From: Alphaproteobacteria bacterium
GTDB taxonomy: Bacteria > Pseudomonadota > Alphaproteobacteria > Acetobacterales > Acetobacteraceae
DNA: 64,000 bases
Direction of reading: 5' to 3'
NCBI GenBank assembly: GCA_026400815.1
Contig: JAPLOI010000077.1
Location: 124,001 to 188,000, forward strand
Positions 1-64,000 of the stretch are shown here, one piece after another. The notes below the pieces were generated by a model, which was not told the DNA's origin, ran no database searches, and saw only the letters and a program-made list of their open reading frames with translations. How positions within the stretch are numbered: the first letter of the stretch is position 1; each line of letters opens with the position of its first letter. The position numbers were made by a program, and so were the translations under genes.

Positions 1-1
1 G

Positions 2-1900
2 CTGTTCCTGCCGGTTGAGAACATCGAGATGCTGTCGCGCTTCGGCAGCGAAAGCGCCGGCGTGGCGCTGGACAAGTTGGGCGGGGCCTCCTGGCAGGCG
101 CGCAAGGCCAAGATGAAGTCCCGCGTGCGAGACATGGCCGCCGAACTTATCCGCATCGCCGCCGCCCGCAAGCTGCGCGACGCCGATGCCATGATGCCGC
201 CGGAAGGCGCGTGGGACGAATTCTGCGCCCGCTTCCCCTTCGCCGAGACGGAGGACCAGACCCGCGCGATCTCCGACGTGCTGGAAGACCTCGCCTCCGG
301 CCGCCCGATGGACCGCCTGATCTGCGGCGACGTGGGCTTCGGCAAGACCGAGGTGGCGCTGCGCGCCGCCTTCGTCGCCGCCATGTCCGGCATGCAGGTG
401 GCCGTGGTGGTGCCCACCACGCTGCTGTCGCGCCAGCATTTCCGCACCTTCTCCGCCCGCTTCGCCGGCCTGCCGATCAAGGTGGCCCAGCTTTCGCGCA
501 TGGTGGCGGCGAAGGAAGCCAACGAGGTGCGGGCGGGCCTGGCCTCTGGCGACGTGAACATCGTCGTCGGCACCCATGCCCTGCTGGCCAAGAGCGTCAC
601 CTTCAACCACATCGGCCTGCTGATCGTGGACGAGGAGCAGCATTTCGGCGTCGCCCACAAGGAGAAGCTGAAGGCGATCAAGGAGGACGTCCACGTCCTC
701 ACCCTCACCGCCACGCCCATCCCGCGCACGCTGCAACTGGCGCTGACCGGCGTGCGCGAGATGAGCCTGATCGCCACGCCGCCGGTGGATCGCCTCGCCG
801 TGCGCACTTTCATCATGCCGTTCGACGGCGTGGTGATCCGCGAGGCCCTGCAGCGCGAACGCTTCCGCGGCGGCCAGGTGTTCTGCGTGGTGCCGCGGCT
901 GGAAGACCTCGACCGCATGGCCGCTCGCCTGCGCGAGATCATCCCCGATGCCCGCATGGTCCAGGCCCATGGCCGCCTGGCGCCGACCGAGCTGGAACGG
1001 GTGATGACCGAGTTCGGCGACGGAAAATACGACATCCTGCTCTCCACCAACATCGTGGAGTCGGGCCTCGACATGCCCGCGGTGAACACGCTGGTGATCC
1101 ACCGGGCAGACATGTTCGGCCTAGGCCAGCTCTACCAGCTGCGCGGGCGCGTCGGCCGCGGCAAGCAGCGCGGCTACGCCTACCTCACCTGGCCGCCCAA
1201 CCAGCGCCTGTCCGCCGCCGCCGAGAAGCGCCTGGCGGTGATGCACACGCTGGACACGCTGGGCGCCGGCTTCACCCTGGCCAGCCACGACCTCGACATT
1301 CGCGGCGCCGGCAACCTTCTGGGCGACGAGCAATCCGGCCATATCCGCGAGGTCGGCATCGAGCTCTACCAGCAGATGCTGGAGGATGCCGTGGCCGAGC
1401 AGCGCGCCAGCAAGGGCCGCCGCAGATCGCTGGACCGGGATTGGACGCCGAACATCAATCTCGGCCTGCCCGTGCTGATCCCGGATACCTATGTGCGCGA
1501 CCTCCCGGTCCGCCTCGGCCTCTACCGCCGCATCGGCGCGCTGGAAGACGACGCGCAGAGCGAAGCCATGGCCGCCGAACTCGTCGACCGCTTCGGCAAG
1601 CTGCCGCCGGAGGTGGAAAACTTGCTCCAGGTCGTCGGCCTCAAGCGCCAGTGCAAGGCCTCGGGCGTGGAGAAGCTGGACAGCGGGCCGAAGGGCATGG
1701 TCGTCGGCTTCCGCGGCAACGCCTTCTCCAACCCCGCCGGGCTGGTGCAATGGCTCGCCAGCAAGGGCGGCACCATCCGCCTGCGCCCCGACCACAAGCT
1801 GGCCATCGTGCGCGACATGCAGGTGGGCGAGCGCATCCGCGTGGCGCGCGACATCATGGCCAACCTGGAACGCATCAGCCAACAGGCCAAGGCGGCCTGA
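2..1900 (+). CDS. mfd: Transcription-repair coupling factor Mfd, C-terminal part (5' truncated by window edge)
   Basis: Mfd is the ATP-driven DNA translocase that removes RNA polymerase stalled at lesions and recruits UvrA. The visible 632 residues cover the end of the RNA-polymerase-interacting region, the two RecG-like helicase lobes and the C-terminal TRCF domain. Seen directly: a Walker A loop (GDVGFGKTEVAL), a DEEQ Walker B box (VDEEQHFGV), motif III TATPIPRT, motif V around NIVESGLDMP and motif VI QLRGRVGRGKQRG. The frame is open to the first bases of the window, so the true start lies upstream; complete Mfd proteins are about 1,150 residues. The family assignment is secure. Confidence 0.97.
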   Translation: MFLPVENIEMLSRFGSESAGVALDKLGGASWQARKAKMKSRVRDMAAELIRIAAARKLRDADAMMPPEGAWDEFCARFPFAETEDQTRAISDVLEDLASGRPMDRLICGDVGFGKTEVALRAAFVAAMSGMQVAVVVPTTLLSRQHFRTFSARFAGLPIKVAQLSRMVAAKEANEVRAGLASGDVNIVVGTHALLAKSVTFNHIGLLIVDEEQHFGVAHKEKLKAIKEDVHVLTLTATPIPRTLQLALTGVREMSLIATPPVDRLAVRTFIMPFDGVVIREALQRERFRGGQVFCVVPRLEDLDRMAARLREIIPDARMVQAHGRLAPTELERVMTEFGDGKYDILLSTNIVESGLDMPAVNTLVIHRADMFGLGQLYQLRGRVGRGKQRGYAYLTWPPNQRLSAAAEKRLAVMHTLDTLGAGFTLASHDLDIRGAGNLLGDEQSGHIREVGIELYQQMLEDAVAEQRASKGRRRSLDRDWTPNINLGLPVLIPDTYVRDLPVRLGLYRRIGALEDDAQSEAMAAELVDRFGKLPPEVENLLQVVGLKRQCKASGVEKLDSGPKGMVVGFRGNAFSNPAGLVQWLASKGGTIRLRPDHKLAIVRDMQVGERIRVARDIMANLERISQQAKAA

Positions 1901-1912
1901 GGGGCAGGGGAG

Positions 1913-2284
1913 GTGGCATCGCCCGGCGCCCTCCCCCGCCTGCGCACGCTCTGCCTCGCCCTGCCGGAGGCCGAGCAGCGCGAAACCTGGAACACCCAGA
2001 CCTTCCGCATCCGCGATAAAATCTTCGCCATGTTCGTCCCCGGCGGCGAACTCGGGGCACAGCCCGACGCCCTCTGGTGCAAGGCCCCCCGCGGTGTGCA
2101 GGAACTCCTGATCGAAGCCGACCCGCAGCGTTTCTTCCGCCCGCCCTATCTCGGCCACAAGGGCTGGATCGGCCTGCGCCTCACCGGCGCGATCGACTGG
2201 CCGGAGGTGGAAGCTCTCGTCCGCCGCTCCTGGTCCCTCATCGCCCCACGAAAACTCGCCCGCCTCCTGCCGGAAAGGGATTGA
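1913..2284 (+). CDS. MmcQ/YjbR family protein
   Basis: A 123-residue protein of the MmcQ/YjbR (CyaY-like fold, DUF419) family. The usual pattern is visible: an N-terminal helix with a Leu-Pro-Glu-Ala core (LALPEAEQRETW), a TFRIRDKIFAMF strand pair and a C-terminal stretch of the RRSWSLIAPRKLA type. The family is described as DNA-binding-like, but its role is poorly known. The likely start is GTG at 1913, preceded by the purine-rich GGGGCAGGGGAG; there is no ATG in a better place. It lies 12 bases after mfd and is probably cotranscribed with it. Confidence 0.8.
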   Translation: MASPGALPRLRTLCLALPEAEQRETWNTQTFRIRDKIFAMFVPGGELGAQPDALWCKAPRGVQELLIEADPQRFFRPPYLGHKGWIGLRLTGAIDWPEVEALVRRSWSLIAPRKLARLLPERD

Positions 2285-2350
2285 TCCCCGACGAACCCGC
2301 GTGTGACGGTGCGCGCAACCGGAGCAACCGGACCCCTTGGGAGGACCACG

Positions 2351-3934
2351 ATGCCGATGAAGCGTCGCCAGTTCATGCGTACCGCCGCTGCCGCTACGGC
2401 CACCACCTTGGCCGCCCCCGCGATCGCCCAGCGCGCCCGCACGCTGAAATTCGTGCCAACCGCCGACCTGTCCTCGCTCGATCCGCACTGGACCACCACG
2501 CAAACCGTCGGCTCCCACGCCTACTACGTGTTCGACACGCTCTACGGCGTGAACGGCAAGCTGGAGCCCAAGCCGCAGATGGCCGAGGGCCACCAGATCG
2601 AGGATGGCGGCCGCACCTGGCTCATCCGCCTGCGCGAGGGCCTCAAGTTCCACAATGGCGAGCCCGTGCTGGCCCGCGATGCCGCGCAATCCCTGCGCCG
2701 CTGGTCCGCGCGCGACGTGTTCGGCCAGACCGCCGCCGGCTTCGTCGATGAATGGACCACGGCGGATGACCGCACCATCAAGGTCAAGCTGAAGCGCCCG
2801 TTCCCGCTGCTGGCGGATGCCATCGGCAAGCCCAACGGCATGGTCCCCGTGATCATGCCCGAGCACCTGGCCAAGACCGACCCGAACAAGCAGGTCACGG
2901 AGATGATCGGCTCCGGCCCCTACCGCTTCCTCGCCCGCGAGTTCGTCCAGGGCGCCAACGTCGCCTATGAGCGCTTCGACGGCTACGTGCCGCGCCAGGA
3001 AGCGCCGGATTGGACCACCGGCGGCAAGGTGGCAAAGATCGCCCGCATCGAGTGGAAGATCATCAACGACCCCTCCACGGTGGCCGCCGCGCTGCAGAAC
3101 CAGGAAGTGGATTGGTGGGAACAGGTGCAGCCAGACCTGCTGCCGCTGGTGAAGCGCATGAACCACCTGCGCATCCAGAACACCAACCCGATCGGCTTCA
3201 ACGGCACGCTGCGCTTCAACCACCTGCACGCGCCGTTCAACAACGTCGCCGTGCGCCGCGCCGTCGCCCTCGGCCTGCCGCAGGAAGACTACATGCGCGC
3301 CGTCACGGGCAACGATGAAAGCCTGTTCGTCACCTGCAAGGCGCTGTTCCCCTGCGGCACGCGCTACGGCCAGGAACTCGGCAAGGACATCATCAAGGGC
3401 GACCTCGCCGCCGCCCGCGCCGCGCTGAAATCCAGCGGCTACAACAACGAGAAGGTCGTCATCCTCAACCCCGCCGATGTCCCCTCCATCGCCCCCTTCG
3501 GCCACGTGACGTTCGACTATTTCAAGAAGCTCGGCCTGAACGTGGAGCTGATGGACACGGATTGGGGCAGCCTGGTGCAGCGCCGCAACTCGCGCGAGCC
3601 GATCGACAAGGGCGGCTGGTCCGTTTTTCACACCTGGTGGTTCGGCACCTCGCTCGCCCACCCCGCCATTTCCACCGTGGTGCGCGGCCTCGGTGCCAAG
3701 GGCTGGGCCGGCTGGTTCGAGAACGCGAAGGTGGAGGCGCTCACCGCCGAATGGCTCTCCGCCGCCACGGAAGCGGAGCGCGACAAGCTGGCCGAGGGCA
3801 TCCACCGCGAAACGCTGGACCAGCTGCCGGCCCTGCCGCTCGGCCGCTTCTTCATCAACACCGCCTACACCAAGCAGCTCAAGGGCATGCTGGAATGCAC
3901 GTCCCCGCTTCCCTGGAACCTGGAATGGGCTTGA
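2351..3934 (+). CDS. ABC transporter substrate-binding protein, peptide/nickel type (SBP family 5)
   Basis: A 527-residue periplasmic binding protein of the DppA/OppA class. The N-terminus MPMKRRQFMRT followed by an alanine-rich stretch ending APAIAQ is a Tat-like signal peptide. The mature part starts with LKFVPTADLSSLDP, the usual family start, and shows RLREGLKFHNGEPV and IGSGPYRF further on. The ATG at 2351 is chosen because GGGAGGACC lies just upstream and the signal peptide begins there; a longer frame from 2303 adds nothing family-like. No permease or ATPase gene is nearby, so it is an orphan binding protein. The ligand is unknown. A paralogue lies at 5495-7072. Confidence 0.93.
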   Translation: MPMKRRQFMRTAAAATATTLAAPAIAQRARTLKFVPTADLSSLDPHWTTTQTVGSHAYYVFDTLYGVNGKLEPKPQMAEGHQIEDGGRTWLIRLREGLKFHNGEPVLARDAAQSLRRWSARDVFGQTAAGFVDEWTTADDRTIKVKLKRPFPLLADAIGKPNGMVPVIMPEHLAKTDPNKQVTEMIGSGPYRFLAREFVQGANVAYERFDGYVPRQEAPDWTTGGKVAKIARIEWKIINDPSTVAAALQNQEVDWWEQVQPDLLPLVKRMNHLRIQNTNPIGFNGTLRFNHLHAPFNNVAVRRAVALGLPQEDYMRAVTGNDESLFVTCKALFPCGTRYGQELGKDIIKGDLAAARAALKSSGYNNEKVVILNPADVPSIAPFGHVTFDYFKKLGLNVELMDTDWGSLVQRRNSREPIDKGGWSVFHTWWFGTSLAHPAISTVVRGLGAKGWAGWFENAKVEALTAEWLSAATEAERDKLAEGIHRETLDQLPALPLGRFFINTAYTKQLKGMLECTSPLPWNLEWA

Positions 3935-3941
3935 GCCTGGC

Positions 3942-4727
3942 ATGACCACCCTCGGCACGATCCGCACCATCCGCCGCCACCCGGTGAAATCCATGGGCGG
4001 CGAGGTGGTGGCGCGCGCCATCGTCGCCCATGCCGGGATCGTGGGCGACCGCGCCTGGGCCTTCACCGATGCGGCCGGCCCGCCGCATTTCCCCTGGTTC
4101 TCCGCCCGCACCCTGGGTGCGATGGTTACCTACGCCGCCGCCTACGTGGCACCCGAGCGCACCCTGCAGGATGAAGCGCTGGAGGCGGCCTGGGCGCGCG
4201 GCAGCGGGGTGGCCCCGCCCTTGCCGGACGACACCGCCTTCGCCGTCCGGGTCACCACCCCCACCGGCACCAGCCATGCCATCGACGACCCGCGCCTGCG
4301 CGCCGAGCTGGAAGCCGCCACGGGGCGGCGCCTCGCGCTGCGCTTCGGCACCCGCGGCATGCAGGATTGCCGGCCGATCTCGCTGGTTACCCGCCAGACG
4401 GTCGCCGGGTTCGCCGCCGAATCGGACGTCGCCCCCGATGCGCGCCGCTTCCGCATGAACCTGGAATGGGACTGGCCCGGCAGCGAGCCCTTCGCCGAAA
4501 ACACCCTGGTCGGCCGCCGCCTCGCCATCGGCCCGCGCCTGGAACTCGCCATCGTGGAGCCCGATGCCCGCTGCGCCATGATCGGCCTGGACCCCGCCAC
4601 CGGCCAATCCGATCGCCTGGTGCTGCGCCGCCTGGCAGACCACCACGCAGGCAATCTCGGCCTCTACGCCGCTGTGCTGCGCGAGGGCGTGGTCACCGAA
4701 GGCGATGATGTCCGCCTGCTGGACTGA
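3942..4727 (+). CDS. MOSC domain-containing protein
   Basis: A 261-residue protein with an N-terminal MOSC beta-barrel domain (RRHPVKSMGG, then GDRAWAF) followed by a MOSC domain. The family binds sulfur or the molybdenum cofactor; relatives include YcbX and mARC, which detoxify N-hydroxylated compounds. The conserved cysteine region PDARCAMIGLDP is present near residue 210. The start at 3942 lies only eight bases after the preceding binding-protein gene, so the two probably share a transcript. A molybdenum-cofactor role is expected from the family and is not shown here. Confidence 0.85.
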   Translation: MTTLGTIRTIRRHPVKSMGGEVVARAIVAHAGIVGDRAWAFTDAAGPPHFPWFSARTLGAMVTYAAAYVAPERTLQDEALEAAWARGSGVAPPLPDDTAFAVRVTTPTGTSHAIDDPRLRAELEAATGRRLALRFGTRGMQDCRPISLVTRQTVAGFAAESDVAPDARRFRMNLEWDWPGSEPFAENTLVGRRLAIGPRLELAIVEPDARCAMIGLDPATGQSDRLVLRRLADHHAGNLGLYAAVLREGVVTEGDDVRLLD

Positions 4728-4843
4728 GCCCGGCGCGCGGCGCGATCGCGGGGGCCACGCCATCGTGCATCGCGCATCTCTCAGGGTTCGGCACCGCGTC
4801 GGGGAATCCTTGCGTGAGTCGCCCACCATGAGGACCGGCATTA

Positions 4844-5235
4844 GGTGACAAAAACAATGAAAACCCACATTTACACAGGACCACAGCATATACATCGTGA
4901 AAAATTAACCATATCAACCGTTTGCATCGCTCTCGATTTATGATACCCTCAACGATAATGTGAAATTAGGGTTGGCCTACTGCCCTTTCGGTGGAAACTA
5001 TCTGCGATGAGAACGGTAAATTGCAATTTATGCCGATTGGTCGTTTATATTGACCCAAATGATATAAATAATTTCAAATGTTTTAATAAAAACTGCCCTG
5101 TGGTTGAGCATGAAAGAGAACGATCGGAAAAAATAGAGCACAATATTAGGACCATTGTGATTTTCGTTGTCATAGTATTTGTGTTGTTATGGTTATCGAA
5201 GTCCTGCGCGGGATAATATAGGTGTCTATCCGGGA
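4844..5235. other. AT-rich islet between two binding-protein genes
   Basis: From about 4844 to 5235 the base composition drops sharply below that of the surrounding DNA, with many A and T runs (for example ATGATATAAATAATTTC near 5060). The stretch contains the small gene at 5007-5216. The transition is abrupt on both sides, and codon use inside differs from all neighbours. I see no transposase, direct repeat or integrase that would explain it. A short horizontally acquired segment is the simplest reading. Confidence 0.6.
5007..5216 (+). CDS. Small zinc-ribbon-like protein with C-terminal membrane segment (hypothetical)
   Basis: A 69-residue protein I do not recognise. Cysteines at residues 6, 9, 25 and 30 form a CxxC then CxxxxC pattern, suggesting a small zinc ribbon. 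A charged linker (EHERERSEKIEH) follows, and a single hydrophobic helix (IFVVIVFVLLWL) closes the protein, giving a likely tail-anchored topology. Codon use is AT-rich and unlike the rest of the window, which argues for recent transfer. The start ATG at 5007 has no strong ribosome binding site. Coding status is probable because the cysteine spacing and helix form a coherent protein. Confidence 0.55.
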   Translation: MRTVNCNLCRLVVYIDPNDINNFKCFNKNCPVVEHERERSEKIEHNIRTIVIFVVIVFVLLWLSKSCAG

Positions 5236-5294
5236 ACAAGGGAAGCGAGCTGAATCGGTTGTGATTTTGGCCGACGCGGGCGCGGCGCTGATGC

Positions 5295-5312
5295 TTCGTT
5301 CATGTGAACGAA
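5295..5312. promoter_or_regulatory. Perfect 18-bp palindrome, possible operator
   Basis: TTCGTTCA, then TG, then TGAACGAA form a perfect inverted repeat with 8-base arms. It lies in the 278-base gap upstream of the binding-protein gene that starts at 5495. Its size and symmetry fit a dimeric repressor or activator site. No regulator gene is adjacent, so this remains a candidate only. Confidence 0.35.
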
Positions 5313-5494
5313 CGCAAATTGCGCCCGCTACGAGCGTCGTGGCCTGCGCTATCCGAGCGGCCTGACGGACGAGAAAAGGCCGATTTCCGCAAGGTGCTGC
5401 CTGCCGATTTTGCAAGGCAGCCCGCGCCGACAATCGGTGACATGGATGCAAATGCGAGACTACCATCGCACGTCCACGAAACCCGGAGAGACCC

Positions 5495-7072
5495 ATGTCG
5501 GCATCCCCCCGTATCGGTCGGCGCACCGCGCTCGGCCTGCCGCTGCTCGGCGCCGCCATGGCCAGCGGCCTTGCCCGCCCGGCCATCGGCCAGGGCGCCG
5601 CACGCACCCTGCGCTTCGTGCCGCACGCCAACCTCACCTCGCTCGACCCGCTCTGGTCCAACACGCTGATCTCGCTGAACCACGCCTACATGGTGTGCGA
5701 CCAGCTCTACGGCCTCGATGAAGGCCTCATCCCCCGCCCGCAAATGGCCGAGGGCCACACCCTCTCCGCCGACCAGCTCACCTGGACCTTCACCCTGCGC
5801 GAGGGCCTGGCCTTCCACGATGGCGAGAAGGTGCTCGCCAAGGATGCCGTTGCCTCCATCAACCGCTGGTCCAAGCGCGACGCCTTCGGCAAGCGCATGG
5901 CCAGCCAGCTGGTGGAAATGAAGGCGCTGGATGACCGGCGCTTCGAGATCAAGCTGAACAAGCCCTTCTCCCACCTGCTCTACGGGCTCGGCGGCACGTT
6001 CTGCTTCATCTACCCGGAGCGCGTTGCCAACACCGATGCCTTCACCGCCATCACCGACCCGATCGGCAGCGGCCCCTACCGGTTCGTGCGCGAGGAATGG
6101 GTGGCCGGCGCCTCCGCCGGCTATGTCCGCAACGAGAAATACGTCCCGCGCCAGGAAGCCGCCGCCTTCTGGTCCGGCGGCAAGGTTGCGCATTTCGACA
6201 AGGTCGATTGGCGCATCCTGCCCGATGCCGCCACCGCCTCGGCCGCGCTGCAGAAGGGCGAGGTGGATTGGCTGGAACGCCCGCTGCTGGATCTGCTGCC
6301 CGTGCTCCGCAAGGCGCCCGGCGTGCGCGTGGAGCCGCTGGATCCGCTCGGCTTCTACGGCATGATCTACTTCAACCAGGCCGCGCCCCCCTTCGACAAC
6401 CCCAAGCTGCGCGCCGCCCTGCTGCCCGCCGTGCAGCAGATGGATTTCATGCAGGCCATCGTGGGCGACGAAGCCAGCCTCTCGCGCACCGGCGTCGGCA
6501 TGTTCACCCCGGGCTCGCCCTACGCCAGCGCCGCGGGGCTGGATGCCATCACCAGCCCGCGCAGCCTCGACCGCGCCCGCCAGCTCATAAAGGACAGCGG
6601 CTACAAGGGCGAGAAGATCGTCCAGCTCGTGCCCGCCGAACTCCCGGCGCCCAACGCCATGGGCGAGGTGGCGCGCGAGATGTTCAAGGCGCTCGGCCTG
6701 AACCTCGATTACCAGACCATGGACTGGGGCACGATGATCGGCCGCATCCAGTCCAAGGACGCCAACGTGGTGAAGGGCTGGAACGTCTACTGCATCGCCT
6801 GGGCCGGGCTCTGGCCCTCCAACCCCGGCAGCCACATCCCGATCTACGGCTCCAACCCCAACCCCACCATGGAATCCCTGCGCGACGCCTGGTTCGATGC
6901 CCCGGACCTCGCCGCCCAGCAGAAGGTCACCGCCGACATGCAGATGTTCGGCTTCCAGGACCCGCCCTACATCCCGGTCGGCCAGTATTTCATCCCGCAG
7001 GCCTACCGCACCGGCCTCTCGGGGTTCGTGAAGGCGGCCAACACCCTGCTGTGGGGCGTGCGGAAGGGCTGA
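5495..7072 (+). CDS. ABC transporter substrate-binding protein, peptide type (SBP family 5), paralogue
   Basis: A 525-residue periplasmic binding protein of the DppA/OppA class. The leader has a Tat-like twin arginine (IGRRTALGLP) and ends near RPAIGQ. The mature start TLRFVPHANLTSLDPL, the FTLREGLAFHDGEKV segment and DPIGSGPYRFV parallel the protein at 2351-3934 along its whole length, so the two are paralogues. The ribosome binding site CGGAGAG precedes the ATG. No transporter membrane genes are adjacent. The substrate is unknown; it could work with a permease encoded elsewhere. Confidence 0.92.
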   Translation: MSASPRIGRRTALGLPLLGAAMASGLARPAIGQGAARTLRFVPHANLTSLDPLWSNTLISLNHAYMVCDQLYGLDEGLIPRPQMAEGHTLSADQLTWTFTLREGLAFHDGEKVLAKDAVASINRWSKRDAFGKRMASQLVEMKALDDRRFEIKLNKPFSHLLYGLGGTFCFIYPERVANTDAFTAITDPIGSGPYRFVREEWVAGASAGYVRNEKYVPRQEAAAFWSGGKVAHFDKVDWRILPDAATASAALQKGEVDWLERPLLDLLPVLRKAPGVRVEPLDPLGFYGMIYFNQAAPPFDNPKLRAALLPAVQQMDFMQAIVGDEASLSRTGVGMFTPGSPYASAAGLDAITSPRSLDRARQLIKDSGYKGEKIVQLVPAELPAPNAMGEVAREMFKALGLNLDYQTMDWGTMIGRIQSKDANVVKGWNVYCIAWAGLWPSNPGSHIPIYGSNPNPTMESLRDAWFDAPDLAAQQKVTADMQMFGFQDPPYIPVGQYFIPQAYRTGLSGFVKAANTLLWGVRKG

Positions 7073-7106
7073 TCCAGACAAACCGACCGGCATGTTCTCG
7101 CTTGCA

Positions 7107-7145
7107 CCCACCCTCTCGTAGGGTGGGTCGCGAAGCGGACCCACC
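7107..7145. repeat. REP-like palindromic element with two alternative hairpins
   Basis: CCCACCCT (7107-7114) can pair with AGGGTGGG (7120-7127). The overlapping GGTGGGTC (7122-7129) can instead pair with GACCCACC (7138-7145). The loop is CGCGAAGC. The TAGGG edge resembles the elements at 41877 and 43257, so this is a dispersed intergenic repeat. It lies 34 bases after the binding-protein gene and could affect its 3' end. Confidence 0.6.
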
Positions 7146-7242
7146 AACTCTAGACCCCCACAAACGGCGCTTGCTAACAATTTTCACATAAAAGCAAAAA
7201 ATTCCTTTCCCATCGGTGTTGTCTGTGCTCAACTAACCGGTG

Positions 7243-7680
7243 ATGACCCCTTCACCCACCGCACCGAGCGAAGCCGACGCACCGCGCCCCTGGGCGCGGG
7301 CGATTCTGCACGCCCAGATTCCGGTGGCCCTGAAGCTCCTGCTGCTGGCCCTGCTCGCCGCCCTCTCGAAGGCGCAAGCCCCCCGCCAGCTGCTGCGCGT
7401 CCCGCGCACGGACTGGTTCATCTCCACCCGCACCAATCCCAACGACGAGCCGGATTTCGACATCGACTGGTACGAACTCCGCCGCCGCCGCCGCGTGCGC
7501 GCCGAGATCGGCTGGCTCCTGCGTGGCACCCGCAACCGCGGCATGACCCTGTCCGGCCACCGCAAATCCGGACTCCGCCCGGAACGCCTGGCCCGTGCGC
7601 CGCCATGGCGCGACCACGCCCGAAATCACCCCGAATCCGTCGCCAAAACACCGCCTCGCGCGGCGTCGACTCATGCCTGA
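7243..7680 (+). CDS. Hypothetical protein with one membrane segment
   Basis: A 145-residue protein with no family I recognise. A hydrophobic stretch near residues 28-42 (VALKLLLLALLAAL) is followed by a charged region (DEPDFDIDWYELRRRRRVRAE) and an arginine-rich tail. The ATG at 7243 follows an in-frame GTG, and no clear ribosome binding site is visible. An antisense frame of similar length exists, so coding status is uncertain. The preceding 100 bases are relatively AT-rich, as expected for a promoter, which favours the plus strand. It converges on otsA. Confidence 0.4.
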   Translation: MTPSPTAPSEADAPRPWARAILHAQIPVALKLLLLALLAALSKAQAPRQLLRVPRTDWFISTRTNPNDEPDFDIDWYELRRRRRVRAEIGWLLRGTRNRGMTLSGHRKSGLRPERLARAPPWRDHARNHPESVAKTPPRAASTHA

Positions 7681-7720
7681 AGCAGGAGACTTCTGCTTCG
7701 GAAAGGAACCGCGTGGGTCC

Positions 7721-9232
7721 CTAGTTAACGCGCCGTGCCGCCGGCACCTCGGCCTCCCGCTCCACCAGCGTCAGCCGCGGCGGCCCGGCCGGCACCGGCG
7801 CCACCATCCCCACGCCCTCGGCCGCTACCGCCGTCGTCACCTTCGGCTTCGGCAGGGGCAGGGCGGTGCGCATCAGCACCGCCAGGAAGGACCGCCCCCA
7901 CAGCGCCGGCGTCCGGTCCTCGATCGCCTGCCACAGCCGCTCCCAGCGCTGCTGCCGTTCCGCCAGATCCATTCTCAGCGCCGTATCCAGCGCATCGGCC
8001 ATCGCGTCGGGGTCATGCGGGTTCACCAGCAGTGCATCCGGCAATTGCCGTGCGGCGCCGGCGAAGCGGGACAGGATCAGCACGCCGGGGTCTTCCGGGT
8101 TCTGCGCCGCCACGTATTCCTTGGCCACCAGGTTCATCCCGTCGCGCAGCGGCGTCACCAGCCCCACCCGCGCCAGCCGCATGAACCCGGCCACGGTACT
8201 GCGGTCGGTGTTGCGGGAGACGATGCGCAGCGGCTGCCAGTCGGCCTCGCCCAGATCGGCGTTGATCGCCCCGGCCTCGGCATCCAGCGCCGCACGCAGC
8301 GCCTGGTAGCTGGCCACGTCCTTGCGGCTTTCGGCGGCGATCTGCAGCATCACCACCTCGCGCCGCCATTCCTCATGCCGCTCCAGCAGCACGCGCAGCC
8401 CGCCGAGGCGTTGCATCAGCCCCTTGGTCGGGTCCAGCCTGTCGATCCCCAGGATCAGTTTCTGCCCATCCAGGCTGCGCCGCAGCCGCTCGCCGGGCGC
8501 CGAATACGCCATGCGCGCGGCGGTGCGGGCAAAGGCCTGCGCCTCGATCTCCACCGGGAACACGCCCAGCTTCACCCGGCGCCCGTCGAAGATCAGCGCA
8601 TTGCTCGGCAGCCGCTGGGCGCCGGCCAGCTGCACCGCGGCGGCGGCGAAGTTGGCAAGGTCATTGTCGGTCTGGAAGCCGAGCAGATCGGCCGCCAGCA
8701 GGTCGCGCACCAGGGCGGCCACCTCGGGGGCGGCGGCCAGCACGTCGGGGGCGGCAAACGGGATGTGCAGGAAGAACCCGATCGGGCACTTCACGCCGCG
8801 CGCCCGCAGGCAGGCGGCCAGCGGCATCAGGTGGTAGTCGTGGATCCAGATCGCATCGGTCGGCCGCAGCAGCGGCTGCAGGCTGGCGGCCATCCGCACA
8901 TTCACCTCGCGGTACACCCGCGCATCGCGCCGGTCGAACTTCATCAGCTCCGGCATGGTGTGAAGCAACGGCCACAACACCCCGTTGCTGAAGTTGTTGT
9001 AGTAGCGGTCGTGTTCCTCCTGGGTCAGGTCGATGGTGGCGTAGTCCACGCCATGGGCACTCTCCACCTTGCCCAGCGCCGCCGTCGGCCCCCCGGCGAT
9101 GGTGCCGCTCCAGCCGAACCACAGCCCGCCGCGCTTTTCCATCAGCCCGTCGAGCGCCACCGCAAGCCCGCCCGCGCGCGCGCCGGCCGAAGGCAGCGGG
9201 ACCCGGTTCGACACCACCACCAGGCGATTCAT
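7721..9232 (-). CDS. otsA: Alpha,alpha-trehalose-phosphate synthase (UDP-forming)
   Basis: OtsA joins UDP-glucose and glucose-6-phosphate to make trehalose-6-phosphate, the first step of osmoprotectant trehalose synthesis in the cytoplasm. The 503-residue protein is a full-length GT20 enzyme: it starts with LVVVSNRVPLP, has RAGGLAVAL, WIHDYHLMPLA, GFFLHIPFAAPDVL and GIDRLDPTKGL, and carries the nucleotide-sugar site PLRDGMNLVAKEY near residue 350. The ATG at 9232 is chosen because the conserved N-terminus begins there. No otsB phosphatase is adjacent. It is divergent from the M20 gene at 9382, so both promoters must sit in the 149-base gap. Confidence 0.95.
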   Translation of the reverse strand: MNRLVVVSNRVPLPSAGARAGGLAVALDGLMEKRGGLWFGWSGTIAGGPTAALGKVESAHGVDYATIDLTQEEHDRYYNNFSNGVLWPLLHTMPELMKFDRRDARVYREVNVRMAASLQPLLRPTDAIWIHDYHLMPLAACLRARGVKCPIGFFLHIPFAAPDVLAAAPEVAALVRDLLAADLLGFQTDNDLANFAAAAVQLAGAQRLPSNALIFDGRRVKLGVFPVEIEAQAFARTAARMAYSAPGERLRRSLDGQKLILGIDRLDPTKGLMQRLGGLRVLLERHEEWRREVVMLQIAAESRKDVASYQALRAALDAEAGAINADLGEADWQPLRIVSRNTDRSTVAGFMRLARVGLVTPLRDGMNLVAKEYVAAQNPEDPGVLILSRFAGAARQLPDALLVNPHDPDAMADALDTALRMDLAERQQRWERLWQAIEDRTPALWGRSFLAVLMRTALPLPKPKVTTAVAAEGVGMVAPVPAGPPRLTLVEREAEVPAARRVN

Positions 9233-9381
9233 GCAGGCTCTCCCACGCGGCGCTTGCCGCCGTCCGCCGCGAACCTGCACCCGAGACATGGCGAGATAAC
9301 GGCAAAGTGAGCGCGTAATGAAAAAACCTTCCGGCGTCACCCCCCCATTTTCCCCTCTGGTCAGCCGCGCCCGGGAATGGA

Positions 9382-10539
9382 ATGCTCCGTGCCATGGACA
9401 AGAAACTCGCTGAGACACTGACCGGGTGGCGCCGGCACCTTCACGCGAACCCCGAGCTGTCGCTCAATGAACGCAATACATCAGCGTTCGTGTGTGAGCG
9501 GTTGAAAGAGCTTGGAATTCCCTTCGTTGCCGGCGTCGGCGGCCATGGCATCGTGGCCACCATCACCCGCGGCAACTCCAACCGCAGCGTTGGCCTGCGC
9601 GCCGACATGGATGCGCTGCCGATCACCGAAACTACCGGCCTTCCCTACGCTTCCAACACGCCCGGCGTGATGCACGCCTGCGGGCATGACGGCCACACCA
9701 CCTCGCTGCTCGGCGCCGGCGCGCTGCTGATGCAGGACACCAACTGGGCCGGCACCGTGCATCTCGTGTTCCAGCCCGCCGAGGAAGGCGGCGGCGGCGC
9801 CATGAACATGATCAAGGACGGGCTGTTCAGCCGATTCCCGATGGAGTCGATCTACGGCTACCACAACTGGCCCGGCCTCGAAGCCGGCACCGTCATGGTG
9901 CATGAGGGCCCGTGCATGGCCGGCGGCGGCCGCATCGAGATCACCATGGATGGCCTGGCCGGTCACGCCGCCCTGCCGCACCTCACGCGCGATCCGATGG
10001 TGGCCGCCGGCCACGTTCTGGTCGCGCTGCAATCCATCGTCGCCCGCAATGTGGATCCGCTCGACACCGCCGTGGTCACCATCGGCACGATCGAGGGCGG
10101 CAAGGCCGCCAACCAGATCCCCTCCAAGGTGACGATGCGCGGCACCCAGCGCTTCTACCGCGATGAGGTGCGCGACCTGCTGACCGAATCGATCAACCGC
10201 GTCGCCCACGGCATCGCCACCACCTTCGGCATGAAGGCGCAGGTGGATGTCAGCGTTGGTATCGGCCCCACCGTGAACCACAAGCCCAATGCCGGCCTGG
10301 CCGTGGAAGCCTGCAACGAGTTCGGCATCCCCGTGCGCACCGACATGCAGCCGGCCATGACCGGGGAGGATTTCTCCTGGTTCCTGCGCGAACGTCCCGG
10401 CGCCTTCGTCTGGATCGGCAACGGCCCCAGCGAACCCGGCCGCGACCTTCACAACGACGCCTACAACTTCAACGACGAGATCCTGCCCAACGCCTCCGGC
10501 TTCCTCGCCGGCGTCGCCCGCCGCGCGCTTCGCGGCTGA
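9382..10539 (+). CDS. M20 family amidohydrolase (hippurate hydrolase/HipO-like)
   Basis: A 385-residue M20D metallo-amidohydrolase, the group that removes acyl groups from amino acids. Metal ligands are visible in ADMDALPI, HACGHDGHTTSL and QPAEEGGGGAMNM, with the C-terminal dimerisation and catalytic stretch MTGEDFSWF. The start could be 9382 or the in-frame ATG at 9394; 9382 has a GGGAA at a usable distance. The stop codon overlaps the start of the next gene by one base, so the two are translationally coupled. The exact substrate cannot be told from sequence. Confidence 0.9.
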   Translation: MLRAMDKKLAETLTGWRRHLHANPELSLNERNTSAFVCERLKELGIPFVAGVGGHGIVATITRGNSNRSVGLRADMDALPITETTGLPYASNTPGVMHACGHDGHTTSLLGAGALLMQDTNWAGTVHLVFQPAEEGGGGAMNMIKDGLFSRFPMESIYGYHNWPGLEAGTVMVHEGPCMAGGGRIEITMDGLAGHAALPHLTRDPMVAAGHVLVALQSIVARNVDPLDTAVVTIGTIEGGKAANQIPSKVTMRGTQRFYRDEVRDLLTESINRVAHGIATTFGMKAQVDVSVGIGPTVNHKPNAGLAVEACNEFGIPVRTDMQPAMTGEDFSWFLRERPGAFVWIGNGPSEPGRDLHNDAYNFNDEILPNASGFLAGVARRALRG

Positions 10540-10961
10540 TGCCAACCCGGCGCCAGCTTCTCCGGCTGGCGCCGGCCCTCTTCATCCCCGCGGCGAGCGC
10601 CCAACCCGTCTCCGCGGCGGACGAAGCCGCCATCCGGCGTACCATCGAGGCGCAGATGGAGGCCTTCCGCCGCAACGACGACGCGGCGGCGTTTTCGCAT
10701 GCCAGCCCGATGATCCAGGGCATGTTCGGCACCGCGGCCAACTTCATGGCCATGGTCCGCACCCTCTATCCCCCGGTCCATCGCCCACGTGCAGTGAACT
10801 TCACCGACCTCGTCGAGGAGGGCGGACGGCTGATCCAGGAGGTCGAGTTGATCGGCCCGGATGGCGCGCCGGCCCTGGCGCTCTACACGATGGTCCGTGG
10901 TCCCGAAGGCTGGCTCATCGATGGCTGCATGCTGACGGCCAGCGAGAGGCCCGCCGCCTGA
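10539..10961 (+). CDS. DUF4864 domain-containing exported protein
   Basis: A 140-residue protein with a Tat-like leader (MPTRRQLLRLAPALF, cleavage near PAASAQP) followed by a domain matching the DUF4864 pattern: helix IRRTIEAQMEAFRRNDDAAAFSHASPMIQ, then a strand-rich part ending GWLIDGCML. DUF4864 proteins resemble the NTF2 fold and have no assigned function. It starts on the last base of the M20 gene (TGATG), indicating cotranscription. Its 3' end overlaps the convergent gene at 10883-11575 by 79 bases. Confidence 0.75.
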   Translation: MPTRRQLLRLAPALFIPAASAQPVSAADEAAIRRTIEAQMEAFRRNDDAAAFSHASPMIQGMFGTAANFMAMVRTLYPPVHRPRAVNFTDLVEEGGRLIQEVELIGPDGAPALALYTMVRGPEGWLIDGCMLTASERPAA

Positions 10962-11575
10962 AGCCCGGCCACCGCCAATAGGGCAGGGGTCACCGCCTGA
11001 GGCTGTTCGGCCACCACCGCCGCGGCCCTGCGCCGCCACTCCGCCACCGCCGCCTGCCGCGTTCCCGCCAGCGGCACGCGCACCGGCGCATCGGCCAGCC
11101 CGGCTGGTGCGTGCCAGGCCAGGTAGTCCGTCCATGTCTCGCGCCGCCACAGAGTGGGCGTTTCCGGCACCGCGCTGTCACGCTGGAATGCGATCTGCCG
11201 CCTGTCCCCGCCGGACATCAGCCGCGTGCCCATCCGGGCCCCACCGGCCCGCCACCCCAGCGGCTCCAACCCGAGCAGCGCCACCGTGCCGTCCACCGCC
11301 AATGCCAGCGCGCCCCATTCCACCGCGGCCCCGCCTTCCCCCTCCCGGAAAGAGACCACGGCCAGCATCTCGCCCCCACATCCCACCGGCGCCAGCAACC
11401 GTGCGCCCAGGGCCGGCAGCAGCAACGCCCGGCGAACCCCGGGGCCGGTGAGGGCCACCTGGCCCTCGCCCGCGCGCTCCAGCCGCATCCCGGTTCCCGC
11501 CGCACGCGCCCATCCCGCCAGCGGCAGCGGCAGCAGCGGCGCGGCAAGCAACAGCGATCGACGGGCGAGGGTCAT
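10883..11575 (-). CDS. Exported hypothetical protein, Tat-like leader
   Basis: A 230-residue protein with no family I recognise. It starts MTLARRSLLLAAPLLPLPLAG, a twin-arginine type leader with cleavage near ARAA, followed by a beta-rich, glycine- and alanine-rich body (for example RRALLLPALGARLLAPVG). The start at 11575 is set by the leader; a longer frame from 11836 has an implausible N-terminus. The convergent overlap with the DUF4864 gene is unusual and may mean that one 3' end is misjudged, though both stop codons are clear. Confidence 0.55.
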   Translation of the reverse strand: MTLARRSLLLAAPLLPLPLAGWARAAGTGMRLERAGEGQVALTGPGVRRALLLPALGARLLAPVGCGGEMLAVVSFREGEGGAAVEWGALALAVDGTVALLGLEPLGWRAGGARMGTRLMSGGDRRQIAFQRDSAVPETPTLWRRETWTDYLAWHAPAGLADAPVRVPLAGTRQAAVAEWRRRAAAVVAEQPQAVTPALLAVAGLQAAGLSLAVSMQPSMSQPSGPRTIV

Positions 11576-11820
11576 GTCGCCAGCATCCGCCAAGGCGGTT
11601 AACGGAACGCTGCGGCCACGTGCGCAACGCCCCATGCGTTTTTTCATCATCAGACTTGCAATCGGAATGGCGCCTCCGATTTCGGATCGACAGCGCTGCG
11701 ATCGGGCTGGAACAGGCGAAGAACAGATCGGCATGGGTGGGCCCAATTGCCCATTCCCGCCGAACAGTTTCGTCCTCCACCGTGGAATGGCGCGGATACG
11801 CAGGGGGAAATGAAGTGTTG

Positions 11821-12837
11821 ATGAAACTGTTGTCACGTCGGACTGGGCTTCTCGCGGCTGGCCTCGGCCTTGCCGGCCTGTTGTTGGGTAGCAACCCTGC
11901 GTCCGCGCAAAGTGCGTGGAAACTCGGGTCCGCCGCCCAGCCCGGGTCGCCGCTGATCCTGTTCGGCGAGCACTTCATCTCCACCATCAACAAAACCAGC
12001 GGCGGCGCCATCGTGGCCGAGCACCAGTTCGTCGCCAGCGAGCAGGAGAACATCAACCAGGTGATCCGTGGCCGCCTCCAGGCCGCCCAGCTTTCCTATG
12101 CCGGCAGCGCCGCCGTGGTGCCGGAACTTGCTGTCTTCACCGTTCCCTATCTCTGGGCCTCGGAAGCCGAGCGCGCCTGGGTGATGGAGAAACATGGCGA
12201 GGCGATTGCCGCCCGCTTCTACGCCGAGAAGGGCGTGGTGATGATCGGCGGCTACGACATTCGCTACGTCGGCGTGGTCTGCAAGATGGATTGCCGCAAG
12301 CCCGCATCGCTGAAGGGCATCAAGGCCCGCGTCTCACCGGCACCCTCCTCGCGGGTGTTCTGGCGCCAGGTTGGCGCGGCCGGGGCGCAGATGTCGCTGG
12401 CGGATCTGTTCCCGGCCCTGCAGCAGGGCGTGGTGGAGGCCGCCGACCTGCCCTTCGTCTATTACGTCACCACCCCCGCGGCGCAGAGCAACCCGGTCTA
12501 TGTCGACACGATGCACCTGCACCACCATGGCTCGTTCATCGTGAACAAGGCGGCGTTTGACCGCCTCACGCCCGCCGTGCAGGCCGCCCTGCGCGCCGCC
12601 CCGCTGCCGCTGCAGAACACCGCGGAGATGAACATCGCCGCCGAGGCCGAGCTGCGCGCCAAGTTCCGCTCCAATGGCGGCACCTTCCACGAAGTGTCCG
12701 ATGCCGATCGCGAGGAATGGCGCAAGCTGATCGTCCCCGCCCAGCTGGACGTGGTGAAGGAGATCGGCGGCCGCGCCCAGGAAGTTTGGGACGCGCTGCA
12801 GAAGGGCAAGGCCGAATACGCCGCCCAGCGCCGCTGA
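11821..12837 (+). CDS. dctP: TRAP transporter substrate-binding protein DctP
   Basis: Periplasmic receptor of a tripartite ATP-independent transporter, which takes up carboxylates or similar acids using a sodium or proton gradient. The 338-residue protein has a cleavable signal (LLAAGLGLAGLLLGS, cut near NPASAQ) and the DctP core with VIRGRLQAAQLSYAG, AVFTVPYLW, the ligand-carboxylate arginine region KGIKARVSPAPSSRVFW and LQQGVVEAADLP. The start ATG at 11821 follows GGGGGAAATGAAG. The gene leads a dctP-dctQ-dctM operon. The ligand is unknown. Confidence 0.92.
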   Translation: MKLLSRRTGLLAAGLGLAGLLLGSNPASAQSAWKLGSAAQPGSPLILFGEHFISTINKTSGGAIVAEHQFVASEQENINQVIRGRLQAAQLSYAGSAAVVPELAVFTVPYLWASEAERAWVMEKHGEAIAARFYAEKGVVMIGGYDIRYVGVVCKMDCRKPASLKGIKARVSPAPSSRVFWRQVGAAGAQMSLADLFPALQQGVVEAADLPFVYYVTTPAAQSNPVYVDTMHLHHHGSFIVNKAAFDRLTPAVQAALRAAPLPLQNTAEMNIAAEAELRAKFRSNGGTFHEVSDADREEWRKLIVPAQLDVVKEIGGRAQEVWDALQKGKAEYAAQRR

Positions 12838-12849
12838 TCCATCCCGCCA

Positions 12850-12874
12850 GGCCCCCGGGCGCGTCCCGGGGGCC
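12850..12874 (+). terminator. GC-rich intercistronic hairpin after dctP
   Basis: GGCCCCCGGG (12850-12859) pairs perfectly with CCCGGGGGCC (12865-12874) around the loop CGCGT, 12 bases after dctP. Only a weak T run follows. It fits a partial terminator or 3'-end stabiliser that gives more binding protein than membrane subunits, a common arrangement in binding-protein operons. Confidence 0.6.
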
Positions 12875-12968
12875 TTCCCGTTCCAGCCGGCATCGCGCCG
12901 ATAGCCTGGGCATGCCTGGGGCCAGATCCCCGATGCCGGGCGGCGATGCCGCGCCATGCGGAGTTGCC

Positions 12969-13463
12969 ATGATCCCGAGATTCCTCAACGGCCTCTATTG
13001 GGCCGAAGCCATCCTCGCCGTCACCGCCTTTTCCGGCGTCGCCCTGGCGCTTACCGCCGACGTGGTGGGCCGCGAACTGTTCGGCAACGGCATCTACGGC
13101 GCCCAGAAATTCGCCGTCTATTGCACCGCCGTTGCCGGCATGACCGGCTTTGCCCTGGTGGTTGCCAAGGGCGGCCACCTGCGGCCGAAATTCTTCGACC
13201 GTATCGTGCCGGAGCAGTACGAGGCGCAGGCCAACCGGATCGCGGACCTGGCCGCGGCCGCCATCTGCATCTTCCTTGGCATCTACGCGCTGCAGTTCGT
13301 CTATAGCTCCTACCAGCTGCAGGAGCGCGGGCTCGGCCTCAACGTCCTCGTCTGGCCGATCCAGTCGATCATCCCCTACGTCTTGCTGTCGTCTGCGCTG
13401 CGCTACCTGCTCTTCGCGCTGTCGCCCGCGAACCGCCCGGTTGAGCAGGGGTTCGACCCATGA
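12969..13463 (+). CDS. dctQ: TRAP transporter small permease DctQ
   Basis: The four-helix small membrane subunit of the TRAP transporter, 164 residues. Hydrophobic segments are visible around ILAVTAFSGVALALTADVV, VAGMTGFALVVA, AAAAICIFLGIYALQFVY and SIIPYVLLSSALRYLLF, with the family signature ADVVGRELFGNGIYGAQKF after the first helix. The start ATG at 12969 is chosen because the first helix follows directly. It overlaps dctM by four bases (ATGA), so the two membrane subunits are translationally coupled. Confidence 0.9.
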   Translation: MIPRFLNGLYWAEAILAVTAFSGVALALTADVVGRELFGNGIYGAQKFAVYCTAVAGMTGFALVVAKGGHLRPKFFDRIVPEQYEAQANRIADLAAAAICIFLGIYALQFVYSSYQLQERGLGLNVLVWPIQSIIPYVLLSSALRYLLFALSPANRPVEQGFDP

Positions 13464-14722
13464 CAACCGTTCTCTTCATCGGCCTCATCGCGCTGCTGCT
13501 GGCGCTGCGGCAGAACATCATCCTGCTGCTGGCGCTGTGCGCAGCCTATGTGCATGTCTATTATGCCACCAACAGCAGCATCGAATTCCTGATCCAGGAC
13601 ATCTGGTTCGCCATCGACCGCGAGGTGCTGCTGTCGATCCCGATGTTTATCCTCGCCGGCGCGGTGATGACGCGCGGCAGCATCGCCGTGCGCCTGATCA
13701 AGGTGATGACGGTGCTGACCTCGCCGATCCCGGGCGGCCTCGCCGTTGCCGCCGTGCTCTCCTGCGCGGCCTTCGCGGCGATTTCCGGCTCCTCCATCGT
13801 CACCATGCTGGCGATCGGCTCGGTGATGTATCCCGCCCTCATTGCGGGCGGCTACTCGCGCAGCTTCGCCGTTGGCGTGATCTGCTCCGGCGGCACGCTG
13901 GGGATCATCATCCCGCCCTCCATCCCCATGATCCTGTTCGGCATCATGACGGAGGTGTCGGTCTCCAAGATGTTCATGGGCGGCATCGGGCCGGGCCTGC
14001 TGCTGACCCTGTTCTTCGTGATCTACTCGTACTGGCTGCATCGCCGCATGCCCAGCTCGCCCTGGCGCCTCAAGGAAATCGGCCAGGCGGTCTGGGAGGG
14101 TGGCTTCGCGCTGATGATGCCCGTCATCCTGCTCGGCGGCATCTACTCCGGCATCTTCACCGCCACGGAATCGGCGGTGGTGGCACTGGTCTATTCGCTA
14201 CTGGTGGAGTTGTTCATCCACCGGGAGATGAAGGCGAAGGACTATTTCGCCACCGGGCTGGAAACCGCGAAGCTGCTCGGCACGCTTCTGCCGCTGATCG
14301 CCATCGCCGGCAGCCTGAACACGATCCTGGACTACGAGGGCGTACCGAAGGCCCTGGTGGCTGCCGTCACCTCCAACATCAGCGATCCCTTCGTGCTGCT
14401 GGTCGGCATGAACATCCTGCTGCTGATCGTCGGCTGCATCATGGATATCGGCTCGGCGATCCTGGTGCTGGCACCGTTGCTCACGCCCATCGCGGCCTCG
14501 ATCGGCATGGACAAGGTGCATTTCGGGGTGATGATGATCGCCAACCTGGAGATCGGCTACCTCACCCCACCGGTGGGCCTCAACCTGTTCGTCGCCATGG
14601 CGGCGTTCAAGGAGCCGTTCACCATGATCGTGCGCGCGGTCGTTCCGTTCATCATCATCATGCTGTTCTGGCTGGTGATCGTGGCGGCCTGGCCGGGGCT
14701 GACGCTGTTCTTCGTGAAATGA
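13460..14722 (+). CDS. dctM: TRAP transporter large permease DctM
   Basis: The large membrane subunit that carries out transport, 420 residues with about 12 hydrophobic segments. DctM hallmarks are visible: SIPMFILAGAVMTRG, SCAAFAAISGSSIVTMLAIG, SGGTLGIIIPPSIPMILFG in the first half and LGTLLPLIAIAGSLN, GYLTPPVGLNLFVA in the second. It starts inside the dctQ stop codon. A strong bidirectional hairpin at 14743-14776 ends the operon. With dctP and dctQ it forms a complete TRAP system. Confidence 0.94.
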   Translation: MTTVLFIGLIALLLALRQNIILLLALCAAYVHVYYATNSSIEFLIQDIWFAIDREVLLSIPMFILAGAVMTRGSIAVRLIKVMTVLTSPIPGGLAVAAVLSCAAFAAISGSSIVTMLAIGSVMYPALIAGGYSRSFAVGVICSGGTLGIIIPPSIPMILFGIMTEVSVSKMFMGGIGPGLLLTLFFVIYSYWLHRRMPSSPWRLKEIGQAVWEGGFALMMPVILLGGIYSGIFTATESAVVALVYSLLVELFIHREMKAKDYFATGLETAKLLGTLLPLIAIAGSLNTILDYEGVPKALVAAVTSNISDPFVLLVGMNILLLIVGCIMDIGSAILVLAPLLTPIAASIGMDKVHFGVMMIANLEIGYLTPPVGLNLFVAMAAFKEPFTMIVRAVVPFIIIMLFWLVIVAAWPGLTLFFVK

Positions 14723-14742
14723 GGCAGCGAGCGGGATGAGAC

Positions 14743-14776
14743 CTTTCCCCTCCGGGTTTCGGCCCGGAGGGGAAAG
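14743..14776. terminator. Bidirectional terminator between convergent genes
   Basis: CTTTCCCCTCCGGG (14743-14756) and CCCGGAGGGGAAAG (14763-14776) form a perfect 14-bp stem with the loop TTTCGG. It lies between the ends of dctM and the minus-strand transglutaminase gene, and a TTTT follows on the plus side. Confidence 0.85.
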
Positions 14777-14783
14777 ACATTTT

Positions 14784-15602
14784 CTAGCCGAAGCGGCCCA
14801 TCGTCTTCAGCTTGGTTCCCTTCGTGGCACCTTCCAGAGCGTACCAGCCGGACATTGACGGGATTTCCACCTCGCCCTCCGGCCCCGCGAAGCGCAGCCC
14901 GCGCCCCAGCCCGAGGGCGAAGCGCCGGCCCGGCTTCGGGTTCAGCGCCGTTGTGACCGGGCCCAGCCCGTATTCCACGTGATGCGAGATGTCGTAGTGG
15001 TGCGCCGCACCCACGGCGCGCAGGTTCAGCCAGCAATGGCCGGTGGGGTAATCCGGCTTTTCCGCATAGACGAAGCCGCCGATCACATAGACCGCCTCGA
15101 TGCCCATCGTGCGCAGCGCGGCCACCGCCAGCGTGTGCATGTCCACGCAGGTGCCGGTGGCGAGGTCGCAGCCCAGGGCGGGCATCGCATCGAGGTCGTC
15201 GCCCAGGTAGATCGGGCGCTTGCCGTATTGGAAGCGGTCCGCCACCCATTGCGCCAGCGCCGGCACGCGTTGCGATGGCGGCCCGGGCGGCACGCCTTCG
15301 GCCACCTCGGCCGCCAGGGCAGGGGAGGCGATGTCGAACCGCGTTCCGGCGGGATGGAACGCCCAGGCCGGCCAGTCGCCGCCCTCGGCCGCGAAGCGGT
15401 AGCGGATGCGCGGGGTGGCGCCTGCCTCCAGCCGGCACAGCCAGGCCATCTGGCCGCTGTTGGTCGCGCGGATCATCGCGATGGGTGCCACGCCCTCGAA
15501 CTCGGTGGCCAGCACGTGCTGGTCTGGCGTGTCGGGCGCCACCGGGGCGATGTAGGTGCCGGCTTGAGCCACCGGGGCATCCAGGGTCAGGTCGAAATGC
15601 AT
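14784..15602 (-). CDS. Transglutaminase-like superfamily protein
   Basis: A 272-residue protein with the papain-like transglutaminase core. The catalytic cysteine is in GTCVDMHTLAVAALRTMGI near residue 150. The histidine region is GHCWLNL, followed by YDISHHVEYG as the aspartate region. The N-terminal half is a beta-rich domain typical of the bacterial group. These proteins act as proteases or peptide-bond transferases; no substrate is known. The start at 15602 lies back to back with the deacetylase gene at 15748, so promoters for both are expected in that 145-base gap. Confidence 0.8.
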   Translation of the reverse strand: MHFDLTLDAPVAQAGTYIAPVAPDTPDQHVLATEFEGVAPIAMIRATNSGQMAWLCRLEAGATPRIRYRFAAEGGDWPAWAFHPAGTRFDIASPALAAEVAEGVPPGPPSQRVPALAQWVADRFQYGKRPIYLGDDLDAMPALGCDLATGTCVDMHTLAVAALRTMGIEAVYVIGGFVYAEKPDYPTGHCWLNLRAVGAAHHYDISHHVEYGLGPVTTALNPKPGRRFALGLGRGLRFAGPEGEVEIPSMSGWYALEGATKGTKLKTMGRFG

Positions 15603-15747
15603 GGCGTCCTCCTGCCGGCATCGGGGGGCAAGGGCAGGGCGGGCGCAAGCCCCGCGGCGAAAGTTTCATCGGCCTGTCATGGCCGGGGCATTGGTTGCGA
15701 CCGCCCGGCGCCTCGGCGCACACTCCGGCCAACAGGAGGGTCCCGCC

Positions 15748-16629
15748 ATGCCAGCCGACCTCGCAGCCGATCTTGCCGCCCTCCAGGCGGCCGATGCCCG
15801 GGCCAGCGCGCACCACGAATTCATCCCGCGCATCGCCTGGCCCGAGGGCGTGCGCATGGCGGTGAACGTGACGCTGGATTTCGATGCGATGCTGCTGCGC
15901 CGCCTGATGAACGAGCCGCCCAGCCAGCTCGGCAAGGGCGAGTTCGGTGGCCGCGTGGGCATCTGGCGGATGATCGCGCTGTTCGACAGCCTGGGCATCA
16001 AGGGCACCGTGTTCACGCCGGGCCGCATCGTGGAGCTGTATCCGGAGGCGCTGCGCCATGCCCACGCCCAGGGGCACGAGATCGCCGACCATATGTGGGA
16101 ACACCACGTTCCCAAGGATCCCGAACTGGAGCGGGACCACCTGCGAAAGGCAATCGCCGCCATCGAGGGCATCACCGGCAAGCGCCCGGTCGGCACCCGT
16201 TCCTGGCACACGCAGAAGCTGCTGCAGGAGGAGGGCATCCTCTACAACTCGCACGGCCATGCCCATCATTTGCCGCACTACCATCGCGATGCCGGGACCG
16301 GGAAGGCGCTGCTGAACATCCCGTTCCACTACGTGATCGACGACGCGATGTTCTACAGCTTCGCCTGGCTCGGCAGCGCCAATCCCGCCCAGCGCATCTC
16401 GGATTCCGATCGCGTGGCGGACATGTGGTGGGATGCGTTCTGGCAGCAGTATCAGCAGGGCGGCTACCTCAACATCGTCATGCACCCGTTCGTGAGTGGT
16501 CGCGCCCTGCGCGTGGCGATGATGGAGAAGCTGCTGCGCCGCATGCAGGCCATGCCCGGCGTGTGGTTCCCCACCATGGAGGAGCTCGCGCGCCACGTGA
16601 TCGCCACCCACCCGGCCAAGGGAGCCTGA
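15748..16629 (+). CDS. Polysaccharide deacetylase family protein, catalytic residues present
   Basis: A 293-residue NodB-homology (CE4) protein. The metal site is complete: VTLDFDAM gives the paired aspartates, and GHEIADHMWEHH gives the HxxxH motif near residue 110. RSWHTQKLL and the histidine-rich HGHAHHLPHYH lie further on, and IVMHPFVSG supplies the late histidine. Members of this cytoplasmic subgroup (PuuE/allantoinase-like) often act on small C-N substrates and not on polymers. The start at 15748 follows AGGAGGG, a strong ribosome binding site. It is four bases upstream of a paralogue that has lost the metal site. Confidence 0.85.
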   Translation: MPADLAADLAALQAADARASAHHEFIPRIAWPEGVRMAVNVTLDFDAMLLRRLMNEPPSQLGKGEFGGRVGIWRMIALFDSLGIKGTVFTPGRIVELYPEALRHAHAQGHEIADHMWEHHVPKDPELERDHLRKAIAAIEGITGKRPVGTRSWHTQKLLQEEGILYNSHGHAHHLPHYHRDAGTGKALLNIPFHYVIDDAMFYSFAWLGSANPAQRISDSDRVADMWWDAFWQQYQQGGYLNIVMHPFVSGRALRVAMMEKLLRRMQAMPGVWFPTMEELARHVIATHPAKGA

Positions 16630-16633
16630 GCCG

Positions 16634-17572
16634 ATGCCGTGGAAACAGGGCTACACCGTCTCCGACGAGATCGGCCTGCGCGACGATGAGCTCGCCTGGC
16701 CCGGCGGGAACCGCTGCGCCGTGCAGGTGGTGATCGACCTCAACGTGGCCACGGGGGCCGAGGGCATCACGCCCAGGGATCTGCAATCCGATCCCGCCGT
16801 GTTTGCCGCCACGGAGGGGCTGGCCCAGCTGCGCGCGGTGCTGAACAAGCACGCCATCCGCGCCACCGTCTCCGCCCCCGCGGTACTTGCCAAGCTGCGC
16901 CCCGCGACCATCAAGGCCCTGGTGGCGGATGGCCACGAGATCGCGGCCGGGGGCTTCAAGGGCGAGGATGTCAGCGCCCTGTCGCGCGAGGAGGAAGCCG
17001 CCCGCCTCGCCACCACCACGGAATGGGTGGCCGAAGCCGCCGGCACCCGCCCGCTGGGCTGGTTCGGCCTGCCGCGCCAGAGTGATCCGTTCGCCGGCGG
17101 CACGGTCAGCGCGCATACGATCGACCTGTTGATCGACGGTGGCTATCGCTACTTCGGCAATGGGCTCGCCGATGACATTCCGCATTACTGGGTCAGCGAG
17201 TTCGCCACCCGCCGCGCCCTGCTGACGCTGCCGTACTACTACCATTTCGACGACCAGTGGTTCTGCATGTTCCCCGGCCGCGGCACCGGCATGGAGAACC
17301 CGGATTTCCTCGCCCGCAACTGGCGTGCCGAGTTCGCCGCCCAGTATGGCCGCGGCCGGCACTTCCACATGGTGATCCACCCGCAGCACTGCGGCTGGGC
17401 CAACCGGGCGCAGATGCTCGACGATTTCCTGTCTGATCTGCGCCGCCATCCCGGCCTGTGGGTGGCCACCGGCACGGAGATCGCGGAGCATTGGGCGAAG
17501 GCCCATCCGCCGGAGACGCATCTGCGCCTCGCGCCCAGTGTCTGGAAGGACTATCCCGGCAGCCTCAGCTGA
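16634..17572 (+). CDS. Polysaccharide deacetylase homologue lacking the metal-binding motif
   Basis: A 312-residue paralogue of the preceding protein. The fold is recognisable: VVIDLNVATG, LVADGHEIAAGGFKG, GLPRQSDPFAGGTVS, LPYYYHFDDQWFC and MVIHPQHCG align with the upstream protein. However the second aspartate of motif 1 is Asn, and both histidines of the HxxxH motif are replaced by glycine (AAGGFKG). It is therefore probably not a metal-dependent deacetylase and may be a structural or regulatory partner of its neighbour. The two genes are four bases apart and surely cotranscribed. Confidence 0.8.
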   Translation: MPWKQGYTVSDEIGLRDDELAWPGGNRCAVQVVIDLNVATGAEGITPRDLQSDPAVFAATEGLAQLRAVLNKHAIRATVSAPAVLAKLRPATIKALVADGHEIAAGGFKGEDVSALSREEEAARLATTTEWVAEAAGTRPLGWFGLPRQSDPFAGGTVSAHTIDLLIDGGYRYFGNGLADDIPHYWVSEFATRRALLTLPYYYHFDDQWFCMFPGRGTGMENPDFLARNWRAEFAAQYGRGRHFHMVIHPQHCGWANRAQMLDDFLSDLRRHPGLWVATGTEIAEHWAKAHPPETHLRLAPSVWKDYPGSLS

Positions 17573-18836
17573 GGCGCCACCACGGCCTGGTCCGGTCCCT
17601 GGCGGGGCCGGGCCGTGTTTCCGGCATCGCCAACGCCACCACCAGAACTGCGACCAGCCCCGCGGCCGACAATGTCCAGAATGCCGCCTTCACCCCGAAG
17701 CCGGTGGCGATCAGCCCGGCCACCGTGGTGGACAGCGCCGCCCCCAGCGTGCCCGCCAGCCCGAGTGCCCCCAGGCTCAGCGTGTAGCGCCCGCTGTCGC
17801 GCGTCAGGTCCGCGGCGACCAGCGGGAGCAACACGCCGAACACCGCCGCCGCCACCCCTTCCAGCAGCTGCACCGGCACCAGCAGATAGGGGTCGTCCAC
17901 CACCGCGAACAGGGCGGCGCGCAGGGGCAGGGAGGCGAAGCCCACCACCAGCAGCGGCCGTCGCCCGATCCGTTCCGCCAGCCGCCCCACCCAGGGCGAG
18001 GCCACAGCCACCAGCACCTGCGGGATGATCACGAAGGCCGCGATCAGCGCGCCTGCCCGCATGCCGGCACGCCGGGTGATCTCGGCGGCCGCCACTGCCA
18101 GGAGGGCTGCCGAGGAAAAATGGAACAGCGTGACGCAGACTGCGAACACCTGCATCCGCCTATCCGCCAGCAGCGCCCGCACCGAGCCCTGCGGCTCGAT
18201 CGCATCCGTTGGTGCCGCCGCGACCCGCCGGCGCAGCGGCCTTGGGTGCAGCGACCACAGGGAGATCAGCGCCGGGATGGCCAGCAGCGCCGCCAGCACG
18301 AACACCGCCTGTTCCGACACGGCCGAGGCTGCCAGCCCCATCAGCGCCGCCCCCGCGCCGCCGCCGATTGAGGCGTATTGCACGTTGCGGCCCAGCCGTT
18401 CGCCCAGCTCGCGCCGCCCCACCATTGCCACGGTCACCGCCGCGATGCCCGGCGCGATGATGCCGCCGGCCAGCGCATGCACCACCAGCGCCAGTAGCAC
18501 CGGCAGCTGCATCGGCAGCGCCGCGATCGCCAGCGCCGCGCCGGCCGCGCCCAGGATCGCGATGCCCAGCACCAGCCGCCGGCGCCGGGTGACATCCACG
18601 AACGCCCCGCCCGGCACCTGCGCCAGCATGGAGGTGACGGTCTCCGCCGTCAGCACCAAGCCGATCTGCGCCTGGGTCCAGCCCTGGCCGGCGAGGTAGG
18701 CCGGCACGAAGGCGCCGAAGGCGGTGCGCATGCCGGCGACGAAGGCGTTCAGCCCATCCAACCCCCGCTTGCCGGGCGCGGCATGGGGCGCGACCTGCGG
18801 CCTGTCGTTCCGGCGGGCGCCGCGCCGCAGCCTCAC
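17565..18836 (-). CDS. MFS transporter
   Basis: A 423-residue major facilitator with about 12 hydrophobic helices. The motif-A-like loop between helices 2 and 3 is VPGGAFVDVTRRRRLVLG, and a second copy in the C-terminal half is VGRLAERIGRRPLLVVG. The start is GTG at 18836, which overlaps the stop of the preceding PRC-barrel-like gene (GTGA), so it is the last gene of a five-gene minus-strand operon. The substrate is unknown; drug or metabolite efflux is the usual guess for the subgroup. Its end overlaps the convergent deacetylase homologue by eight bases. Confidence 0.88.
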   Translation of the reverse strand: MRLRRGARRNDRPQVAPHAAPGKRGLDGLNAFVAGMRTAFGAFVPAYLAGQGWTQAQIGLVLTAETVTSMLAQVPGGAFVDVTRRRRLVLGIAILGAAGAALAIAALPMQLPVLLALVVHALAGGIIAPGIAAVTVAMVGRRELGERLGRNVQYASIGGGAGAALMGLAASAVSEQAVFVLAALLAIPALISLWSLHPRPLRRRVAAAPTDAIEPQGSVRALLADRRMQVFAVCVTLFHFSSAALLAVAAAEITRRAGMRAGALIAAFVIIPQVLVAVASPWVGRLAERIGRRPLLVVGFASLPLRAALFAVVDDPYLLVPVQLLEGVAAAVFGVLLPLVAADLTRDSGRYTLSLGALGLAGTLGAALSTTVAGLIATGFGVKAAFWTLSAAGLVAVLVVALAMPETRPGPARDRTRPWWRLS

Positions 18837-19198
18837 TTCGGGCGGGTGGGGTCGAAGATGGTGGAAAGGTCCTCACGCCGGAACTCGGGCGCCCCGATCA
18901 CCACGTCGGGCGCCACGTCGATCGAAAGCCGCACGAACTCGGCGCCCGGCTTCCAGCGCAGCAGGGTCCATGCCAGTGCCACCCGGCGCGAGCCGATGCC
19001 CATGAAGCCGCCCACATCCACCACGGCGGCCACCGGCTGGCCCGTGGCATCGGCGATGATGTCCACCACCCGCCCCAGCTCCTCGCCCGCCGGCCCGAAC
19101 AGCCGCTTGCCCATCAACGGCACCAGCCTTCCGGCTTGGCTTTGCGCCTGGGCCGGCCCCGCCAGCAGCAGCAGCGCGGCAAGCCCGCGTCGCGTCAT
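18833..19198 (-). CDS. Exported PRC-barrel-like protein
   Basis: A 121-residue protein with a signal peptide (MTRRGLAALLLLAGPAQAQ) and a small beta-barrel: LMGKRLFGPAGEELGRVVDIIADATGQPVAAVVDVGG matches the PRC-barrel pattern of a conserved Gly-Glu-x-hydrophobic-Gly strand pair. PRC barrels often bind partners or act as periplasmic modules in alphaproteobacteria. The ATG at 19198 is chosen because it overlaps the upstream stop codon (ATGA) and begins the signal peptide; an in-frame start at 19207 is possible. It overlaps the MFS gene downstream. Confidence 0.65.
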   Translation of the reverse strand: MTRRGLAALLLLAGPAQAQSQAGRLVPLMGKRLFGPAGEELGRVVDIIADATGQPVAAVVDVGGFMGIGSRRVALAWTLLRWKPGAEFVRLSIDVAPDVVIGAPEFRREDLSTIFDPTRPK

Positions 19199-19584
19199 GT
19201 CAGGCACGCCGCGTTCAGCAGCCCCAGCCCCACCGCGGCGCAGGCCAGCAGCGTGCCCTCGGCCATGTCCCCCGCCTCCACCCCGCCTGCTTCATGCCGG
19301 CGCAGGAAGCGCACCGCGGCGTAGCTGGCCAGCTGCACCAGCAGCGCGATCGCCGCCCACAGCACCATGTCTGACAGTGAGTGAGACCGCGCGATGGCCA
19401 TCGCCAGCGGGATGCAAAAGCCCAGCACCGCGCCGCCGAGCGCCACGGCGGCCGCCGTGTTGCCAGCGCGGATCATCTCCCAGTCCAGCATCGGGGTGAC
19501 CAGGGTGTAGAGCGCCAGGAACGCCGCCAGCAGCAGCACGGCGGACCCGAAATAGGTGATGAAGGCCAGCAGGCTGCTCAGCAT
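19195..19584 (-). CDS. DUF350 membrane protein (YjfL-like)
   Basis: A 129-residue membrane protein with four hydrophobic segments. The DUF350 signature is visible: ITYFGSAVLLLAAFLALYTLVTP, then NTAAAVALGGAVLGFCIPLAMA, then a third and a fourth helix of the VLWAAIALLVQLASY type. DUF350 proteins commonly accompany YgiC/YjfC-type ligases and are proposed inner-membrane parts of an envelope system. It lies 12 bases after the YgiC-like gene and overlaps the PRC-barrel-like gene by four bases. Confidence 0.85.
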   Translation of the reverse strand: MLSSLLAFITYFGSAVLLLAAFLALYTLVTPMLDWEMIRAGNTAAAVALGGAVLGFCIPLAMAIARSHSLSDMVLWAAIALLVQLASYAAVRFLRRHEAGGVEAGDMAEGTLLACAAVGLGLLNAACLT

Positions 19585-19596
19585 ATGCCCTCCATG

Positions 19597-20691
19597 TCAG
19601 CCGGGGCTGAAATAATGCGGCACGAAGCGGCTCGTGTCGCGCGTGATCGGCGTGTCGTCCTCGCGGATGCCCAGGCCGACGGCCCGGCCCGCCACCACCC
19701 AGCTGCCCAATACCGGATATCGCCCATCGAAGCACGGCAGCTCGGCCCAGGCCTGGTGCACGTAGCCCTCCGCGCCATAGGGGCCGGCGGTGGCATGGCC
19801 GGGCGCGGTCACGTTCGCACCCTCGCGCCCCCAGAGCGGCTTGCGGATCTCCGGCCCGCCGGTGCGGCCGGGTGCGCGGAAGGCGGGAAGCAGGTTGGGG
19901 TGATCGGGAAACAGCTCCCACAACAGCGCCAGGATTCCCTTGCCGGAGAGCACCATACGCCAGGCCGGCTCGATCCAGCGTGTCGGCGCTGTGGCCATAT
20001 GGGCGCCGAACGCATCGCGCAGCAGGAACTCCCACGGGTAGAGCTTGAAGCAGTGGGCGATCGGCGCACCATCCAGGTCCAGGAAGCGCCGCCCGTCCCA
20101 GCCGATCTCGTCCACATGCAGGAAGGGCGCGGCCAGCCCCGCCTGCAGCGCGGTGTCGCGCAGGTAGTCCACCGTGCCGCGATCCTCGTCGCTGCCGCGC
20201 TGGCAGGCGAAGTGGATGCCGCCGGGCAGCGGCAGGGCCAGCCAGGCGGAGATCAGGGCCTCGTGCAGGCTGTTGAACTGGTCTGCCCCTGGCCGGGTGG
20301 ATTGCAGCCAATCCCATTGCACCACCGCGGCCTCGAACAGCGCGGTTGGCGTATCGGCGTTGTATTCCAGCAGCTTCGGCGGCCCGCTGCCGTCCCAGCG
20401 CAGGTCCATGCGGCCGTAGAGGCTGGGCTCCTGAGCCTCCCAGCTGCGCACGACGATCGGCCAGACGGTGTCGGGGATCCCCAGCGCGGCGGGGGCGCCC
20501 CGGCGCACGGCATGCTCCACCGCCGCCAGGCACAGCCGTTCCAGTTCCATCGTCGCGTCGTCCAGCGCGTCGATCTCCGCGGCGCTGAACGACCAGCAGG
20601 CGGTTTCGTCCCAGTAGGGCTGGCCGGCAATCTCGGCGAAGCCGAAGCCGATCGCCGCGAAGCGTGCCTGCCGATCGGGGCGTGGAGCCAT
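19597..20691 (-). CDS. Glutathionylspermidine synthase-like ATP-grasp ligase (YgiC/YjfC-like)
   Basis: A 364-residue homologue of E. coli YgiC, the synthetase half of the glutathionylspermidine synthase family. Shared blocks run end to end: YGRMDLRWDGSG, LLEYNADTPTALFEAA, DQFNSLHEALI, EDRGTVDYL, FKLYPWEFLLRDAFG, FPDHPNLLPAF, GREGANVTAPG and GSWVVAGRAVGLGIREDD. The ATP-grasp residues in KLLEYNADTP and the basic GREGANV site are kept. In the family it forms an amide bond on an unknown acceptor; true glutathionylspermidine formation is not established for YgiC. The start at 20691 removes a non-homologous extension. Confidence 0.92.
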   Translation of the reverse strand: MAPRPDRQARFAAIGFGFAEIAGQPYWDETACWSFSAAEIDALDDATMELERLCLAAVEHAVRRGAPAALGIPDTVWPIVVRSWEAQEPSLYGRMDLRWDGSGPPKLLEYNADTPTALFEAAVVQWDWLQSTRPGADQFNSLHEALISAWLALPLPGGIHFACQRGSDEDRGTVDYLRDTALQAGLAAPFLHVDEIGWDGRRFLDLDGAPIAHCFKLYPWEFLLRDAFGAHMATAPTRWIEPAWRMVLSGKGILALLWELFPDHPNLLPAFRAPGRTGGPEIRKPLWGREGANVTAPGHATAGPYGAEGYVHQAWAELPCFDGRYPVLGSWVVAGRAVGLGIREDDTPITRDTSRFVPHYFSPG

Positions 20692-20707
20692 GGTGTGCCG
20701 CCGCACC

Positions 20708-20980
20708 TCAGCCGCCGCTGCTGCTGGCGTGCGCCGCCCCGGTGGCCCCGAACCCGCCGCGCGCCACGCTGGCCGATGCGGTGCTGGTGGTGCCGTCCGC
20801 ACCCGTGCTGCGGGAGACGCTTCTGCCTGATGAGCTGTGCGAGGTGGAGGTGCCGGTCGCGCAGACGCTGCCCTGCATCACCGCCGGATCACAGTCCTGC
20901 TGCCGCCACAGCGGCACGGCGGCGGCGGTGACCAATCCGCCCCCCATCAGCACGAGCAGAACCTGCGCCGATCGCCGCAT
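20708..20980 (-). CDS. Short YgiB-like (DUF1190) exported protein
   Basis: A 90-residue protein with an N-terminal hydrophobic leader (VLLVLMGGGLVTAAAV), a QQDCDPAVMQGSVCA cysteine pair and a Ser/Thr-rich low-complexity tail ending with the YgiB hallmark VARGGFGATG and a terminal SSGG. E. coli YgiB is about 220 residues, so this is a shortened form that keeps the RGGFG end. There is no obvious lipobox, unlike YgiB. It is the first gene of the operon, 16 bases before the YgiC-like ligase, which supports the assignment. Confidence 0.7.
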   Translation of the reverse strand: MRRSAQVLLVLMGGGLVTAAAVPLWRQQDCDPAVMQGSVCATGTSTSHSSSGRSVSRSTGADGTTSTASASVARGGFGATGAAHASSSGG

Positions 20981-21049
20981 GGGAAGAAGCCTAGGCCGAA
21001 ACCAGGCCGCTGCGGAAGGGGCGCGCCGGTTGGCGAGGCAGGCGGCGCA

Positions 21050-21784
21050 TCAGCCCCCGACGAGCGCCAGCTCCTCGCGCAACGGCGCCAGCTGCACCGG
21101 CACGAAGGGCCGCGTGGGCTCGTCGATCAGGTAGCCGGTGCCCCACACCGTGCGCACCAGGGTCGAAAGCCCCTCGGTGGCCAGGCGCTTGCGCAGCCGG
21201 TGCATCAGCACGTTGAGCGACTTCACGTCCGGCTCCTCGAACTCGCCATACAGCAGGTCCATCAGCGCAGGCTTGCTCACCACCGTGCCCTTGCGCAGCG
21301 TCAGAAGCTCCAAGACCTTGTATTCGCTAGGAGAAAGATGCATGTCGCGGCCGAAGGCGGTGGCTGCGCGGCTGTCCATGTGCAGTTCCAGCGGGCCCAC
21401 CGCGAGCACGGAGCGGGTGAAGCCGCGGGCCCGGCGCACCACGGCGCGCAGCCGGGCGCACAGCTCGCCGGTGTCGCAGGGGATGTCGATCACGTCGTCG
21501 GCGCCGGCGTCCAGCATGCGGGCACGGCCGCGCCCTTCAAGCTGGCGGGCCAGGGCGACGGCGGGCAACTGGCAGCCGGCACTGCGCAGGCGGCGGATGA
21601 AATCCACTCCGGGCCCGCCGGCCTGGCCCGCGCCGAACATGATCACATCGTAGTGATAGTGCCGTGCCATCGGCGCCACGTCGTCGAGGCTCTCGGCACG
21701 GTCCAGCGAGAACGAATCGCCACCCAGGATCACGGCGATATCGCCGGCCAGGAAGCCTTCGAGGGGGGCGAGGAGGATGCGCAT
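21050..21784 (-). CDS. CtrA-like winged-helix response regulator with degenerate receiver
   Basis: A 244-residue OmpR/PhoB-type regulator. The C-terminal winged helix is close to CtrA: LHLSPSEYKVLELLTLRKGT, LYGEFEEPDVKSLNVLMHRLRKRL, VRTVWGTGYL. The N-terminal receiver keeps the fold (MRILLAP start, YHYDVIMFG, ADDVIDIP) but lacks the acidic pocket after strand 1 (APLEG in place of EDD). The phospho-accepting Asp is also missing (MFGAGQAG in place of LLDLNLP). It is thus probably not controlled by phosphorylation. The start at 21784 is set by the receiver beginning. No kinase is nearby. A CtrA paralogue with an altered input is the best description. Confidence 0.85.
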   Translation of the reverse strand: MRILLAPLEGFLAGDIAVILGGDSFSLDRAESLDDVAPMARHYHYDVIMFGAGQAGGPGVDFIRRLRSAGCQLPAVALARQLEGRGRARMLDAGADDVIDIPCDTGELCARLRAVVRRARGFTRSVLAVGPLELHMDSRAATAFGRDMHLSPSEYKVLELLTLRKGTVVSKPALMDLLYGEFEEPDVKSLNVLMHRLRKRLATEGLSTLVRTVWGTGYLIDEPTRPFVPVQLAPLREELALVGG

Positions 21785-22093
21785 TCTGGGCCTGCTCCGT
21801 TGCTGCTCTCGGCATCCCGGTCTGGCCGTTCTTGGCCGGTGGCCCTGGGGGCCGTGCGCGGGCAGGAAAGGCCAGCGCATTCCGGGATACGCAATCGCGA
21901 TGCCAGCATTCTGAAAGCATCTACGCGACAAACGGATGGCGAAACGTGTCGACTCGTGGCAGCACAGCAAATGTCACGGTAAATCACCGTTAATATTGAT
22001 GGTCGCCGCAACGGTCATTGCAGATTGCAAGGCGAATTGCCTCGCCCGCCGCCGCATCCTGCAACTGGCGTCAAATTGCGTGAGGCAGGCGTG
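21785..22093. other. Intergenic region upstream of the CtrA-like regulator
   Basis: This 309-base gap holds the promoter side of the regulator gene and the 3' end of the M20 gene. It is locally AT-richer around 21970-22030. Apart from the possible CtrA-type site at 21979-21993, I see no gene or terminator with a clear hairpin and T run. Confidence 0.5.
21979..21993. promoter_or_regulatory. Possible CtrA-type binding site (GTAA-N7-TTAA)
   Basis: GTAA ATCACCG TTAA has the half-site spacing of the CtrA box TTAA-N7-TTAA with one mismatch in the first half. It lies about 195 bases upstream of a gene whose product has a CtrA-like DNA-binding domain, which would fit autoregulation or CtrA control. 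A single degenerate site is weak evidence. Confidence 0.3.
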
Positions 22094-23359
22094 TCAGCCG
22101 GCCAGCTCCAGCGCGGCCCGGGCCAGCACCCGCACCCCGGCGGCATAGTCGGCCTGTTCCAGCGCCTCGTGCGGGTTGTGGCTGCCGTTCTGGTTGCGCA
22201 CCAGCACCATCGCCGCCGGGATGCCGGCCTGGGCGAACATGCCGGCATCGTGGCCCACCGTCGGCATGCGATGCCGCCCCAGCCCCAGCGCGCCGGCCGC
22301 TGCATCCAGCCGGTTCACCAGCGCGGGATCGAGCGGCGTGGGCTGGGAGCCGGTGTCGGCCCCCAGCTCGAAGCGCACGCCGCGCTCCGCCTCGATCTCC
22401 CGCGCCCGTGCGGCGGCATACTCGCCCGATTGGCGCTGCACATCGGGGTTGGTGGCGCCGAGGTTGAGCGTGAATGCCACCTCGCCGGGCACCTTGGTCA
22501 TCGCATGCTGGTCCGCCCGGGTGGAAACGATGCCCACGGTGCAGACCAAATTGTCGTCGCCCAGCGCCATGCGCCCGGTCCAGAACGCGTCCATCGCCAT
22601 CACCAGCTCGCTCACCGCCACCACGGCATCGCGGCGGAAATCGCGCGGCACCGCGGCGGAATGGGCCCATTCGCCGAAGCACCTGGCCTGCGCGTGGCGG
22701 ATATTGCCGCGGATCGCGGTGGCGATGCCGATCGGCACGTCGCGCCCGATCAGCAGCGGCCCCTGCTCGATATGCAGCTCCAGCCAGCAGGCGAGGTTGT
22801 CGGGCGAGAGCGACGGGCCGCGCTGCCCGCGAAAGCCAAGCTCGGCCATATGGTCGGCCAGGGTGCGCCCGGTATCGCCGCGCACCAGCTGGCCCATGGT
22901 GGCGTGCGGCACCAGGCCGAGCGCCATGCGGCTGCCCAGATAGGCGGTGCCGTACCACGGGCTCTCCTCCCCGCGCAGCCCCACCAGCCGCAGCGCCCGG
23001 GTCGGCGCCATGCCGGTGCGCTTCGCCGCCAGCAGCACCGAGAGCCCGGCCATCACGCCGGCCAGCCCATCGTAGTTGCCGCCATCCGGCACGCTGTCGA
23101 AATGCGAGCCCAGCCCCACCGCCGGCGCGCTGAGATCGGCGCCCGGAAGGATCGCATGCAGGTTGCCGAACCCGTCGTATTCCGGCGCGAACCCGGCCTC
23201 GCGCAGCACCGCCGCCGTGGCGTCCGCCGCACGCTGCTCGGCCGCGTCGTAGGGGGCGCGGGTGATTCCCAGCGTGCCCTTGGTGTCGGCGCCGATGCGC
23301 TTCATCAGCGCCCAGCTCTCCGCGGTCGCCTTCTCCAGCGCCGCCTCGAACCCGCGCAT
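22094..23359 (-). CDS. M20 family hydrolase, allantoate amidohydrolase/N-carbamoyl-amino-acid hydrolase type
   Basis: A 421-residue zinc amidohydrolase of the AllC/HyuC (AmaB) group, which hydrolyses ureido or carbamoyl groups on small molecules. Seen: GLGSHFDSVPDGGNYDGLAGVMAGL (first histidine and the bridging aspartate), GLRGEESPWYGTAYLGSR, LELHIEQGPLL and the late metal histidine in VGHDAGMF with HNPHEAL. The start ATG at 23359 overlaps the stop codon of the D-aminopeptidase-like gene by one base, so the two enzymes are coupled and may act in one pathway. The exact substrate is open. Confidence 0.9.
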   Translation of the reverse strand: MRGFEAALEKATAESWALMKRIGADTKGTLGITRAPYDAAEQRAADATAAVLREAGFAPEYDGFGNLHAILPGADLSAPAVGLGSHFDSVPDGGNYDGLAGVMAGLSVLLAAKRTGMAPTRALRLVGLRGEESPWYGTAYLGSRMALGLVPHATMGQLVRGDTGRTLADHMAELGFRGQRGPSLSPDNLACWLELHIEQGPLLIGRDVPIGIATAIRGNIRHAQARCFGEWAHSAAVPRDFRRDAVVAVSELVMAMDAFWTGRMALGDDNLVCTVGIVSTRADQHAMTKVPGEVAFTLNLGATNPDVQRQSGEYAAARAREIEAERGVRFELGADTGSQPTPLDPALVNRLDAAAGALGLGRHRMPTVGHDAGMFAQAGIPAAMVLVRNQNGSHNPHEALEQADYAAGVRVLARAALELAG

Positions 23360-24933
23360 CAGCGCGCCCGCCCGAGCATGAGTTGCTTGGTGCGGTCGGT
23401 CGTGACCACCAGCCCTTCCGCCGCCACGCGGATCACCGCGAACCATGGCTTGCCCGCCGCCCGCAGCGGCGTATCGGCCGGCATCGCCATCAGCAGGTCC
23501 GGCTCGATCCACGAGAGCGCCAGCCGCAACGCGCCGTAGTCGGAGCGGATGGTGAGCGAACCGCCATCCGCAGAGACCACGGCATCCAGCCCCAGCGTGG
23601 CATTCGCATAGGCTCCGGCCAGCGCCGTGCTGCTGCCGGCCCCCGGCCGCACCCGGCGATAGCTGCGCGGCGCGCCGCACCAGCGGGCCGGGATCACGTC
23701 CCCTTTCGGAAGCCCGAAGCTGAGATGCACCACCGCGCGTTCCGGCGCGAACTCGCCCGGTGCCAGCTGCTCGATCGTGCCGCCGCTGCCGCCCTGGCTG
23801 GTGAAGCTCGGCCGGCCGCCCTCGTCGATGATCTCGAACACATCGTCGCCATCCGCCTGCCGGTACATCCCCGCCGCCGCGGCCAGGCGGTGCAGATTGC
23901 CCTCATCCGGCACCGGCGCCAGCCGGTCGGCCAGGACCACATCGGCCATGCGCCGGGCGATCGAGAACGGCGCGATGTCGTCGCGGTTGCCCAGGATTAC
24001 GACTCCGACCGACTCCTTCGGGAATCGGACCGACTCCGATCGCCCGCCGGCCACCCCACCGCCATGCCCGACATTGCGCAGTCCACGGTAGCGGGTGACG
24101 GTGAAGCCCAGCGCATACATGGAAAGCGACCCGTTCTCGAACCGGGTCGGCTGCTCCATCCGTGCCAGCAGGTCGGCCATCTCCGGCGTGGGGTTCGCCA
24201 GATGCGCCTGCCACTTCAGCATGTCCTCCAGCGTCGAGCTCATGCCGCCCTCGCCGCCGAGCACGATGCCCCAATGCGCCCGCTCCCAGTCCCCCGACGG
24301 CCCCTTGGAATGATGCATCGCCGCGCGCGGCAGGATCTGGCTGTCGCGGTGCTGCAGCACCGTGTCCTCCATGCCGAGCGGCCCGGTGATGCGCGCCCGC
24401 AGCAATTCGTTGAAGCTGCGGCCCGTCACCTCCTCGATGATCTCGCTCAGCAGGAAGAACCCGGTGTTGCAGTAGATCATCTGCTCCCCGGGCACGTAGT
24501 TCATCTCGGCATGCCGCGCGATGATCGCCCGCGCCGTGGCGCGGGTGGAGGGGCAGGGCAGGGTGAGCCCGCTCCAGGTCAGCATCTCCAGGAAATCGCG
24601 CATGCCGGAGGTGTTGCTCGCCAGATGCCGCAGCGTCGGCGCATGGGGCAGCTCCGCCAGCCACGGGGCATGGCGCCGCACCGGCGCGTTCATGTCCAGC
24701 TTGCCCTCGCGCTCCAGCATCAGCGCCAGCAGCACGGTGAACTGCTTGGTCTGGGAGCCGATGCGGATCACGCTGCGCGGGCTCAGCGGAATGCCCTGCG
24801 CCAGGTCCGCCATGCCATAGGCACCCTGGTGCACCACCTGCCCGCCGCGGGTGGCGGCCACCACCAGGCCGGGCGTGTCGGGTCCGGTCCAGCCCTCGAA
24901 CAGTCGGTCGATCTGTGCGCTGCGTGCGGCCAT
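23359..24933 (-). CDS. Serine hydrolase of the beta-lactamase/D-aminopeptidase (S12) family
   Basis: A 524-residue penicillin-binding-fold enzyme. The catalytic SxxK motif is SQTK near residue 60, the YxN motif is YCNT near residue 155, and the third motif is in GHGGGVAGG. Blocks such as SNTSGMRDF and YVPGEQMIYCN, together with a long C-terminal extension, match the three-domain D-aminopeptidases of about 520 residues better than class C beta-lactamases. No signal peptide is visible, which fits a cytoplasmic peptidase. It is the first gene of a two-gene operon with the M20 hydrolase. Confidence 0.82.
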   Translation of the reverse strand: MAARSAQIDRLFEGWTGPDTPGLVVAATRGGQVVHQGAYGMADLAQGIPLSPRSVIRIGSQTKQFTVLLALMLEREGKLDMNAPVRRHAPWLAELPHAPTLRHLASNTSGMRDFLEMLTWSGLTLPCPSTRATARAIIARHAEMNYVPGEQMIYCNTGFFLLSEIIEEVTGRSFNELLRARITGPLGMEDTVLQHRDSQILPRAAMHHSKGPSGDWERAHWGIVLGGEGGMSSTLEDMLKWQAHLANPTPEMADLLARMEQPTRFENGSLSMYALGFTVTRYRGLRNVGHGGGVAGGRSESVRFPKESVGVVILGNRDDIAPFSIARRMADVVLADRLAPVPDEGNLHRLAAAAGMYRQADGDDVFEIIDEGGRPSFTSQGGSGGTIEQLAPGEFAPERAVVHLSFGLPKGDVIPARWCGAPRSYRRVRPGAGSSTALAGAYANATLGLDAVVSADGGSLTIRSDYGALRLALSWIEPDLLMAMPADTPLRAAGKPWFAVIRVAAEGLVVTTDRTKQLMLGRAR

Positions 24934-24999
24934 TGCGGCTCTCCCTCGGTCGGTGGCCGAATCCTAGTGGCACCCGCCGGGCAGCGAAAGGCGCCGCTG

Positions 25000-25389
25000 C
25001 TATGTCGGCTGCAGCGGGTAGCAGGCCTGGGCGGACAGCGAGAGCCCGGTCTTCAGGATCGATTGCGCGCTCACCGGAAACGCCACCGTGGCCACCACCT
25101 TGCGCCCGCAGGTCTCGGTGCTGACGGTGAAGGCGCTGGTGGCCACCGAGACGCCCTGGGTCTGGGTCAGGGCATAGGTCTTGGTCGCGTCGAACGTGCC
25201 GCAGGTAGCCACGTTGATCGCCGAGCAGCGCGCCGCGTTGGTGGTGGCGTATTGCAGTGCCGATTTCATGCGGATCACCATCCCCATCTCCACCACGCCA
25301 AACAGGAACAGCGTCAGTGGCAGGGCGACGAGCCCCATCTCCATGCTGATCACGCCGCGGCGGTCCCGCTGAAGAAGGTGCGTCCTCAT
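25000..25389 (-). CDS. TadE-like minor pilin
   Basis: A 129-residue TadE-like protein. The N-terminus RDRRGVISMEMGLVALPLTLFLFGVVEMGMVIR has the glycine and glutamate before a long hydrophobic helix that marks TadE/TadG pseudopilins. The rest is a short periplasmic domain with two cysteine pairs (ARCSAINVATCG and TCGRK...QACY). The start ATG at 25389 overlaps the stop of the preceding tadE-like gene (ATGA). It is the last gene of a three-gene operon. Tad machinery genes are not in the window. Confidence 0.8.
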   Translation of the reverse strand: MRTHLLQRDRRGVISMEMGLVALPLTLFLFGVVEMGMVIRMKSALQYATTNAARCSAINVATCGTFDATKTYALTQTQGVSVATSAFTVSTETCGRKVVATVAFPVSAQSILKTGLSLSAQACYPLQPT

Positions 25390-25847
25390 TGGATGCGCGA
25401 CAGCGCGGTGGCGGTCAGCACCAGCGGGTTGCTCACATACGGGTAGGGAAAGGTGAAGCTGTACGTGGCGCGGGCATTCACGCGCACATAGGTGCTGGCC
25501 CCCGCACCGTCGGCGCAAGCGGTGCCGCAGGTGACGAAGCTGATCCCGGCGCTGCCGTTCGGGCATCCGCACACCGTGGCCGGCGCCGGCGTGGCCGCAA
25601 GGGTATTGAGCGCGGAGGAACTCGTCACCGCGCCGGAGATCAGTTTGGCGTTGAAGCCATTCGCCGCGGCATAGGCGGCGCCGATATGGGCCGCGGAGAC
25701 CACCTGCATCCGGATCCAGGAGGCGCGGCCGAAATCGTACACCCCGGCCAGCGCCACCGCGAGGAAGCCGCCGGCGATGGCGAACTCCACCGCCGCCATG
25801 CCGCGCCGCCCAAGCCCGCCGCCTTCGCGCCGCATCGCCATCCTCAT
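25386..25847 (-). CDS. TadE-like minor pilin
   Basis: A 153-residue TadE-like protein. GRRGMAAVEFAIAGGFLAVALAGVYDFGRA carries the Gly/Met-Ala-Ala-Val-Glu-Phe pseudopilin motif at the start of the membrane helix. The body contains several cysteines (VCGCPNG, VTCGTACADG) and ends SFTFPYPYVSNPLVLTATALS, as is common in the family. The start at 25847 overlaps the tadG-like stop codon by four bases. It works with its neighbours as an envelope pseudopilin set. Confidence 0.82.
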   Translation of the reverse strand: MRMAMRREGGGLGRRGMAAVEFAIAGGFLAVALAGVYDFGRASWIRMQVVSAAHIGAAYAAANGFNAKLISGAVTSSSALNTLAATPAPATVCGCPNGSAGISFVTCGTACADGAGASTYVRVNARATYSFTFPYPYVSNPLVLTATALSRIQ

Positions 25848-27184
25848 TGCACCAGCACGAGCGCCGGCAGGCTGCCCGGCGGGTCCGAGATGCCCACGCC
25901 GCCGCAATCGTGCTTGAAGGTATTGTTGCCGTTGAAGGTGATGGTGCGAGCCACGATCTGCGTGCATTTGGCGCTGCCATTGTTGCCGGAGACGGTCACC
26001 GGCGCATTGGCGGCATAGATCGCGCCCACGATTGCCAGGCTGGACCCACCCCCGAAATCGATCGCGGCATTTGCGGCGGCGCTGCGGTGCATCCACACCG
26101 CGATGCCCTTGGCGATGCCCGTGGTGGGCGCGGTGAGGTTCACCGTCTGGTTTCCCTGCACCTTGAGCGTGCCGTAGTTGCTTCCGGTGGAACTGGTGAA
26201 GAACAGCGTCACGCCATTGCCGTTGATCGTCCAGTCGCCGTTGATCGAAAGCTGGTCGCGGTCGATCATGTAGATGCCAGGGTTCAGCGTCAGCGTATTG
26301 CCGCTGCCGGTCAGCTTCAGCCCGCCGCAGAACACCCAGATCCCGTCCGGCTTGGCCGTGTAGCTGGTGGAGTTGCTGTGCGAGGCGTTGTTGGAGTCGC
26401 AGCGCGCCGGCACCGCTGGGATCGCCCGCGTGGCATAGGGGTCCGCCACCGCGGAAGCGCCGGTCTGCAGCGACTTGGTCACGCACAGGCCGCGCTGGGA
26501 GACGGTGCCGGCATTCAGGCACGGCGCCACCTGGTTGTTCACGCTCCACCCTCCAGTGACATAGCCATTGAGCGCCGTCAGCGTGGCGTTGCTGGTCAGC
26601 GCGATGGCGCTGGCCGATGTGGAATTGGCGTAGACGTTGCAGTGCGAGATGTTGACGGTGTTGGTGCCGTTCATGCTCACGCCGGTGCCGGTCGTGGCCA
26701 GGGAGATGATGCAGGCCCCGCCACCGCTGGTGGAGGGGGCGGTGATCGCCCGCGCGCTCACGACCGGCGGCACCAGCCCCAGCACCCCGGCGAAGATGCT
26801 CGCCTGCGGCTGGGTCACGCTCACCAGGATCGCCGCCGGGTTGCCGGCATAGCTGCCGGAGGTCGGCGGGTTCTGCACCGAGATGCTCACCCCCTTCGTA
26901 CCATCGACGAACCCGTGCGCCGCCACCACCGAAACCGCCTCGGTGGTCACATTCGCATCGGAGCGATAGGCGCGGCCCGCGGCCACGGCGGCCTGGTCGG
27001 TGGCGCCCTGCAGCGAGACCTTGGCCGTCTCCCAATAAGTGGTGTCGATCGCCAGGCCCATGAAGCCGATCAGCACCGAGGTGGCCATGGCGAGCATGGT
27101 GGAAACGCTGGCGCGGCGGTCGCCCGGCAGGCCGCGCGGCAGCGCGGCGAGGGCGGTGCGGAACAGCGGGGCAATGGGGCGCAC
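25844..27184 (-). CDS. TadG-like pilus-associated protein
   Basis: A 446-residue protein with the TadG N-terminal pattern: DRRASVSTMLAMATSVLIGFMGLAIDTTYWETAKVSLQGATDQAAVAAGRAY has one membrane helix followed by the conserved region that precedes the periplasmic part. The remainder is rich in Asn, Ser and Thr with repeating beta turns (for example LKLTGSGNTLTLNPGIY, TITFNGNNTF), suggesting a right-handed beta-helix-like domain in place of a von Willebrand factor A domain. It is the first gene of the tadG-tadE-tadE operon. Its role in an assembled Tad pilus is inferred from the family. Confidence 0.82.
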   Translation of the reverse strand: MRPIAPLFRTALAALPRGLPGDRRASVSTMLAMATSVLIGFMGLAIDTTYWETAKVSLQGATDQAAVAAGRAYRSDANVTTEAVSVVAAHGFVDGTKGVSISVQNPPTSGSYAGNPAAILVSVTQPQASIFAGVLGLVPPVVSARAITAPSTSGGGACIISLATTGTGVSMNGTNTVNISHCNVYANSTSASAIALTSNATLTALNGYVTGGWSVNNQVAPCLNAGTVSQRGLCVTKSLQTGASAVADPYATRAIPAVPARCDSNNASHSNSTSYTAKPDGIWVFCGGLKLTGSGNTLTLNPGIYMIDRDQLSINGDWTINGNGVTLFFTSSTGSNYGTLKVQGNQTVNLTAPTTGIAKGIAVWMHRSAAANAAIDFGGGSSLAIVGAIYAANAPVTVSGNNGSAKCTQIVARTITFNGNNTFKHDCGGVGISDPPGSLPALVLVQ

Positions 27185-27449
27185 GGGGAACCTCCTCTAC
27201 GCCGGCGCGGCAGGTCGGTGCGCGCCGGGGCAGGGGATACATGGGCGCCGGTTTCTCTCATTCGGGTTACAGCGGCGGCGCCTGGCGGGCTTCGGCAGCG
27301 AGAATCTTCGCGATGAATTCCTGAACGGTTTCATAGTGTTGCATTCATGACTTAAACCGTTACCTTTCGCAATAACCGCGCCCCGGATGCCCCCTGTTGC
27401 CCCCCGCCCGCGCCCGGGGGATCATCCTTCTGCAGGGTGGAGGCAGGGC

Positions 27450-29024
27450 ATGGGCATCGCGGGGCGGAATTTCGACGTGATCGTGATCGGCGCCGGATCG
27501 GCCGGCGCGGTGCTGGCCGCGCGGCTGTCGGAAGACCGCGATCGCCAGGTGCTGCTGCTGGAGGCGGGCCGGGATTGGCGGGCAGGGGAGGCACCCGAAG
27601 GCATGCGCAGCGCCAACCCGCTGCGCATCATCGTGCCGCCGGAGATGCAGGCCGCCTGGCAATACCCCGGCCTGATGGCCCGCCGCACCGCGGTGCAGGA
27701 GCCCAAGCTCTACTGGCGCGGCCGCGGCCTGGGCGGCAGCTCCGCCGTCAACGCCCAGATCGCCATCCGCGGCGTGTCCGACGCGTTCGATTCCTGGGCC
27801 GAGGCCGGCTGCGAAGGCTGGTCCCACGCCGCCCTGCTGCCGCACATGAACCGCATCGAGGCCGATCCGCGCGGCGGCCCAAATCACGGCAGCGCCGGCC
27901 CCGTGCCGGTGTATCGCGCCCCGCGCAACGCCTGGGGCCCGATCGACCGTGCCCTGCACGATGCCGCCATCGCCCAGGGCTACCCCGCCCATGATGACCT
28001 CAACGCGCCGGAAGGCGAGGGCGTCGCCACCTACCCGATCAACAACCGCAACGGCGTGCGCGTCTCCACCAACGAGGCCTTCCTGGAACCGGCCCGCGGC
28101 CGCCCCAACCTCACCATCCAGGGCGAGGCGCTGGTGGAGCGCGTGCTGCTGGAAGGCCGCCAGGTGCGCGGCGTGCGCGTGCGCCTGCCCGGCCGCGGCT
28201 GGATCGACATCGCCGCCCGCCAGGTGGTGCTCAGTGCCGGCGCCGTGCATTCGCCCGCGATCCTGCTGCGCTCCGGCATCGGCGACCCCGCCACGCTGGC
28301 CCCGCTCGGCATCCCCATCGCCCACGCCCTGCCGGAAGTCGGCCGCAACTTCATGGACCATCCGATGCTGCGCGCCGCCGTGGTGCTGAAGCCGCAGCAC
28401 CGGCCCACCGACCCGGATGCCCGCCACACCAATCTCTGCGTCAGCTACTCCTCTGGCCTGGCCGGCACCGCCCGGCGCGACATGCTGATGATCGCCATGA
28501 ACCACCGCGGCGTGCTGCCGGAAGGCACCGGCCCCGGCTCGCTCGTGGTGGGCGTGTTCGATGCACGCTCACGCGGCGAGGTGAAGCTTCTCTCCGCCGA
28601 TCCCGCCATCGACCCGCTGGTGGAGGAGAACATGCTCTCCCACCCCGACGACATGCTGCGGCTGCGCGACGGCATGGCCCGGCTGGATCGCCTCGCCGCC
28701 CACCCCGCCATCGCCGATATCGCCGAGCGCATCACCGTCGGGACCACCGACCTCACCCTGCCGCAGGCCATGGCCCTGCCGGAGGCCGAGCAGAACGCGC
28801 TGCTGCTGGCCGAAGCCAGCGACGCCCAGCACGCCGCCGGCACCTGCCGCATGTCCGCCTGGGAAGACCCGCGCGGCGTCACCAACCCCGATGGCACGGT
28901 GAAGGGCCTGTCCGGCCTGCGCGTCGCCGACGCCTCGCTGATGCCGGCGGATTGCCGGGCCAACACGCATTTCACCTGCATGCTGATCGGCGAGAAGATC
29001 GCCGCCGACATGCGCGCCGCGTGA
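27450..29024 (+). CDS. GMC family FAD-dependent oxidoreductase
   Basis: A 524-residue glucose-methanol-choline oxidoreductase. The FAD-binding loop is VIVIGAGSAGAVLAARLSE at the N-terminus. The GMC signature 1 region is GRGLGGSSAVNAQIAIRG, signature 2 is GAVHSPAILLRSGIG, and the active-site histidine region is HAAGTCRMS with the late Asn in ANTHFTC. GMC enzymes oxidise alcohols or choline-like substrates; the substrate here is unknown. The start at 27450 follows GGTGGAGGCAGGG. It stands alone, with its promoter in the 265-base gap after tadG. Confidence 0.92.
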   Translation: MGIAGRNFDVIVIGAGSAGAVLAARLSEDRDRQVLLLEAGRDWRAGEAPEGMRSANPLRIIVPPEMQAAWQYPGLMARRTAVQEPKLYWRGRGLGGSSAVNAQIAIRGVSDAFDSWAEAGCEGWSHAALLPHMNRIEADPRGGPNHGSAGPVPVYRAPRNAWGPIDRALHDAAIAQGYPAHDDLNAPEGEGVATYPINNRNGVRVSTNEAFLEPARGRPNLTIQGEALVERVLLEGRQVRGVRVRLPGRGWIDIAARQVVLSAGAVHSPAILLRSGIGDPATLAPLGIPIAHALPEVGRNFMDHPMLRAAVVLKPQHRPTDPDARHTNLCVSYSSGLAGTARRDMLMIAMNHRGVLPEGTGPGSLVVGVFDARSRGEVKLLSADPAIDPLVEENMLSHPDDMLRLRDGMARLDRLAAHPAIADIAERITVGTTDLTLPQAMALPEAEQNALLLAEASDAQHAAGTCRMSAWEDPRGVTNPDGTVKGLSGLRVADASLMPADCRANTHFTCMLIGEKIAADMRAA

Positions 29025-29036
29025 GAAGGGGGGCGC

Positions 29037-31400
29037 CTATTCGCCCGCCTGCTGCAGCCCGCCCTGCCGCACCGATGCCACCGCCCGCACCCGCGCCGCC
29101 TTCCGCCCGGCCAGCCGGTCATGCACCGTCAGCGCCTGCGCCACCACCTGGTCCATGTTGTAGTAGCGATACGTGGCCAGCCGGCCGACGAAGGTCACAC
29201 CCGGCTCCGCATCCGCCAGCGCCTGGTAGCGGGCATACAGCGCCGCGTTCTCCGGCCGCGGCACCGGGTAGTACGGGTCGCCCTCCGCACTCGGGTACTC
29301 ATAGGTCAGGCTGGTGCGCCGGCTCGCCTGGCCCGTGAGGTATTTGTATTCCGTGATCCGCGTATAGGGCACCTCGGGCGAGGGATAGTTCACCACCCCC
29401 ACCGGCTGGAACCACTCCCGCTCTACCGTCTCGTGCCGGAACTTCAAGGAGCGATACGGCAGCTTGCCCAGGCGATGGCCGAAATACTCGTCCACCGGCC
29501 CGGTGAAGATCAGGTGGCCGTATTCCACCTCGTCGCGGATATCCTGCCACTCGCAGCCCAGCATCACGGTGATGTTGTCGTGGTCCAGCATGTTCTCGAA
29601 CATGCGCGTGTAGCCGTGCAGCGGCATCTGCTGGAACGTGTCGTTGAAATAGCGGTCGTCGTCGTTGCTGCGCACCGGAATGCGCCCGGCCACGGCCTTG
29701 TCCAGCGCGCTCGGCGGCACGCCCCACTGCTTCAACGTGTAGCCACGGAACAACGCCTCGTACAGCTCGCGGCCGACCTTGGAGAGCACGATGTCCTCGC
29801 TGGTGCGCACCTCGGCCACCGTCTCCGCCTTGCTGGCCAGGAACGCCGCCACCTCGCTTTCGCTGAGATCGAGCCCGAAGAACGTGTTCACCGTGGTGCG
29901 GTTGATCGGCACCGGCAGCATCATTTCGCCCACCCGCGCCAGCACGCGGTGCTCATAGGGCCGCCAATGGGTGAAGCGCGAGAGATACGCCACCACCCGG
30001 GGCGCGTTGGTGTGGAAGATGTGCGGGCCGTAGCGATGCACCAGCAGCCCGGCGCTGTTGGTCTCGTCGAACGCATTGCCGCCGATATGCGGCCTGCGAT
30101 CCACCACCAGCACCTTCGCGCCATCCGCGCGCGCCAGCCGCTCCGCCAGCACGGCGCCCGCGAAGCCGGCCCCCACCACGAGGTAGTCGTAGTGCGCCGG
30201 GCGGGCGAGATGGGGGGCCACCACGCTGCGTTGCAGCAGCGCGGGCGCGTTGGCGGCCATCTTGGCCGTGATCATGGCCCACATCGCCGCCCAGGTGCGG
30301 TCCCAGGACGTGCCGGCCAGCATCCGGTCCACCCCTGCCAGCCAGCCGGGCTGCCGCGTGTCGATTTCCAGCGCCGCGGCGATGCTGGCCACGAACGCCT
30401 TCGCCCCGAGCGCGATCGCCACGCCGGGCAGGTCGCTGTAGTGCCGCACCACATCGGCCACCGGCGTGGAAACCACCGGCCGCCCGGCGGCGAGGTACTC
30501 CGGCAGCTTGGTCGGGCTGATGAAGCGCGTGGAGTCGTTCAGCGCGAACGGCATCACCGCCACATCCCAGTGCCCGACATAATCGGGCAGCGCATCATAC
30601 GCCTTGGCGCCGAGGTAGTGGATGTTGTCCCGCCGCGGCAGGTCATCGGCCGAGATCTTCACCACCGGCCCCAGCATCACGAACTGCCAGTCTGGCCGCG
30701 CCTCCGCCGCCGCTGCCAGCAGGTCGAGGTCGATGCGCTCGTCGATCACGCCGCAATAGCCGATGCGCGGCTGGCTGATGCCGGCCTGGTCCGCCGGCTC
30801 CACGCCGCCGGCGCGCGCGCGCCCGAAATGCGCCGCATCCACGCTGCTGGGGAAGGGATGAATATCCGGGTGCCGGTCGCGCTTGGCTTCGTAGAGCCCG
30901 TGCCCGCCGGTGAACACCAGGTCGGCCCGCGCCATCAGCAGCGCCTCGCGGTCGCGCAAGCCAGCCGGCGCGCCGCGAAAGGCCGAAAGTTCGTCCATGC
31001 AGTCGTACACCACGGCCGCCGCCGGCAGGTGGCCGGAAAAGCCGAGCATCATCGGCGTGTAGTACCACAGCAGCGGCCGCACGATGCCGCGCGCCGCCAC
31101 CAGCCCATCCAGCGCCACGCGCTGCGCCGCCTCGGCCGCCGCCGCGTCCATGCCCTCCGGCAGCCGCATGCGCATCACCTCCAGCTGCGGCGAGCGCGGC
31201 TCGATCTCCAGCATCGGGGCCACATCGGGCGCGAACACCGGCTCTTCCCAGAAGATCACCTTCATCTGGCGTGAAAGCCGGGTGATCAGGTGTTGCGGTC
31301 TCTGGAAAACAAAATCCCACCGCAGATGGGAAAAACAGATCGCCGTCTTCTCAATAATGTTGATGCTTATCGAGGACTTCGCGATATGCTTGGGTGCCAC
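29037..31400 (-). CDS. Fusion: glycosyltransferase plus UDP-galactopyranose mutase
   Basis: A 787-residue two-domain protein. The N-terminal part (about residues 20-370) is a GT4-like glycosyltransferase: ICFSHLRWDFVFQRPQHL, VVYDCMDELSAFRGAP, a GYCGVIDERID centre and SPTKLPEYLAAGRPVVST. The C-terminal part (about 400-770) is UDP-galactopyranose mutase: FAD loop YLVVGAGFAGAVLAERLA, GGNAFDE, HRYGPHIFHTN, a PINRTTVNTF region and YTRITEYKYLTG. The mutase makes UDP-galactofuranose and the transferase would use it for cell-surface glycans. The start is GTG at 31400, with GGAG five bases upstream; a TTG at 31418 is possible. It lies downstream of cofC on the same strand. Confidence 0.9.
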   Translation of the reverse strand: MAPKHIAKSSISINIIEKTAICFSHLRWDFVFQRPQHLITRLSRQMKVIFWEEPVFAPDVAPMLEIEPRSPQLEVMRMRLPEGMDAAAAEAAQRVALDGLVAARGIVRPLLWYYTPMMLGFSGHLPAAAVVYDCMDELSAFRGAPAGLRDREALLMARADLVFTGGHGLYEAKRDRHPDIHPFPSSVDAAHFGRARAGGVEPADQAGISQPRIGYCGVIDERIDLDLLAAAAEARPDWQFVMLGPVVKISADDLPRRDNIHYLGAKAYDALPDYVGHWDVAVMPFALNDSTRFISPTKLPEYLAAGRPVVSTPVADVVRHYSDLPGVAIALGAKAFVASIAAALEIDTRQPGWLAGVDRMLAGTSWDRTWAAMWAMITAKMAANAPALLQRSVVAPHLARPAHYDYLVVGAGFAGAVLAERLARADGAKVLVVDRRPHIGGNAFDETNSAGLLVHRYGPHIFHTNAPRVVAYLSRFTHWRPYEHRVLARVGEMMLPVPINRTTVNTFFGLDLSESEVAAFLASKAETVAEVRTSEDIVLSKVGRELYEALFRGYTLKQWGVPPSALDKAVAGRIPVRSNDDDRYFNDTFQQMPLHGYTRMFENMLDHDNITVMLGCEWQDIRDEVEYGHLIFTGPVDEYFGHRLGKLPYRSLKFRHETVEREWFQPVGVVNYPSPEVPYTRITEYKYLTGQASRRTSLTYEYPSAEGDPYYPVPRPENAALYARYQALADAEPGVTFVGRLATYRYYNMDQVVAQALTVHDRLAGRKAARVRAVASVRQGGLQQAGE

Positions 31401-31507
31401 TCTGCTCTCCACCGTCAACGCCGGTGCAGGAATGCTTGGCCACGCGAAAGGTTCCCCGTCGTTTCATTTGTACGGGGTGATAGGTTGCTGGGTACCCCGC
31501 CGGGTTG

Positions 31508-32182
31508 CTACAGCCCGGCCTCGCCCAACCGCCGCGGTACCGCCATCGCCTCCAGCAGCGCCCGCGTGCGGGTGCCGTGGGACTGCGGCAGCCGCAGGAA
31601 GGCGGCGAGGTCCACGGGATGGTCGATATCCATCGCAATCCCCGGCTGGCGCACCACCTGTGGCTCCATCCCGGCCGCCCGCGCGGCATCAAGGTGCGGG
31701 AAGTAGGAGTTCTCGCCAAAGCGCAGCTTCACGGCCATGGGCGGCGAGACGATCACCGTGTTCGATCCCTGCTCGTCATGCGCCGGCACGATGGTGAACC
31801 CTGCCGAACCCGCATGCGCCGCCAGCGCCGCATCGATCTCGCCCGGCATGGTGGCGGGAATATCGATCGGCAGCGTCAGGATGCCCGCCACGCCCTCGGC
31901 CGCCAGCACACGCCGCCCGCCATCCACGCTGCCGGTATGCCCATCGCGCGCGCCGGTCTCGATCACCCGCCAGCCTTCGCGCTTGGCGATCGCCACCGCG
32001 CGGGCCTCCAGCGTCACCAGCGCCACGCCGGCCAGGCGCGTGCTGCCAGCCAACGCCGCCAGCACCTCCTCCATCATCGTGATGGCCAGGGCATGCCGCT
32101 CCTCCGGCGACAGGAAGCCGGCCAGGCGCTGCTTGGCGCCCTCCAGCTCCTTCACCGGAATCACGGCCCAAATGCCGCTCAT
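31508..32182 (-). CDS. cofC: 2-phospho-L-lactate (or phosphoenolpyruvate) guanylyltransferase, F420 biosynthesis
   Basis: CofC/FbiD activates a three-carbon phospho-acid with GTP for F420 side-chain synthesis. The 224-residue protein starts with the nucleotidyltransferase motif IWAVIPVKELEGAKQRLAGFL and has GILTLPIDIPATM, PAHDEQGSNTVIVSPP, RFGENSYFPHLDAA and AMDIDHPVDLAAFL, all in the CofC order. Whether the acid is phospholactate, phosphoenolpyruvate or 3-phosphoglycerate cannot be told here. It overlaps cofD by four bases and is the last gene of the fgd-cofE-cofD-cofC operon. Confidence 0.92.
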   Translation of the reverse strand: MSGIWAVIPVKELEGAKQRLAGFLSPEERHALAITMMEEVLAALAGSTRLAGVALVTLEARAVAIAKREGWRVIETGARDGHTGSVDGGRRVLAAEGVAGILTLPIDIPATMPGEIDAALAAHAGSAGFTIVPAHDEQGSNTVIVSPPMAVKLRFGENSYFPHLDAARAAGMEPQVVRQPGIAMDIDHPVDLAAFLRLPQSHGTRTRALLEAMAVPRRLGEAGL

Positions 32183-33135
32183 GCGCGCAGGGAGTCAGCC
32201 AGCTCCAGCGACACCTGCGCCAGCGCCACCTTGTCCTCCAGCGAGGTCATCAGCGTCGGCGCCAGCACGCAGCGCGCCGCCAGCCCCTCGGCCTCCGCCG
32301 CGTCCTGGCGGTCCAGCACGTAGCCATCCAGCAACGCGCCATAGCGCTTGGCCACGGAAGCGGCCCCCGCCGGCAGGCCCAGCTCGGCCATCATCTTCGC
32401 CGTCGGCCCCTTCACCGCCTTGCCGCCGATGATGGGCGAGACCGCCACGCACGGCGCCGTTCGCGCCGCGAAGGCTTCGCGCACGCCGGGCAGCGCCAGG
32501 ATCGGCTCCACCGAGATGAACGGGTTGGAGGGGCAGATCACGATCGCCCGCAGCCGGGGGCTCGCCAGCGCAGCGAGGAAATCGGGATGCGCCCGCGCCG
32601 TCTCGGCCCCATCGAACCGCAACGCCTTCACCACCGGCCGGCATTGGCGGCCGACGAAATAGTCCTGGAAATCCAGCAGCCCCTCGTCGCTGTCCACGCG
32701 CGTGCGCACGGGATCATCGGACATCGGCAGCACGCGCGCTTCGATCCCCAACCGCCGCGTCATGTCCGTGGTGATGGAAGACAGCGTCTCGCCAGCCTTC
32801 AGCCGCAACGTTCTGGCCACATGCAGCGCGAGGTCACGATCCCCCAGCCGGAACCACGCCGGCCCGCCCAGCGTGGCCAGCACCTCCATGAAATTCCAGC
32901 TTTCGTCCCGCCGCCCCCAGCCCAGCGTCTGGTTGTCCAGGCCCGAGAGCGCATAGGTCAGCGTGTCGATATCCGGCGAGATCGAAAGCCCGAGATGCTC
33001 GAAATCGTCGCCGGTATTGGCCACGATCAACAGGTTCTCCGGCGCTACCACCTTGGACAAGCCGAGCGCCAGCTTCGCGCCGCCGACGCCGCCGGAGAGC
33101 GCCAGCACGAGATCGCGGCTCCCAAGGGAACTCAT
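32179..33135 (-). CDS. cofD: 2-phospho-L-lactate transferase, F420 biosynthesis
   Basis: CofD/FbiA transfers the activated acid to the deazaflavin Fo to give F420-0 or its dehydro form. The 318-residue protein shows the family start LALSGGVGGAKLALGL, the substrate region NTGDDFEHLGLSISPDIDT, YALSGLDNQTLGWG, FRLGDRDLA, ICPSNPFISVEPILALPG and SPIIGGKAVKGP. The ATG at 33135 overlaps the cofE stop codon (ATGA); a longer frame exists but is only a shadow of cofE. Domain order and length match single-function CofD proteins. Confidence 0.95.
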   Translation of the reverse strand: MSSLGSRDLVLALSGGVGGAKLALGLSKVVAPENLLIVANTGDDFEHLGLSISPDIDTLTYALSGLDNQTLGWGRRDESWNFMEVLATLGGPAWFRLGDRDLALHVARTLRLKAGETLSSITTDMTRRLGIEARVLPMSDDPVRTRVDSDEGLLDFQDYFVGRQCRPVVKALRFDGAETARAHPDFLAALASPRLRAIVICPSNPFISVEPILALPGVREAFAARTAPCVAVSPIIGGKAVKGPTAKMMAELGLPAGAASVAKRYGALLDGYVLDRQDAAEAEGLAARCVLAPTLMTSLEDKVALAQVSLELADSLRA

Positions 33136-33899
33136 CGAAACAGATCCTCCTGCGGCGGCCGCACCAGCTGCGCCACCCCCATCGCCGGCTGCGACCACGA
33201 GAGCCCACGCACCAGCACTACCGGCTGCCCCTCGGCACCCTGGCCCTGGATCAGCGAGGCCGCTGCTGCAATTTCATCGGCAAAGCCGCTGATGCTCACT
33301 TCCAGGATGCGCCCGAACAGATCCGGGTTGCCGCGCAGGTCCACCAGCGCCGGCAGGCCCGCCGCCCCGATGGCGATCCCCGCCGTGCCCCGCCGCCATG
33401 CGCGGCCAAAGCTGTCGGAAATCACCACCCCGAACGGCCCGCCCACCGAAGGCGCCAGCCGCGCCCGCAGCCGCTCGGCACTGGCATCGGGGTCTTCCGG
33501 CAGCAGCAGCACGCGCTCGGTGCCGTCCTGCGCGCCCACGTTGGAATGGTCGATGCCCGCATTGGCCATCACCCAGCCGCGCTTATGCTCCACGATCAAC
33601 AGGTTCGGCCGCGCCCTGACCACCCGCACTGCCTGGTCCAGGATCACCTGCACCACGCGCGGGTCCTTCTGCACCGTCTGCGCCAGCTCGATCGCCTCGG
33701 CGGAGGCCACCACAGTGGGGATCTCCACGATCCGCCCCTCGGCCTTCGAGACGATCTTCTGCGCCAGCACCAGCACATCGCCGGGCTCAAGAGAAAACCC
33801 GGCGCGGTCAAGCCCGGCCTCGATCAGCGCGGCGAGGTCGTCACCCGGCCGCACCATCGGCAGGCCGGGTAGCGCATGCAGCGAAAGGGAGGCGGCCAC
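33132..33899 (-). CDS. cofE: Coenzyme F420-0:L-glutamate ligase
   Basis: CofE adds gamma-linked glutamates to F420-0 using GTP. The 255-residue protein has the CofE pattern: LEPGDVLVLAQKIVSKAEGR, ANAGIDHSNV, the catalytic-site block VVISDSFGRAWRRGTAGIAIG and LVDLRGNPDLFGR. It ends after this domain, so it lacks the C-terminal nitroreductase-like part that actinobacterial FbiB uses to reduce dehydro-F420. The start is GTG at 33899, one base from the fgd stop codon, and the end overlaps cofD by four bases. An unlinked reductase may be needed. Confidence 0.94.
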   Translation of the reverse strand: MAASLSLHALPGLPMVRPGDDLAALIEAGLDRAGFSLEPGDVLVLAQKIVSKAEGRIVEIPTVVASAEAIELAQTVQKDPRVVQVILDQAVRVVRARPNLLIVEHKRGWVMANAGIDHSNVGAQDGTERVLLLPEDPDASAERLRARLAPSVGGPFGVVISDSFGRAWRRGTAGIAIGAAGLPALVDLRGNPDLFGRILEVSISGFADEIAAAASLIQGQGAEGQPVVLVRGLSWSQPAMGVAQLVRPPQEDLFR

Positions 33900-33900
33900 G

Positions 33901-34905
33901 TCAGCCGAACTTCTTCCGCAGCAGCGGCAGCACGGTCTCGCCGTACAGCTTCAGGAACCGCGCCTGGTCCGGCCCCGGGGCATGGAACACCAGATGGCGG
34001 AAGCCGAGGCCCACATACCAGCCGATCTTCTCCACATGCTCCTCAGCATCGTTGGAAACGATCCAGCGCTTCGCCGCCCGCTCAAGCGGCAGCGCATCGG
34101 CCAGACGCTCCATCTCCACCGGGTCCTCCACGGTCATCTTCTCCTCCGGCGAGAGAGCCAGCGCCGCCCAGTGGCGGGTGTCCTCCAGTGCCCTCTGCTT
34201 GTCGGTGTCGAAGCTGACCTTCACCTCGATCATGTTGTCGTAGCCGGGCTTCTCCTTGCCGGAGGCGGCCATGCCCTCCTTCACGTTGGGCAGCAGCGTT
34301 TCGGTGTACAGCTCTACCGCCTTGCCGGAGGTGCAGATGAACCCGTCCCCGGCCCGCCCTGCATACTTGGCGATCATGGCACCGGCGGCAGCGACATAGA
34401 TCGGCACCGGCTCGCTGGGCCGGTCGTAGATCGTGGCGTTCTCGGTCTTGTAGTAGGTGCCCTCGAAGCTCACCCGCTCCTCGGTCCACAGCTTGCGCAT
34501 CAGCTGCACGCTCTCGCGCAGGCGGGCGAAGCGTTCCTTGAAGTCCGGCCAATGGATGCCCATCGCCGGCACCTCGTTCAGCCCCTCGCCGGTGCCGATG
34601 CCCAGGATCACGCGGCCCGGGAACATGCTGCCCAGCGTGCCGAAGGCCTGCGCCACGATGGACGGATGGTAGCGGAAGGTGGGCGTCAGCACCGAGGTGC
34701 CCATCACGATCCGGCTGGTGCGGGCGCCGAGCGCGCCGAGCCACACCAGCGAGTTCGGCGCATGGCCGTCCGTGTGCTTCCAGGGCTGGAAATGGTCGCT
34801 GATGAAGACGGAATCGAAGCCCGCCTGTTCCGCCTGAACGGCGTAGTCCAGCAGTTTCATCGGCGCGAATTGTTCCGCCGAGGCCTTGTAGCCGAGCTTG
34901 AGCAT
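33901..34905 (-). CDS. fgd: F420-dependent glucose-6-phosphate dehydrogenase homologue
   Basis: A 334-residue LLM-fold enzyme very close to mycobacterial FGD1 (336 residues). FGD1 oxidises glucose-6-phosphate while reducing F420, supplying F420H2. Shared blocks are [63 protein letters not shown] and [14 protein letters not shown]. Residues equivalent to mycobacterial His40, Trp44, Glu109, Lys198, Lys259 and Arg283 (catalysis and sugar-phosphate binding) are all present; the equivalent of Gln47 is Thr. The ATG at 34905 starts the homology. It heads the fgd-cofE-cofD-cofC operon. Other hexose 6-phosphates could be the true substrate. Confidence 0.93.
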
Positions 34906-35011
34906 CTGTTTCGTCCCCGATTGCCTCGCCTGGATATGGCGTGGCGCCGCCCCATGGCCAGTCGCGACATGCAGTCTATAGTCTCGCCCGATCGCGGCAA
35001 ACAGGGAGGGC
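34906..35011. promoter_or_regulatory. Divergent promoter region between fgd and an LLM oxidoreductase gene
   Basis: The 106 bases between the divergent starts at 34905 and about 35012 must hold promoters for the F420 operon and for the LLM gene. No clear -35/-10 pair or operator palindrome stands out. The shared control region suggests joint regulation. Confidence 0.5.
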
Positions 35012-35917
35012 ATGATGGGCATGAAGCTGGGGGTGGCATTCTCGGCCACCGACATGGGTGCGGCACCAGGCGTGCTGCGCGACTTCGCCCTGCTGGCCGA
35101 GGAGATCGGCTACGACGACCTGATGCTGCCCGACCACGTGCTGGGCGTGAACACCGAAAGCCGGCCGGATTGGGGTGCCCGCAATACCTCCAAGGATGCG
35201 TTCCACGACCCGTTCGTGGCCTTCGGCTTCCTCGCCGCCGTCTGCCAGCGCATCCATTTCTCCACCCAGGTGCTGATCCTGGCCCAGCGCCAAGCCACGC
35301 TGGTGGCCAAGCAGGCCGCGAATGTGGACGTGCTCAGCGAGGGCCGTTTCCGCCTCGGCATCGGCGTGGGCTGGAACGAGGCGGAGTTCATCGGCCTCAA
35401 CGAGAATTTCCACGACCGCGGTAAGCGCTCGGTGGAGCAGATCGAGGTGATGCAGGCGCTGTGGGCGGCCGATCACGTGGATTTCAAGGGCAAGTGGCAC
35501 ACCATCCCGGATGCCGGCATCAACCCGCGCCCGGCCAGCGGCCGCGTGCCGGTGTGGTTCGGCGGGCACATGGATGTCACGCTACGCCGCATTGCGCGCC
35601 TCGGCGATGGCTGGATGATGAACGTCCACCCGCCTGGCGATGCCGCGCTGGCCGATTTCGCCACGCTGCGCCGCTACACCGCGGAAGCCGGGCGCCCCGC
35701 GGACAGCGTCGGCATCGAGGTCTGGACCTCCATGGGGACGGGCACCGAAGACGATTGGCGGCGCGAATTCCAGTTCTGGAAGGATGCCGGCGTGTCGCGC
35801 GTTACGCTCAACACCACCTTCAATCGCAACCACCACAAGCGCATCGCCGGCCGCAGCTTCGCCGAGCATGCCGCCGCGATCCGGCGCTGGCACGCCGCGG
35901 TGGCCGATCTTGTTTGA
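35012..35917 (+). CDS. LLM class oxidoreductase, probably F420-dependent
   Basis: A protein of up to 301 residues with the luciferase-like TIM barrel: [12 protein letters not shown] at the start, [56 protein letters not shown] and VPVWFGGH. These blocks are typical of F420-using LLM proteins (the [11 protein letters not shown] class). The ATG at 35012 is one base after GGGAGGG, too close, so 35015 or 35021 is the more likely start. It is divergent from the F420 operon, which favours F420 over FMN as cofactor. The substrate is unknown. Confidence 0.85.
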
Positions 35918-35984
35918 TTTTGGCTGAAATCGCCCCCGCGCCTCCCTATATGCCCCAAATTGCAGGCGCGCAGGGGAGGCATTG

Positions 35985-36602
35985 ATGGGTGACGGGCTGG
36001 TTCAGACGGCGCAGTCCTGGCTGCAGGCCGGGGCGGGTTGGGCGCCGGCGATCGTGTTCGTCATCACCTTCCTGGAGTCGTTGCCGGGGATCAGCCTGCT
36101 GGTCCCTGCCACCGCGCTGCTGCTGGCCACCGGGGCGCTGCTGGGCACCGGCACGCTGGAGCCCGGCCCGATCGTGATTGCGGCGATCGCCGGCGCCATC
36201 GTGGGCGATGCCGTCGGCTTCTGGCTGTCGCGCGCCTACGGGCCGCATCTGGTGCGCCGCCTGCTGCCGCGCAGCCAGCGCCGCGCCTATGCCCAGGCCC
36301 TGCTGCTGTTCCGCCGCTTCGGCTGGGCGGCGGTGTTCTTCGGCCGCTTCCTCGGCCCGGTCCGCGCCGTTGCCCCGCTGGTGGCCGGCGTGGCGCGGAT
36401 GCGGGAGCGGCATTTCCAGGCGGCCAACATCGCCTCCGCCTTCGTCTGGGCGCCGCTGCTGCTGCTGCCGGGCTACGCCGCCGCCCGTGGCGCGGAGGAG
36501 GTGGGGATGCAGCAGCACCACCTGCTGATCGGCTTCGTGCTGGCCGCCAAGCTTGCCCTGGCCTGGTTCCTGGTGAAGCGCTGGCGGGCGCGCCAAGCCT
36601 AG
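35985..36602 (+). CDS. DedA family membrane protein
   Basis: A 205-residue inner-membrane protein of the DedA/SNARE-associated family, linked to membrane lipid transport and homeostasis. Typical features are ITFLESLPGISLLVPATALLLATGAL near the N-terminus, GAIVGDAVGFWLSRAYG, and the hallmark FFGRFLGPVRAVAPLVAGVARM with the glycine-arginine-phenylalanine motif in the re-entrant half. Start ATG at 35985 has CAGGGGAGG five bases upstream; an in-frame TTG one codon earlier is less likely. It converges on the EAL gene at 36639. Confidence 0.9.
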   Translation: MGDGLVQTAQSWLQAGAGWAPAIVFVITFLESLPGISLLVPATALLLATGALLGTGTLEPGPIVIAAIAGAIVGDAVGFWLSRAYGPHLVRRLLPRSQRRAYAQALLLFRRFGWAAVFFGRFLGPVRAVAPLVAGVARMRERHFQAANIASAFVWAPLLLLPGYAAARGAEEVGMQQHHLLIGFVLAAKLALAWFLVKRWRARQA

Positions 36603-36638
36603 GCTTTGTCTTGAGTGGCCTGCTGGTCGGCTACCGGT

Positions 36639-38348
36639 CTAGCGGATCGCGCCCGGCAGGTTGCCCGGCTTGCCGAACAGCCAGCCCTGGCCGTGATCCA
36701 CGCCGAGTTCCCGCATCAGCGTGGCCTGCTCGTCCGTTTCGATCATCTCGGCCACCGTCTTGGCGCCGGCGCTTTTGGCCAGTTCCACGATCGCCTGCAC
36801 GATCCCTCGCTCGCGCGGCCCCTGCTGGGCGGCCTGCACGAAGCTGCCGTCGATCTTCACGAAATCCACGCGGAATTGCTGCAGGTAGCGGAAGGCGGCC
36901 GCCCCCGCGCCGAAATCGTCGAGGCACAGCCCCACGCCCAGCTCGCGCAGCCTGGCCCAGGTGGCGGAGGCGGTGGCGAGGTCGTCGATCTCCGCCGTTT
37001 CGGTCAGTTCCACCAGCAGGCGCGGCTTGCCGGCGGTGCCGGGTGGCAGGCGCATCTCCGCCAGCAGGCCGAACAGGCGCTGGGCGAAATCCGGGCTTTG
37101 CAGCGACAGGCCGGACACGTTCACCGCCACCGATACGCCGGGGGCGGAGCGCAGCGCCATCAGCGCCTGCTCCATCACCGCAAGGTCCATCACGTCCGAC
37201 AGGCCGACCGCCTCGGCGAAGGTGACGAATTCCTGGATCGAGCCCATCGGCATGCCGGGCGTGGCGATCGGGCGCAACAGCGCCTCGTAGTGGTGCACGG
37301 CACGGGTGGCGAGCGAGACGACGGGCTGGAACAACAGGCGGAAGCGATGGCCGGCCAGGGCGGCGCGGACCGACTGGGTGCGCAGCTCCGCCTGGGCGAG
37401 GATGCCGGTGAGGCCGCCCGAGCCACCCACGGAGGTTACACCCGCGGTGCCCTCCGAAGTGAAGCGCGAGACGGCGTAGCGCAGCACGCGGTTGGCGGTG
37501 GCGGCGCCCATCGGGCCCGATTCCAGCGACATCTCGGTGCCATGGACGCGGGCGATGTTGCGGGCGGCGGAGCGGGAGAGGAACTGCTCCAGCTTGCGCA
37601 CCAGGCCGTCCATGCCGTTATGCGCCAGGCCCAGCACGCCGAAGCGGCCCTCGGCCAGCTCGCTGCCGCGGGCATCGGGGCCGCAATCGCCCATCAGCGT
37701 GGTCAGGCCATGGCGCAGGCGCTGCTGCTCCGCGGCGGAGAGGTGGTTCTTCACGTCCTGCCAGCCCTGCACCTCCACCAGCCCCAACGGGCCGGTGCCG
37801 CCGTTGTGCATATGGGATTCCGCCTCGCGGGCGAAGTCGGCCGGGGTCTGGATGGCGGCGGCAAGGTCGCCGCGCTCGGGCGCGGGCAGGGGCACAGGGC
37901 CGATGATGAAGCACAGCCGGGCCTCCTCGCCGGGCACCGCGCGGGCGGCGACGAGGGCGGGGCTGCGGGCGGGGTCGGCGAGGTGGAGCACCATGGGCGG
38001 CATGCGGCCACGCACCGGGGCGAGCGCCTGGGCCATGGCGAAGGCGGGCTGGTCACCGGGGGAGATCAGGGTGGCGATGTTGCGGCCGATCATGGCGCGG
38101 GCGGGTTGGTTGTAGAGCTGTTGGAAGCTGCCGGTGGCGAAGGTGATCAGGCCGCCTTTGGTGGTTTCCACCAGCATGTCGGCCGCGGCGAAGGCAAAGG
38201 CGCGCAGGCGCTCACGCGCACGCGCCTCGGCCGCTTCCTCCGGCGTGGAGAAGGCATCGGCGGCGGCGGTGCCGGGCGCAGGGGCCGGCGGTGGCGCCGG
38301 CTCCGCTGCCTTGGCGGGCGGCGAGCGCCAGACCAGCTTGCCGAACAT
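36639..38348 (-). CDS. PAS-like/EAL domain cyclic-di-GMP phosphodiesterase
   Basis: A 569-residue soluble signalling protein. Residues of about 45-160 look PAS-like (FAAADMLVETTKGGLITFATGSF), and the C-terminal 240 residues are an EAL domain. All catalytic positions are visible: YEALLRP, NVSGLSLQ, ELTETAEI, DDFGAG, VKIDGSFV, AEMIET and GQGWLFGKP. It should therefore hydrolyse cyclic di-GMP. The N-terminus is Pro/Ala-rich with no membrane segment. An intervening region (220-320) has no clear family. No GGDEF motif is present. Confidence 0.92.
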   Translation of the reverse strand: MFGKLVWRSPPAKAAEPAPPPAPAPGTAAADAFSTPEEAAEARARERLRAFAFAAADMLVETTKGGLITFATGSFQQLYNQPARAMIGRNIATLISPGDQPAFAMAQALAPVRGRMPPMVLHLADPARSPALVAARAVPGEEARLCFIIGPVPLPAPERGDLAAAIQTPADFAREAESHMHNGGTGPLGLVEVQGWQDVKNHLSAAEQQRLRHGLTTLMGDCGPDARGSELAEGRFGVLGLAHNGMDGLVRKLEQFLSRSAARNIARVHGTEMSLESGPMGAATANRVLRYAVSRFTSEGTAGVTSVGGSGGLTGILAQAELRTQSVRAALAGHRFRLLFQPVVSLATRAVHHYEALLRPIATPGMPMGSIQEFVTFAEAVGLSDVMDLAVMEQALMALRSAPGVSVAVNVSGLSLQSPDFAQRLFGLLAEMRLPPGTAGKPRLLVELTETAEIDDLATASATWARLRELGVGLCLDDFGAGAAAFRYLQQFRVDFVKIDGSFVQAAQQGPRERGIVQAIVELAKSAGAKTVAEMIETDEQATLMRELGVDHGQGWLFGKPGNLPGAIR

Positions 38349-38527
38349 CGTGACTCCCTGTTGGAAAAGGGTGAATTCATCTTGTCCGGCGGCGGGGTTA
38401 AGGGGGCATGAAGAACGCGGCGGGGCCGCGCACCGCTAGGCCGTGCGGTAGCCATGCGGGCGGGCCTTTGCCGCGGCGGCGAAGCGTGGTCTGGTAGGGG
38501 ACCGAATCACGGAAGGGGAGGCACGAC

Positions 38528-38911
38528 ATGTTCAGCCACATGATGGTCGGCAGCAACGACATCGACCGGTCGAAGACGTTCTACGACGCGCTGTTCGGCG
38601 CGCTGGGCGGCAAGCCGGGCATCGTGGATGCCAAGGGGCGCCTGATCTACATTCATGACGGCGCGATCTTCCTGGTGACCAAGCCGATCGACGGCAACCC
38701 GGCCACCTACGCCAATGGCGGCACGATCGGCTTCAAGGTGACCGGGCCGGACATGGCCAATGCCTGGCATGCAGCGGGCGTGGCCGCTGGCGGCAAGGCG
38801 GTGGAGGACGCGCCGGGGGTTCGTTCCGGCGGGGCCATGCCGCTGTACCTGGCCTATCTGCGCGATCCCGATGGCAACAAGCTGTGCGCGCTGCACCGCA
38901 TGCCGGCCTGA
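38528..38911 (+). CDS. VOC family protein (glyoxalase/bleomycin resistance fold)
   Basis: A 127-residue vicinal oxygen chelate protein: MFSHMMVGSNDIDRSKTFYDALF is the usual first beta-alpha-beta unit, and ends in YLAYLRDPDGNKLCALHR, the second one. The metal-ligand pattern (His near the start, Glu/His at the end) is incomplete, since the C-terminal residue is not a clear glutamate. A strong GGAAGGGGAGG ribosome binding site precedes the ATG. The gene is monocistronic, ended by a hairpin at 38929. The substrate is unknown. Confidence 0.85.
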   Translation: MFSHMMVGSNDIDRSKTFYDALFGALGGKPGIVDAKGRLIYIHDGAIFLVTKPIDGNPATYANGGTIGFKVTGPDMANAWHAAGVAAGGKAVEDAPGVRSGGAMPLYLAYLRDPDGNKLCALHRMPA

Positions 38912-38928
38912 GGCCAGGCATACCGATG

Positions 38929-38963
38929 AAGGGCCGCTCCCTGAGAGGGGGGCGGCCCTTTTT
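38929..38963. terminator. Rho-independent terminator between convergent genes
   Basis: AAGGGCCGCTCC (38929-38940) pairs with GGGGCGGCCCTT (38949-38960), with one G-T wobble, and a five-T run (38959-38963) follows on the plus strand. It lies between the ends of the VOC gene and the TetR gene and can serve both. Confidence 0.85.
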
Positions 38964-38966
38964 CGT

Positions 38967-39590
38967 TCAGGGCTTCAGCAGCAGGTCCAGCCGTGCCATG
39001 GCCAGCGCCACGCACTCCGCCGCCGAGGCCCCGGCAAACACGCCGGGGCGAAGTGACCAGATGCAGATGGCGTAGATCACCTCGCTGACGGTTTCCGGCG
39101 GCAAGGTGCGGAACTCGCCGGCCTTGGCACCGTCCCGCAGCACATCGTGCACGAAGGCGAAAAATGTCTCGCGGTCGCGGAGGTTCTGCGCCTCCGTGTC
39201 TGGTGGCCAGTACCAGGTGAGCGCCAGGAGCGGGCCGGCCAGCTTGCCGCGGGCGAGGTCCCCCTCAATCCAGACCGAGATGATCCGCTGCAGCCGTTCG
39301 CGCGCCGTGCCGGGGCTGGTGGCGGCGCGCTTCGTGGCCTCGAATTGCGGTTCGTTGTGGCGCTGGATGATGGCGTAGAGCAGGCCGGCCTTGCCGTTGA
39401 AATAGGTGTTGATCAGCGACGGCACGACGCCGGCGCGTTTGGCGATCTCGGTGACCGTGGTGTCGTCGTAGCCGCGCTCGCTGATCATGTGCTCGGCGGC
39501 GTCCACCAGCTTGCGCTTGGTGTCTTCCTTGCGCTGGGTGCGGGTGTTCTCCTCGCCGCGGGCGCGGCGGGGCAGGGGCGGGATGGTCAT
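38967..39590 (-). CDS. TetR family transcriptional regulator
   Basis: A 207-residue TetR-type repressor. The N-terminal HTH is clear: TKRKLVDAAEHMISERGYDDTTVTEIAKRAGVVPSLINTYFNGKAGLLYAII. The ligand-binding domain follows and ends ECVALAMARLDLLLKP. The ATG at 39590 is chosen; an in-frame start at 39641 adds a basic tail without homology. The next gene, an enolase-superfamily protein at 39666, lies just upstream on the same strand and could be its target. The ligand is unknown. Confidence 0.9.
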   Translation of the reverse strand: MTIPPLPRRARGEENTRTQRKEDTKRKLVDAAEHMISERGYDDTTVTEIAKRAGVVPSLINTYFNGKAGLLYAIIQRHNEPQFEATKRAATSPGTARERLQRIISVWIEGDLARGKLAGPLLALTWYWPPDTEAQNLRDRETFFAFVHDVLRDGAKAGEFRTLPPETVSEVIYAICIWSLRPGVFAGASAAECVALAMARLDLLLKP

Positions 39591-39665
39591 GGGCGGTCTC
39601 CGGTCTCGACGGGGGATGCCAGCGAAATCGGAAATATTCAACGAAAGAGATTGATCGGAGCTCGG

Positions 39666-40841
39666 TCAGAGGCGGGGCGGATGCTTTGCCACGCCGCGTT
39701 CGTCGATATCGCAGCCCCAGCCCGGGGCGGTGGGCAGGATGAAGTCGCCGCCCTCGATGGCCGGTGGGGTGGTGACGAGTTCGTCGCGCCAGGGGGCGCT
39801 GTCGATGTCGATTTCCATCACCGCGAAGTTGGGGATGGTGGCGCAGAAATGCGCGCCGATCACCGATGATAGGTGGCCGTAGTAATTGTGCGGGGCGCAG
39901 TTGACCTCATAGGCGTCGCACAGGGCGGCGATACGCAGGCTTTCGGTGAAGCCGTTCCAGATCACGTCGACAATGGCGACATCGGTTGCGTAGGCATCAA
40001 GGAAGGGGCGGAAGCCGCGGCGGCCGATGACGGATTCGAGCGAGGCGATCGGGCAGGGGGCCTGGCGGCGGATGAGGGCCAGGGAGGCGGGGTCCCAGGT
40101 GTCGATTTCCAGCCAGGTGAGGTCGTAGGGGGCGACCGCCTCGGCTGCCCGGAGGTAGCCCGCGGTCTTGAAGTTGTAGTTGAGGTCGAGATGCAGGCCC
40201 ATCTCCGGCCCGGCGCCGTCGCGGAAGGCGGCGAGGGTGCGGCGGATGGCATCGAGCACTTCGGGGGTGGCGTTGAGTTCGGGGTGGCCGGGGCCGCGGG
40301 CGAAGCCGGGGAACCAGGTAGTGGGGTCTGGGCGGTCCAGCATCAGGATGTTGGTTTTCAGGGCCTTGAAGCCCTTGGATTTCACTTCCTCGCCGAGCCT
40401 GGCGACGTCGTCGTAGGTGCGCAGCGGCGGGACGCCCATGAGGTCGGCGCTGCGGACGCGGTAGCTGCCGCAATGGGAGAAGTAGACCGGCAGGCGGTCG
40501 CGGACCATGCCGCCGAGGAGGTTCCAGACCGGCACTCCCAGCGCCTTGCCCTTGATATCGAGCAGGGCGTTGACGATGGCGGCGATGGCGCGCTGGTTGA
40601 CGCCGCCGGGGGCCTGGATGGTGCGGGACAGGAGGGTGGATTCGATGTGCTGCAGGCGCATCGGGTCCTGGCCGATCACGGCATCGGCGAGGCCGTGGAT
40701 GATGGCGGTGAGGCCGCGGGAGCCGTCGGCTTCGGTGTATTCGGACCAGCCGACGATCCCATCCGTCGTTTCGATGCGCAGGAAGGAGAAGTTGCGCCAG
40801 CCGGCGTCGGCGTGGAGGTCGTCGATGCGCTTGATCTTCAT
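39666..40841 (-). CDS. Enolase-superfamily (mandelate racemase/muconate lactonizing type) protein
   Basis: A 391-residue member of the enolase superfamily, probably a sugar-acid dehydratase. The capping domain starts MKIKRIDDLHADAGWRNFSFLRIETTDGIVGWSEY. In the barrel, metal ligands appear as LHLDLNYNF, LTWLEIDTWD and IASLESVIG, and a histidine occurs in CAPHNYYGHLS. The catalytic strand-2 motif usually read KxK or KxH is KTN here (FKALKTNIL), so the acid/base pair is non-standard. The ATG at 40841 follows GGGAGGACC. A longer frame upstream is a shadow of other DNA. Confidence 0.82.
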   Translation of the reverse strand: MKIKRIDDLHADAGWRNFSFLRIETTDGIVGWSEYTEADGSRGLTAIIHGLADAVIGQDPMRLQHIESTLLSRTIQAPGGVNQRAIAAIVNALLDIKGKALGVPVWNLLGGMVRDRLPVYFSHCGSYRVRSADLMGVPPLRTYDDVARLGEEVKSKGFKALKTNILMLDRPDPTTWFPGFARGPGHPELNATPEVLDAIRRTLAAFRDGAGPEMGLHLDLNYNFKTAGYLRAAEAVAPYDLTWLEIDTWDPASLALIRRQAPCPIASLESVIGRRGFRPFLDAYATDVAIVDVIWNGFTESLRIAALCDAYEVNCAPHNYYGHLSSVIGAHFCATIPNFAVMEIDIDSAPWRDELVTTPPAIEGGDFILPTAPGWGCDIDERGVAKHPPRL

Positions 40842-40960
40842 GGGTGGTCCTCCCGGGGCTTTTGTTGGGGGGAGGATGGCACAGCTGGGGTTCGGTGCCG
40901 ATGGGGGGTGATTTATGGTGGAACGAGTCGAATATGGAATAAAATGGGCGCGAGTGGGCG

Positions 40961-41665
40961 CTAGCCCTCGCGGCCGTATTTTTTGATGAAGTAGCGGGCG
41001 GCGGCGATTTCGTACGGGCGCAGCTTCAGGATCGGGTCGGTGAGTTTCAGGCGGCGGGGCTGAGACGGGCGCGGCGTGCGGGGTTTTCTGGGGCGCGGGG
41101 CGCGTTTCAGCCAGTCGGGCTGGTCGAGGCCGAGGGCGTGGCAGAGCGGACGCAGGAGGCGCCCGGCCTGCGGGGCGGCCTGGACGAACTCCTGGGTGTG
41201 GGGCTGCTGGAGCAGGTGTTCCAGCCAGCCGGCGCTGGGGCCGGCTTCGGGGATGCGGCGGGTAATCCAGCCGCGGCCGCGCGGGAGGCGCGCGGGGGCT
41301 TCGACCAGATCGGCGCCGGGCATGGGCATGGATTGGATGCGCTCGGGCGCGCGGGGGTGGCGGGCGGTTTCCGGGCGCGTGGCGGTGGGGCGGGTGGTTT
41401 TCGGGCGGGGCTTGGGGAGGGTGTTGGTCTGCCAGCGCTCGTAGAGGCGGGTGAGGCGGTTGTTGAGGCGCTGGAGGCGGAGGCAGAGGAGGGTCCAGAT
41501 CGGGCCGGGGAGGAGGGGGAGGTCGCCATGGGGGGCGATGATCCAGCGCTGCTCCGGGCCGGCCCAGATCGGGCGCGCGGGCGCGGATACGACAGGGGCT
41601 GCGCGCGCGATGACGCGGCGCAGGCCCTGGATCAGGCCGGTGAGGAGGAGGGATAACTGGATCAT
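40961..41665 (-). CDS. Conserved-looking basic hypothetical protein
   Basis: A 234-residue, arginine- and proline-rich protein I do not recognise. It starts with a hydrophobic helix (MIQLSLLLTGLIQGLRRVI), has a leucine-rich segment (IWTLLCLRLQRLNNRLTRLYERW) followed by a long Pro/Arg/Thr linker, and ends with a compact block LRPYEIAAARYFIKKYGREG. The DNA immediately upstream is AT-rich, with an imperfect palindrome GTTAG...CTAAC at 41667-41684 touching the start codon and no ribosome binding site, which suggests a leaderless transcript or operator overlap. Coding status is likely. Confidence 0.55.
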   Translation of the reverse strand: MIQLSLLLTGLIQGLRRVIARAAPVVSAPARPIWAGPEQRWIIAPHGDLPLLPGPIWTLLCLRLQRLNNRLTRLYERWQTNTLPKPRPKTTRPTATRPETARHPRAPERIQSMPMPGADLVEAPARLPRGRGWITRRIPEAGPSAGWLEHLLQQPHTQEFVQAAPQAGRLLRPLCHALGLDQPDWLKRAPRPRKPRTPRPSQPRRLKLTDPILKLRPYEIAAARYFIKKYGREG

Positions 41666-41876
41666 GGTTAGATATATAACTAACTATCGCCGGCGACGCA
41701 AGGGGGGGGTGTGGGGATTTTTTCTGGCTGGTGGTGGGTGGAGGTGGCCCCAAGAGCCCCCCTCCGGCTCCCCCCGCCCGAGAGCGAGGGGAGGGAAGTA
41801 AGAAAGTCAGCAAGAAGAAGATTTGCGGGGAGGCGGTGAGACGGTGAGGCAAGGAGGAGGAAGTGAGACAAGAGAT
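41666..41876. other. Gene-free stretch upstream of the hypothetical gene at 41665
   Basis: This part of a 323-base gap holds an AT-rich promoter-like segment at 41667-41700, a G run near 41700, and a C-rich stretch at 41758-41800. I see no gene in it. The rest of the gap carries the two repeats listed separately. Confidence 0.5.
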
Positions 41877-41904
41877 GGCGGAACCGCTTCGCGTTCCGCC
41901 CTAC
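41877..41904. repeat. REP-like palindrome with CCCTAC edge
   Basis: GGCGGAAC (41877-41884) and GTTCCGCC (41893-41900) form a perfect 8-bp stem with the loop CGCTTCGC, followed by CTAC. The loop and the CCCTAC edge resemble the element at 7107-7145 and the one at 43257-43278, indicating a dispersed family. Confidence 0.6.
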
Positions 41905-41928
41905 TCTGGGTGGTGGAGTGCCTTTGGT

Positions 41929-41965
41929 GAAAGTCTTTTTGCTTCTTTTTCTTCAGAAAAAGAAG
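41929..41965 (+). repeat. T-rich hairpin repeat, copy 1 (type B)
   Basis: A 37-base element with a perfect 11-bp AT-rich stem (CTTCTTTTTCT at 41942-41952 with its complement at 41955-41965) preceded by AAGTCTTTTTG. It lies 23 bases beyond the stop codon of the minus-strand LLM gene at 41989. Nearly identical copies lie at 46797 and 63333, and related copies at 46719 and 63813. Confidence 0.75.
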
Positions 41966-41988
41966 GTCTTGCCTTGCTTCCTTAGGGG

Positions 41989-43029
41989 CTAGAGGACTGC
42001 CTCGGCGACGGTGCGGATGGCTTCGCGGTTGGCGCCGGTGAGGATCATGGTGCCGACCTTGCCTTGGTTGGAGGCTTCTTTCCAGGCGGCCAGGCGATCG
42101 CGGATGCGTTCCTTGGGGCCGATGAGGGCGAGCTCGTCCACCAGCTTGTCGGGCACCAGGGCGGCGGCGGCGTCTTTCTTGCCGTCGAGGTAGAGGTCCT
42201 GGATCTGGATGGCCTCGGCTTCGTAGCCCAGGCGCTTGGCGTAGTCGTTGTAGTAGTTCTTGCCGCGGGCCCCCATGCCGCCGATGTAGAGGGCGTATTC
42301 GGGCTTGCAGCTGTCGCGCAGGGCCTGGAGGTCGGTGCCGACGCGGACCTTCACGTGCGGAGCGACGTCGTAATCGGCGAGCGACACCGCGCGGCCCGCC
42401 TTGGCCATGCCGTCGAGCACGGTCTTGCACATGAGGTCGGCTTTTTCCGGGGACATGAAGATGGGGATGTTGCCGTCTGCCACCTCGCCGGAGACGCGCA
42501 GGCCGCCGGGGGTGATGGAAGCGGTGTAGAACTTCATGTCCGGGTTGCCGTGGGTCATGGACCGCAGCGGCTTGGCCAGGCCGGAGGCGCCGGGGCCCTG
42601 GTAGGGGATCTGGTAGTACTCGCCGTCGTGGGTGAGGGGTTTTTCGCGGGCCAGGATCTTGCGGATGATGGCGATGTATTCGCGGGTGCGGTCGACCGGC
42701 TTGCCGAAGGGCTGGCCGTGCCAGCCTTCGATGACCTGGGGACCCGAGGGGCCGACGCCGCAGAGGAAGCGGTTGCCGGAAAGGGCCTGCAGCGTCATCG
42801 CCGTCATGGCCGCGCAGGTGGGGGTGCGGGCGGACATCTGCATGATGCCGGTGCCGGCCTTGATCTTGGTGGTGCGGGCCAGGACGTAGGCGGCGGGGAC
42901 GACGGCATCGGTGCCGTAGGCCTCGCCGGTCCACACCGAATCGTAGCCGAGGGATTCGGCTTCGAGGACGAGGTCGATGTCGATGCGCGGGCTGGGGCCG
43001 CCGACGGCGAGGGTGAGGCCTAGTTTCAT
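41989..43029 (-). CDS. LLM class oxidoreductase, probably F420-dependent
   Basis: A 346-residue luciferase-like protein: MKLGLTLAVGG start, AESLGYDSVWTGEAYGTDAV, IKAGTGIMQMSARTP and GNRFLCGVGPSGPQVIEGWHG are characteristic of the F420-linked LLM oxidoreductases in actinobacteria. The C-terminal half is longer than in the other LLM proteins in this window. It is a single gene, 257 bases downstream of the next LLM gene on the same strand. Linkage to F420 genes supports the cofactor; the substrate is not known. Confidence 0.85.
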   Translation of the reverse strand: MKLGLTLAVGGPSPRIDIDLVLEAESLGYDSVWTGEAYGTDAVVPAAYVLARTTKIKAGTGIMQMSARTPTCAAMTAMTLQALSGNRFLCGVGPSGPQVIEGWHGQPFGKPVDRTREYIAIIRKILAREKPLTHDGEYYQIPYQGPGASGLAKPLRSMTHGNPDMKFYTASITPGGLRVSGEVADGNIPIFMSPEKADLMCKTVLDGMAKAGRAVSLADYDVAPHVKVRVGTDLQALRDSCKPEYALYIGGMGARGKNYYNDYAKRLGYEAEAIQIQDLYLDGKKDAAAALVPDKLVDELALIGPKERIRDRLAAWKEASNQGKVGTMILTGANREAIRTVAEAVL

Positions 43030-43084
43030 TTTGGCGTTTCCTTTCGGGCGGGGCTCACAGATTGGCAGGCGGAGGCGTTGGGAG

Positions 43085-43232
43085 AAAGAAAGTGGCCACT
43101 AAGACACAAAGAAGCAAGGCAAGGGAGAAGGGGCGGATGGCGACGCCATGCGTGCTCTCTTGGCCCTGAGGAATCATTCTTCTCTCTTGGCTTTCTTCTT
43201 TGTGTCTTTGTGTCTTTGTGGCCGCTTTCTTT
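43085..43232. repeat. Large inverted repeat, about 150 bp
   Basis: Left arm beginning AAAGAAAGTGGCCAC (43085-43099) matches the reverse complement of GTGGCCGCTTTCTTT (43218-43232) with one mismatch. The match continues inward through AGACACAAAG and a purine-rich stretch for roughly 45-55 bases on each side; the right arm carries an extra ACAAAGACA unit. The unpaired centre is about 50 bases. No coding frame fits. It may be a miniature inverted-repeat element or a long-stem RNA feature. Confidence 0.65.
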
Positions 43233-43256
43233 GTATGAGGCTGCGGGTCGTGGGGT

Positions 43257-43278
43257 GGCGGGCTGACGCCCGCCCTAC
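43257..43278. repeat. REP-like palindrome with CCCTAC edge
   Basis: GGCGGGC (43257-43263) and GCCCGCC (43268-43274) form a perfect stem around TGAC, followed by CTAC. It is seven bases beyond the end of the minus-strand LLM gene at 43286 and is the third copy of the GTAGGG-edged family in the window. Confidence 0.6.
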
Positions 43279-43285
43279 AGTGGCG

Positions 43286-44236
43286 TTAGATCTTGGCCAG
43301 GACGTCGGTGCGGAAGGATTGCATGGCGGCGAGGACTTCCGGGGCGGTTGTGCCGGGGAAGCCGAAGTCGATGCTGGTGACGCCGACGTCGCGCAGGGCG
43401 CGGATGTCGGCGGCGGTTTGGGTGGCGTCGCCGGCGAAGAGGCGGGGTTGGCCATCCGACGCGTTGGCCGGGCCGGGGGTGGCCCAGCCGGAGACGCGGT
43501 AGATCAGGTCGATGGTTTTCGGGTTGCGGCCGATGGCATCCGCGGTCTTGTGGAGTTTTGCCACGCCGGCCTTGAAGCGGGCCAGGCTGTCGAGCGGGAA
43601 GGCGGGGTTGGTGCCGATGGGGTACCAGCCATCGGCCATGCGGGCGGTGCGGCGCAAGGCGGGGCCGGATTCGCCGCCGACCCAGATGGGGATGGTGTTC
43701 TGCACCGGCTTCGGGTCGAGCAGGATGTTGTCGAACCTGGTGTATTTGCCGGCGAAGCGGGGTTCGGGCTGGGTCCAGAGCTCGCGGAAGACCTGGAGGT
43801 ATTCGTCCGTCACCGCGCCGCGCTCGGCGAAGGGCGGGGCGCCGACGGCTATGAATTCTTCCTCCATCCAGCCGGCGCCGATACCCAGGGTGAGGCGGCC
43901 GTTGGAGAGCACGTCGATGGTGGCGAGGATCTTGGCCGTGAGCACGGCGGGGCGGTGCGGGACGACCATGACCGAGGTGATGAGGCGCAGCTTGGTGGTT
44001 TTGGCGGCGACCCAGGCGATTTCGGTGAGCTGCTCATGGCGCTCGGCCCGCGCGCCGGCGGGGAATTCGCCGGTGGAGGAATAGGGGTAGGTGCTGTCGA
44101 TCTGGGTGGGGATGACGACATGGTCGGAGAAAGTAGCGTAGTCGAAGCCCATGGCCTCGCCGCCCTGGCAGAGCTCGGCCAATGGGCCGGGTGCCGAGAG
44201 GGGGCCAGCGGTGGGGGCGTTGAAGCCGATTTTCAT
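43286..44236 (-). CDS. LLM class oxidoreductase, probably F420-dependent
   Basis: A 316-residue luciferase-like protein. MKIGFNAPTAGPLSAP begins the barrel; MGFDYATFSDHVVIP, LRLITSVMVVPHRPAVLTAKILATIDVLSNGRLTLGIGAGWMEEEF and IPIWVGGESGPALRRTARMADGWYPIG are classic F420-LLM blocks. The ATG at 44236 is chosen since homology starts there. It is divergent from fbiC with a 101-base gap, so both are probably under shared control. The substrate is unknown. Confidence 0.88.
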   Translation of the reverse strand: MKIGFNAPTAGPLSAPGPLAELCQGGEAMGFDYATFSDHVVIPTQIDSTYPYSSTGEFPAGARAERHEQLTEIAWVAAKTTKLRLITSVMVVPHRPAVLTAKILATIDVLSNGRLTLGIGAGWMEEEFIAVGAPPFAERGAVTDEYLQVFRELWTQPEPRFAGKYTRFDNILLDPKPVQNTIPIWVGGESGPALRRTARMADGWYPIGTNPAFPLDSLARFKAGVAKLHKTADAIGRNPKTIDLIYRVSGWATPGPANASDGQPRLFAGDATQTAADIRALRDVGVTSIDFGFPGTTAPEVLAAMQSFRTDVLAKI

Positions 44237-44337
44237 GACGTCTCCCTTGAACGGCGGGCCGATTGCATCGAGGTGCCGGAGGCGACACGATGGAGCGTGG
44301 CGCGGCATGCCGCAAGCCGGCGCGGGGGAATGGGTTC

Positions 44338-46710
44338 ATGGACGCACGGGTGACGGATGGCGCGCTGACGGATCGGCTTCTGGCCGCGCCGCTGGAGGCA
44401 CTGATGGCGGAGGCAGCCGGGCTGCGCGATGGGGCGCATGGCCGGGTGGTTTCGTATTCGCGCAAGGTGTTCATCCCGCTGACCAAGCTGTGCCGGGATG
44501 TGTGCCATTACTGCACCTTCGCCGAGCGGCCGAAGAAGGGGCATGCGGCGTATCTGTCGCCCGACGAGGTTCTGGCGATCGCGCGGGCGGGGGGGGCGGC
44601 GGGCTGCACCGAGGCGCTGTTCACGCTGGGGGACAAGCCGGAGCTTCGTTATGAGGCGGCGCGGGAGGGGCTGGCGGCGCTGGGGTATGCGACGACGGTT
44701 GAGTACCTGGTGGCGATGTGCGCGCTGGTGCTGAAGGAGACCGGGCTGCTGCCGCATGCCAATCCCGGGGTGATGACGAAGGAGGAGATCCTGGCGCTGC
44801 GGGCGGTGAGCGCGAGCCAGGGGATCATGCTGGAGAGTACGTCCAACCGGTTGTGCGAGCGGGGCGGGGTGCATTTCGGGTCGCCGGACAAGGCGCCGGC
44901 GGTGCGGCTGGAGACCATCCGGCTGGCGGGCGAGGCGCGCGTGCCGTTCACGACCGGCATTCTCATTGGCATTGGGGAGACGCGGGCGGAGCGGGTCGAG
45001 GCGCTGGTGGCCATTCGCGATCTGCATGCGCAGTACGGGCACATCCAGGAAGTGATCGTGCAGAACTTCCGCGCAAAGCCGAAGACCAAGCGCGAGGCGG
45101 CGCCGGAGCCGGATCTGGATGATCTGCTGTGGACGGTGGCCGTTGCCCGGATCGTGCTGGGGGCAGGGATGAATTTGCAGGCGCCGCCGAATTTGTCGCC
45201 GGGGGTGTATCAGCGCCTGGTGGGGGCGGGGCTGAACGACTGGGGCGGGGTGTCTCCGGTGACGCCGGATCATGTGAACCCGGAGGCGCCGTGGCCGCAT
45301 CTGGATGACCTCGCGCGGCGGACGGCGGAGGCCGGCAAGGTGCTGGTCGGAAGGCTGCCGGTGTATCCCGCCTATGCGCGCGATGCCGGGGATTGGATGG
45401 GGGCTGCGGTGGCCGCACAGGTGCGGCGGATGGCCGATGCCGAGGGCTTCGCGCGCGAGGACGATTGGGCGCCGGGGCAGGTGACGTTGCCGAAGGCGCC
45501 GGAGGTGCTGCTGAGCGATGTGGACCGGCGGGTCTCGCGGGCGGTGGAGAAGGCGGCGGGCGGGACGCGGCTGGATCCGCCGGAGATAGAGCTGCTGTTC
45601 ACGGCGCGGGATGCCGACTATGGGCATGTGACGCGGGCGGCGGATGCGCTGCGCAAGGCGGTTTCCGGGGACGTGATCCGGTATGTGGTGAACCGGAACA
45701 TCAACTACACCAACATGTGCACGTATCGTTGCACGTTCTGCGCCTTTTCCAAGGGCAAGACGCATGAGGCGCTGCGCGGGCCGGCCTATGATTTGGAAAT
45801 GGGCGAGATCGTGCGGCGGGTGGAGGAGGCCTGGGCGCGCGGAGCGACTGAGGTGTGCCTGCAGGGCGGCATCCATCCCGACTACACCGGCGAGACCTAT
45901 GTGCGGATCTGCGAGGCGATCAAGGCGGCGGTTCCGGACATGCATATCCATGCGTTTTCGCCGCTGGAGGTGACGCAGGGGGCGGCGACGCTGGGCTTGT
46001 CTCTGACCGAGTTCCTGGCGCGTTTGAAGGCGGCGGGGTTGGGGACGCTGCCGGGGACGGCGGCGGAGATCCTGGATGATGAGGTGCGGAAGATCATCTG
46101 CGCGGACAAGGTGAACACCGAGGAATGGCTGGCGGTGGCGCGGGCGGCGCATGGGCTGGGGCTGCGGACGACCTCGACGATCATGTACGGGCATGTGGAG
46201 GCGCCGGTTTCCTGGGCACGGCATCTGCTGGTGCTCAGGGATTTGCAGAGCGAGACCGGCGGGTTCACGGAGTTCGTGCCGCTGCCCTTCGTGCACATGG
46301 AGGCGCCGATGTATCTGAAGGGCCAGGCACGAAAGGGGCCGACGCTGCGCGAGGCGGTGCTGATGCATTCCGTGGCGCGGCTGGTGCTGCATCCCGGGAT
46401 TGCGAACATCCAGACCAGTTGGGTGAAGATGGGGCCGCATGGGGCGGCGCTGTGCCTGGAGGCAGGTGCCAACGATCTCGGGGGCACGCTGATGAACGAG
46501 AGCATCAGCCGCGCGGCCGGGACGGAGCATGGGCAGGAATTCGCGCCCGAGCGGATGGAGACGCTGATCCGCGGGATCTCGCGCGTGCCGCAGCAGCGGA
46601 CGACGGCGTATGGCGTGCCGTCGCAGGAGCGGGTGGCGATGAGCTTCGAGGCGGCGGAGCTGGCGCCGGTGGTGCAGAACGCGCCCAGGAAGCGGGCGGC
46701 AGTGGAGTAA
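44338..46710 (+). CDS. fbiC: FbiC: fused 7,8-didemethyl-8-hydroxy-5-deazariboflavin (Fo) synthase
   Basis: FbiC makes the deazaflavin Fo from tyrosine and a ribityl-pyrimidine using two radical SAM reactions. The 790-residue protein has CofG first and CofH second, as in actinobacteria. The first cluster motif is CRDVCHYC near residue 55 and the second CTYRCTFC near residue 465, both CxxxCxxC. Other landmarks are GILIGIGETRAER, CLQGGIHPDYTGE and TEFVPLPFVHM. The start ATG at 44338 follows GGGGGAATGGG. With cofC, cofD and cofE it completes the recognised F420 pathway in the window. Its 3' end is followed at once by a T-rich repeat. Confidence 0.96.
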   Translation: MDARVTDGALTDRLLAAPLEALMAEAAGLRDGAHGRVVSYSRKVFIPLTKLCRDVCHYCTFAERPKKGHAAYLSPDEVLAIARAGGAAGCTEALFTLGDKPELRYEAAREGLAALGYATTVEYLVAMCALVLKETGLLPHANPGVMTKEEILALRAVSASQGIMLESTSNRLCERGGVHFGSPDKAPAVRLETIRLAGEARVPFTTGILIGIGETRAERVEALVAIRDLHAQYGHIQEVIVQNFRAKPKTKREAAPEPDLDDLLWTVAVARIVLGAGMNLQAPPNLSPGVYQRLVGAGLNDWGGVSPVTPDHVNPEAPWPHLDDLARRTAEAGKVLVGRLPVYPAYARDAGDWMGAAVAAQVRRMADAEGFAREDDWAPGQVTLPKAPEVLLSDVDRRVSRAVEKAAGGTRLDPPEIELLFTARDADYGHVTRAADALRKAVSGDVIRYVVNRNINYTNMCTYRCTFCAFSKGKTHEALRGPAYDLEMGEIVRRVEEAWARGATEVCLQGGIHPDYTGETYVRICEAIKAAVPDMHIHAFSPLEVTQGAATLGLSLTEFLARLKAAGLGTLPGTAAEILDDEVRKIICADKVNTEEWLAVARAAHGLGLRTTSTIMYGHVEAPVSWARHLLVLRDLQSETGGFTEFVPLPFVHMEAPMYLKGQARKGPTLREAVLMHSVARLVLHPGIANIQTSWVKMGPHGAALCLEAGANDLGGTLMNESISRAAGTEHGQEFAPERMETLIRGISRVPQQRTTAYGVPSQERVAMSFEAAELAPVVQNAPRKRAAVE

Positions 46711-46718
46711 GGCAAGCA

Positions 46719-46754
46719 GTTCTTTTTTGAAAAAAAGAACCAAAAAACTTTTAT
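46719..46754 (-). repeat. T-rich hairpin repeat, copy 2 (type A)
   Basis: A 36-base element starting eight bases after the fbiC stop codon: a stem around GTTCTTTTTT and AAAAAAGAAC, followed by CAAAAAACTTTTAT. It is identical over all 36 bases to the reverse complement of 63813-63848, and related to the type B copies. Its strand is given relative to copy 1. Confidence 0.75.
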
Positions 46755-46757
46755 CTG

Positions 46758-46793
46758 CTGGCACGCGTGCTGGGCGCCTGGCACGCGTGCCAG
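46758..46793. repeat. Doubled CTGGCACGCGTGC palindrome
   Basis: CTGGCACGCGTGC occurs twice, at 46758-46770 and 46778-46790. The second copy extends to a perfect 16-bp palindrome CTGGCACGCGTGCCAG (46778-46793); the first is nearly symmetric. The pair sits exactly between the two T-rich repeats in the 128-base gap between the convergent fbiC and acyltransferase genes. Confidence 0.65.
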
Positions 46794-46796
46794 TCA

Positions 46797-46834
46797 GAAA
46801 AGTCTTTTTGCTTCTTTTTCTTCAGAAAAAGAAG
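46797..46834 (+). repeat. T-rich hairpin repeat, copy 3 (type B)
   Basis: A 38-base element with the same sequence as copy 1 over its hairpin and the GTCTTTTTG flank. It begins four bases beyond the stop codon of the minus-strand acyltransferase gene at 46839. It and copy 2 point away from each other around the doubled palindrome. Confidence 0.75.
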
Positions 46835-46838
46835 ACTC

Positions 46839-47594
46839 TTACTTGCTTTCCATCTCCGCCAAGACCGGCCCGTTGAGGGCTGCCTCCAGCGCGGTGATGG
46901 CGCGGGCGGCGTGGCCGCCATCCATCACGCGGTGGTCGACGGAGAGGTAGATGTCGGTGCCGCCATCGGGGTCGATCGGGCCGTAGTTGAGGAAACTGGT
47001 CCAGACCGGGATGGTGTGGAGGATCGCCGCGCCGTGCGACCCGAGGGGGGATATGGCGAAGGTGCCGAAGTAGTTGGGCACCTGGCGGCCGAGGTTGAGC
47101 GCGAGCCAGAGGCCGGCGCGGCGCAGCGGCAGCGGCAGGCCGGCCAGCATGAGGATGCGGCGGAAATCGGCGATGCTGTCGATGGGTGCCGTTTTGTGGT
47201 GGCGCATGGCGGCGGCGAGGTCGGGCAGCGGGGTGGCGGCGGGGTCTTTCAGGCGGCCGAGGAAGAGCGCCTGTTCGGTGGGGGCGGCTTCGGGCCAGTC
47301 GCGTTCGATGATGATGCTGCCGACGCTGGTGGGCAGTTCGTAGAAATGCGGCCAGGGGAGCTTGGCGTAGACGCGGCGCAGATGGGGCATGTCTTGCGCC
47401 ACCAGGGCGTAGGCCTTGGCGAAGAGGATGGGCCAGGGGATGCGGGCGCCGCTTGGGGCGGCCTCGCGCGGGCCGATGAGGCCGGGGATGTTGATGCGGG
47501 TGCGCAGCGTGGCGCGGGGGAAGGCGAGCGAGGCGTGCGAGAGATCCGTGAGGATGCGGCGCGGGCGCGAAAGCGGGATGCGGCGGCCCTTCAT
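46839..47594 (-). CDS. Stand-alone 2-oxoacid dehydrogenase E2-type acyltransferase catalytic domain
   Basis: A 251-residue protein consisting only of the chloramphenicol-acetyltransferase-like catalytic domain found at the end of E2 subunits. The catalytic motif HRVMDG (HxxxDG) lies near residue 225 in YLSVDHRVMDGGHAARAI, with FGTFAISPLGSHGAAI before it. There is no lipoyl or subunit-binding domain, and no E1 or E3 gene is near, so it is unlikely to be a pyruvate dehydrogenase subunit. It overlaps the SDR gene by four bases and ends the AtzG-like/amidase/SDR operon. Its acyl donor and acceptor are unknown. Confidence 0.82.
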   Translation of the reverse strand: MKGRRIPLSRPRRILTDLSHASLAFPRATLRTRINIPGLIGPREAAPSGARIPWPILFAKAYALVAQDMPHLRRVYAKLPWPHFYELPTSVGSIIIERDWPEAAPTEQALFLGRLKDPAATPLPDLAAAMRHHKTAPIDSIADFRRILMLAGLPLPLRRAGLWLALNLGRQVPNYFGTFAISPLGSHGAAILHTIPVWTSFLNYGPIDPDGGTDIYLSVDHRVMDGGHAARAITALEAALNGPVLAEMESK

Positions 47595-48349
47595 GGGCGC
47601 AGCTCCAGCCCGCCATCGACGGTGATGGTGCTGCCGGTGACGTAGGCGGCGCCGTCGCTGGCCAGGAACAGGGCGGCGGCGGCGATGTCTTCGGGGCGGC
47701 CGATTCGGGCCATGGGGATGAGGGCGAGTTTCTGGGCGCGCCAGTCGGGGTCGGCCAGGGCTGTGCGGTTGAGGTCGGTTTCGATCGTGCCGGGGGCGAT
47801 GAGGTTGACGGTGACGCCGGTGGGGGCGAGTTCCAGCGCCAGGGTGCGGGCCATCTGCATCATGCCGGCCTTGCTGGCGGCGTAGGCGATGAGGCCGGGG
47901 TTGGGGGTGAACTGGTTCACCGAGGAGACCAGGATGATCCGGCCGTGGCCACGGGTGGTCATGTCCTGCGCGGCTTCCTGGGCCAGGGCGAAGCTGGCAT
48001 GCAGGTTGATGGTGTGCAGGCGGGACCACTCGGCATCTGTGGTCTCCAGCGCGGGTTTGCGAAGGAGCTGGGCTGCGGTGCAGACGAGGATGTCGAGGCC
48101 GCCGAGGGTTTCGATGGCTTTGCGGGCGGTGGCGCGCGCGGCGGCGATGTCGGCGAAGTCGGCCTCGATGGCCAGGCTGCGGCGGCCGAGGGATTGGAAC
48201 TCGGCGACGAGGGCTTCGGCCTGGGGGGCCTGGTTCAGGTGATGAAGCGCGATGTCCGCGCCTTCGCGGGCCAGGGCGCGGGCGATGGCGCGGCCGATGC
48301 CGTCGCTGCCGGCGCCGGTGACGAGGGCGCGCTTTCCCGTGAAGCTCAT
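47591..48349 (-). CDS. SDR family NAD(P)-dependent oxidoreductase
   Basis: A 252-residue short-chain dehydrogenase. Nucleotide motif: ALVTGAGSDGIGRAIARAL; NNAG-equivalent: DILVCTAAQ; catalytic Ser and the YxxxK pair in ILVSSVNQF and IAYAASKAGMM; C-terminal GSTITVDGGLELRP. Length and motifs are those of FabG-like enzymes. The start ATG at 48349 overlaps the amidase stop by four bases, and its own stop overlaps the acyltransferase start, so all are translationally coupled. The substrate is unknown. Confidence 0.92.
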   Translation of the reverse strand: MSFTGKRALVTGAGSDGIGRAIARALAREGADIALHHLNQAPQAEALVAEFQSLGRRSLAIEADFADIAAARATARKAIETLGGLDILVCTAAQLLRKPALETTDAEWSRLHTINLHASFALAQEAAQDMTTRGHGRIILVSSVNQFTPNPGLIAYAASKAGMMQMARTLALELAPTGVTVNLIAPGTIETDLNRTALADPDWRAQKLALIPMARIGRPEDIAAAALFLASDGAAYVTGSTITVDGGLELRP

Positions 48350-49659
48350 GTCCACCATTCCTTGGGCGATCCGATCTGGGGCAGGGCCTGCTCTATGGCG
48401 GTGGCCAAGGCGAGCAGGCGGGCATCGTCGCCGTGCCGGCCCACGAGTTGCAGGCCGAGGGGGCGGCCGCGTGGGCCGAGGGCGCAGGGGATGGAGATGG
48501 CGGGCACGCCGGCGAGGCTGAAGGGGCGGGTGTAGGGTGCGGTGTCTGGCCGGCTGAAGGCGGTGGTGAAATCGAGGTCGGCGGCTTCGTCGGGGGTGGT
48601 GGGGAGGATCAGGGCGTCGGCATTGGCGAAGGCGGCTTCGAGTTCGGCGCAAAGGGTGGTGCGCAGGCGGGTGGCGTTGGCGAGGGCTTCGGGCGGGATG
48701 AGCGCGCCGATGGCGAAGCTGCGGCGGGTGAGGGGGTTGAGCTTGTCGGGCGTGGCGGCCAGCGCGTGGCGCCAGAGGGCGAAGGCCTCGCTGCGGGCGA
48801 TGAGGAAGTAGCAGGCATTGAACAGCGCGGCGGAGGGCAGGGGGGCTTCGGCGATGGTGGCGCCGTGGTGTTCCAACGTGGCGCAGGCTTCGGTGAGGGC
48901 CTTGGCCATGGCGGCGGTGGGCGGGCTGTGGCGCAGCAGGGCGTGGGGGATGGCCAGGCGCAGGCCGTGGAGCGGCACGGGCGGGTGCGCGGGCTCGGCG
49001 GCCATCACGGCGTGGAGCAGGGCGCAGTCGGCGGCGGTGCGGGCGATGGGGCCGATGACGTCCAGGCTCTCGGCGAAGGGGACGGCGCCCTGGAGCGGGA
49101 TCGTGCCGTGGGTGGGCTTGAAGCCGGCGAGGCCGCAGAAAGATGCGGGGAGGCGGATGGAGCCGCCAGTATCTCCGCCGAGGGCCGCCATCGCCATGCC
49201 GGAGGCAACGGCCACCGCGCTGCCGTTGGAGGAGCCGCCGGGGTCGGCGCCGGGGGCCCAGGGGTTGATGGCGGGGGGCTGGGGCGAGGCGTCGCTGGGG
49301 CCGCCCACGGACATCTCCCAGCACGTGGCCTTACCGAGGATGATGGCGCCGGCGGCGCGCAGGCGGGCGACGGCGGGGGTGTCGTGCGTGGCGGAGGCGG
49401 CGTTGGCGTAGAGGCGGGCGTTGGCGGTGGTGGGCAGGCCGGCCGCGTCGAACGCGTCCTTCACCGCGATGGGGATGCCGGCGAGCGGGAGGGTTTTGCC
49501 GCGGACGGCTTCGGCCTGGGACAGCACCGTTGGGTCCAGCCTGGCCATGGCGTGCAGGGCGGGGTTGGCCTGCGCGATGCGGGCGAGGTGGGCGTTGGCG
49601 TGGGCCACCGGGTCGAGCCGGCCGGCGGCGATGGCGGCGGCGGTTTCGGCCAGCGTCAT
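48346..49659 (-). CDS. Amidase signature family enzyme, AtzE/GatA-like
   Basis: A 437-residue amidase. The Ser-cisSer-Lys triad is visible: Lys in GIPIAVKDAFD, cis-Ser in GGSSNGSAVAVASGM and the nucleophile in GGDTGGSIRLPASFCG. It is shorter than GatA and lacks obvious tRNA-amidotransferase features. A 52-residue GatC-like protein is encoded immediately upstream with a 4-base overlap, which is the arrangement of AtzG-AtzE (1-carboxybiuret hydrolase) and of related small-subunit amidases. The start at 49659 is set by that overlap. The amide substrate is not known. Confidence 0.92.
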   Translation of the reverse strand: MTLAETAAAIAAGRLDPVAHANAHLARIAQANPALHAMARLDPTVLSQAEAVRGKTLPLAGIPIAVKDAFDAAGLPTTANARLYANAASATHDTPAVARLRAAGAIILGKATCWEMSVGGPSDASPQPPAINPWAPGADPGGSSNGSAVAVASGMAMAALGGDTGGSIRLPASFCGLAGFKPTHGTIPLQGAVPFAESLDVIGPIARTAADCALLHAVMAAEPAHPPVPLHGLRLAIPHALLRHSPPTAAMAKALTEACATLEHHGATIAEAPLPSAALFNACYFLIARSEAFALWRHALAATPDKLNPLTRRSFAIGALIPPEALANATRLRTTLCAELEAAFANADALILPTTPDEAADLDFTTAFSRPDTAPYTRPFSLAGVPAISIPCALGPRGRPLGLQLVGRHGDDARLLALATAIEQALPQIGSPKEWWT

Positions 49660-49814
49660 TTCGGGGCCGCCTCGGCCACGGCTTCGATGGTGCGGGCCAG
49701 CATCTCCTGCTGGGCGGCGAGGAAGGCGATGTCGTCCGGCGGCAGGGTGATGCCGGCCCGGGCCAGTGCGGCGCGGACCTGGTCTGCCGGGTTTGTGGCG
49801 GGGTGCGACTCCAT
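49656..49814 (-). CDS. Small AtzG/GatC-like protein (52 residues)
   Basis: A 52-residue protein that reads ADQVRAALARAGITLPPDD in the first half and IAFLAAQQEMLARTIEAV in the second. This two-helix layout is that of AtzG-like (DUF4089) subunits that wrap around an amidase partner, as GatC does around GatA. The stop codon overlaps the amidase start (ATGA), which is strong support for a real gene. The ATG at 49814 is the only plausible start. It is the first gene of a four-gene operon, and its promoter must lie in the 62 bases before the divergent GMC gene. Confidence 0.75.
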   Translation of the reverse strand: MESHPATNPADQVRAALARAGITLPPDDIAFLAAQQEMLARTIEAVAEAAPK

Positions 49815-49876
49815 GGGGTGATGTTGCCCGGCGCCGCCGCCTAAGCCTAGCCTTCGTGCAAACGGGGGAACGGGAC

Positions 49877-51490
49877 ATGGCCGAGGTGCTGCAGGACTAT
49901 ATCGTTGTCGGTGCTGGGTCGGCCGGGGCGGCGCTGGCGGCGCGGCTGACGGAGGATCCGAACACGCGCGTGCTGCTGGTGGAGGCCGGGCGGGCGAGCC
50001 ATCCGGTTTCGCGCTTTCCGATCAGCTTCGGGCTGCTGATCGACAACCCCGCCGCCAACTGGCGTTATTTCTCCGAGCCGGAGCCGAACACCAACAACCG
50101 GTCGATCCCGGTGCCGCGCGGCAAGCTGCTGGGTGGGTCTTCCAGCATCAACGGGCTGGTCTATGTGCGCGGGCAGCCGCTGGATTTCGACACCTGGGCG
50201 CAGATGGGCTGCCGCGGCTGGTCGTATCGCGACGTGGCGCCGGTGTTCCAGCGGATGGAAAGCTACGTGAAGGGCGGCGACGAGGTGCGCGGCGGTGGCG
50301 GGCCGCTGCGGGTGGGCGAGGTGCCGGACGAGAACCCGATCTTCGATGCGCTGTTCGCCGCGGCGGACCACCTGGGGATCAAGCGCAACCCCGATTACAA
50401 CGGGCCGGACCAGGAAGGGATCGTGAAGACGCAGACCACGATCCACAATGGCCGGCGGATGAGCACGGCGCATTGCTACCTGGACCCCGCGCGCGGGCGG
50501 CCGAATTTGCGGATCGTCACCGAGGCGCACACCACGAAGGTGCTGCTGGACGGCGCGCGCTGCGTGGGCATCGAATACGAGCAAGCGGGCAAGCGCGTGA
50601 AGGCGCTGGCGGGCAGGGAGGTGATCCTGTGCGCCGGGGCGGTGGCAACGCCGCAGCTGCTGGAGCTTTCGGGGATCGGGCAGCCGGAGTTGCTCTCTTC
50701 GCTGGGGATCGACGTGAAGCATGCGTTGCCCGGCGTGGGGGAGAATTTCCGCGACCACCTGAATGCGCGCATCGTCTGGCGGGTGAAGCGGCCGGAGCTT
50801 TCCTACAACACGCGGGCGCGCGGGCTGGGGCTGCTGAAGGAGGCGCTGATCTACGCGACCTCCCGCACCGGTTTCTACAGCCTGCCCTCCGCACCGATGC
50901 TGGCCTTCCTGAAGACGCGGCCGGAGCTGGAGACGCCGGATGTGCAGATGCACCTGGTGCCCTATGCGGTGAAGAACCCGAAGAAGCGCCAGCTGCATGA
51001 ATGGCCGGGCATGACGATCTCCGTCTATCAGCTGCGCCCGGAGAGCCTGGGCAGCATCCATATCCGCTCCGGCAATCCGCACGACCAGCCGGCGATCAAG
51101 TTCAACTTCCTGGCCGACCCGATCGACCAGCGCACGATGGTGGACGGGTTCCGGCTGGTGCGCAGCATCGCCAACGCGGCGCCGATGGAGCCGTATCGCG
51201 GGGAGGAGCACTCGCCCGGGGTGGAGGTGGCGAGCGACGAGCAGATCCTGGACTGGATCCGGCGCAATTCGGAAACCGCCTACCACCCGATCGGTACCTG
51301 CCGGATGGGGCCGCAGGCGAATTGCGTGGTGGACGACCAGCTGCGGGTGCACGGGATCGCGGGGCTGCGGATCGCCGATGCTTCGATCTTCCCGACCATG
51401 CCGAGCGGCAACACCAATGCGCCGAGCATCATGGTCGGTGAGAAATGCGCCGACCTGATCCGGCAGGGGGCGATGGCCCAGGCTGCCTAG
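49877..51490 (+). CDS. GMC family FAD-dependent oxidoreductase
   Basis: A 537-residue glucose-methanol-choline enzyme: FAD loop YIVVGAGSAGAALAARLTED, GMC signature GKLLGGSSSINGLVYVRG, second signature GAVATPQLLELSGIG, and the active-site region YHPIGTCRMG with SGNTNAPSIMVGEK. It resembles choline or polyethylene-glycol dehydrogenases; the substrate is unknown. The start ATG at 49877 has GGGGGAACGGG upstream. It is divergent from the small amidase-partner gene and has no partner in its own operon. It shares only moderate similarity with the GMC protein at 27450. Confidence 0.93.
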   Translation: MAEVLQDYIVVGAGSAGAALAARLTEDPNTRVLLVEAGRASHPVSRFPISFGLLIDNPAANWRYFSEPEPNTNNRSIPVPRGKLLGGSSSINGLVYVRGQPLDFDTWAQMGCRGWSYRDVAPVFQRMESYVKGGDEVRGGGGPLRVGEVPDENPIFDALFAAADHLGIKRNPDYNGPDQEGIVKTQTTIHNGRRMSTAHCYLDPARGRPNLRIVTEAHTTKVLLDGARCVGIEYEQAGKRVKALAGREVILCAGAVATPQLLELSGIGQPELLSSLGIDVKHALPGVGENFRDHLNARIVWRVKRPELSYNTRARGLGLLKEALIYATSRTGFYSLPSAPMLAFLKTRPELETPDVQMHLVPYAVKNPKKRQLHEWPGMTISVYQLRPESLGSIHIRSGNPHDQPAIKFNFLADPIDQRTMVDGFRLVRSIANAAPMEPYRGEEHSPGVEVASDEQILDWIRRNSETAYHPIGTCRMGPQANCVVDDQLRVHGIAGLRIADASIFPTMPSGNTNAPSIMVGEKCADLIRQGAMAQAA

Positions 51491-51500
51491 TGGGGGCTGC

Positions 51501-52487
51501 TTAAACCTGTACGGCCTTCATCGCACCGGCGGGATAGCGCGTGCCCGAGGCGGCCCCAACCGGCACGGCGGCGGAGATGGCAGCGACTTCGTCGGCTGAC
51601 AGGGTGAGGGCCGCGGCGCCGAGGTTCTCCTCCAGCCGGGCCAGGTGGCGCGTGCCCGGAATGGCCACGACATCCTCGCCCTGCGCCAGGAGCCAGGCGA
51701 GGGTAAGCTGGGCCGGCGTGCAGCCCTTGGCGCGAGCGAAGGCCTCCACCTTTTCCACCAGCGCGCGGTTGGCGGCGAAGTTGGCTTCCTGGAAGCGGGG
51801 ATGGGCGGCGCGGCGGCCATCCACCTGGGCGAATTCCTGGATCACGCCGGCGAGGAAGCCGCGCCCGAGCGGGCTGTAGGCGACGAAGCCGATGCCGAGT
51901 TCGCGGGTGACAGACAGCGATTCCTCGGCCTCCGCGCGGTAGAGCAGGGAGAATTCGGTCTGCACCGCGGCGATGGGGTGCACCGCATGGGCGCGGCGGA
52001 TGGTGGCCGGGGCGGCCTCGCTCAGGCCGAGGAAGCGGATTTTGCCTTGCTCGACCAGGCGGGCCATGGCGCCGACCGTGTCCTCGATCGGCACCGAGGG
52101 GTCCACGCGGTGCTGGTAGTAAAGATCGATCATCTCAACCCCCAGCCGCTTCAGCGAGGCCTCGCAGGCCTGTTGCACATATTCGGGCCGGCCGTTCACG
52201 CCGTTGGGGCCGCCGGGATTCTGTGTTTGGCCGAACTTGGTGGCGAGCACGATTTTGTCGCGCAGGCCTTTCAGGGCGCGGCCCAGCACCGCCTCGTTGT
52301 GGCCCCAGCCATACATGTCGGAGCTGTCGAAGTGATCCACCCCGCGGTCGATGGCGGCGCGGATCAGGGCCTCCGAGACCGCGTCGTCGGCGTCGCCATA
52401 GACGCCGGAGAGCGACATGCAGCCGAGGCCGATGGTCGAGACGCTGGGGCCGGCGGTTCCGAGCTGGCGGTGCGGCAATGCGGGCAT
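51501..52487 (-). CDS. Aldo/keto reductase
   Basis: A 328-residue NADPH-dependent aldo/keto reductase of the YajO/IolS-like type. Catalytic tetrad regions: [13 protein letters not shown] (Asp and Tyr), LATKFG (Lys) and YYQHRVD (His). RTELG-like [11 protein letters not shown] and the C-terminal cofactor loop [19 protein letters not shown] are present. The enzyme reduces aldehydes or ketones; the natural substrate is unknown. It converges on the GMC gene with an 11-base gap, and lies just downstream of ispDF on the same strand. Confidence 0.93.
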
Positions 52488-52520
52488 GGGTCTCTCCCTC
52501 GGGGCGGCGGCGGCCAGAGC

Positions 52521-53681
52521 CTAGGCGGGTACCAGCACCATGGCCACGGCCTGGGCGGCGATGCCCTCCATGCGGCCGGTGAAGCCGAGCTTCTCCGTGG
52601 TGGTGGCCTTCACGCTGACGCGGCCGGGGTCGATGCCCAGCAGGTCGGCGAGGCGGGCCATCATGGCGGCGGCGTGGGGGGCGATCTTGGGGCGTTCGCA
52701 GATCAGGGTGACATCCACGTTGGCGATGGTGCCGCCCTTGGCGCGCACGAGGTCGCCGGCGTGGCGCAGGAAGATGGCGCTGTCCATGTCCTTGTAGGTC
52801 ATGTCGCTGGGCGGGAAGTGGCGGCCGATATCGCCTTCCGCCAGTGCGCCGTAGATCGCGTCGCACAAAGCGTGGATGCCGACATCGGCATCGGAATGGC
52901 CGGCGAGGCCACGCTCGTGCGGGACGTCGATGCCGCAGAGGATCAGGCGGCGGTTCTCGGCGAGGATATGGACGTCGTAGCCGGTGCCGACGCGCGGCAG
53001 GAGCGTGGGGGTCAGGATGCGCTCCATGCGGGTGAGGTCCTCGGGCCAGGTGATCTTGATATTGTCCTCGTGGCCGGGAACCAGGGCAACGCCGTGGCCG
53101 GCGGCTTCGAGGAGGGAGGAATCGTCGGTGGCACCTTCCGGGGCGGTGCGGTGCAGGGCGAGCAGCAGGGGGTAGCGGAAGGCCTGCGGGGTTTGGGCGC
53201 GGAACAGGCCGGTGCGGTCGACGGTGCCGGCGATCAGGCCGTTCGCGCCGCGCTTGAGCGTGTCGGCGACCGGGGCGGCGGGGATGGCACCGGGGTTCGT
53301 GGTCAGGGCCGTGGTGAGGGCGGCGAGAGTGCCCTGGGGGATGAAGGGGCGGGCGGCGTCGTGGACCAGCACGATATCAGGCGCGTCGGTGGCGAGGGCT
53401 TCGAGGCCGGCGCGAACGCTGGCCTGGCGGGTGGCGCCGCCGGGGACCGGGGGGCGGTGCGGGACGCCGGCGAGCGCTGCGGTGATCGGGGCGGCTTCGC
53501 CAACCGGCTGGATCAGGATGCCGGCGCGGGCCAGCGTTTCGGCGGCGTGCCGGATCACGGGGCGGCCGGCGCAGCTCAGGAACTGTTTCGGCGTGTCGGC
53601 GCCGAAGCGCTGGCCGCTGCCGGCGGCGACCAGGACGCAGGCGATGCGGGGCGAGGCGGGGAGGGGGGCCAGGATGGTCAT
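52521..53681 (-). CDS. ispDF: Bifunctional IspD/IspF (methylerythritol phosphate pathway)
   Basis: A 386-residue fusion of two steps of isoprenoid precursor synthesis: CTP-dependent cytidylylation of methylerythritol phosphate (IspD) and cyclisation to the 2,4-cyclodiphosphate (IspF). IspD signatures are VLVAAGSGQRFGADTPKQFL and LVHDAARPFIP. The IspF half begins VGTGYDVHIL with zinc ligands DVH and continues GLAGHSDADVGIHALCDAIYGALAEGDIG and SVKATTTEKLGFTGR. Fused ispDF is common in alphaproteobacteria. The ATG at 53681 is divergent from dusB with a 99-base gap. Confidence 0.97.
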   Translation of the reverse strand: MTILAPLPASPRIACVLVAAGSGQRFGADTPKQFLSCAGRPVIRHAAETLARAGILIQPVGEAAPITAALAGVPHRPPVPGGATRQASVRAGLEALATDAPDIVLVHDAARPFIPQGTLAALTTALTTNPGAIPAAPVADTLKRGANGLIAGTVDRTGLFRAQTPQAFRYPLLLALHRTAPEGATDDSSLLEAAGHGVALVPGHEDNIKITWPEDLTRMERILTPTLLPRVGTGYDVHILAENRRLILCGIDVPHERGLAGHSDADVGIHALCDAIYGALAEGDIGRHFPPSDMTYKDMDSAIFLRHAGDLVRAKGGTIANVDVTLICERPKIAPHAAAMMARLADLLGIDPGRVSVKATTTEKLGFTGRMEGIAAQAVAMVLVPA

Positions 53682-53780
53682 GCCGCAGAGTCGCGCTGGG
53701 CTGCGGTGGCGTCAACGGGGCGCAAACCGCCCAAGGAATACGTTGCGTGACAACGAAGCGCCCACTAGTTTGCCCAAATC

Positions 53781-54845
53781 ATGGGCATTCCCGACTCCTT
53801 ACCGTCCCGTCTCCGCCCCATCGACCTCGGCGGCGGCGTGGTGATCGACACGCCGGTGATCCTGGCGCCGATGTCTGGCGTGACGGATCTGCCGTTCCGC
53901 CGGCTGGCGCGCGAGCTGGGCGCGGGGCTGGTGGTGTCTGAAATGATCGCCTCCTGGGCGATGGTGCGCGAGAACAAGGCAACGCTGCGGATGGCGGCGA
54001 TGGACGGCAAGCCGACCTCCATCCAACTCGCCGGCTGCGACCCGGAGGCGATGGCGGAGGCGGCGCGCATCGCCGTGGCCAAGGGTGCCGATATCGTCGA
54101 CATCAATTTCGGCTGCCCGGTGAAGAAGGTGGCGGTGGGCCAGATGGCCGGTAGCGCGCTGATGCGCGACGAAATCGGCGCGGCACGCATCCTGGAAGCC
54201 ACCGTGAAGGCGGTGCCGGTGCCGGTGACGCTGAAGATGCGCATGGGCTGGGACCATAATTCGCTCAACGCGCCGAAGCTGGCGCGGATCGCGGAGGAGT
54301 CCGGCATCCGGATGGTGACGGTGCACGGCCGCACCCGGCAGATGTTCTACACCGGCACGGCGGATTGGGATTTCATCGCCAGCGTGAAGGCGGCCACGAA
54401 CCTGCCGCTGATCGCCAATGGCGACATCACCAGCGAGGACGATGCGGCCGAGGCGCTGCGGCGGTCTGGTGCGGATGGGGTAATGGTGGGGCGCGGCTGC
54501 TACGGAAGGCCGTGGTTCCCAGCCCAGGTGGCGCATTACCTGCAGACCGGTGAGCGGATTCCGGAGCCGGACCTGGCCGCGCAGAAAGACATCATGCTGC
54601 GCCACTACGCGGCGATGCAGCTGCATTTCGGCACCGAGCCCGGCATGCGCCTGGCCCGCAAGCATTTGTCCTGGTACTCGCGCGGCCTGCGCGGATCGGC
54701 GGATTTCCGCGCCACCGTGATGCGGCTGCCCGATGTGCCCGCGGTGCTGGAAGCAATCGACCGGTTCTACGACCCGCTGATCGAGCGCGGCGAGCAGCGG
54801 GTGCGCGAGAAGCTGCCGGATTCCGAGATGGCCGAAGCCGCATGA
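53781..54845 (+). CDS. dusB: tRNA dihydrouridine synthase DusB
   Basis: DusB reduces specific uridines in tRNA using FMN and NADPH. The 354-residue protein shows VILAPMSGVTDLPFRRLARELG, the catalytic cysteine in DINFGCPVKKV, GSALMRDE, KMRMGWD, TVHGRTRQMFYTGTADW and GVMVGRGCYGRPWF. It is the usual gene ahead of ntrBC in alphaproteobacteria, where older literature called it nifR3. Its stop codon overlaps the ntrB start (ATGA), so nitrogen regulation and dusB share one transcript. Confidence 0.96.
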   Translation: MGIPDSLPSRLRPIDLGGGVVIDTPVILAPMSGVTDLPFRRLARELGAGLVVSEMIASWAMVRENKATLRMAAMDGKPTSIQLAGCDPEAMAEAARIAVAKGADIVDINFGCPVKKVAVGQMAGSALMRDEIGAARILEATVKAVPVPVTLKMRMGWDHNSLNAPKLARIAEESGIRMVTVHGRTRQMFYTGTADWDFIASVKAATNLPLIANGDITSEDDAAEALRRSGADGVMVGRGCYGRPWFPAQVAHYLQTGERIPEPDLAAQKDIMLRHYAAMQLHFGTEPGMRLARKHLSWYSRGLRGSADFRATVMRLPDVPAVLEAIDRFYDPLIERGEQRVREKLPDSEMAEAA

Positions 54846-55975
54846 GGAACATGCTGCTCAGCGCGGTGCGGCTGGCGGAACGGCGCCGGCCCGCGCCGCC
54901 TGATTCCACGGCGATGCTGTCCGCCCTGCCGGTGCCGGTGGTGGTGCTGGACCGGGAGAACCGGCTGCGCTTCCTGAACCATGCCGGCGAGCAGTTCCTG
55001 GGCATTTCCGCCGCGGCGGCCGCCCAGCTTTCCCTTTCGGATTTCCTGGCCGCCGACAATCCGCTGTTCCTGCTGGTGGACCAGGTGCGCCAGCACGATG
55101 CGCGGGTGGCCGACCACGACATGGCGCTGGAAGGCCCGCGGCTGAAGCGCATGAACATCGCCGTGCAGGGCGCGCCGCTGCCGGAGGAGCCCGGCGCGGT
55201 GGTGCTGGTGCTGCATGATGCCACCGCCGCCCGCGCGCTGGACCGGCAACTGACGGTGCGCGGGGCCGCGCGCTCCGTGGCCGGGCTTGCGGCCACGCTG
55301 GCGCATGAGGTGAAGAACCCACTTTCCGGCATCCGGGGTGCCGCGCAGCTGCTGGAGGCCAGCGTCTCCGAGGCCGATCGCGAGCTGACCGTGCTGATCC
55401 GCGACGAGGCAGACCGCATCCGCGACCTGGTGGACCGGATGGAGGCGTTCGGCGAGAAGCCGGTGCAGTACGGCCCGGTGAACATCCATCGCGTGCTGGA
55501 GCATGTTCGGCGGCTGGCGCAATCGGGCTTCGCCGCCTCGATCCGCTTCACGGAGCTGTACGACCCCTCCCTGCCGCCGGTGCACGGCAACCGCGACCAG
55601 CTGGTGCAGGTGATCCTGAACCTGGTGAAGAACGCGGCCGAGGCGATCGTGCAGGGCGACGTGGCGCATGGCGAGATCCACATGATCACTGGCTTCCAGC
55701 ACGGGGTGCGGCTGGCAGCGCCAGGCAGCGACGCGCGGCGGCATCTGCCGCTGTTCGTGATCGTGCGCGACAACGGGCCGGGCATTCCGGACGATATCCG
55801 CCCGCATCTGTTCGACCCGTTCGTCAGCGGCAAGCCCTCCGGCAGCGGGCTTGGTTTGGCGCTGGTGGCCAAGATCGTCAGCGACCATGGCGGCCTGGTG
55901 GAGGTGGAAAGCCGCGGCGGGCGGACGGAGTTCCGCCTGATGCTGCCGATGGTCGACGAAGAGAGCCAGAACTGA
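54842..55975 (+). CDS. ntrB: Nitrogen regulation sensor histidine kinase NtrB
   Basis: NtrB senses nitrogen status through PII and phosphorylates NtrC. The 377-residue cytoplasmic kinase has an N-terminal PAS domain ([20 protein letters not shown]), the H-box [22 protein letters not shown] with the phospho-His near residue 157, an N-box [11 protein letters not shown], then DNGPGIPDD and [13 protein letters not shown] for ATP binding. It begins inside the dusB stop codon and is followed by ntrC 28 bases later. The assignment is secure from sequence and order. Confidence 0.96.
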
Positions 55976-56003
55976 GGCCGGCGTCACTGAAAGATTGTGT
56001 GCC

Positions 56004-57470
<1,467 letters not shown>

Positions 57471-57476
57471 TCGTCG

Positions 57477-59786
57477 ATGGACGCCGCGCCCATCTTGCAG
57501 CCGGTGCCGGAGGCGGAGCAGGTGCCGCCGCGGCGGGATGGGCTGCGGGCCCGGCTGTCGCGGCTGGTGGACCTGCTGATCGGGCGCGTTTCCACCCTGG
57601 TGCTGGCCGCGGTGGCGCTGGCGCTGGGGGTGGCGACCTTCGTGTTCCTGGCCACCGGGGTGCAGCGGCCCAACCAGTTGTTCGCGCTGATCCTGGCCAA
57701 TCTGGTGGTGGTGCTGCTGCTGGTGGCCCTGCTGTCGGTGCGGCTGACCCGGGTGTGGATGGAGCGCAGGCGGGCGGCGGCCGGGGCGCGGCTGCACGTG
57801 CGCCTGGTGCTGCTGTTCAGCGTGGTGGCGGTAACCCCCGCGATCGTGGTGGCGGTGTTCTCCACCATCTTCTTCAACTACGGCATCCAGGCCTGGTTCG
57901 CCGACCCGGTGCGCACGGCGCTGCAACAGAGCCTGTCGGCGGCGCGTGGCTATGCCGAGGAGCACCGCAACAACATCCGCGCCGATGCGCTCAGCATGTC
58001 CGCCGACCTGGTGCGCGGCGGGCTGCGGCTGATGAGCACCGACCCGAACGGCTTCCTCAACTTCCTGGCCACCCAGACCGGGCTGCGCGGCCTCACGGAA
58101 TCGGCGATCTATGAGCCCGTCACGGGGCAGGTGATCGCCTCGGCCGGCAGCATGACGGGGTTCGAGAGCGTGGTGCCGCCGGAATGGGCCACCGAGATGG
58201 CGCGCACCGGCGACGTGGCCGTGCTGGGCAGCGAGGACCAGACCAAGGTGCGCGGCGTGGTGCTGCTGGAAACCACGCCGAACCTGATGCTGGTGATCGG
58301 CCGGCTGGTGGACCCCTCCATCCTCGATCACATCGTGCGGACGGAAAAGGCGGTGCAGCTCTACGAACGGCTGGACCAGAACCGCACTGGGTTGCAGGTG
58401 ACCTTCGCGGTGGTGTTCGCGCTGGTCGCCCTCGCCGTGCTGGCCGCGGCCGTGCTGATCGGGCTGGTGCTGGCCAACCAGATCGCACGCCCGGTGGGTG
58501 GGCTGATCACGGCGGCGGAGCGTGTGCGCGCCGGTGATCTTTCGGTGCGCGTGGCGGAGGTGGATACCGGAGATGACATCGCCGGCCTGTCGCGCGCCTT
58601 CAACCGCATGACAGGGCAGCTCGCGGCCCAGCGCAGCGAACTGATGGAGGCCTACAGCCAGATCGACGAGCGGCGCCGCTTCACCGAAACGGTGCTCTCC
58701 GGCGTGTCGGCCGGTGTGATCGGGCTGGATCCCGAGGGCCGTGTGGAACTGCCGAACCGCGCTGCCGGCACGCTGCTGGGGCGCGATCTGTGGCGCGACG
58801 TGGGCCGCCCGCTGGAGGAGGTGGTGCCGGAATTCGCACCATTGCTGCAGGCGGCCGTCGCGGCACCGTCGCAGGTGCACACGGCAGAGGTGCATCTGGA
58901 TTCGCCGCGCGAAGGCGGGGGCGGGCAGCGCCGCACGCTGCTGGCACGCATCGGCGCCGACCTCACCGCGCAGCCACCGGATCTCGAGGGCAACGAGCAG
59001 CCGGACCGGATCGCCAACCTGGTGGTGACCTTCGACGATATCACGGAGCTGCAATCCGCCCAGCGCAAGGCGGCCTGGGCCGATGTGGCACGCCGCATCG
59101 CGCACGAGATCAAGAACCCGCTGACACCGATCCAGCTTTCCGCCGAGCGCCTCAAGCGCCGCTTTGCCCGCGAGATCACCTCGGACCCCGAGACCTTCAT
59201 CCAGTGCGCCGACACCATCGTGCGCCATGTGGGCGATATCGGGCGGATGGTGGATGAGTTCAGCCGCTTCGCCCGCATGCCGCAGCCGGTGATCAAGCCG
59301 GAGGATATCGGCCGCGTGGTGCGCGAGGCGATGGTGCTGCAGCGCCAGGCGCGGCCAGACGTGGTGTTCACCACCGACATCCCGGATCGCGGGCCGGAAG
59401 CGCTCTGCGACCGGCGGCTGCTGGGCCAGGCGGTAACCAACCTGCTGCAGAACGCCGCCGATGCGCTGGCGATGCGGCCGGAGGGCAGCGGCCCAGACGG
59501 GACGAACAAGGGCCATATCGCCGTCGGCGTCGGGCTGCATGGCAATGAGGTGGTGATCGTGGTGGCCGATGACGGAATCGGGCTGCCGGGGCAGGATCGG
59601 GATAGGCTCACCGAACCCTATGTCACCCACAAGCCGAAAGGCACCGGACTTGGCCTGGCGATCGTCAAGAAGATCATGGAGGACCACGGCGGGCGGATTA
59701 CGCTCGACGACCGCGTGCCGGAGCCGGACTGGCCCGGAACCGGCGCGGTGGTGTGCCTGTTCCTGCCGCCCAGGCCGGCGGCCTGA
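57477..59786 (+). CDS. ntrY: Sensor histidine kinase NtrY
   Basis: A 769-residue membrane histidine kinase paired with NtrX. The N-terminus has two to three hydrophobic segments (LVLAAVALALGVATFVFLA, LFALILANLVVVLLLVALL and LVLLFSVVAVTPAIVVAVFS). A periplasmic or lumenal region follows, then another helix pair (VVFALVALAVLAAAVLIGLVL), HAMP (GDLSVRVAEVDTGDDIAGLSRAFN), PAS, and the kinase core with H-box RRIAHEIKNPLTPIQLSAERLK, ADDGIGLPGQD and GTGLGLAIVKKIME. NtrY-NtrX control nitrogen, redox and envelope genes in alphaproteobacteria. ntrX follows 20 bases downstream. Confidence 0.95.
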   Translation: MDAAPILQPVPEAEQVPPRRDGLRARLSRLVDLLIGRVSTLVLAAVALALGVATFVFLATGVQRPNQLFALILANLVVVLLLVALLSVRLTRVWMERRRAAAGARLHVRLVLLFSVVAVTPAIVVAVFSTIFFNYGIQAWFADPVRTALQQSLSAARGYAEEHRNNIRADALSMSADLVRGGLRLMSTDPNGFLNFLATQTGLRGLTESAIYEPVTGQVIASAGSMTGFESVVPPEWATEMARTGDVAVLGSEDQTKVRGVVLLETTPNLMLVIGRLVDPSILDHIVRTEKAVQLYERLDQNRTGLQVTFAVVFALVALAVLAAAVLIGLVLANQIARPVGGLITAAERVRAGDLSVRVAEVDTGDDIAGLSRAFNRMTGQLAAQRSELMEAYSQIDERRRFTETVLSGVSAGVIGLDPEGRVELPNRAAGTLLGRDLWRDVGRPLEEVVPEFAPLLQAAVAAPSQVHTAEVHLDSPREGGGGQRRTLLARIGADLTAQPPDLEGNEQPDRIANLVVTFDDITELQSAQRKAAWADVARRIAHEIKNPLTPIQLSAERLKRRFAREITSDPETFIQCADTIVRHVGDIGRMVDEFSRFARMPQPVIKPEDIGRVVREAMVLQRQARPDVVFTTDIPDRGPEALCDRRLLGQAVTNLLQNAADALAMRPEGSGPDGTNKGHIAVGVGLHGNEVVIVVADDGIGLPGQDRDRLTEPYVTHKPKGTGLGLAIVKKIMEDHGGRITLDDRVPEPDWPGTGAVVCLFLPPRPAA

Positions 59787-59806
59787 CCGGGTTCGGGGGG
59801 ACCACC

Positions 59807-61201
59807 ATGGCGCATGACATCCTGATCGTGGACGACGAGCCCGATATCCGGCTGCTGGTGCAGGGGCTGCTGGAGGACGAAGGCTATTCCACGCGCCTGG
59901 CCGGCGATTCCGATGCCGCGGTGGCGGCGTTCCGGGCGCGCCGGCCCTCGCTGGTGATCCTGGACGTGTGGCTGCAGGGCTCCGCACTCGATGGGCTGGG
60001 CATCCTGGAGGCGATGCAGGCGGAGGAGCCGGCGGTGCCGGTGGTGATGATGTCCGGCCATGGCAACATCGAAACCGCGGTCACGGCGATCCAGCACGGC
60101 GCCTATGATTTCATCGAAAAGCCATTCCAGACCGACCGGCTGCTGCTGGTGTGCCGGCGCGCGATCGAGGCGGCGCGGCTGGCGCGCGAGAACGCGGAGC
60201 TGCGGCTGCGCGCCGGTGGCGAAACGGAGCTGACCGGCGAGAGTGCCGCTATCGCAGCGATCCGCGGCGCGGTGGAGAAAGTGGCGCCCACCGGATCGCG
60301 CGTGCTGATCACCGGCCCGGCCGGATCGGGCAAGGAGGTGGTGGCGCGCATGATCCACGCCCGCTCCCGCCGGGCGGACGGCCCGTTCATCGCGCTGAAC
60401 TGCGCCACCCTGGCCCCCGCGCGCTTCGAGGAGGAGCTGTTCGGCGTGGAAGGCGGCAGCGATCCGCAGGCACAGCAACGCCGGGCTGGCGTGCTGGAGC
60501 GGGCGCATAGCGGCACGCTGCTGCTGGATGAAGTCAGCGACATGCCGCTGGAAACCCAGGGCAAGATCGTGCGCGCCTTGCAGGACCAGAGCTTCGAACG
60601 GCTCGGCGGCTCCCTGCGCGTGAAGGTGGATATCCGCGTGCTGGCCATCACCAACCGGGATCTGCAGGCGGAGATCGGCGCCGGGCGGTTCCGCGAGGAT
60701 CTGTTCTACCGCCTGGCCGTGGTGCCGCTGCGGATGCCGGCATTGCGCGAACGGAGGGAGGATATCCCGGTGCTGGCACGGCATTTCCTGGTGCGCTCGG
60801 CGGAGAATTCCGGCATGGCGCCACGCGAGCTTTCCACCGATGCGCTGACGGCGCTGCAGGCGTACGACTGGCCGGGCAATGTGCGCCAGCTGCGCAACCT
60901 GATGGACTGGCTGCTGATCATGGCCCCGGGCGGCGCCGGCGAGCCGATCCGCGCCGAAATGCTGCCACCGGAAATCGGCTCGGCCGCGCCGGCGCTGTTC
61001 AACAGCGATCCCTCGGCAGACATCATGGCCCTGCCGCTGCGTGAGGCACGGGACCTGTTCGAGACGCAATACCTCCAGGCGCAGCTGCTGCGCTTCGGCG
61101 GCAATATCAGCCGCACGGCGAGCTTCGTCGGCATGGAGCGCAGCGCGCTGCACCGCAAGCTGAAGCAGCTGGGCGTGGGCGGCGACGAAAAATCAGTCTG
61201 A
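59807..61201 (+). CDS. ntrX: Response regulator NtrX, sigma-54 loop absent
   Basis: A 464-residue NtrC-family regulator. The receiver is intact (IVDDEPD, phospho-Asp in LVILDVWLQG, Lys in FIEKPF). The AAA+ domain has Walker A ITGPAGSGKEVVAR and Walker B GTLLLDEVSDMP, and the C-terminal HTH is GNISRTASFVGMERSALHRKL. At the position of the GAFTGA sigma-54 loop the sequence reads FGVEGGSDPQAQQRRAGVLER, so the motif is missing and sigma-54 activation is unlikely. The ATG at 59807 follows GGGGGGACC. hfq, which often follows ntrX in the class, is absent here. Confidence 0.94.
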   Translation: MAHDILIVDDEPDIRLLVQGLLEDEGYSTRLAGDSDAAVAAFRARRPSLVILDVWLQGSALDGLGILEAMQAEEPAVPVVMMSGHGNIETAVTAIQHGAYDFIEKPFQTDRLLLVCRRAIEAARLARENAELRLRAGGETELTGESAAIAAIRGAVEKVAPTGSRVLITGPAGSGKEVVARMIHARSRRADGPFIALNCATLAPARFEEELFGVEGGSDPQAQQRRAGVLERAHSGTLLLDEVSDMPLETQGKIVRALQDQSFERLGGSLRVKVDIRVLAITNRDLQAEIGAGRFREDLFYRLAVVPLRMPALRERREDIPVLARHFLVRSAENSGMAPRELSTDALTALQAYDWPGNVRQLRNLMDWLLIMAPGGAGEPIRAEMLPPEIGSAAPALFNSDPSADIMALPLREARDLFETQYLQAQLLRFGGNISRTASFVGMERSALHRKLKQLGVGGDEKSV

Positions 61202-61238
61202 GCAGGCCGGCATCAGGATGCGGGCTACGGGAGGTGTG

Positions 61239-61922
61239 ATGGCGACCTATCTGATCTGCCACGGCGCCTGGAGCGCGGGCTGGGCGTGGAAGAAGGTGCG
61301 GCCGCTGCTGCGCGCCGCGGGGCATGAGGTGTTCACGCCCAGCTACACCGGCCTCGGCGAGCGCGCGCACCTGGCCCATGCCATGGTGGACCTGGAAACC
61401 CACATCATCGACATGCTGGCCGTGATCCGCTGCGAGGATTTGAAGGACTTCGTGCTGGTCGGCCATTCCTACGGCGGCATGGTCGCCACCGGCGTGGCCG
61501 ACCGGGCGCCGGAACTGGTGCGGCGGCTGGTGTATCTCGATGCCTTCGTGCCGCAGCACGGCCAATCCCTGTCCGACCTGGTGCAGCGCGCGCCCACGGC
61601 CGCCCCGCTGGAGGGCTGGCTGGTGCCGCCCAACCCGCCGGCCCCCGATACCTCGGCCGAGGACCTTGCCTGGGTCACGCCGCTGCGCATGCACCACCCG
61701 GCGCGCTGCTTCTCCCAGAAGATCGCGCTCAAACACTCCAACCCGCCCTTCCCGCGCACCTACATCCATTGCTCCAGGAAAGTGGGGCCAGACGTGTTCG
61801 CGCAGTTCGCGGAGAAATACCGCGCGGCGCCAGGCTGGGATTTCGTGGACATGCCGGAAAGCCACAGCCCTAACATCACCGCCCCGGCGGCGCTGGCGGA
61901 GGTTCTGCTGAAGGCTGTGTAA
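61239..61922 (+). CDS. Alpha/beta hydrolase (hydroxynitrile lyase/EstC-like)
   Basis: A 227-residue alpha/beta hydrolase: YLICHGAWSAGWAWKKVRPLLRAAGHEVFTPSYTGLGERAH is the start typical of the plant-type hydroxynitrile lyase/esterase group. The nucleophile is in VLVGHSYGGMVATG (Ser near residue 77) and the catalytic His in PESHSPN; the acid is likely in the C-terminal loop. The ATG at 61239 has GGGAGGTGTG upstream; an in-frame start at 61218 is weaker. The gene follows ntrX by 37 bases but seems unrelated in function. An ester or amide substrate is possible. Confidence 0.88.
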   Translation: MATYLICHGAWSAGWAWKKVRPLLRAAGHEVFTPSYTGLGERAHLAHAMVDLETHIIDMLAVIRCEDLKDFVLVGHSYGGMVATGVADRAPELVRRLVYLDAFVPQHGQSLSDLVQRAPTAAPLEGWLVPPNPPAPDTSAEDLAWVTPLRMHHPARCFSQKIALKHSNPPFPRTYIHCSRKVGPDVFAQFAEKYRAAPGWDFVDMPESHSPNITAPAALAEVLLKAV

Positions 61923-61929
61923 CCGGCCC

Positions 61930-62763
61930 TCAGTGGCCGTCGTATTCCGACATCAACCCCGGCCGCACGCCCAGCCCCATCGAGGCATCCAGCACCGCCC
62001 CATGCAGCGGGGCGGAATAGGCCGAGGCGAGGAACACGACCAGGTTGGCGATCTCCTCCGGCGCGATCAGCCGCTGCTTGGGCAGCGCCGCGGTGAAGTG
62101 ACTGCGCTGCTCCGCCGTCATCCCGGCAAGGGTGGAGGCCTGGAACATCGGCGTGTCCGTGGCGCCGGGGCACAGGGCGAACACGTCCACCGCCGCGCCG
62201 GTCAGCTCGGCGGCGAGCTGGCGGGTCATGAACGCCACGGCCGCCTTGCTCATCCCGTCGGACAGGCGAAAGCCCGGGAACACCGCGATGCCGCCGCCAA
62301 CCGAGCTGAAGTTGATCAGCTTCAGCGGCGCGGCGGCCTCCGCACGGGCGCGCATGCGTGCCAGGAAGCCCTGGGCCATCTTCAGCGCGCCATCGGCGTT
62401 GATCGCCAGCATCGCGCTGTCCTGCGCCGGTTTCTCATCGGCATAGGCGGCCACGGTCGCGCTGCCGACGGCGGCGTTGTTCACCAGGATGTCGATCCGC
62501 CCCCAGCGCGCCAGCACCTCATCCAGGCACGCCTCGATCGAGCCGGAATCGCGCAGGTCGAGCGCATGGGCGGAGGCACGGCCCGGGGCTTCCGCGGCCA
62601 GGACCTCGGCACGGGCGGCATCCTCCCGCCCCGCGGCCCAGGTGAAGGCGACATGGGCGCCGTGATCCAGAAGCGCCCGCACGGCGGCGCGGCCAATGCC
62701 GCCCATGCCGCCGGTCACCAGGGCAATGCGGCCGCCCAGCGAAGCGGCGAGATCGAGCGCCAT
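61930..62763 (-). CDS. SDR family protein with altered active-site tyrosine
   Basis: A 277-residue short-chain dehydrogenase: RIALVTGGMGGIGRAAVRAL and DILVNNAAVG are normal, and the catalytic Ser is in NFSSVGGG. The YxxxK motif reads DGMSK (in FRLSDGMSKAAV), so the catalytic Tyr is Asp. The remainder (VDVFALCPGATDTPMFQ) is regular. It could be a binding protein, or use a different proton donor. It starts one base after the gamma carbonic anhydrase gene ends and shares its transcript. Confidence 0.88.
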   Translation of the reverse strand: MALDLAASLGGRIALVTGGMGGIGRAAVRALLDHGAHVAFTWAAGREDAARAEVLAAEAPGRASAHALDLRDSGSIEACLDEVLARWGRIDILVNNAAVGSATVAAYADEKPAQDSAMLAINADGALKMAQGFLARMRARAEAAAPLKLINFSSVGGGIAVFPGFRLSDGMSKAAVAFMTRQLAAELTGAAVDVFALCPGATDTPMFQASTLAGMTAEQRSHFTAALPKQRLIAPEEIANLVVFLASAYSAPLHGAVLDASMGLGVRPGLMSEYDGH

Positions 62764-62764
62764 G

Positions 62765-63295
62765 TCAGTCGATGCGCTTCAGCGTGGTCTTGAAGCGCTG
62801 CCAGTTGGCCACATAGCCGGCCGCCGAGCGCGCCTGGCGCTCCGCGTTCTCCGGCCCGAGTTCGCGCACCTGCTTGGCGGGGCTGCCGAGGATCATCCAG
62901 CCGGCCGGGAACGTCTTGCCCTCCGTCACCAGCGCGTTGGCGCCCACCAGGCAGCCATCGCCGATCACGGCGCCGTTCAGCACGGTGCTTCCCATGCCGA
63001 TCAGAACGCCGTTGCCGATGGTGCAGCCGTGCAGGATCACCTTGTGGCCGATGGTGCAATCGGTGCCGATGATCAGCGGCGAGCCGCGGTCCGAGTGCAG
63101 CACCGAATTGTCCTGGATGTTGCTGCGCGCGCCGATGCGGATCGGGTCGTTGTCGCCGCGGATGACGGCGCCGAACCACACGGCGGCATCCTCCTCGATG
63201 ATGACGTTGCCGATGACGTGGGCGTCCGGGGCGATCCAGTACCGACCAGATGCCGGGACTTGGGGGCGGATGCCGTCGAGTTCGTAGAGGGGCAT
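62765..63295 (-). CDS. Gamma carbonic anhydrase family protein
   Basis: A 176-residue left-handed beta-helix protein of the YrdA/PaaY group. Hexapeptide repeats run through IGNVIIEEDAAVWFGAVIRGDNDPIRIG and later IGNGVLIGMGSTVLNGAVIGDGCLVG. The three zinc histidines of the gamma class are present in VLHSDRG and IGHKVILHGC. Many members have weak or no carbonic anhydrase activity, so the physiological role is uncertain. The gene is followed immediately by the SDR gene and preceded by a T-rich repeat. Confidence 0.92.
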   Translation of the reverse strand: MPLYELDGIRPQVPASGRYWIAPDAHVIGNVIIEEDAAVWFGAVIRGDNDPIRIGARSNIQDNSVLHSDRGSPLIIGTDCTIGHKVILHGCTIGNGVLIGMGSTVLNGAVIGDGCLVGANALVTEGKTFPAGWMILGSPAKQVRELGPENAERQARSAAGYVANWQRFKTTLKRID

Positions 63296-63332
63296 GGCGG
63301 GGGCCTGTCAGGGAGGGAAGGAAGCAATGATT

Positions 63333-63370
63333 CTTCTTTTTCTCAAGAAAAAGAAGCAAAAAGACTTTTC
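63333..63370 (-). repeat. T-rich hairpin repeat, copy 4 (type B)
   Basis: A 38-base element whose reverse complement equals copy 3 except for one base in the hairpin loop. It lies in the 89-base gap between the DUF4345 gene and the gamma carbonic anhydrase gene, 37 bases before the start of the latter. Unlike the other copies, its orientation does not place the hairpin directly 3' of a gene. Confidence 0.75.
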
Positions 63371-63384
63371 CGGTTTGGGCGGGG

Positions 63385-63804
63385 TTAGCGGAAGCGGTCG
63401 GCTAGCCTTGCCTGCCAGAGGCACAGCAGCGGGACGACGACCAGTCCCATCACCAGCGCCGCGGCCATCGGCGTGCCGGGCCAGCCATGCAGCGGCACCG
63501 CCAGTAGCCTGCCGAGGCCGCCGAGCACCACGATGGCGGACAGGAGGCGGAAGCGGCGGCCCTGGTGCGGCAGGCCGGGGATGCAGGTCCAGAAGCCGAG
63601 GCCGATGCCGAGGAGCAGGCCGGAGAGGTAGCGGAAATGGCTGTCGGCCGCGGCATCCGAAAACGCTCCCGTCATGCTGGGACCGACAAGCACACCGGCG
63701 CCGCCTGCCAGCACCGGCACACAGCCCGCCACGGCCACCACAACCCGCGCCAGAAGGAGTTCAGGCAGGATCAACATCCACCCCAAATCTCCCATCCAGC
63801 GCAC
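63385..63804 (-). CDS. DUF4345 membrane protein
   Basis: A 139-residue integral membrane protein with four hydrophobic segments. The DUF4345 pattern is visible: DSHFRYLSGLLLGIGLGFWTCIPGLPHQGRRFRLLSAIVVLGGLGRLLAVPLHG. The function is unknown. The start could be ATG at 63804 or 63795; neither has a strong ribosome binding site. The gene is bracketed by oppositely oriented T-rich repeats at 63333 and 63813. Confidence 0.75.
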   Translation of the reverse strand: MRWMGDLGWMLILPELLLARVVVAVAGCVPVLAGGAGVLVGPSMTGAFSDAAADSHFRYLSGLLLGIGLGFWTCIPGLPHQGRRFRLLSAIVVLGGLGRLLAVPLHGWPGTPMAAALVMGLVVVPLLCLWQARLADRFR

Positions 63805-63812
63805 ACCAAGTC

Positions 63813-63848
63813 ATAAAAGTTTTTTGGTTCTTTTTTTCAAAAAAGAAC
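63813..63848 (+). repeat. T-rich hairpin repeat, copy 5 (type A)
   Basis: A 36-base element identical to the reverse complement of copy 2. It starts eight bases beyond the stop codon of the minus-strand M20 gene that enters at the window end, so the hairpin lies directly 3' of that gene. Confidence 0.75.
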
Positions 63849-63856
63849 GCGCTTGC

Positions 63857-64000
63857 TTACTTGCTCATCTTTCCCAGCAGCCGAACATGGCTGCGCAATC
63901 CTTTCTGGAAGCATTTCACCTCGAACTTCTCGTTGGGAGAATGCACCTGGTCGTCATCCAGCCCGAAGCCCATCAGGATGCAGTCCAGCCCCAGCTCGGT
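63857..64000 (-). CDS. M20 family metallopeptidase, C-terminal end (5' truncated by window edge)
   Basis: Only the last 47 residues are present. They include [18 protein letters not shown], which carries the final metal-ligand histidine block (the HSPNE motif) of M20 dipeptidases and ArgE/DapE-type peptidases, and end [10 protein letters not shown]. The frame is open to the window edge, and translation is on the minus strand. The exact subtype cannot be read from this part. Confidence 0.85.

Follow-up and report, generated by a model that had tools for sequence, protein, structure and literature searches.

A probable F420-dependent glucose-6-phosphate dehydrogenase encoded next to cofE, cofD and cofC in an alphaproteobacterium of the Acetobacteraceae

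The closest described counterparts of the gene analyzed here encode the F420-dependent glucose-6-phosphate dehydrogenases (FGDs) FGD1 (Rv0407) of Mycobacterium tuberculosis and Rh-FGD1 of Rhodococcus jostii. Rh-FGD1 is reported to be highly specific for glucose-6-phosphate (G6P), and mutation of its phosphate-binding residues, equivalent to Lys198, Lys259 and Arg283 of FGD1, cripples G6P use (PMC5352752, sections considered here). Gly177 is reported as conserved in FGDs and was tied to FGD specificity by Mascotti et al. (PMC6279831, 2018), in whose text the position is Ser in the sugar-6-phosphate dehydrogenases (FSD) of Nocardioidaceae and Cryptosporangium and Met in Adf. An enzyme of Thermomicrobium roseum (PDB 9hav-9hay, TIGR03557 family) is called Fgd by its depositors and described as oxidizing G6P (PMC12750041, in part). 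For Alphaproteobacteria, the relevant sections of the review PMC8498797 state that predicted F420 producers encode Fgd, with “Alphaproteobacteria?” entered for it, and that they have it besides Fno. According to the same review, no more than traces of F420 were made by Oligotropha and Paracoccus.

The window, a 64,000-nucleotide stretch of an Acetobacteraceae genome (contig JAPLOI010000077.1, positions 124,001 to 188,000), carries a candidate alphaproteobacterial FGD beside genes of F420 synthesis. The features of the locus are as follows.

33901-34905, minus strand: fgd, a 334-residue FGD (TIGR03554, residues, tree, model closest to 3b4y)
33132-33899, minus strand: cofE, coenzyme F420-0:L-glutamate ligase (TIGR01916, 269.1 bits, cut-off 180.65)
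32179-33198, minus strand: cofD, 2-phospho-L-lactate transferase (TIGR01819, 282.3 bits, cut-off 257.45, match from residue 32)
31508-32182, minus strand: cofC, 2-phospho-L-lactate guanylyltransferase family (TIGR03552, 115.7 bits, cut-off 105)
34906-35011, no strand: divergent intergenic region of 106 bp, from coordinates, presumed to hold the promoters of both sides
35012-35917, plus strand: divergent LLM oxidoreductase, annotated as F420-dependent (TIGR03619, 248.2 bits, cut-off 166.9)
44263-46710, plus strand: fbiC, fused CofG-CofH FO synthase (NF006687, 1140.6 bits, cut-off 1018), about 9 kb away

The FGD scored 487.4 bits against TIGR03554, the coenzyme-F420 glucose-6-phosphate dehydrogenase equivalog with a cut-off of 420, and also passed the wider TIGR03557 family (257 bits, cut-off 210). 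It belongs to the Bac_luciferase family PF00296; Pfam was run on three sets of 7, 10 and 10 window proteins, a subset of the ORFs. Identity to FGD1 was 60.8% over 329 aligned residues and identity to Rh-FGD1 was 59.5%, and the best sequence matches among solved structures were those same two proteins (3b4y from M. tuberculosis and 5lxe, respectively). The family score and the identity to FGD1 bear out the first-pass annotation of the protein as an FGD1 homologue. An AlphaFold2 model with a mean pLDDT of 82.4 lay nearest to 3b4y (Z 37.7, rmsd 2.5 over 312 residues), with 5lxe tied at a Z of 37.2, and the T. roseum enzyme and Adf trailed with 33.2 each. Family model and fold are those of FGD1 and Rh-FGD1. 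An alternative in-frame ATG at 35055 would give a 384-residue form overlapping the divergent gene that starts at 35012, and with 334 residues the protein already covers TIGR03554 from profile position 2 onward. Within its own genome, no second gene exceeded the TIGR03557 cut-off, the next best reaching 78 bits against 210.

Residues were compared in FGD1 numbering in an alignment of 116 rows, of which 113 came from the 120 loci with a match, short matches having been dropped. For the close relatives, 329 of 340 matched stretches encoded a relative and 80 were kept. The window FGD keeps Glu13, Asp39, His40, Trp44, Ser73-Val74, Thr76, Glu109, Asn112, Thr195, Lys198, Lys259 and Arg283, and these residues recur in each of the 80 close relatives. 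They include the six catalytic and sugar-phosphate residues (His40, Trp44, Glu109, Lys198, Lys259, Arg283) that had been read from the sequence at first pass, and the F420-site Ser-Val, catalytic and phosphate residues are the same in FGD1 and Rh-FGD1. The gene probably encodes a true FGD, placed in an F420 cluster, that would make F420H2 from G6P, and the function predicted at first pass is sound in this respect. By analogy with FGD1, such a TIM-barrel luciferase-like hydride transferase would bind F420 and oxidize G6P to 6-phosphogluconolactone, with Lys198, Lys259 and Arg283 presumably holding the 6-phosphate and His40, Trp44 and Glu109 expected to act at the sugar C1 and the deazaflavin.

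The pocket departs from that of the two actinobacterial enzymes at two positions, as FGD1 and Rh-FGD1 have Gly177 and His260, whereas the window FGD has Ala177 and Met260. The reported Gly177 is replaced by Ala in all 80 close relatives, and none of the 80 has His260, Met standing in its place in 73 of them. Among the deeper alphaproteobacterial rows, position 177 is Gly in locus L109 and Ser in L009 and L113. These two differences favor a broader, FSD-like sugar-6-phosphate dehydrogenase that would also use fructose-6- or mannose-6-phosphate at useful rates, a reading that we consider unlikely. FSD belongs to the same superfamily and has the same phosphate residues as the window FGD (PMC6279831, in part), and the phosphate residues do not separate the two activities, because according to that paper they do not differ between FGD and FSD. 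The Ser177 reported for FSD (the DH3 clade) is Ala in the window FGD, in a comparison that draws on the published description of FSD, the tree containing no verified FSD. Against the broader reading stand the score of 487 bits on the TIGR03554 equivalog, well over its cut-off of 420, and the presence of Ala177 in the enzyme of T. roseum (row L116, which shows no difference from 9hav over residues 2-347). As that Fgd is described as oxidizing G6P (PMC12750041, in part), Ala177 does not exclude FGD activity, and Gly177 is not counted here as defining FGD. The T. roseum enzyme is about 40% identical to the window FGD and, unlike it, has Asn rather than Lys aligned to position 198 of FGD1. No literature on His260 in FGD was found among open-access papers.

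A different position, Thr in place of Gln47, had been proposed at first pass to alter sugar preference. This idea is weak because Gln47 is also absent from four of five actinobacterial FGDs compared (Q, E, E, K and K), including the G6P-specific Rhodococcus enzyme Rh-FGD1, which has Glu there. Position 47 varies freely, being Thr in 54, Val in 15 and Ile in 11 of the 80 close relatives, and Thr47 was dropped as a specificity determinant. The AlphaFold2 model cannot place the residue, since residues 39-49 have a pLDDT below 50. Judged from the alignment, Ala for Gly177 and the loss of His260, neither of them mentioned at first pass, would be the better specificity candidates, and as natural variants of this clade they may serve work on FGD specificity.

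It is highly improbable that the protein is another LLM-family enzyme, for example an F420H2-dependent reductase or alcohol dehydrogenase that merely resembles FGD: all of these share PF00296 and the neighboring LLM genes do fall in other F420 subfamilies, but the fHMAD (TIGR04465) and TIGR03885 models gave only 234.2 and 248 bits against cut-offs of 470 and 398.7, all three phosphate-binding residues are present where the TIGR03885 row L120 has none and Adf, as aligned with the solved structures, lacks equivalents of Lys198 and Arg283 with a Lys at 259, and the FGD rows form their own clade in the trees.

For the quick tree, thinning at 90% identity left 29 of 101 alphaproteobacterial rows. 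Of the 45 rows of the careful tree, 7 were removed (three LLMs of the window, Adf, L119, L120 and L026). In the careful tree, 35 FGD rows formed one clade with support of 100/96 against three TIGR03557 outgroup rows, with an unsure root inside the clade and long outgroup branches. The protein does not fall among other LLM subfamilies, the placement that the first-pass annotation had named as counting against it. Its nearest partners in the tree are L029, with the record title Rhodospirillales bacterium, and L033, with the record title Asaia bogorensis (95/79 for the three). A single clade of 30 alphaproteobacterial rows was rejected by an AU test (p 0.0074), with a likelihood difference of just 3.55 log units, very long outgroup branches, five actinobacterial rows that are all Mycobacteriales, and the test run after the quick tree had been seen. 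The FGD clade was rooted differently in the quick and the careful tree. Transfer from Actinobacteria is no more than a candidate reading, and the mycobacterial branch may have arisen inside the alphaproteobacterial ones.

The gene fgd is followed by cofE, cofD and cofC, all on the same strand. For fgd, which lies on the minus strand, the first-pass annotation had named no strand. A single base (33900) lies between the fgd stop and the cofE GTG at 33899, as had been noted at first pass. The listed ORF start of cofD overlaps cofE and the true start is probably nearer 33138. Counting fbiC, a 16-kb part of the window thus codes for FO synthesis as well as for the reactions of CofC, CofD and CofE. 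In contrast, one Rhodococcus plasmid carries its fgd between glpX and transketolase genes.

The arrangement is conserved among the 80 closest relatives, to which the following counts refer rather than to all alphaproteobacterial FGDs. The gene cofE came next after fgd within 700 bases in all 76 relatives with at least 800 bases downstream, with a gap of at most 51 bases in 70 of them and a longest gap of 649, and the order cofE-cofD-cofC was kept in 68 of 68 relatives with at least 3000 bases downstream. The divergent LLM gene, in versions of at least 50% identity, adjoined fgd in 25 of the 75 relatives with at least 1200 bases upstream. Among the deeper alphaproteobacterial loci, L109 has fgd and cofE in divergent orientation, while the short L009 and L113 showed no cofE. 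Among 60 genomes searched, all 17 that bear an FGD also contain cofE. One relative's genome without an FGD over the cut-off (G046) has npdG, the gene of an F420-dependent NADP reductase, over its cut-off directly before cofE on the same strand (contig C52: 6059-6679 and 5241-5996; L122 and L127), where fgd stands in the window, and this one case suggests that the position before cofE holds the F420 reducer. One cluster probably gives rise to FGD along with CofE, CofD and CofC, and the cofactor and its reducer would therefore be produced together. Nearby LLM enzymes would then spend the F420H2, with the product of the divergent gene at 35012-35917 as a possible user. Little is known about what F420 does in proteobacteria, and a conserved fgd-cofE-cofD-cofC order in genera with cultured members offers an accessible test system.

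Record titles of the 80 relatives name Acetobacteraceae, Rhodospirillales, Roseomonas, Asaia, Belnapia, Bradyrhizobium, Reyranella and other alphaproteobacteria, with one titled Proteobacteria. TIGR03554 exceeded its cut-off in 16 of the 60 relatives' genomes with the window's own included, the seventeenth FGD-bearing genome (G007) having its gene split over two contigs. In a sample of 289 genomes of the class it did so in 7, again including the own genome and spanning six family codes, and a sample of 349 from the whole phylum gave 2, namely the own genome and one other of the same class. Within the family to which the window belongs, 16 of 36 genomes carry FGD, and the family-model matches indicate that the enzyme is patchy but established in Alphaproteobacteria. 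The novelty implied at first pass, where FGD was called mainly actinobacterial, was overstated, as alphaproteobacterial Fgd is already predicted in PMC8498797 (sections considered) and the window FGD is an instance of that prediction. While those sections describe Fgd besides Fno, no match to npdG (Fno) at E 1e-15, the limit to which Fno was scored, was found in any of the 17 FGD-bearing genomes, the own one included.

Neither zwf, by family model and confirmed with the Pfam N-terminal domain, nor pgl (TIGR01198 lactonase), at the thresholds used, was found in the own genome and eight sampled congeners, although a divergent Fno, Zwf or lactonase can escape family models. In contrast, gnd was present in nine of nine of these genomes and clusters with rpiA and gntK in all five whose region was read, the own copies passing the cut-offs of TIGR00872, TIGR00021 and TIGR01313. 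As searches of the genome gave neither Fno nor Zwf, most of its F420 is probably reduced by FGD, which would also be the sole recognizable G6P dehydrogenase; in the genus as a whole it may, as far as gene content indicates, be the only enzyme of either kind. FGD could feed 6-phosphogluconate to Gnd and RpiA. The presence of gnd was rejected as proof of such a pathway, since the gluconokinase GntK of the same cluster is another source of 6-phosphogluconate and Gnd does not need FGD.

Zwf was absent from 12 of the 17 FGD-bearing genomes and present in 5, in a set of 60 of which 12 fall short of 90% completeness and 5% contamination. A second set of 49 FGD-bearing genomes, of unstated completeness, was reached through 50 of the 80 relative loci, and no zwf was found in 26, which include those of Belnapia mucosa, Siccirubricoccus deserti, Caldovatus sediminis and Roseicella frigidaeris. 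The two sets appear to share at least three genomes (L032, L033 and L071 of the 49 with G005, G003 and G023 of the first 60), all zwf-negative, and without them the count is 23 of 46. Within the window's family (f1), zwf occurred in 5 of 16 FGD-bearing genomes versus 16 of 20 others (Fisher p 0.006), with 8 of the 16 from one genus, G007 counted as FGD-bearing despite its split gene, and G004 among the 20 others. The latter is a congener with an fbiC of 96.6% identity, and a gap in its assembly may explain why fgd and cofE are missing. Counted per genus, with the window's genus entered once as FGD-bearing, the difference was not significant (5 of 9 versus 16 of 19, p 0.17), and zwf was also absent from 4 of the 20 FGD-negative genomes of the family. 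A coupling of Zwf loss to FGD is suggestive only on these gene counts.

Tentatively, this genus and several other Acetobacteraceae could have exchanged Zwf for FGD as their only G6P dehydrogenase, a possibility that we rate somewhat below even. The first oxidative step of the pentose phosphate pathway would then yield F420H2 instead of NADPH, the whole F420 pool would be charged by FGD without Fno, and the cof cluster would act as a module with the cell's chosen F420 reducer encoded just before cofE, by fgd here and by fno in one other alphaproteobacterium, G046. If FGD does take the place of both Zwf and Fno, these bacteria would couple their central carbon flow to F420H2 and not to NADPH. 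That the own genome and its eight sampled congeners have gnd but, at the thresholds used, no zwf, pgl or fno is new here and was beyond the view of the first-pass annotation, and no claim that FGD replaces Zwf was found in the open-access literature as judged by titles and the starts of abstracts.

Several further genes were observed in the window. Just downstream of cofC, a 793-residue ORF (29037-31418, minus strand) joins a group-1 glycosyltransferase to a UDP-galactopyranose mutase, and matches to it adjoin the cluster in L029, L030 and L031. The minus-strand region 41989-44308, next to fbiC, contains two more LLM genes (TIGR03559 and TIGR03619), and their counterparts adjoin fbiC in congener G004. 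At 54842-61201 on the plus strand, two successive pairs of a histidine kinase and a sigma-54 response regulator follow a dihydrouridine synthase gene, the second kinase having an NtrY N-terminal region.
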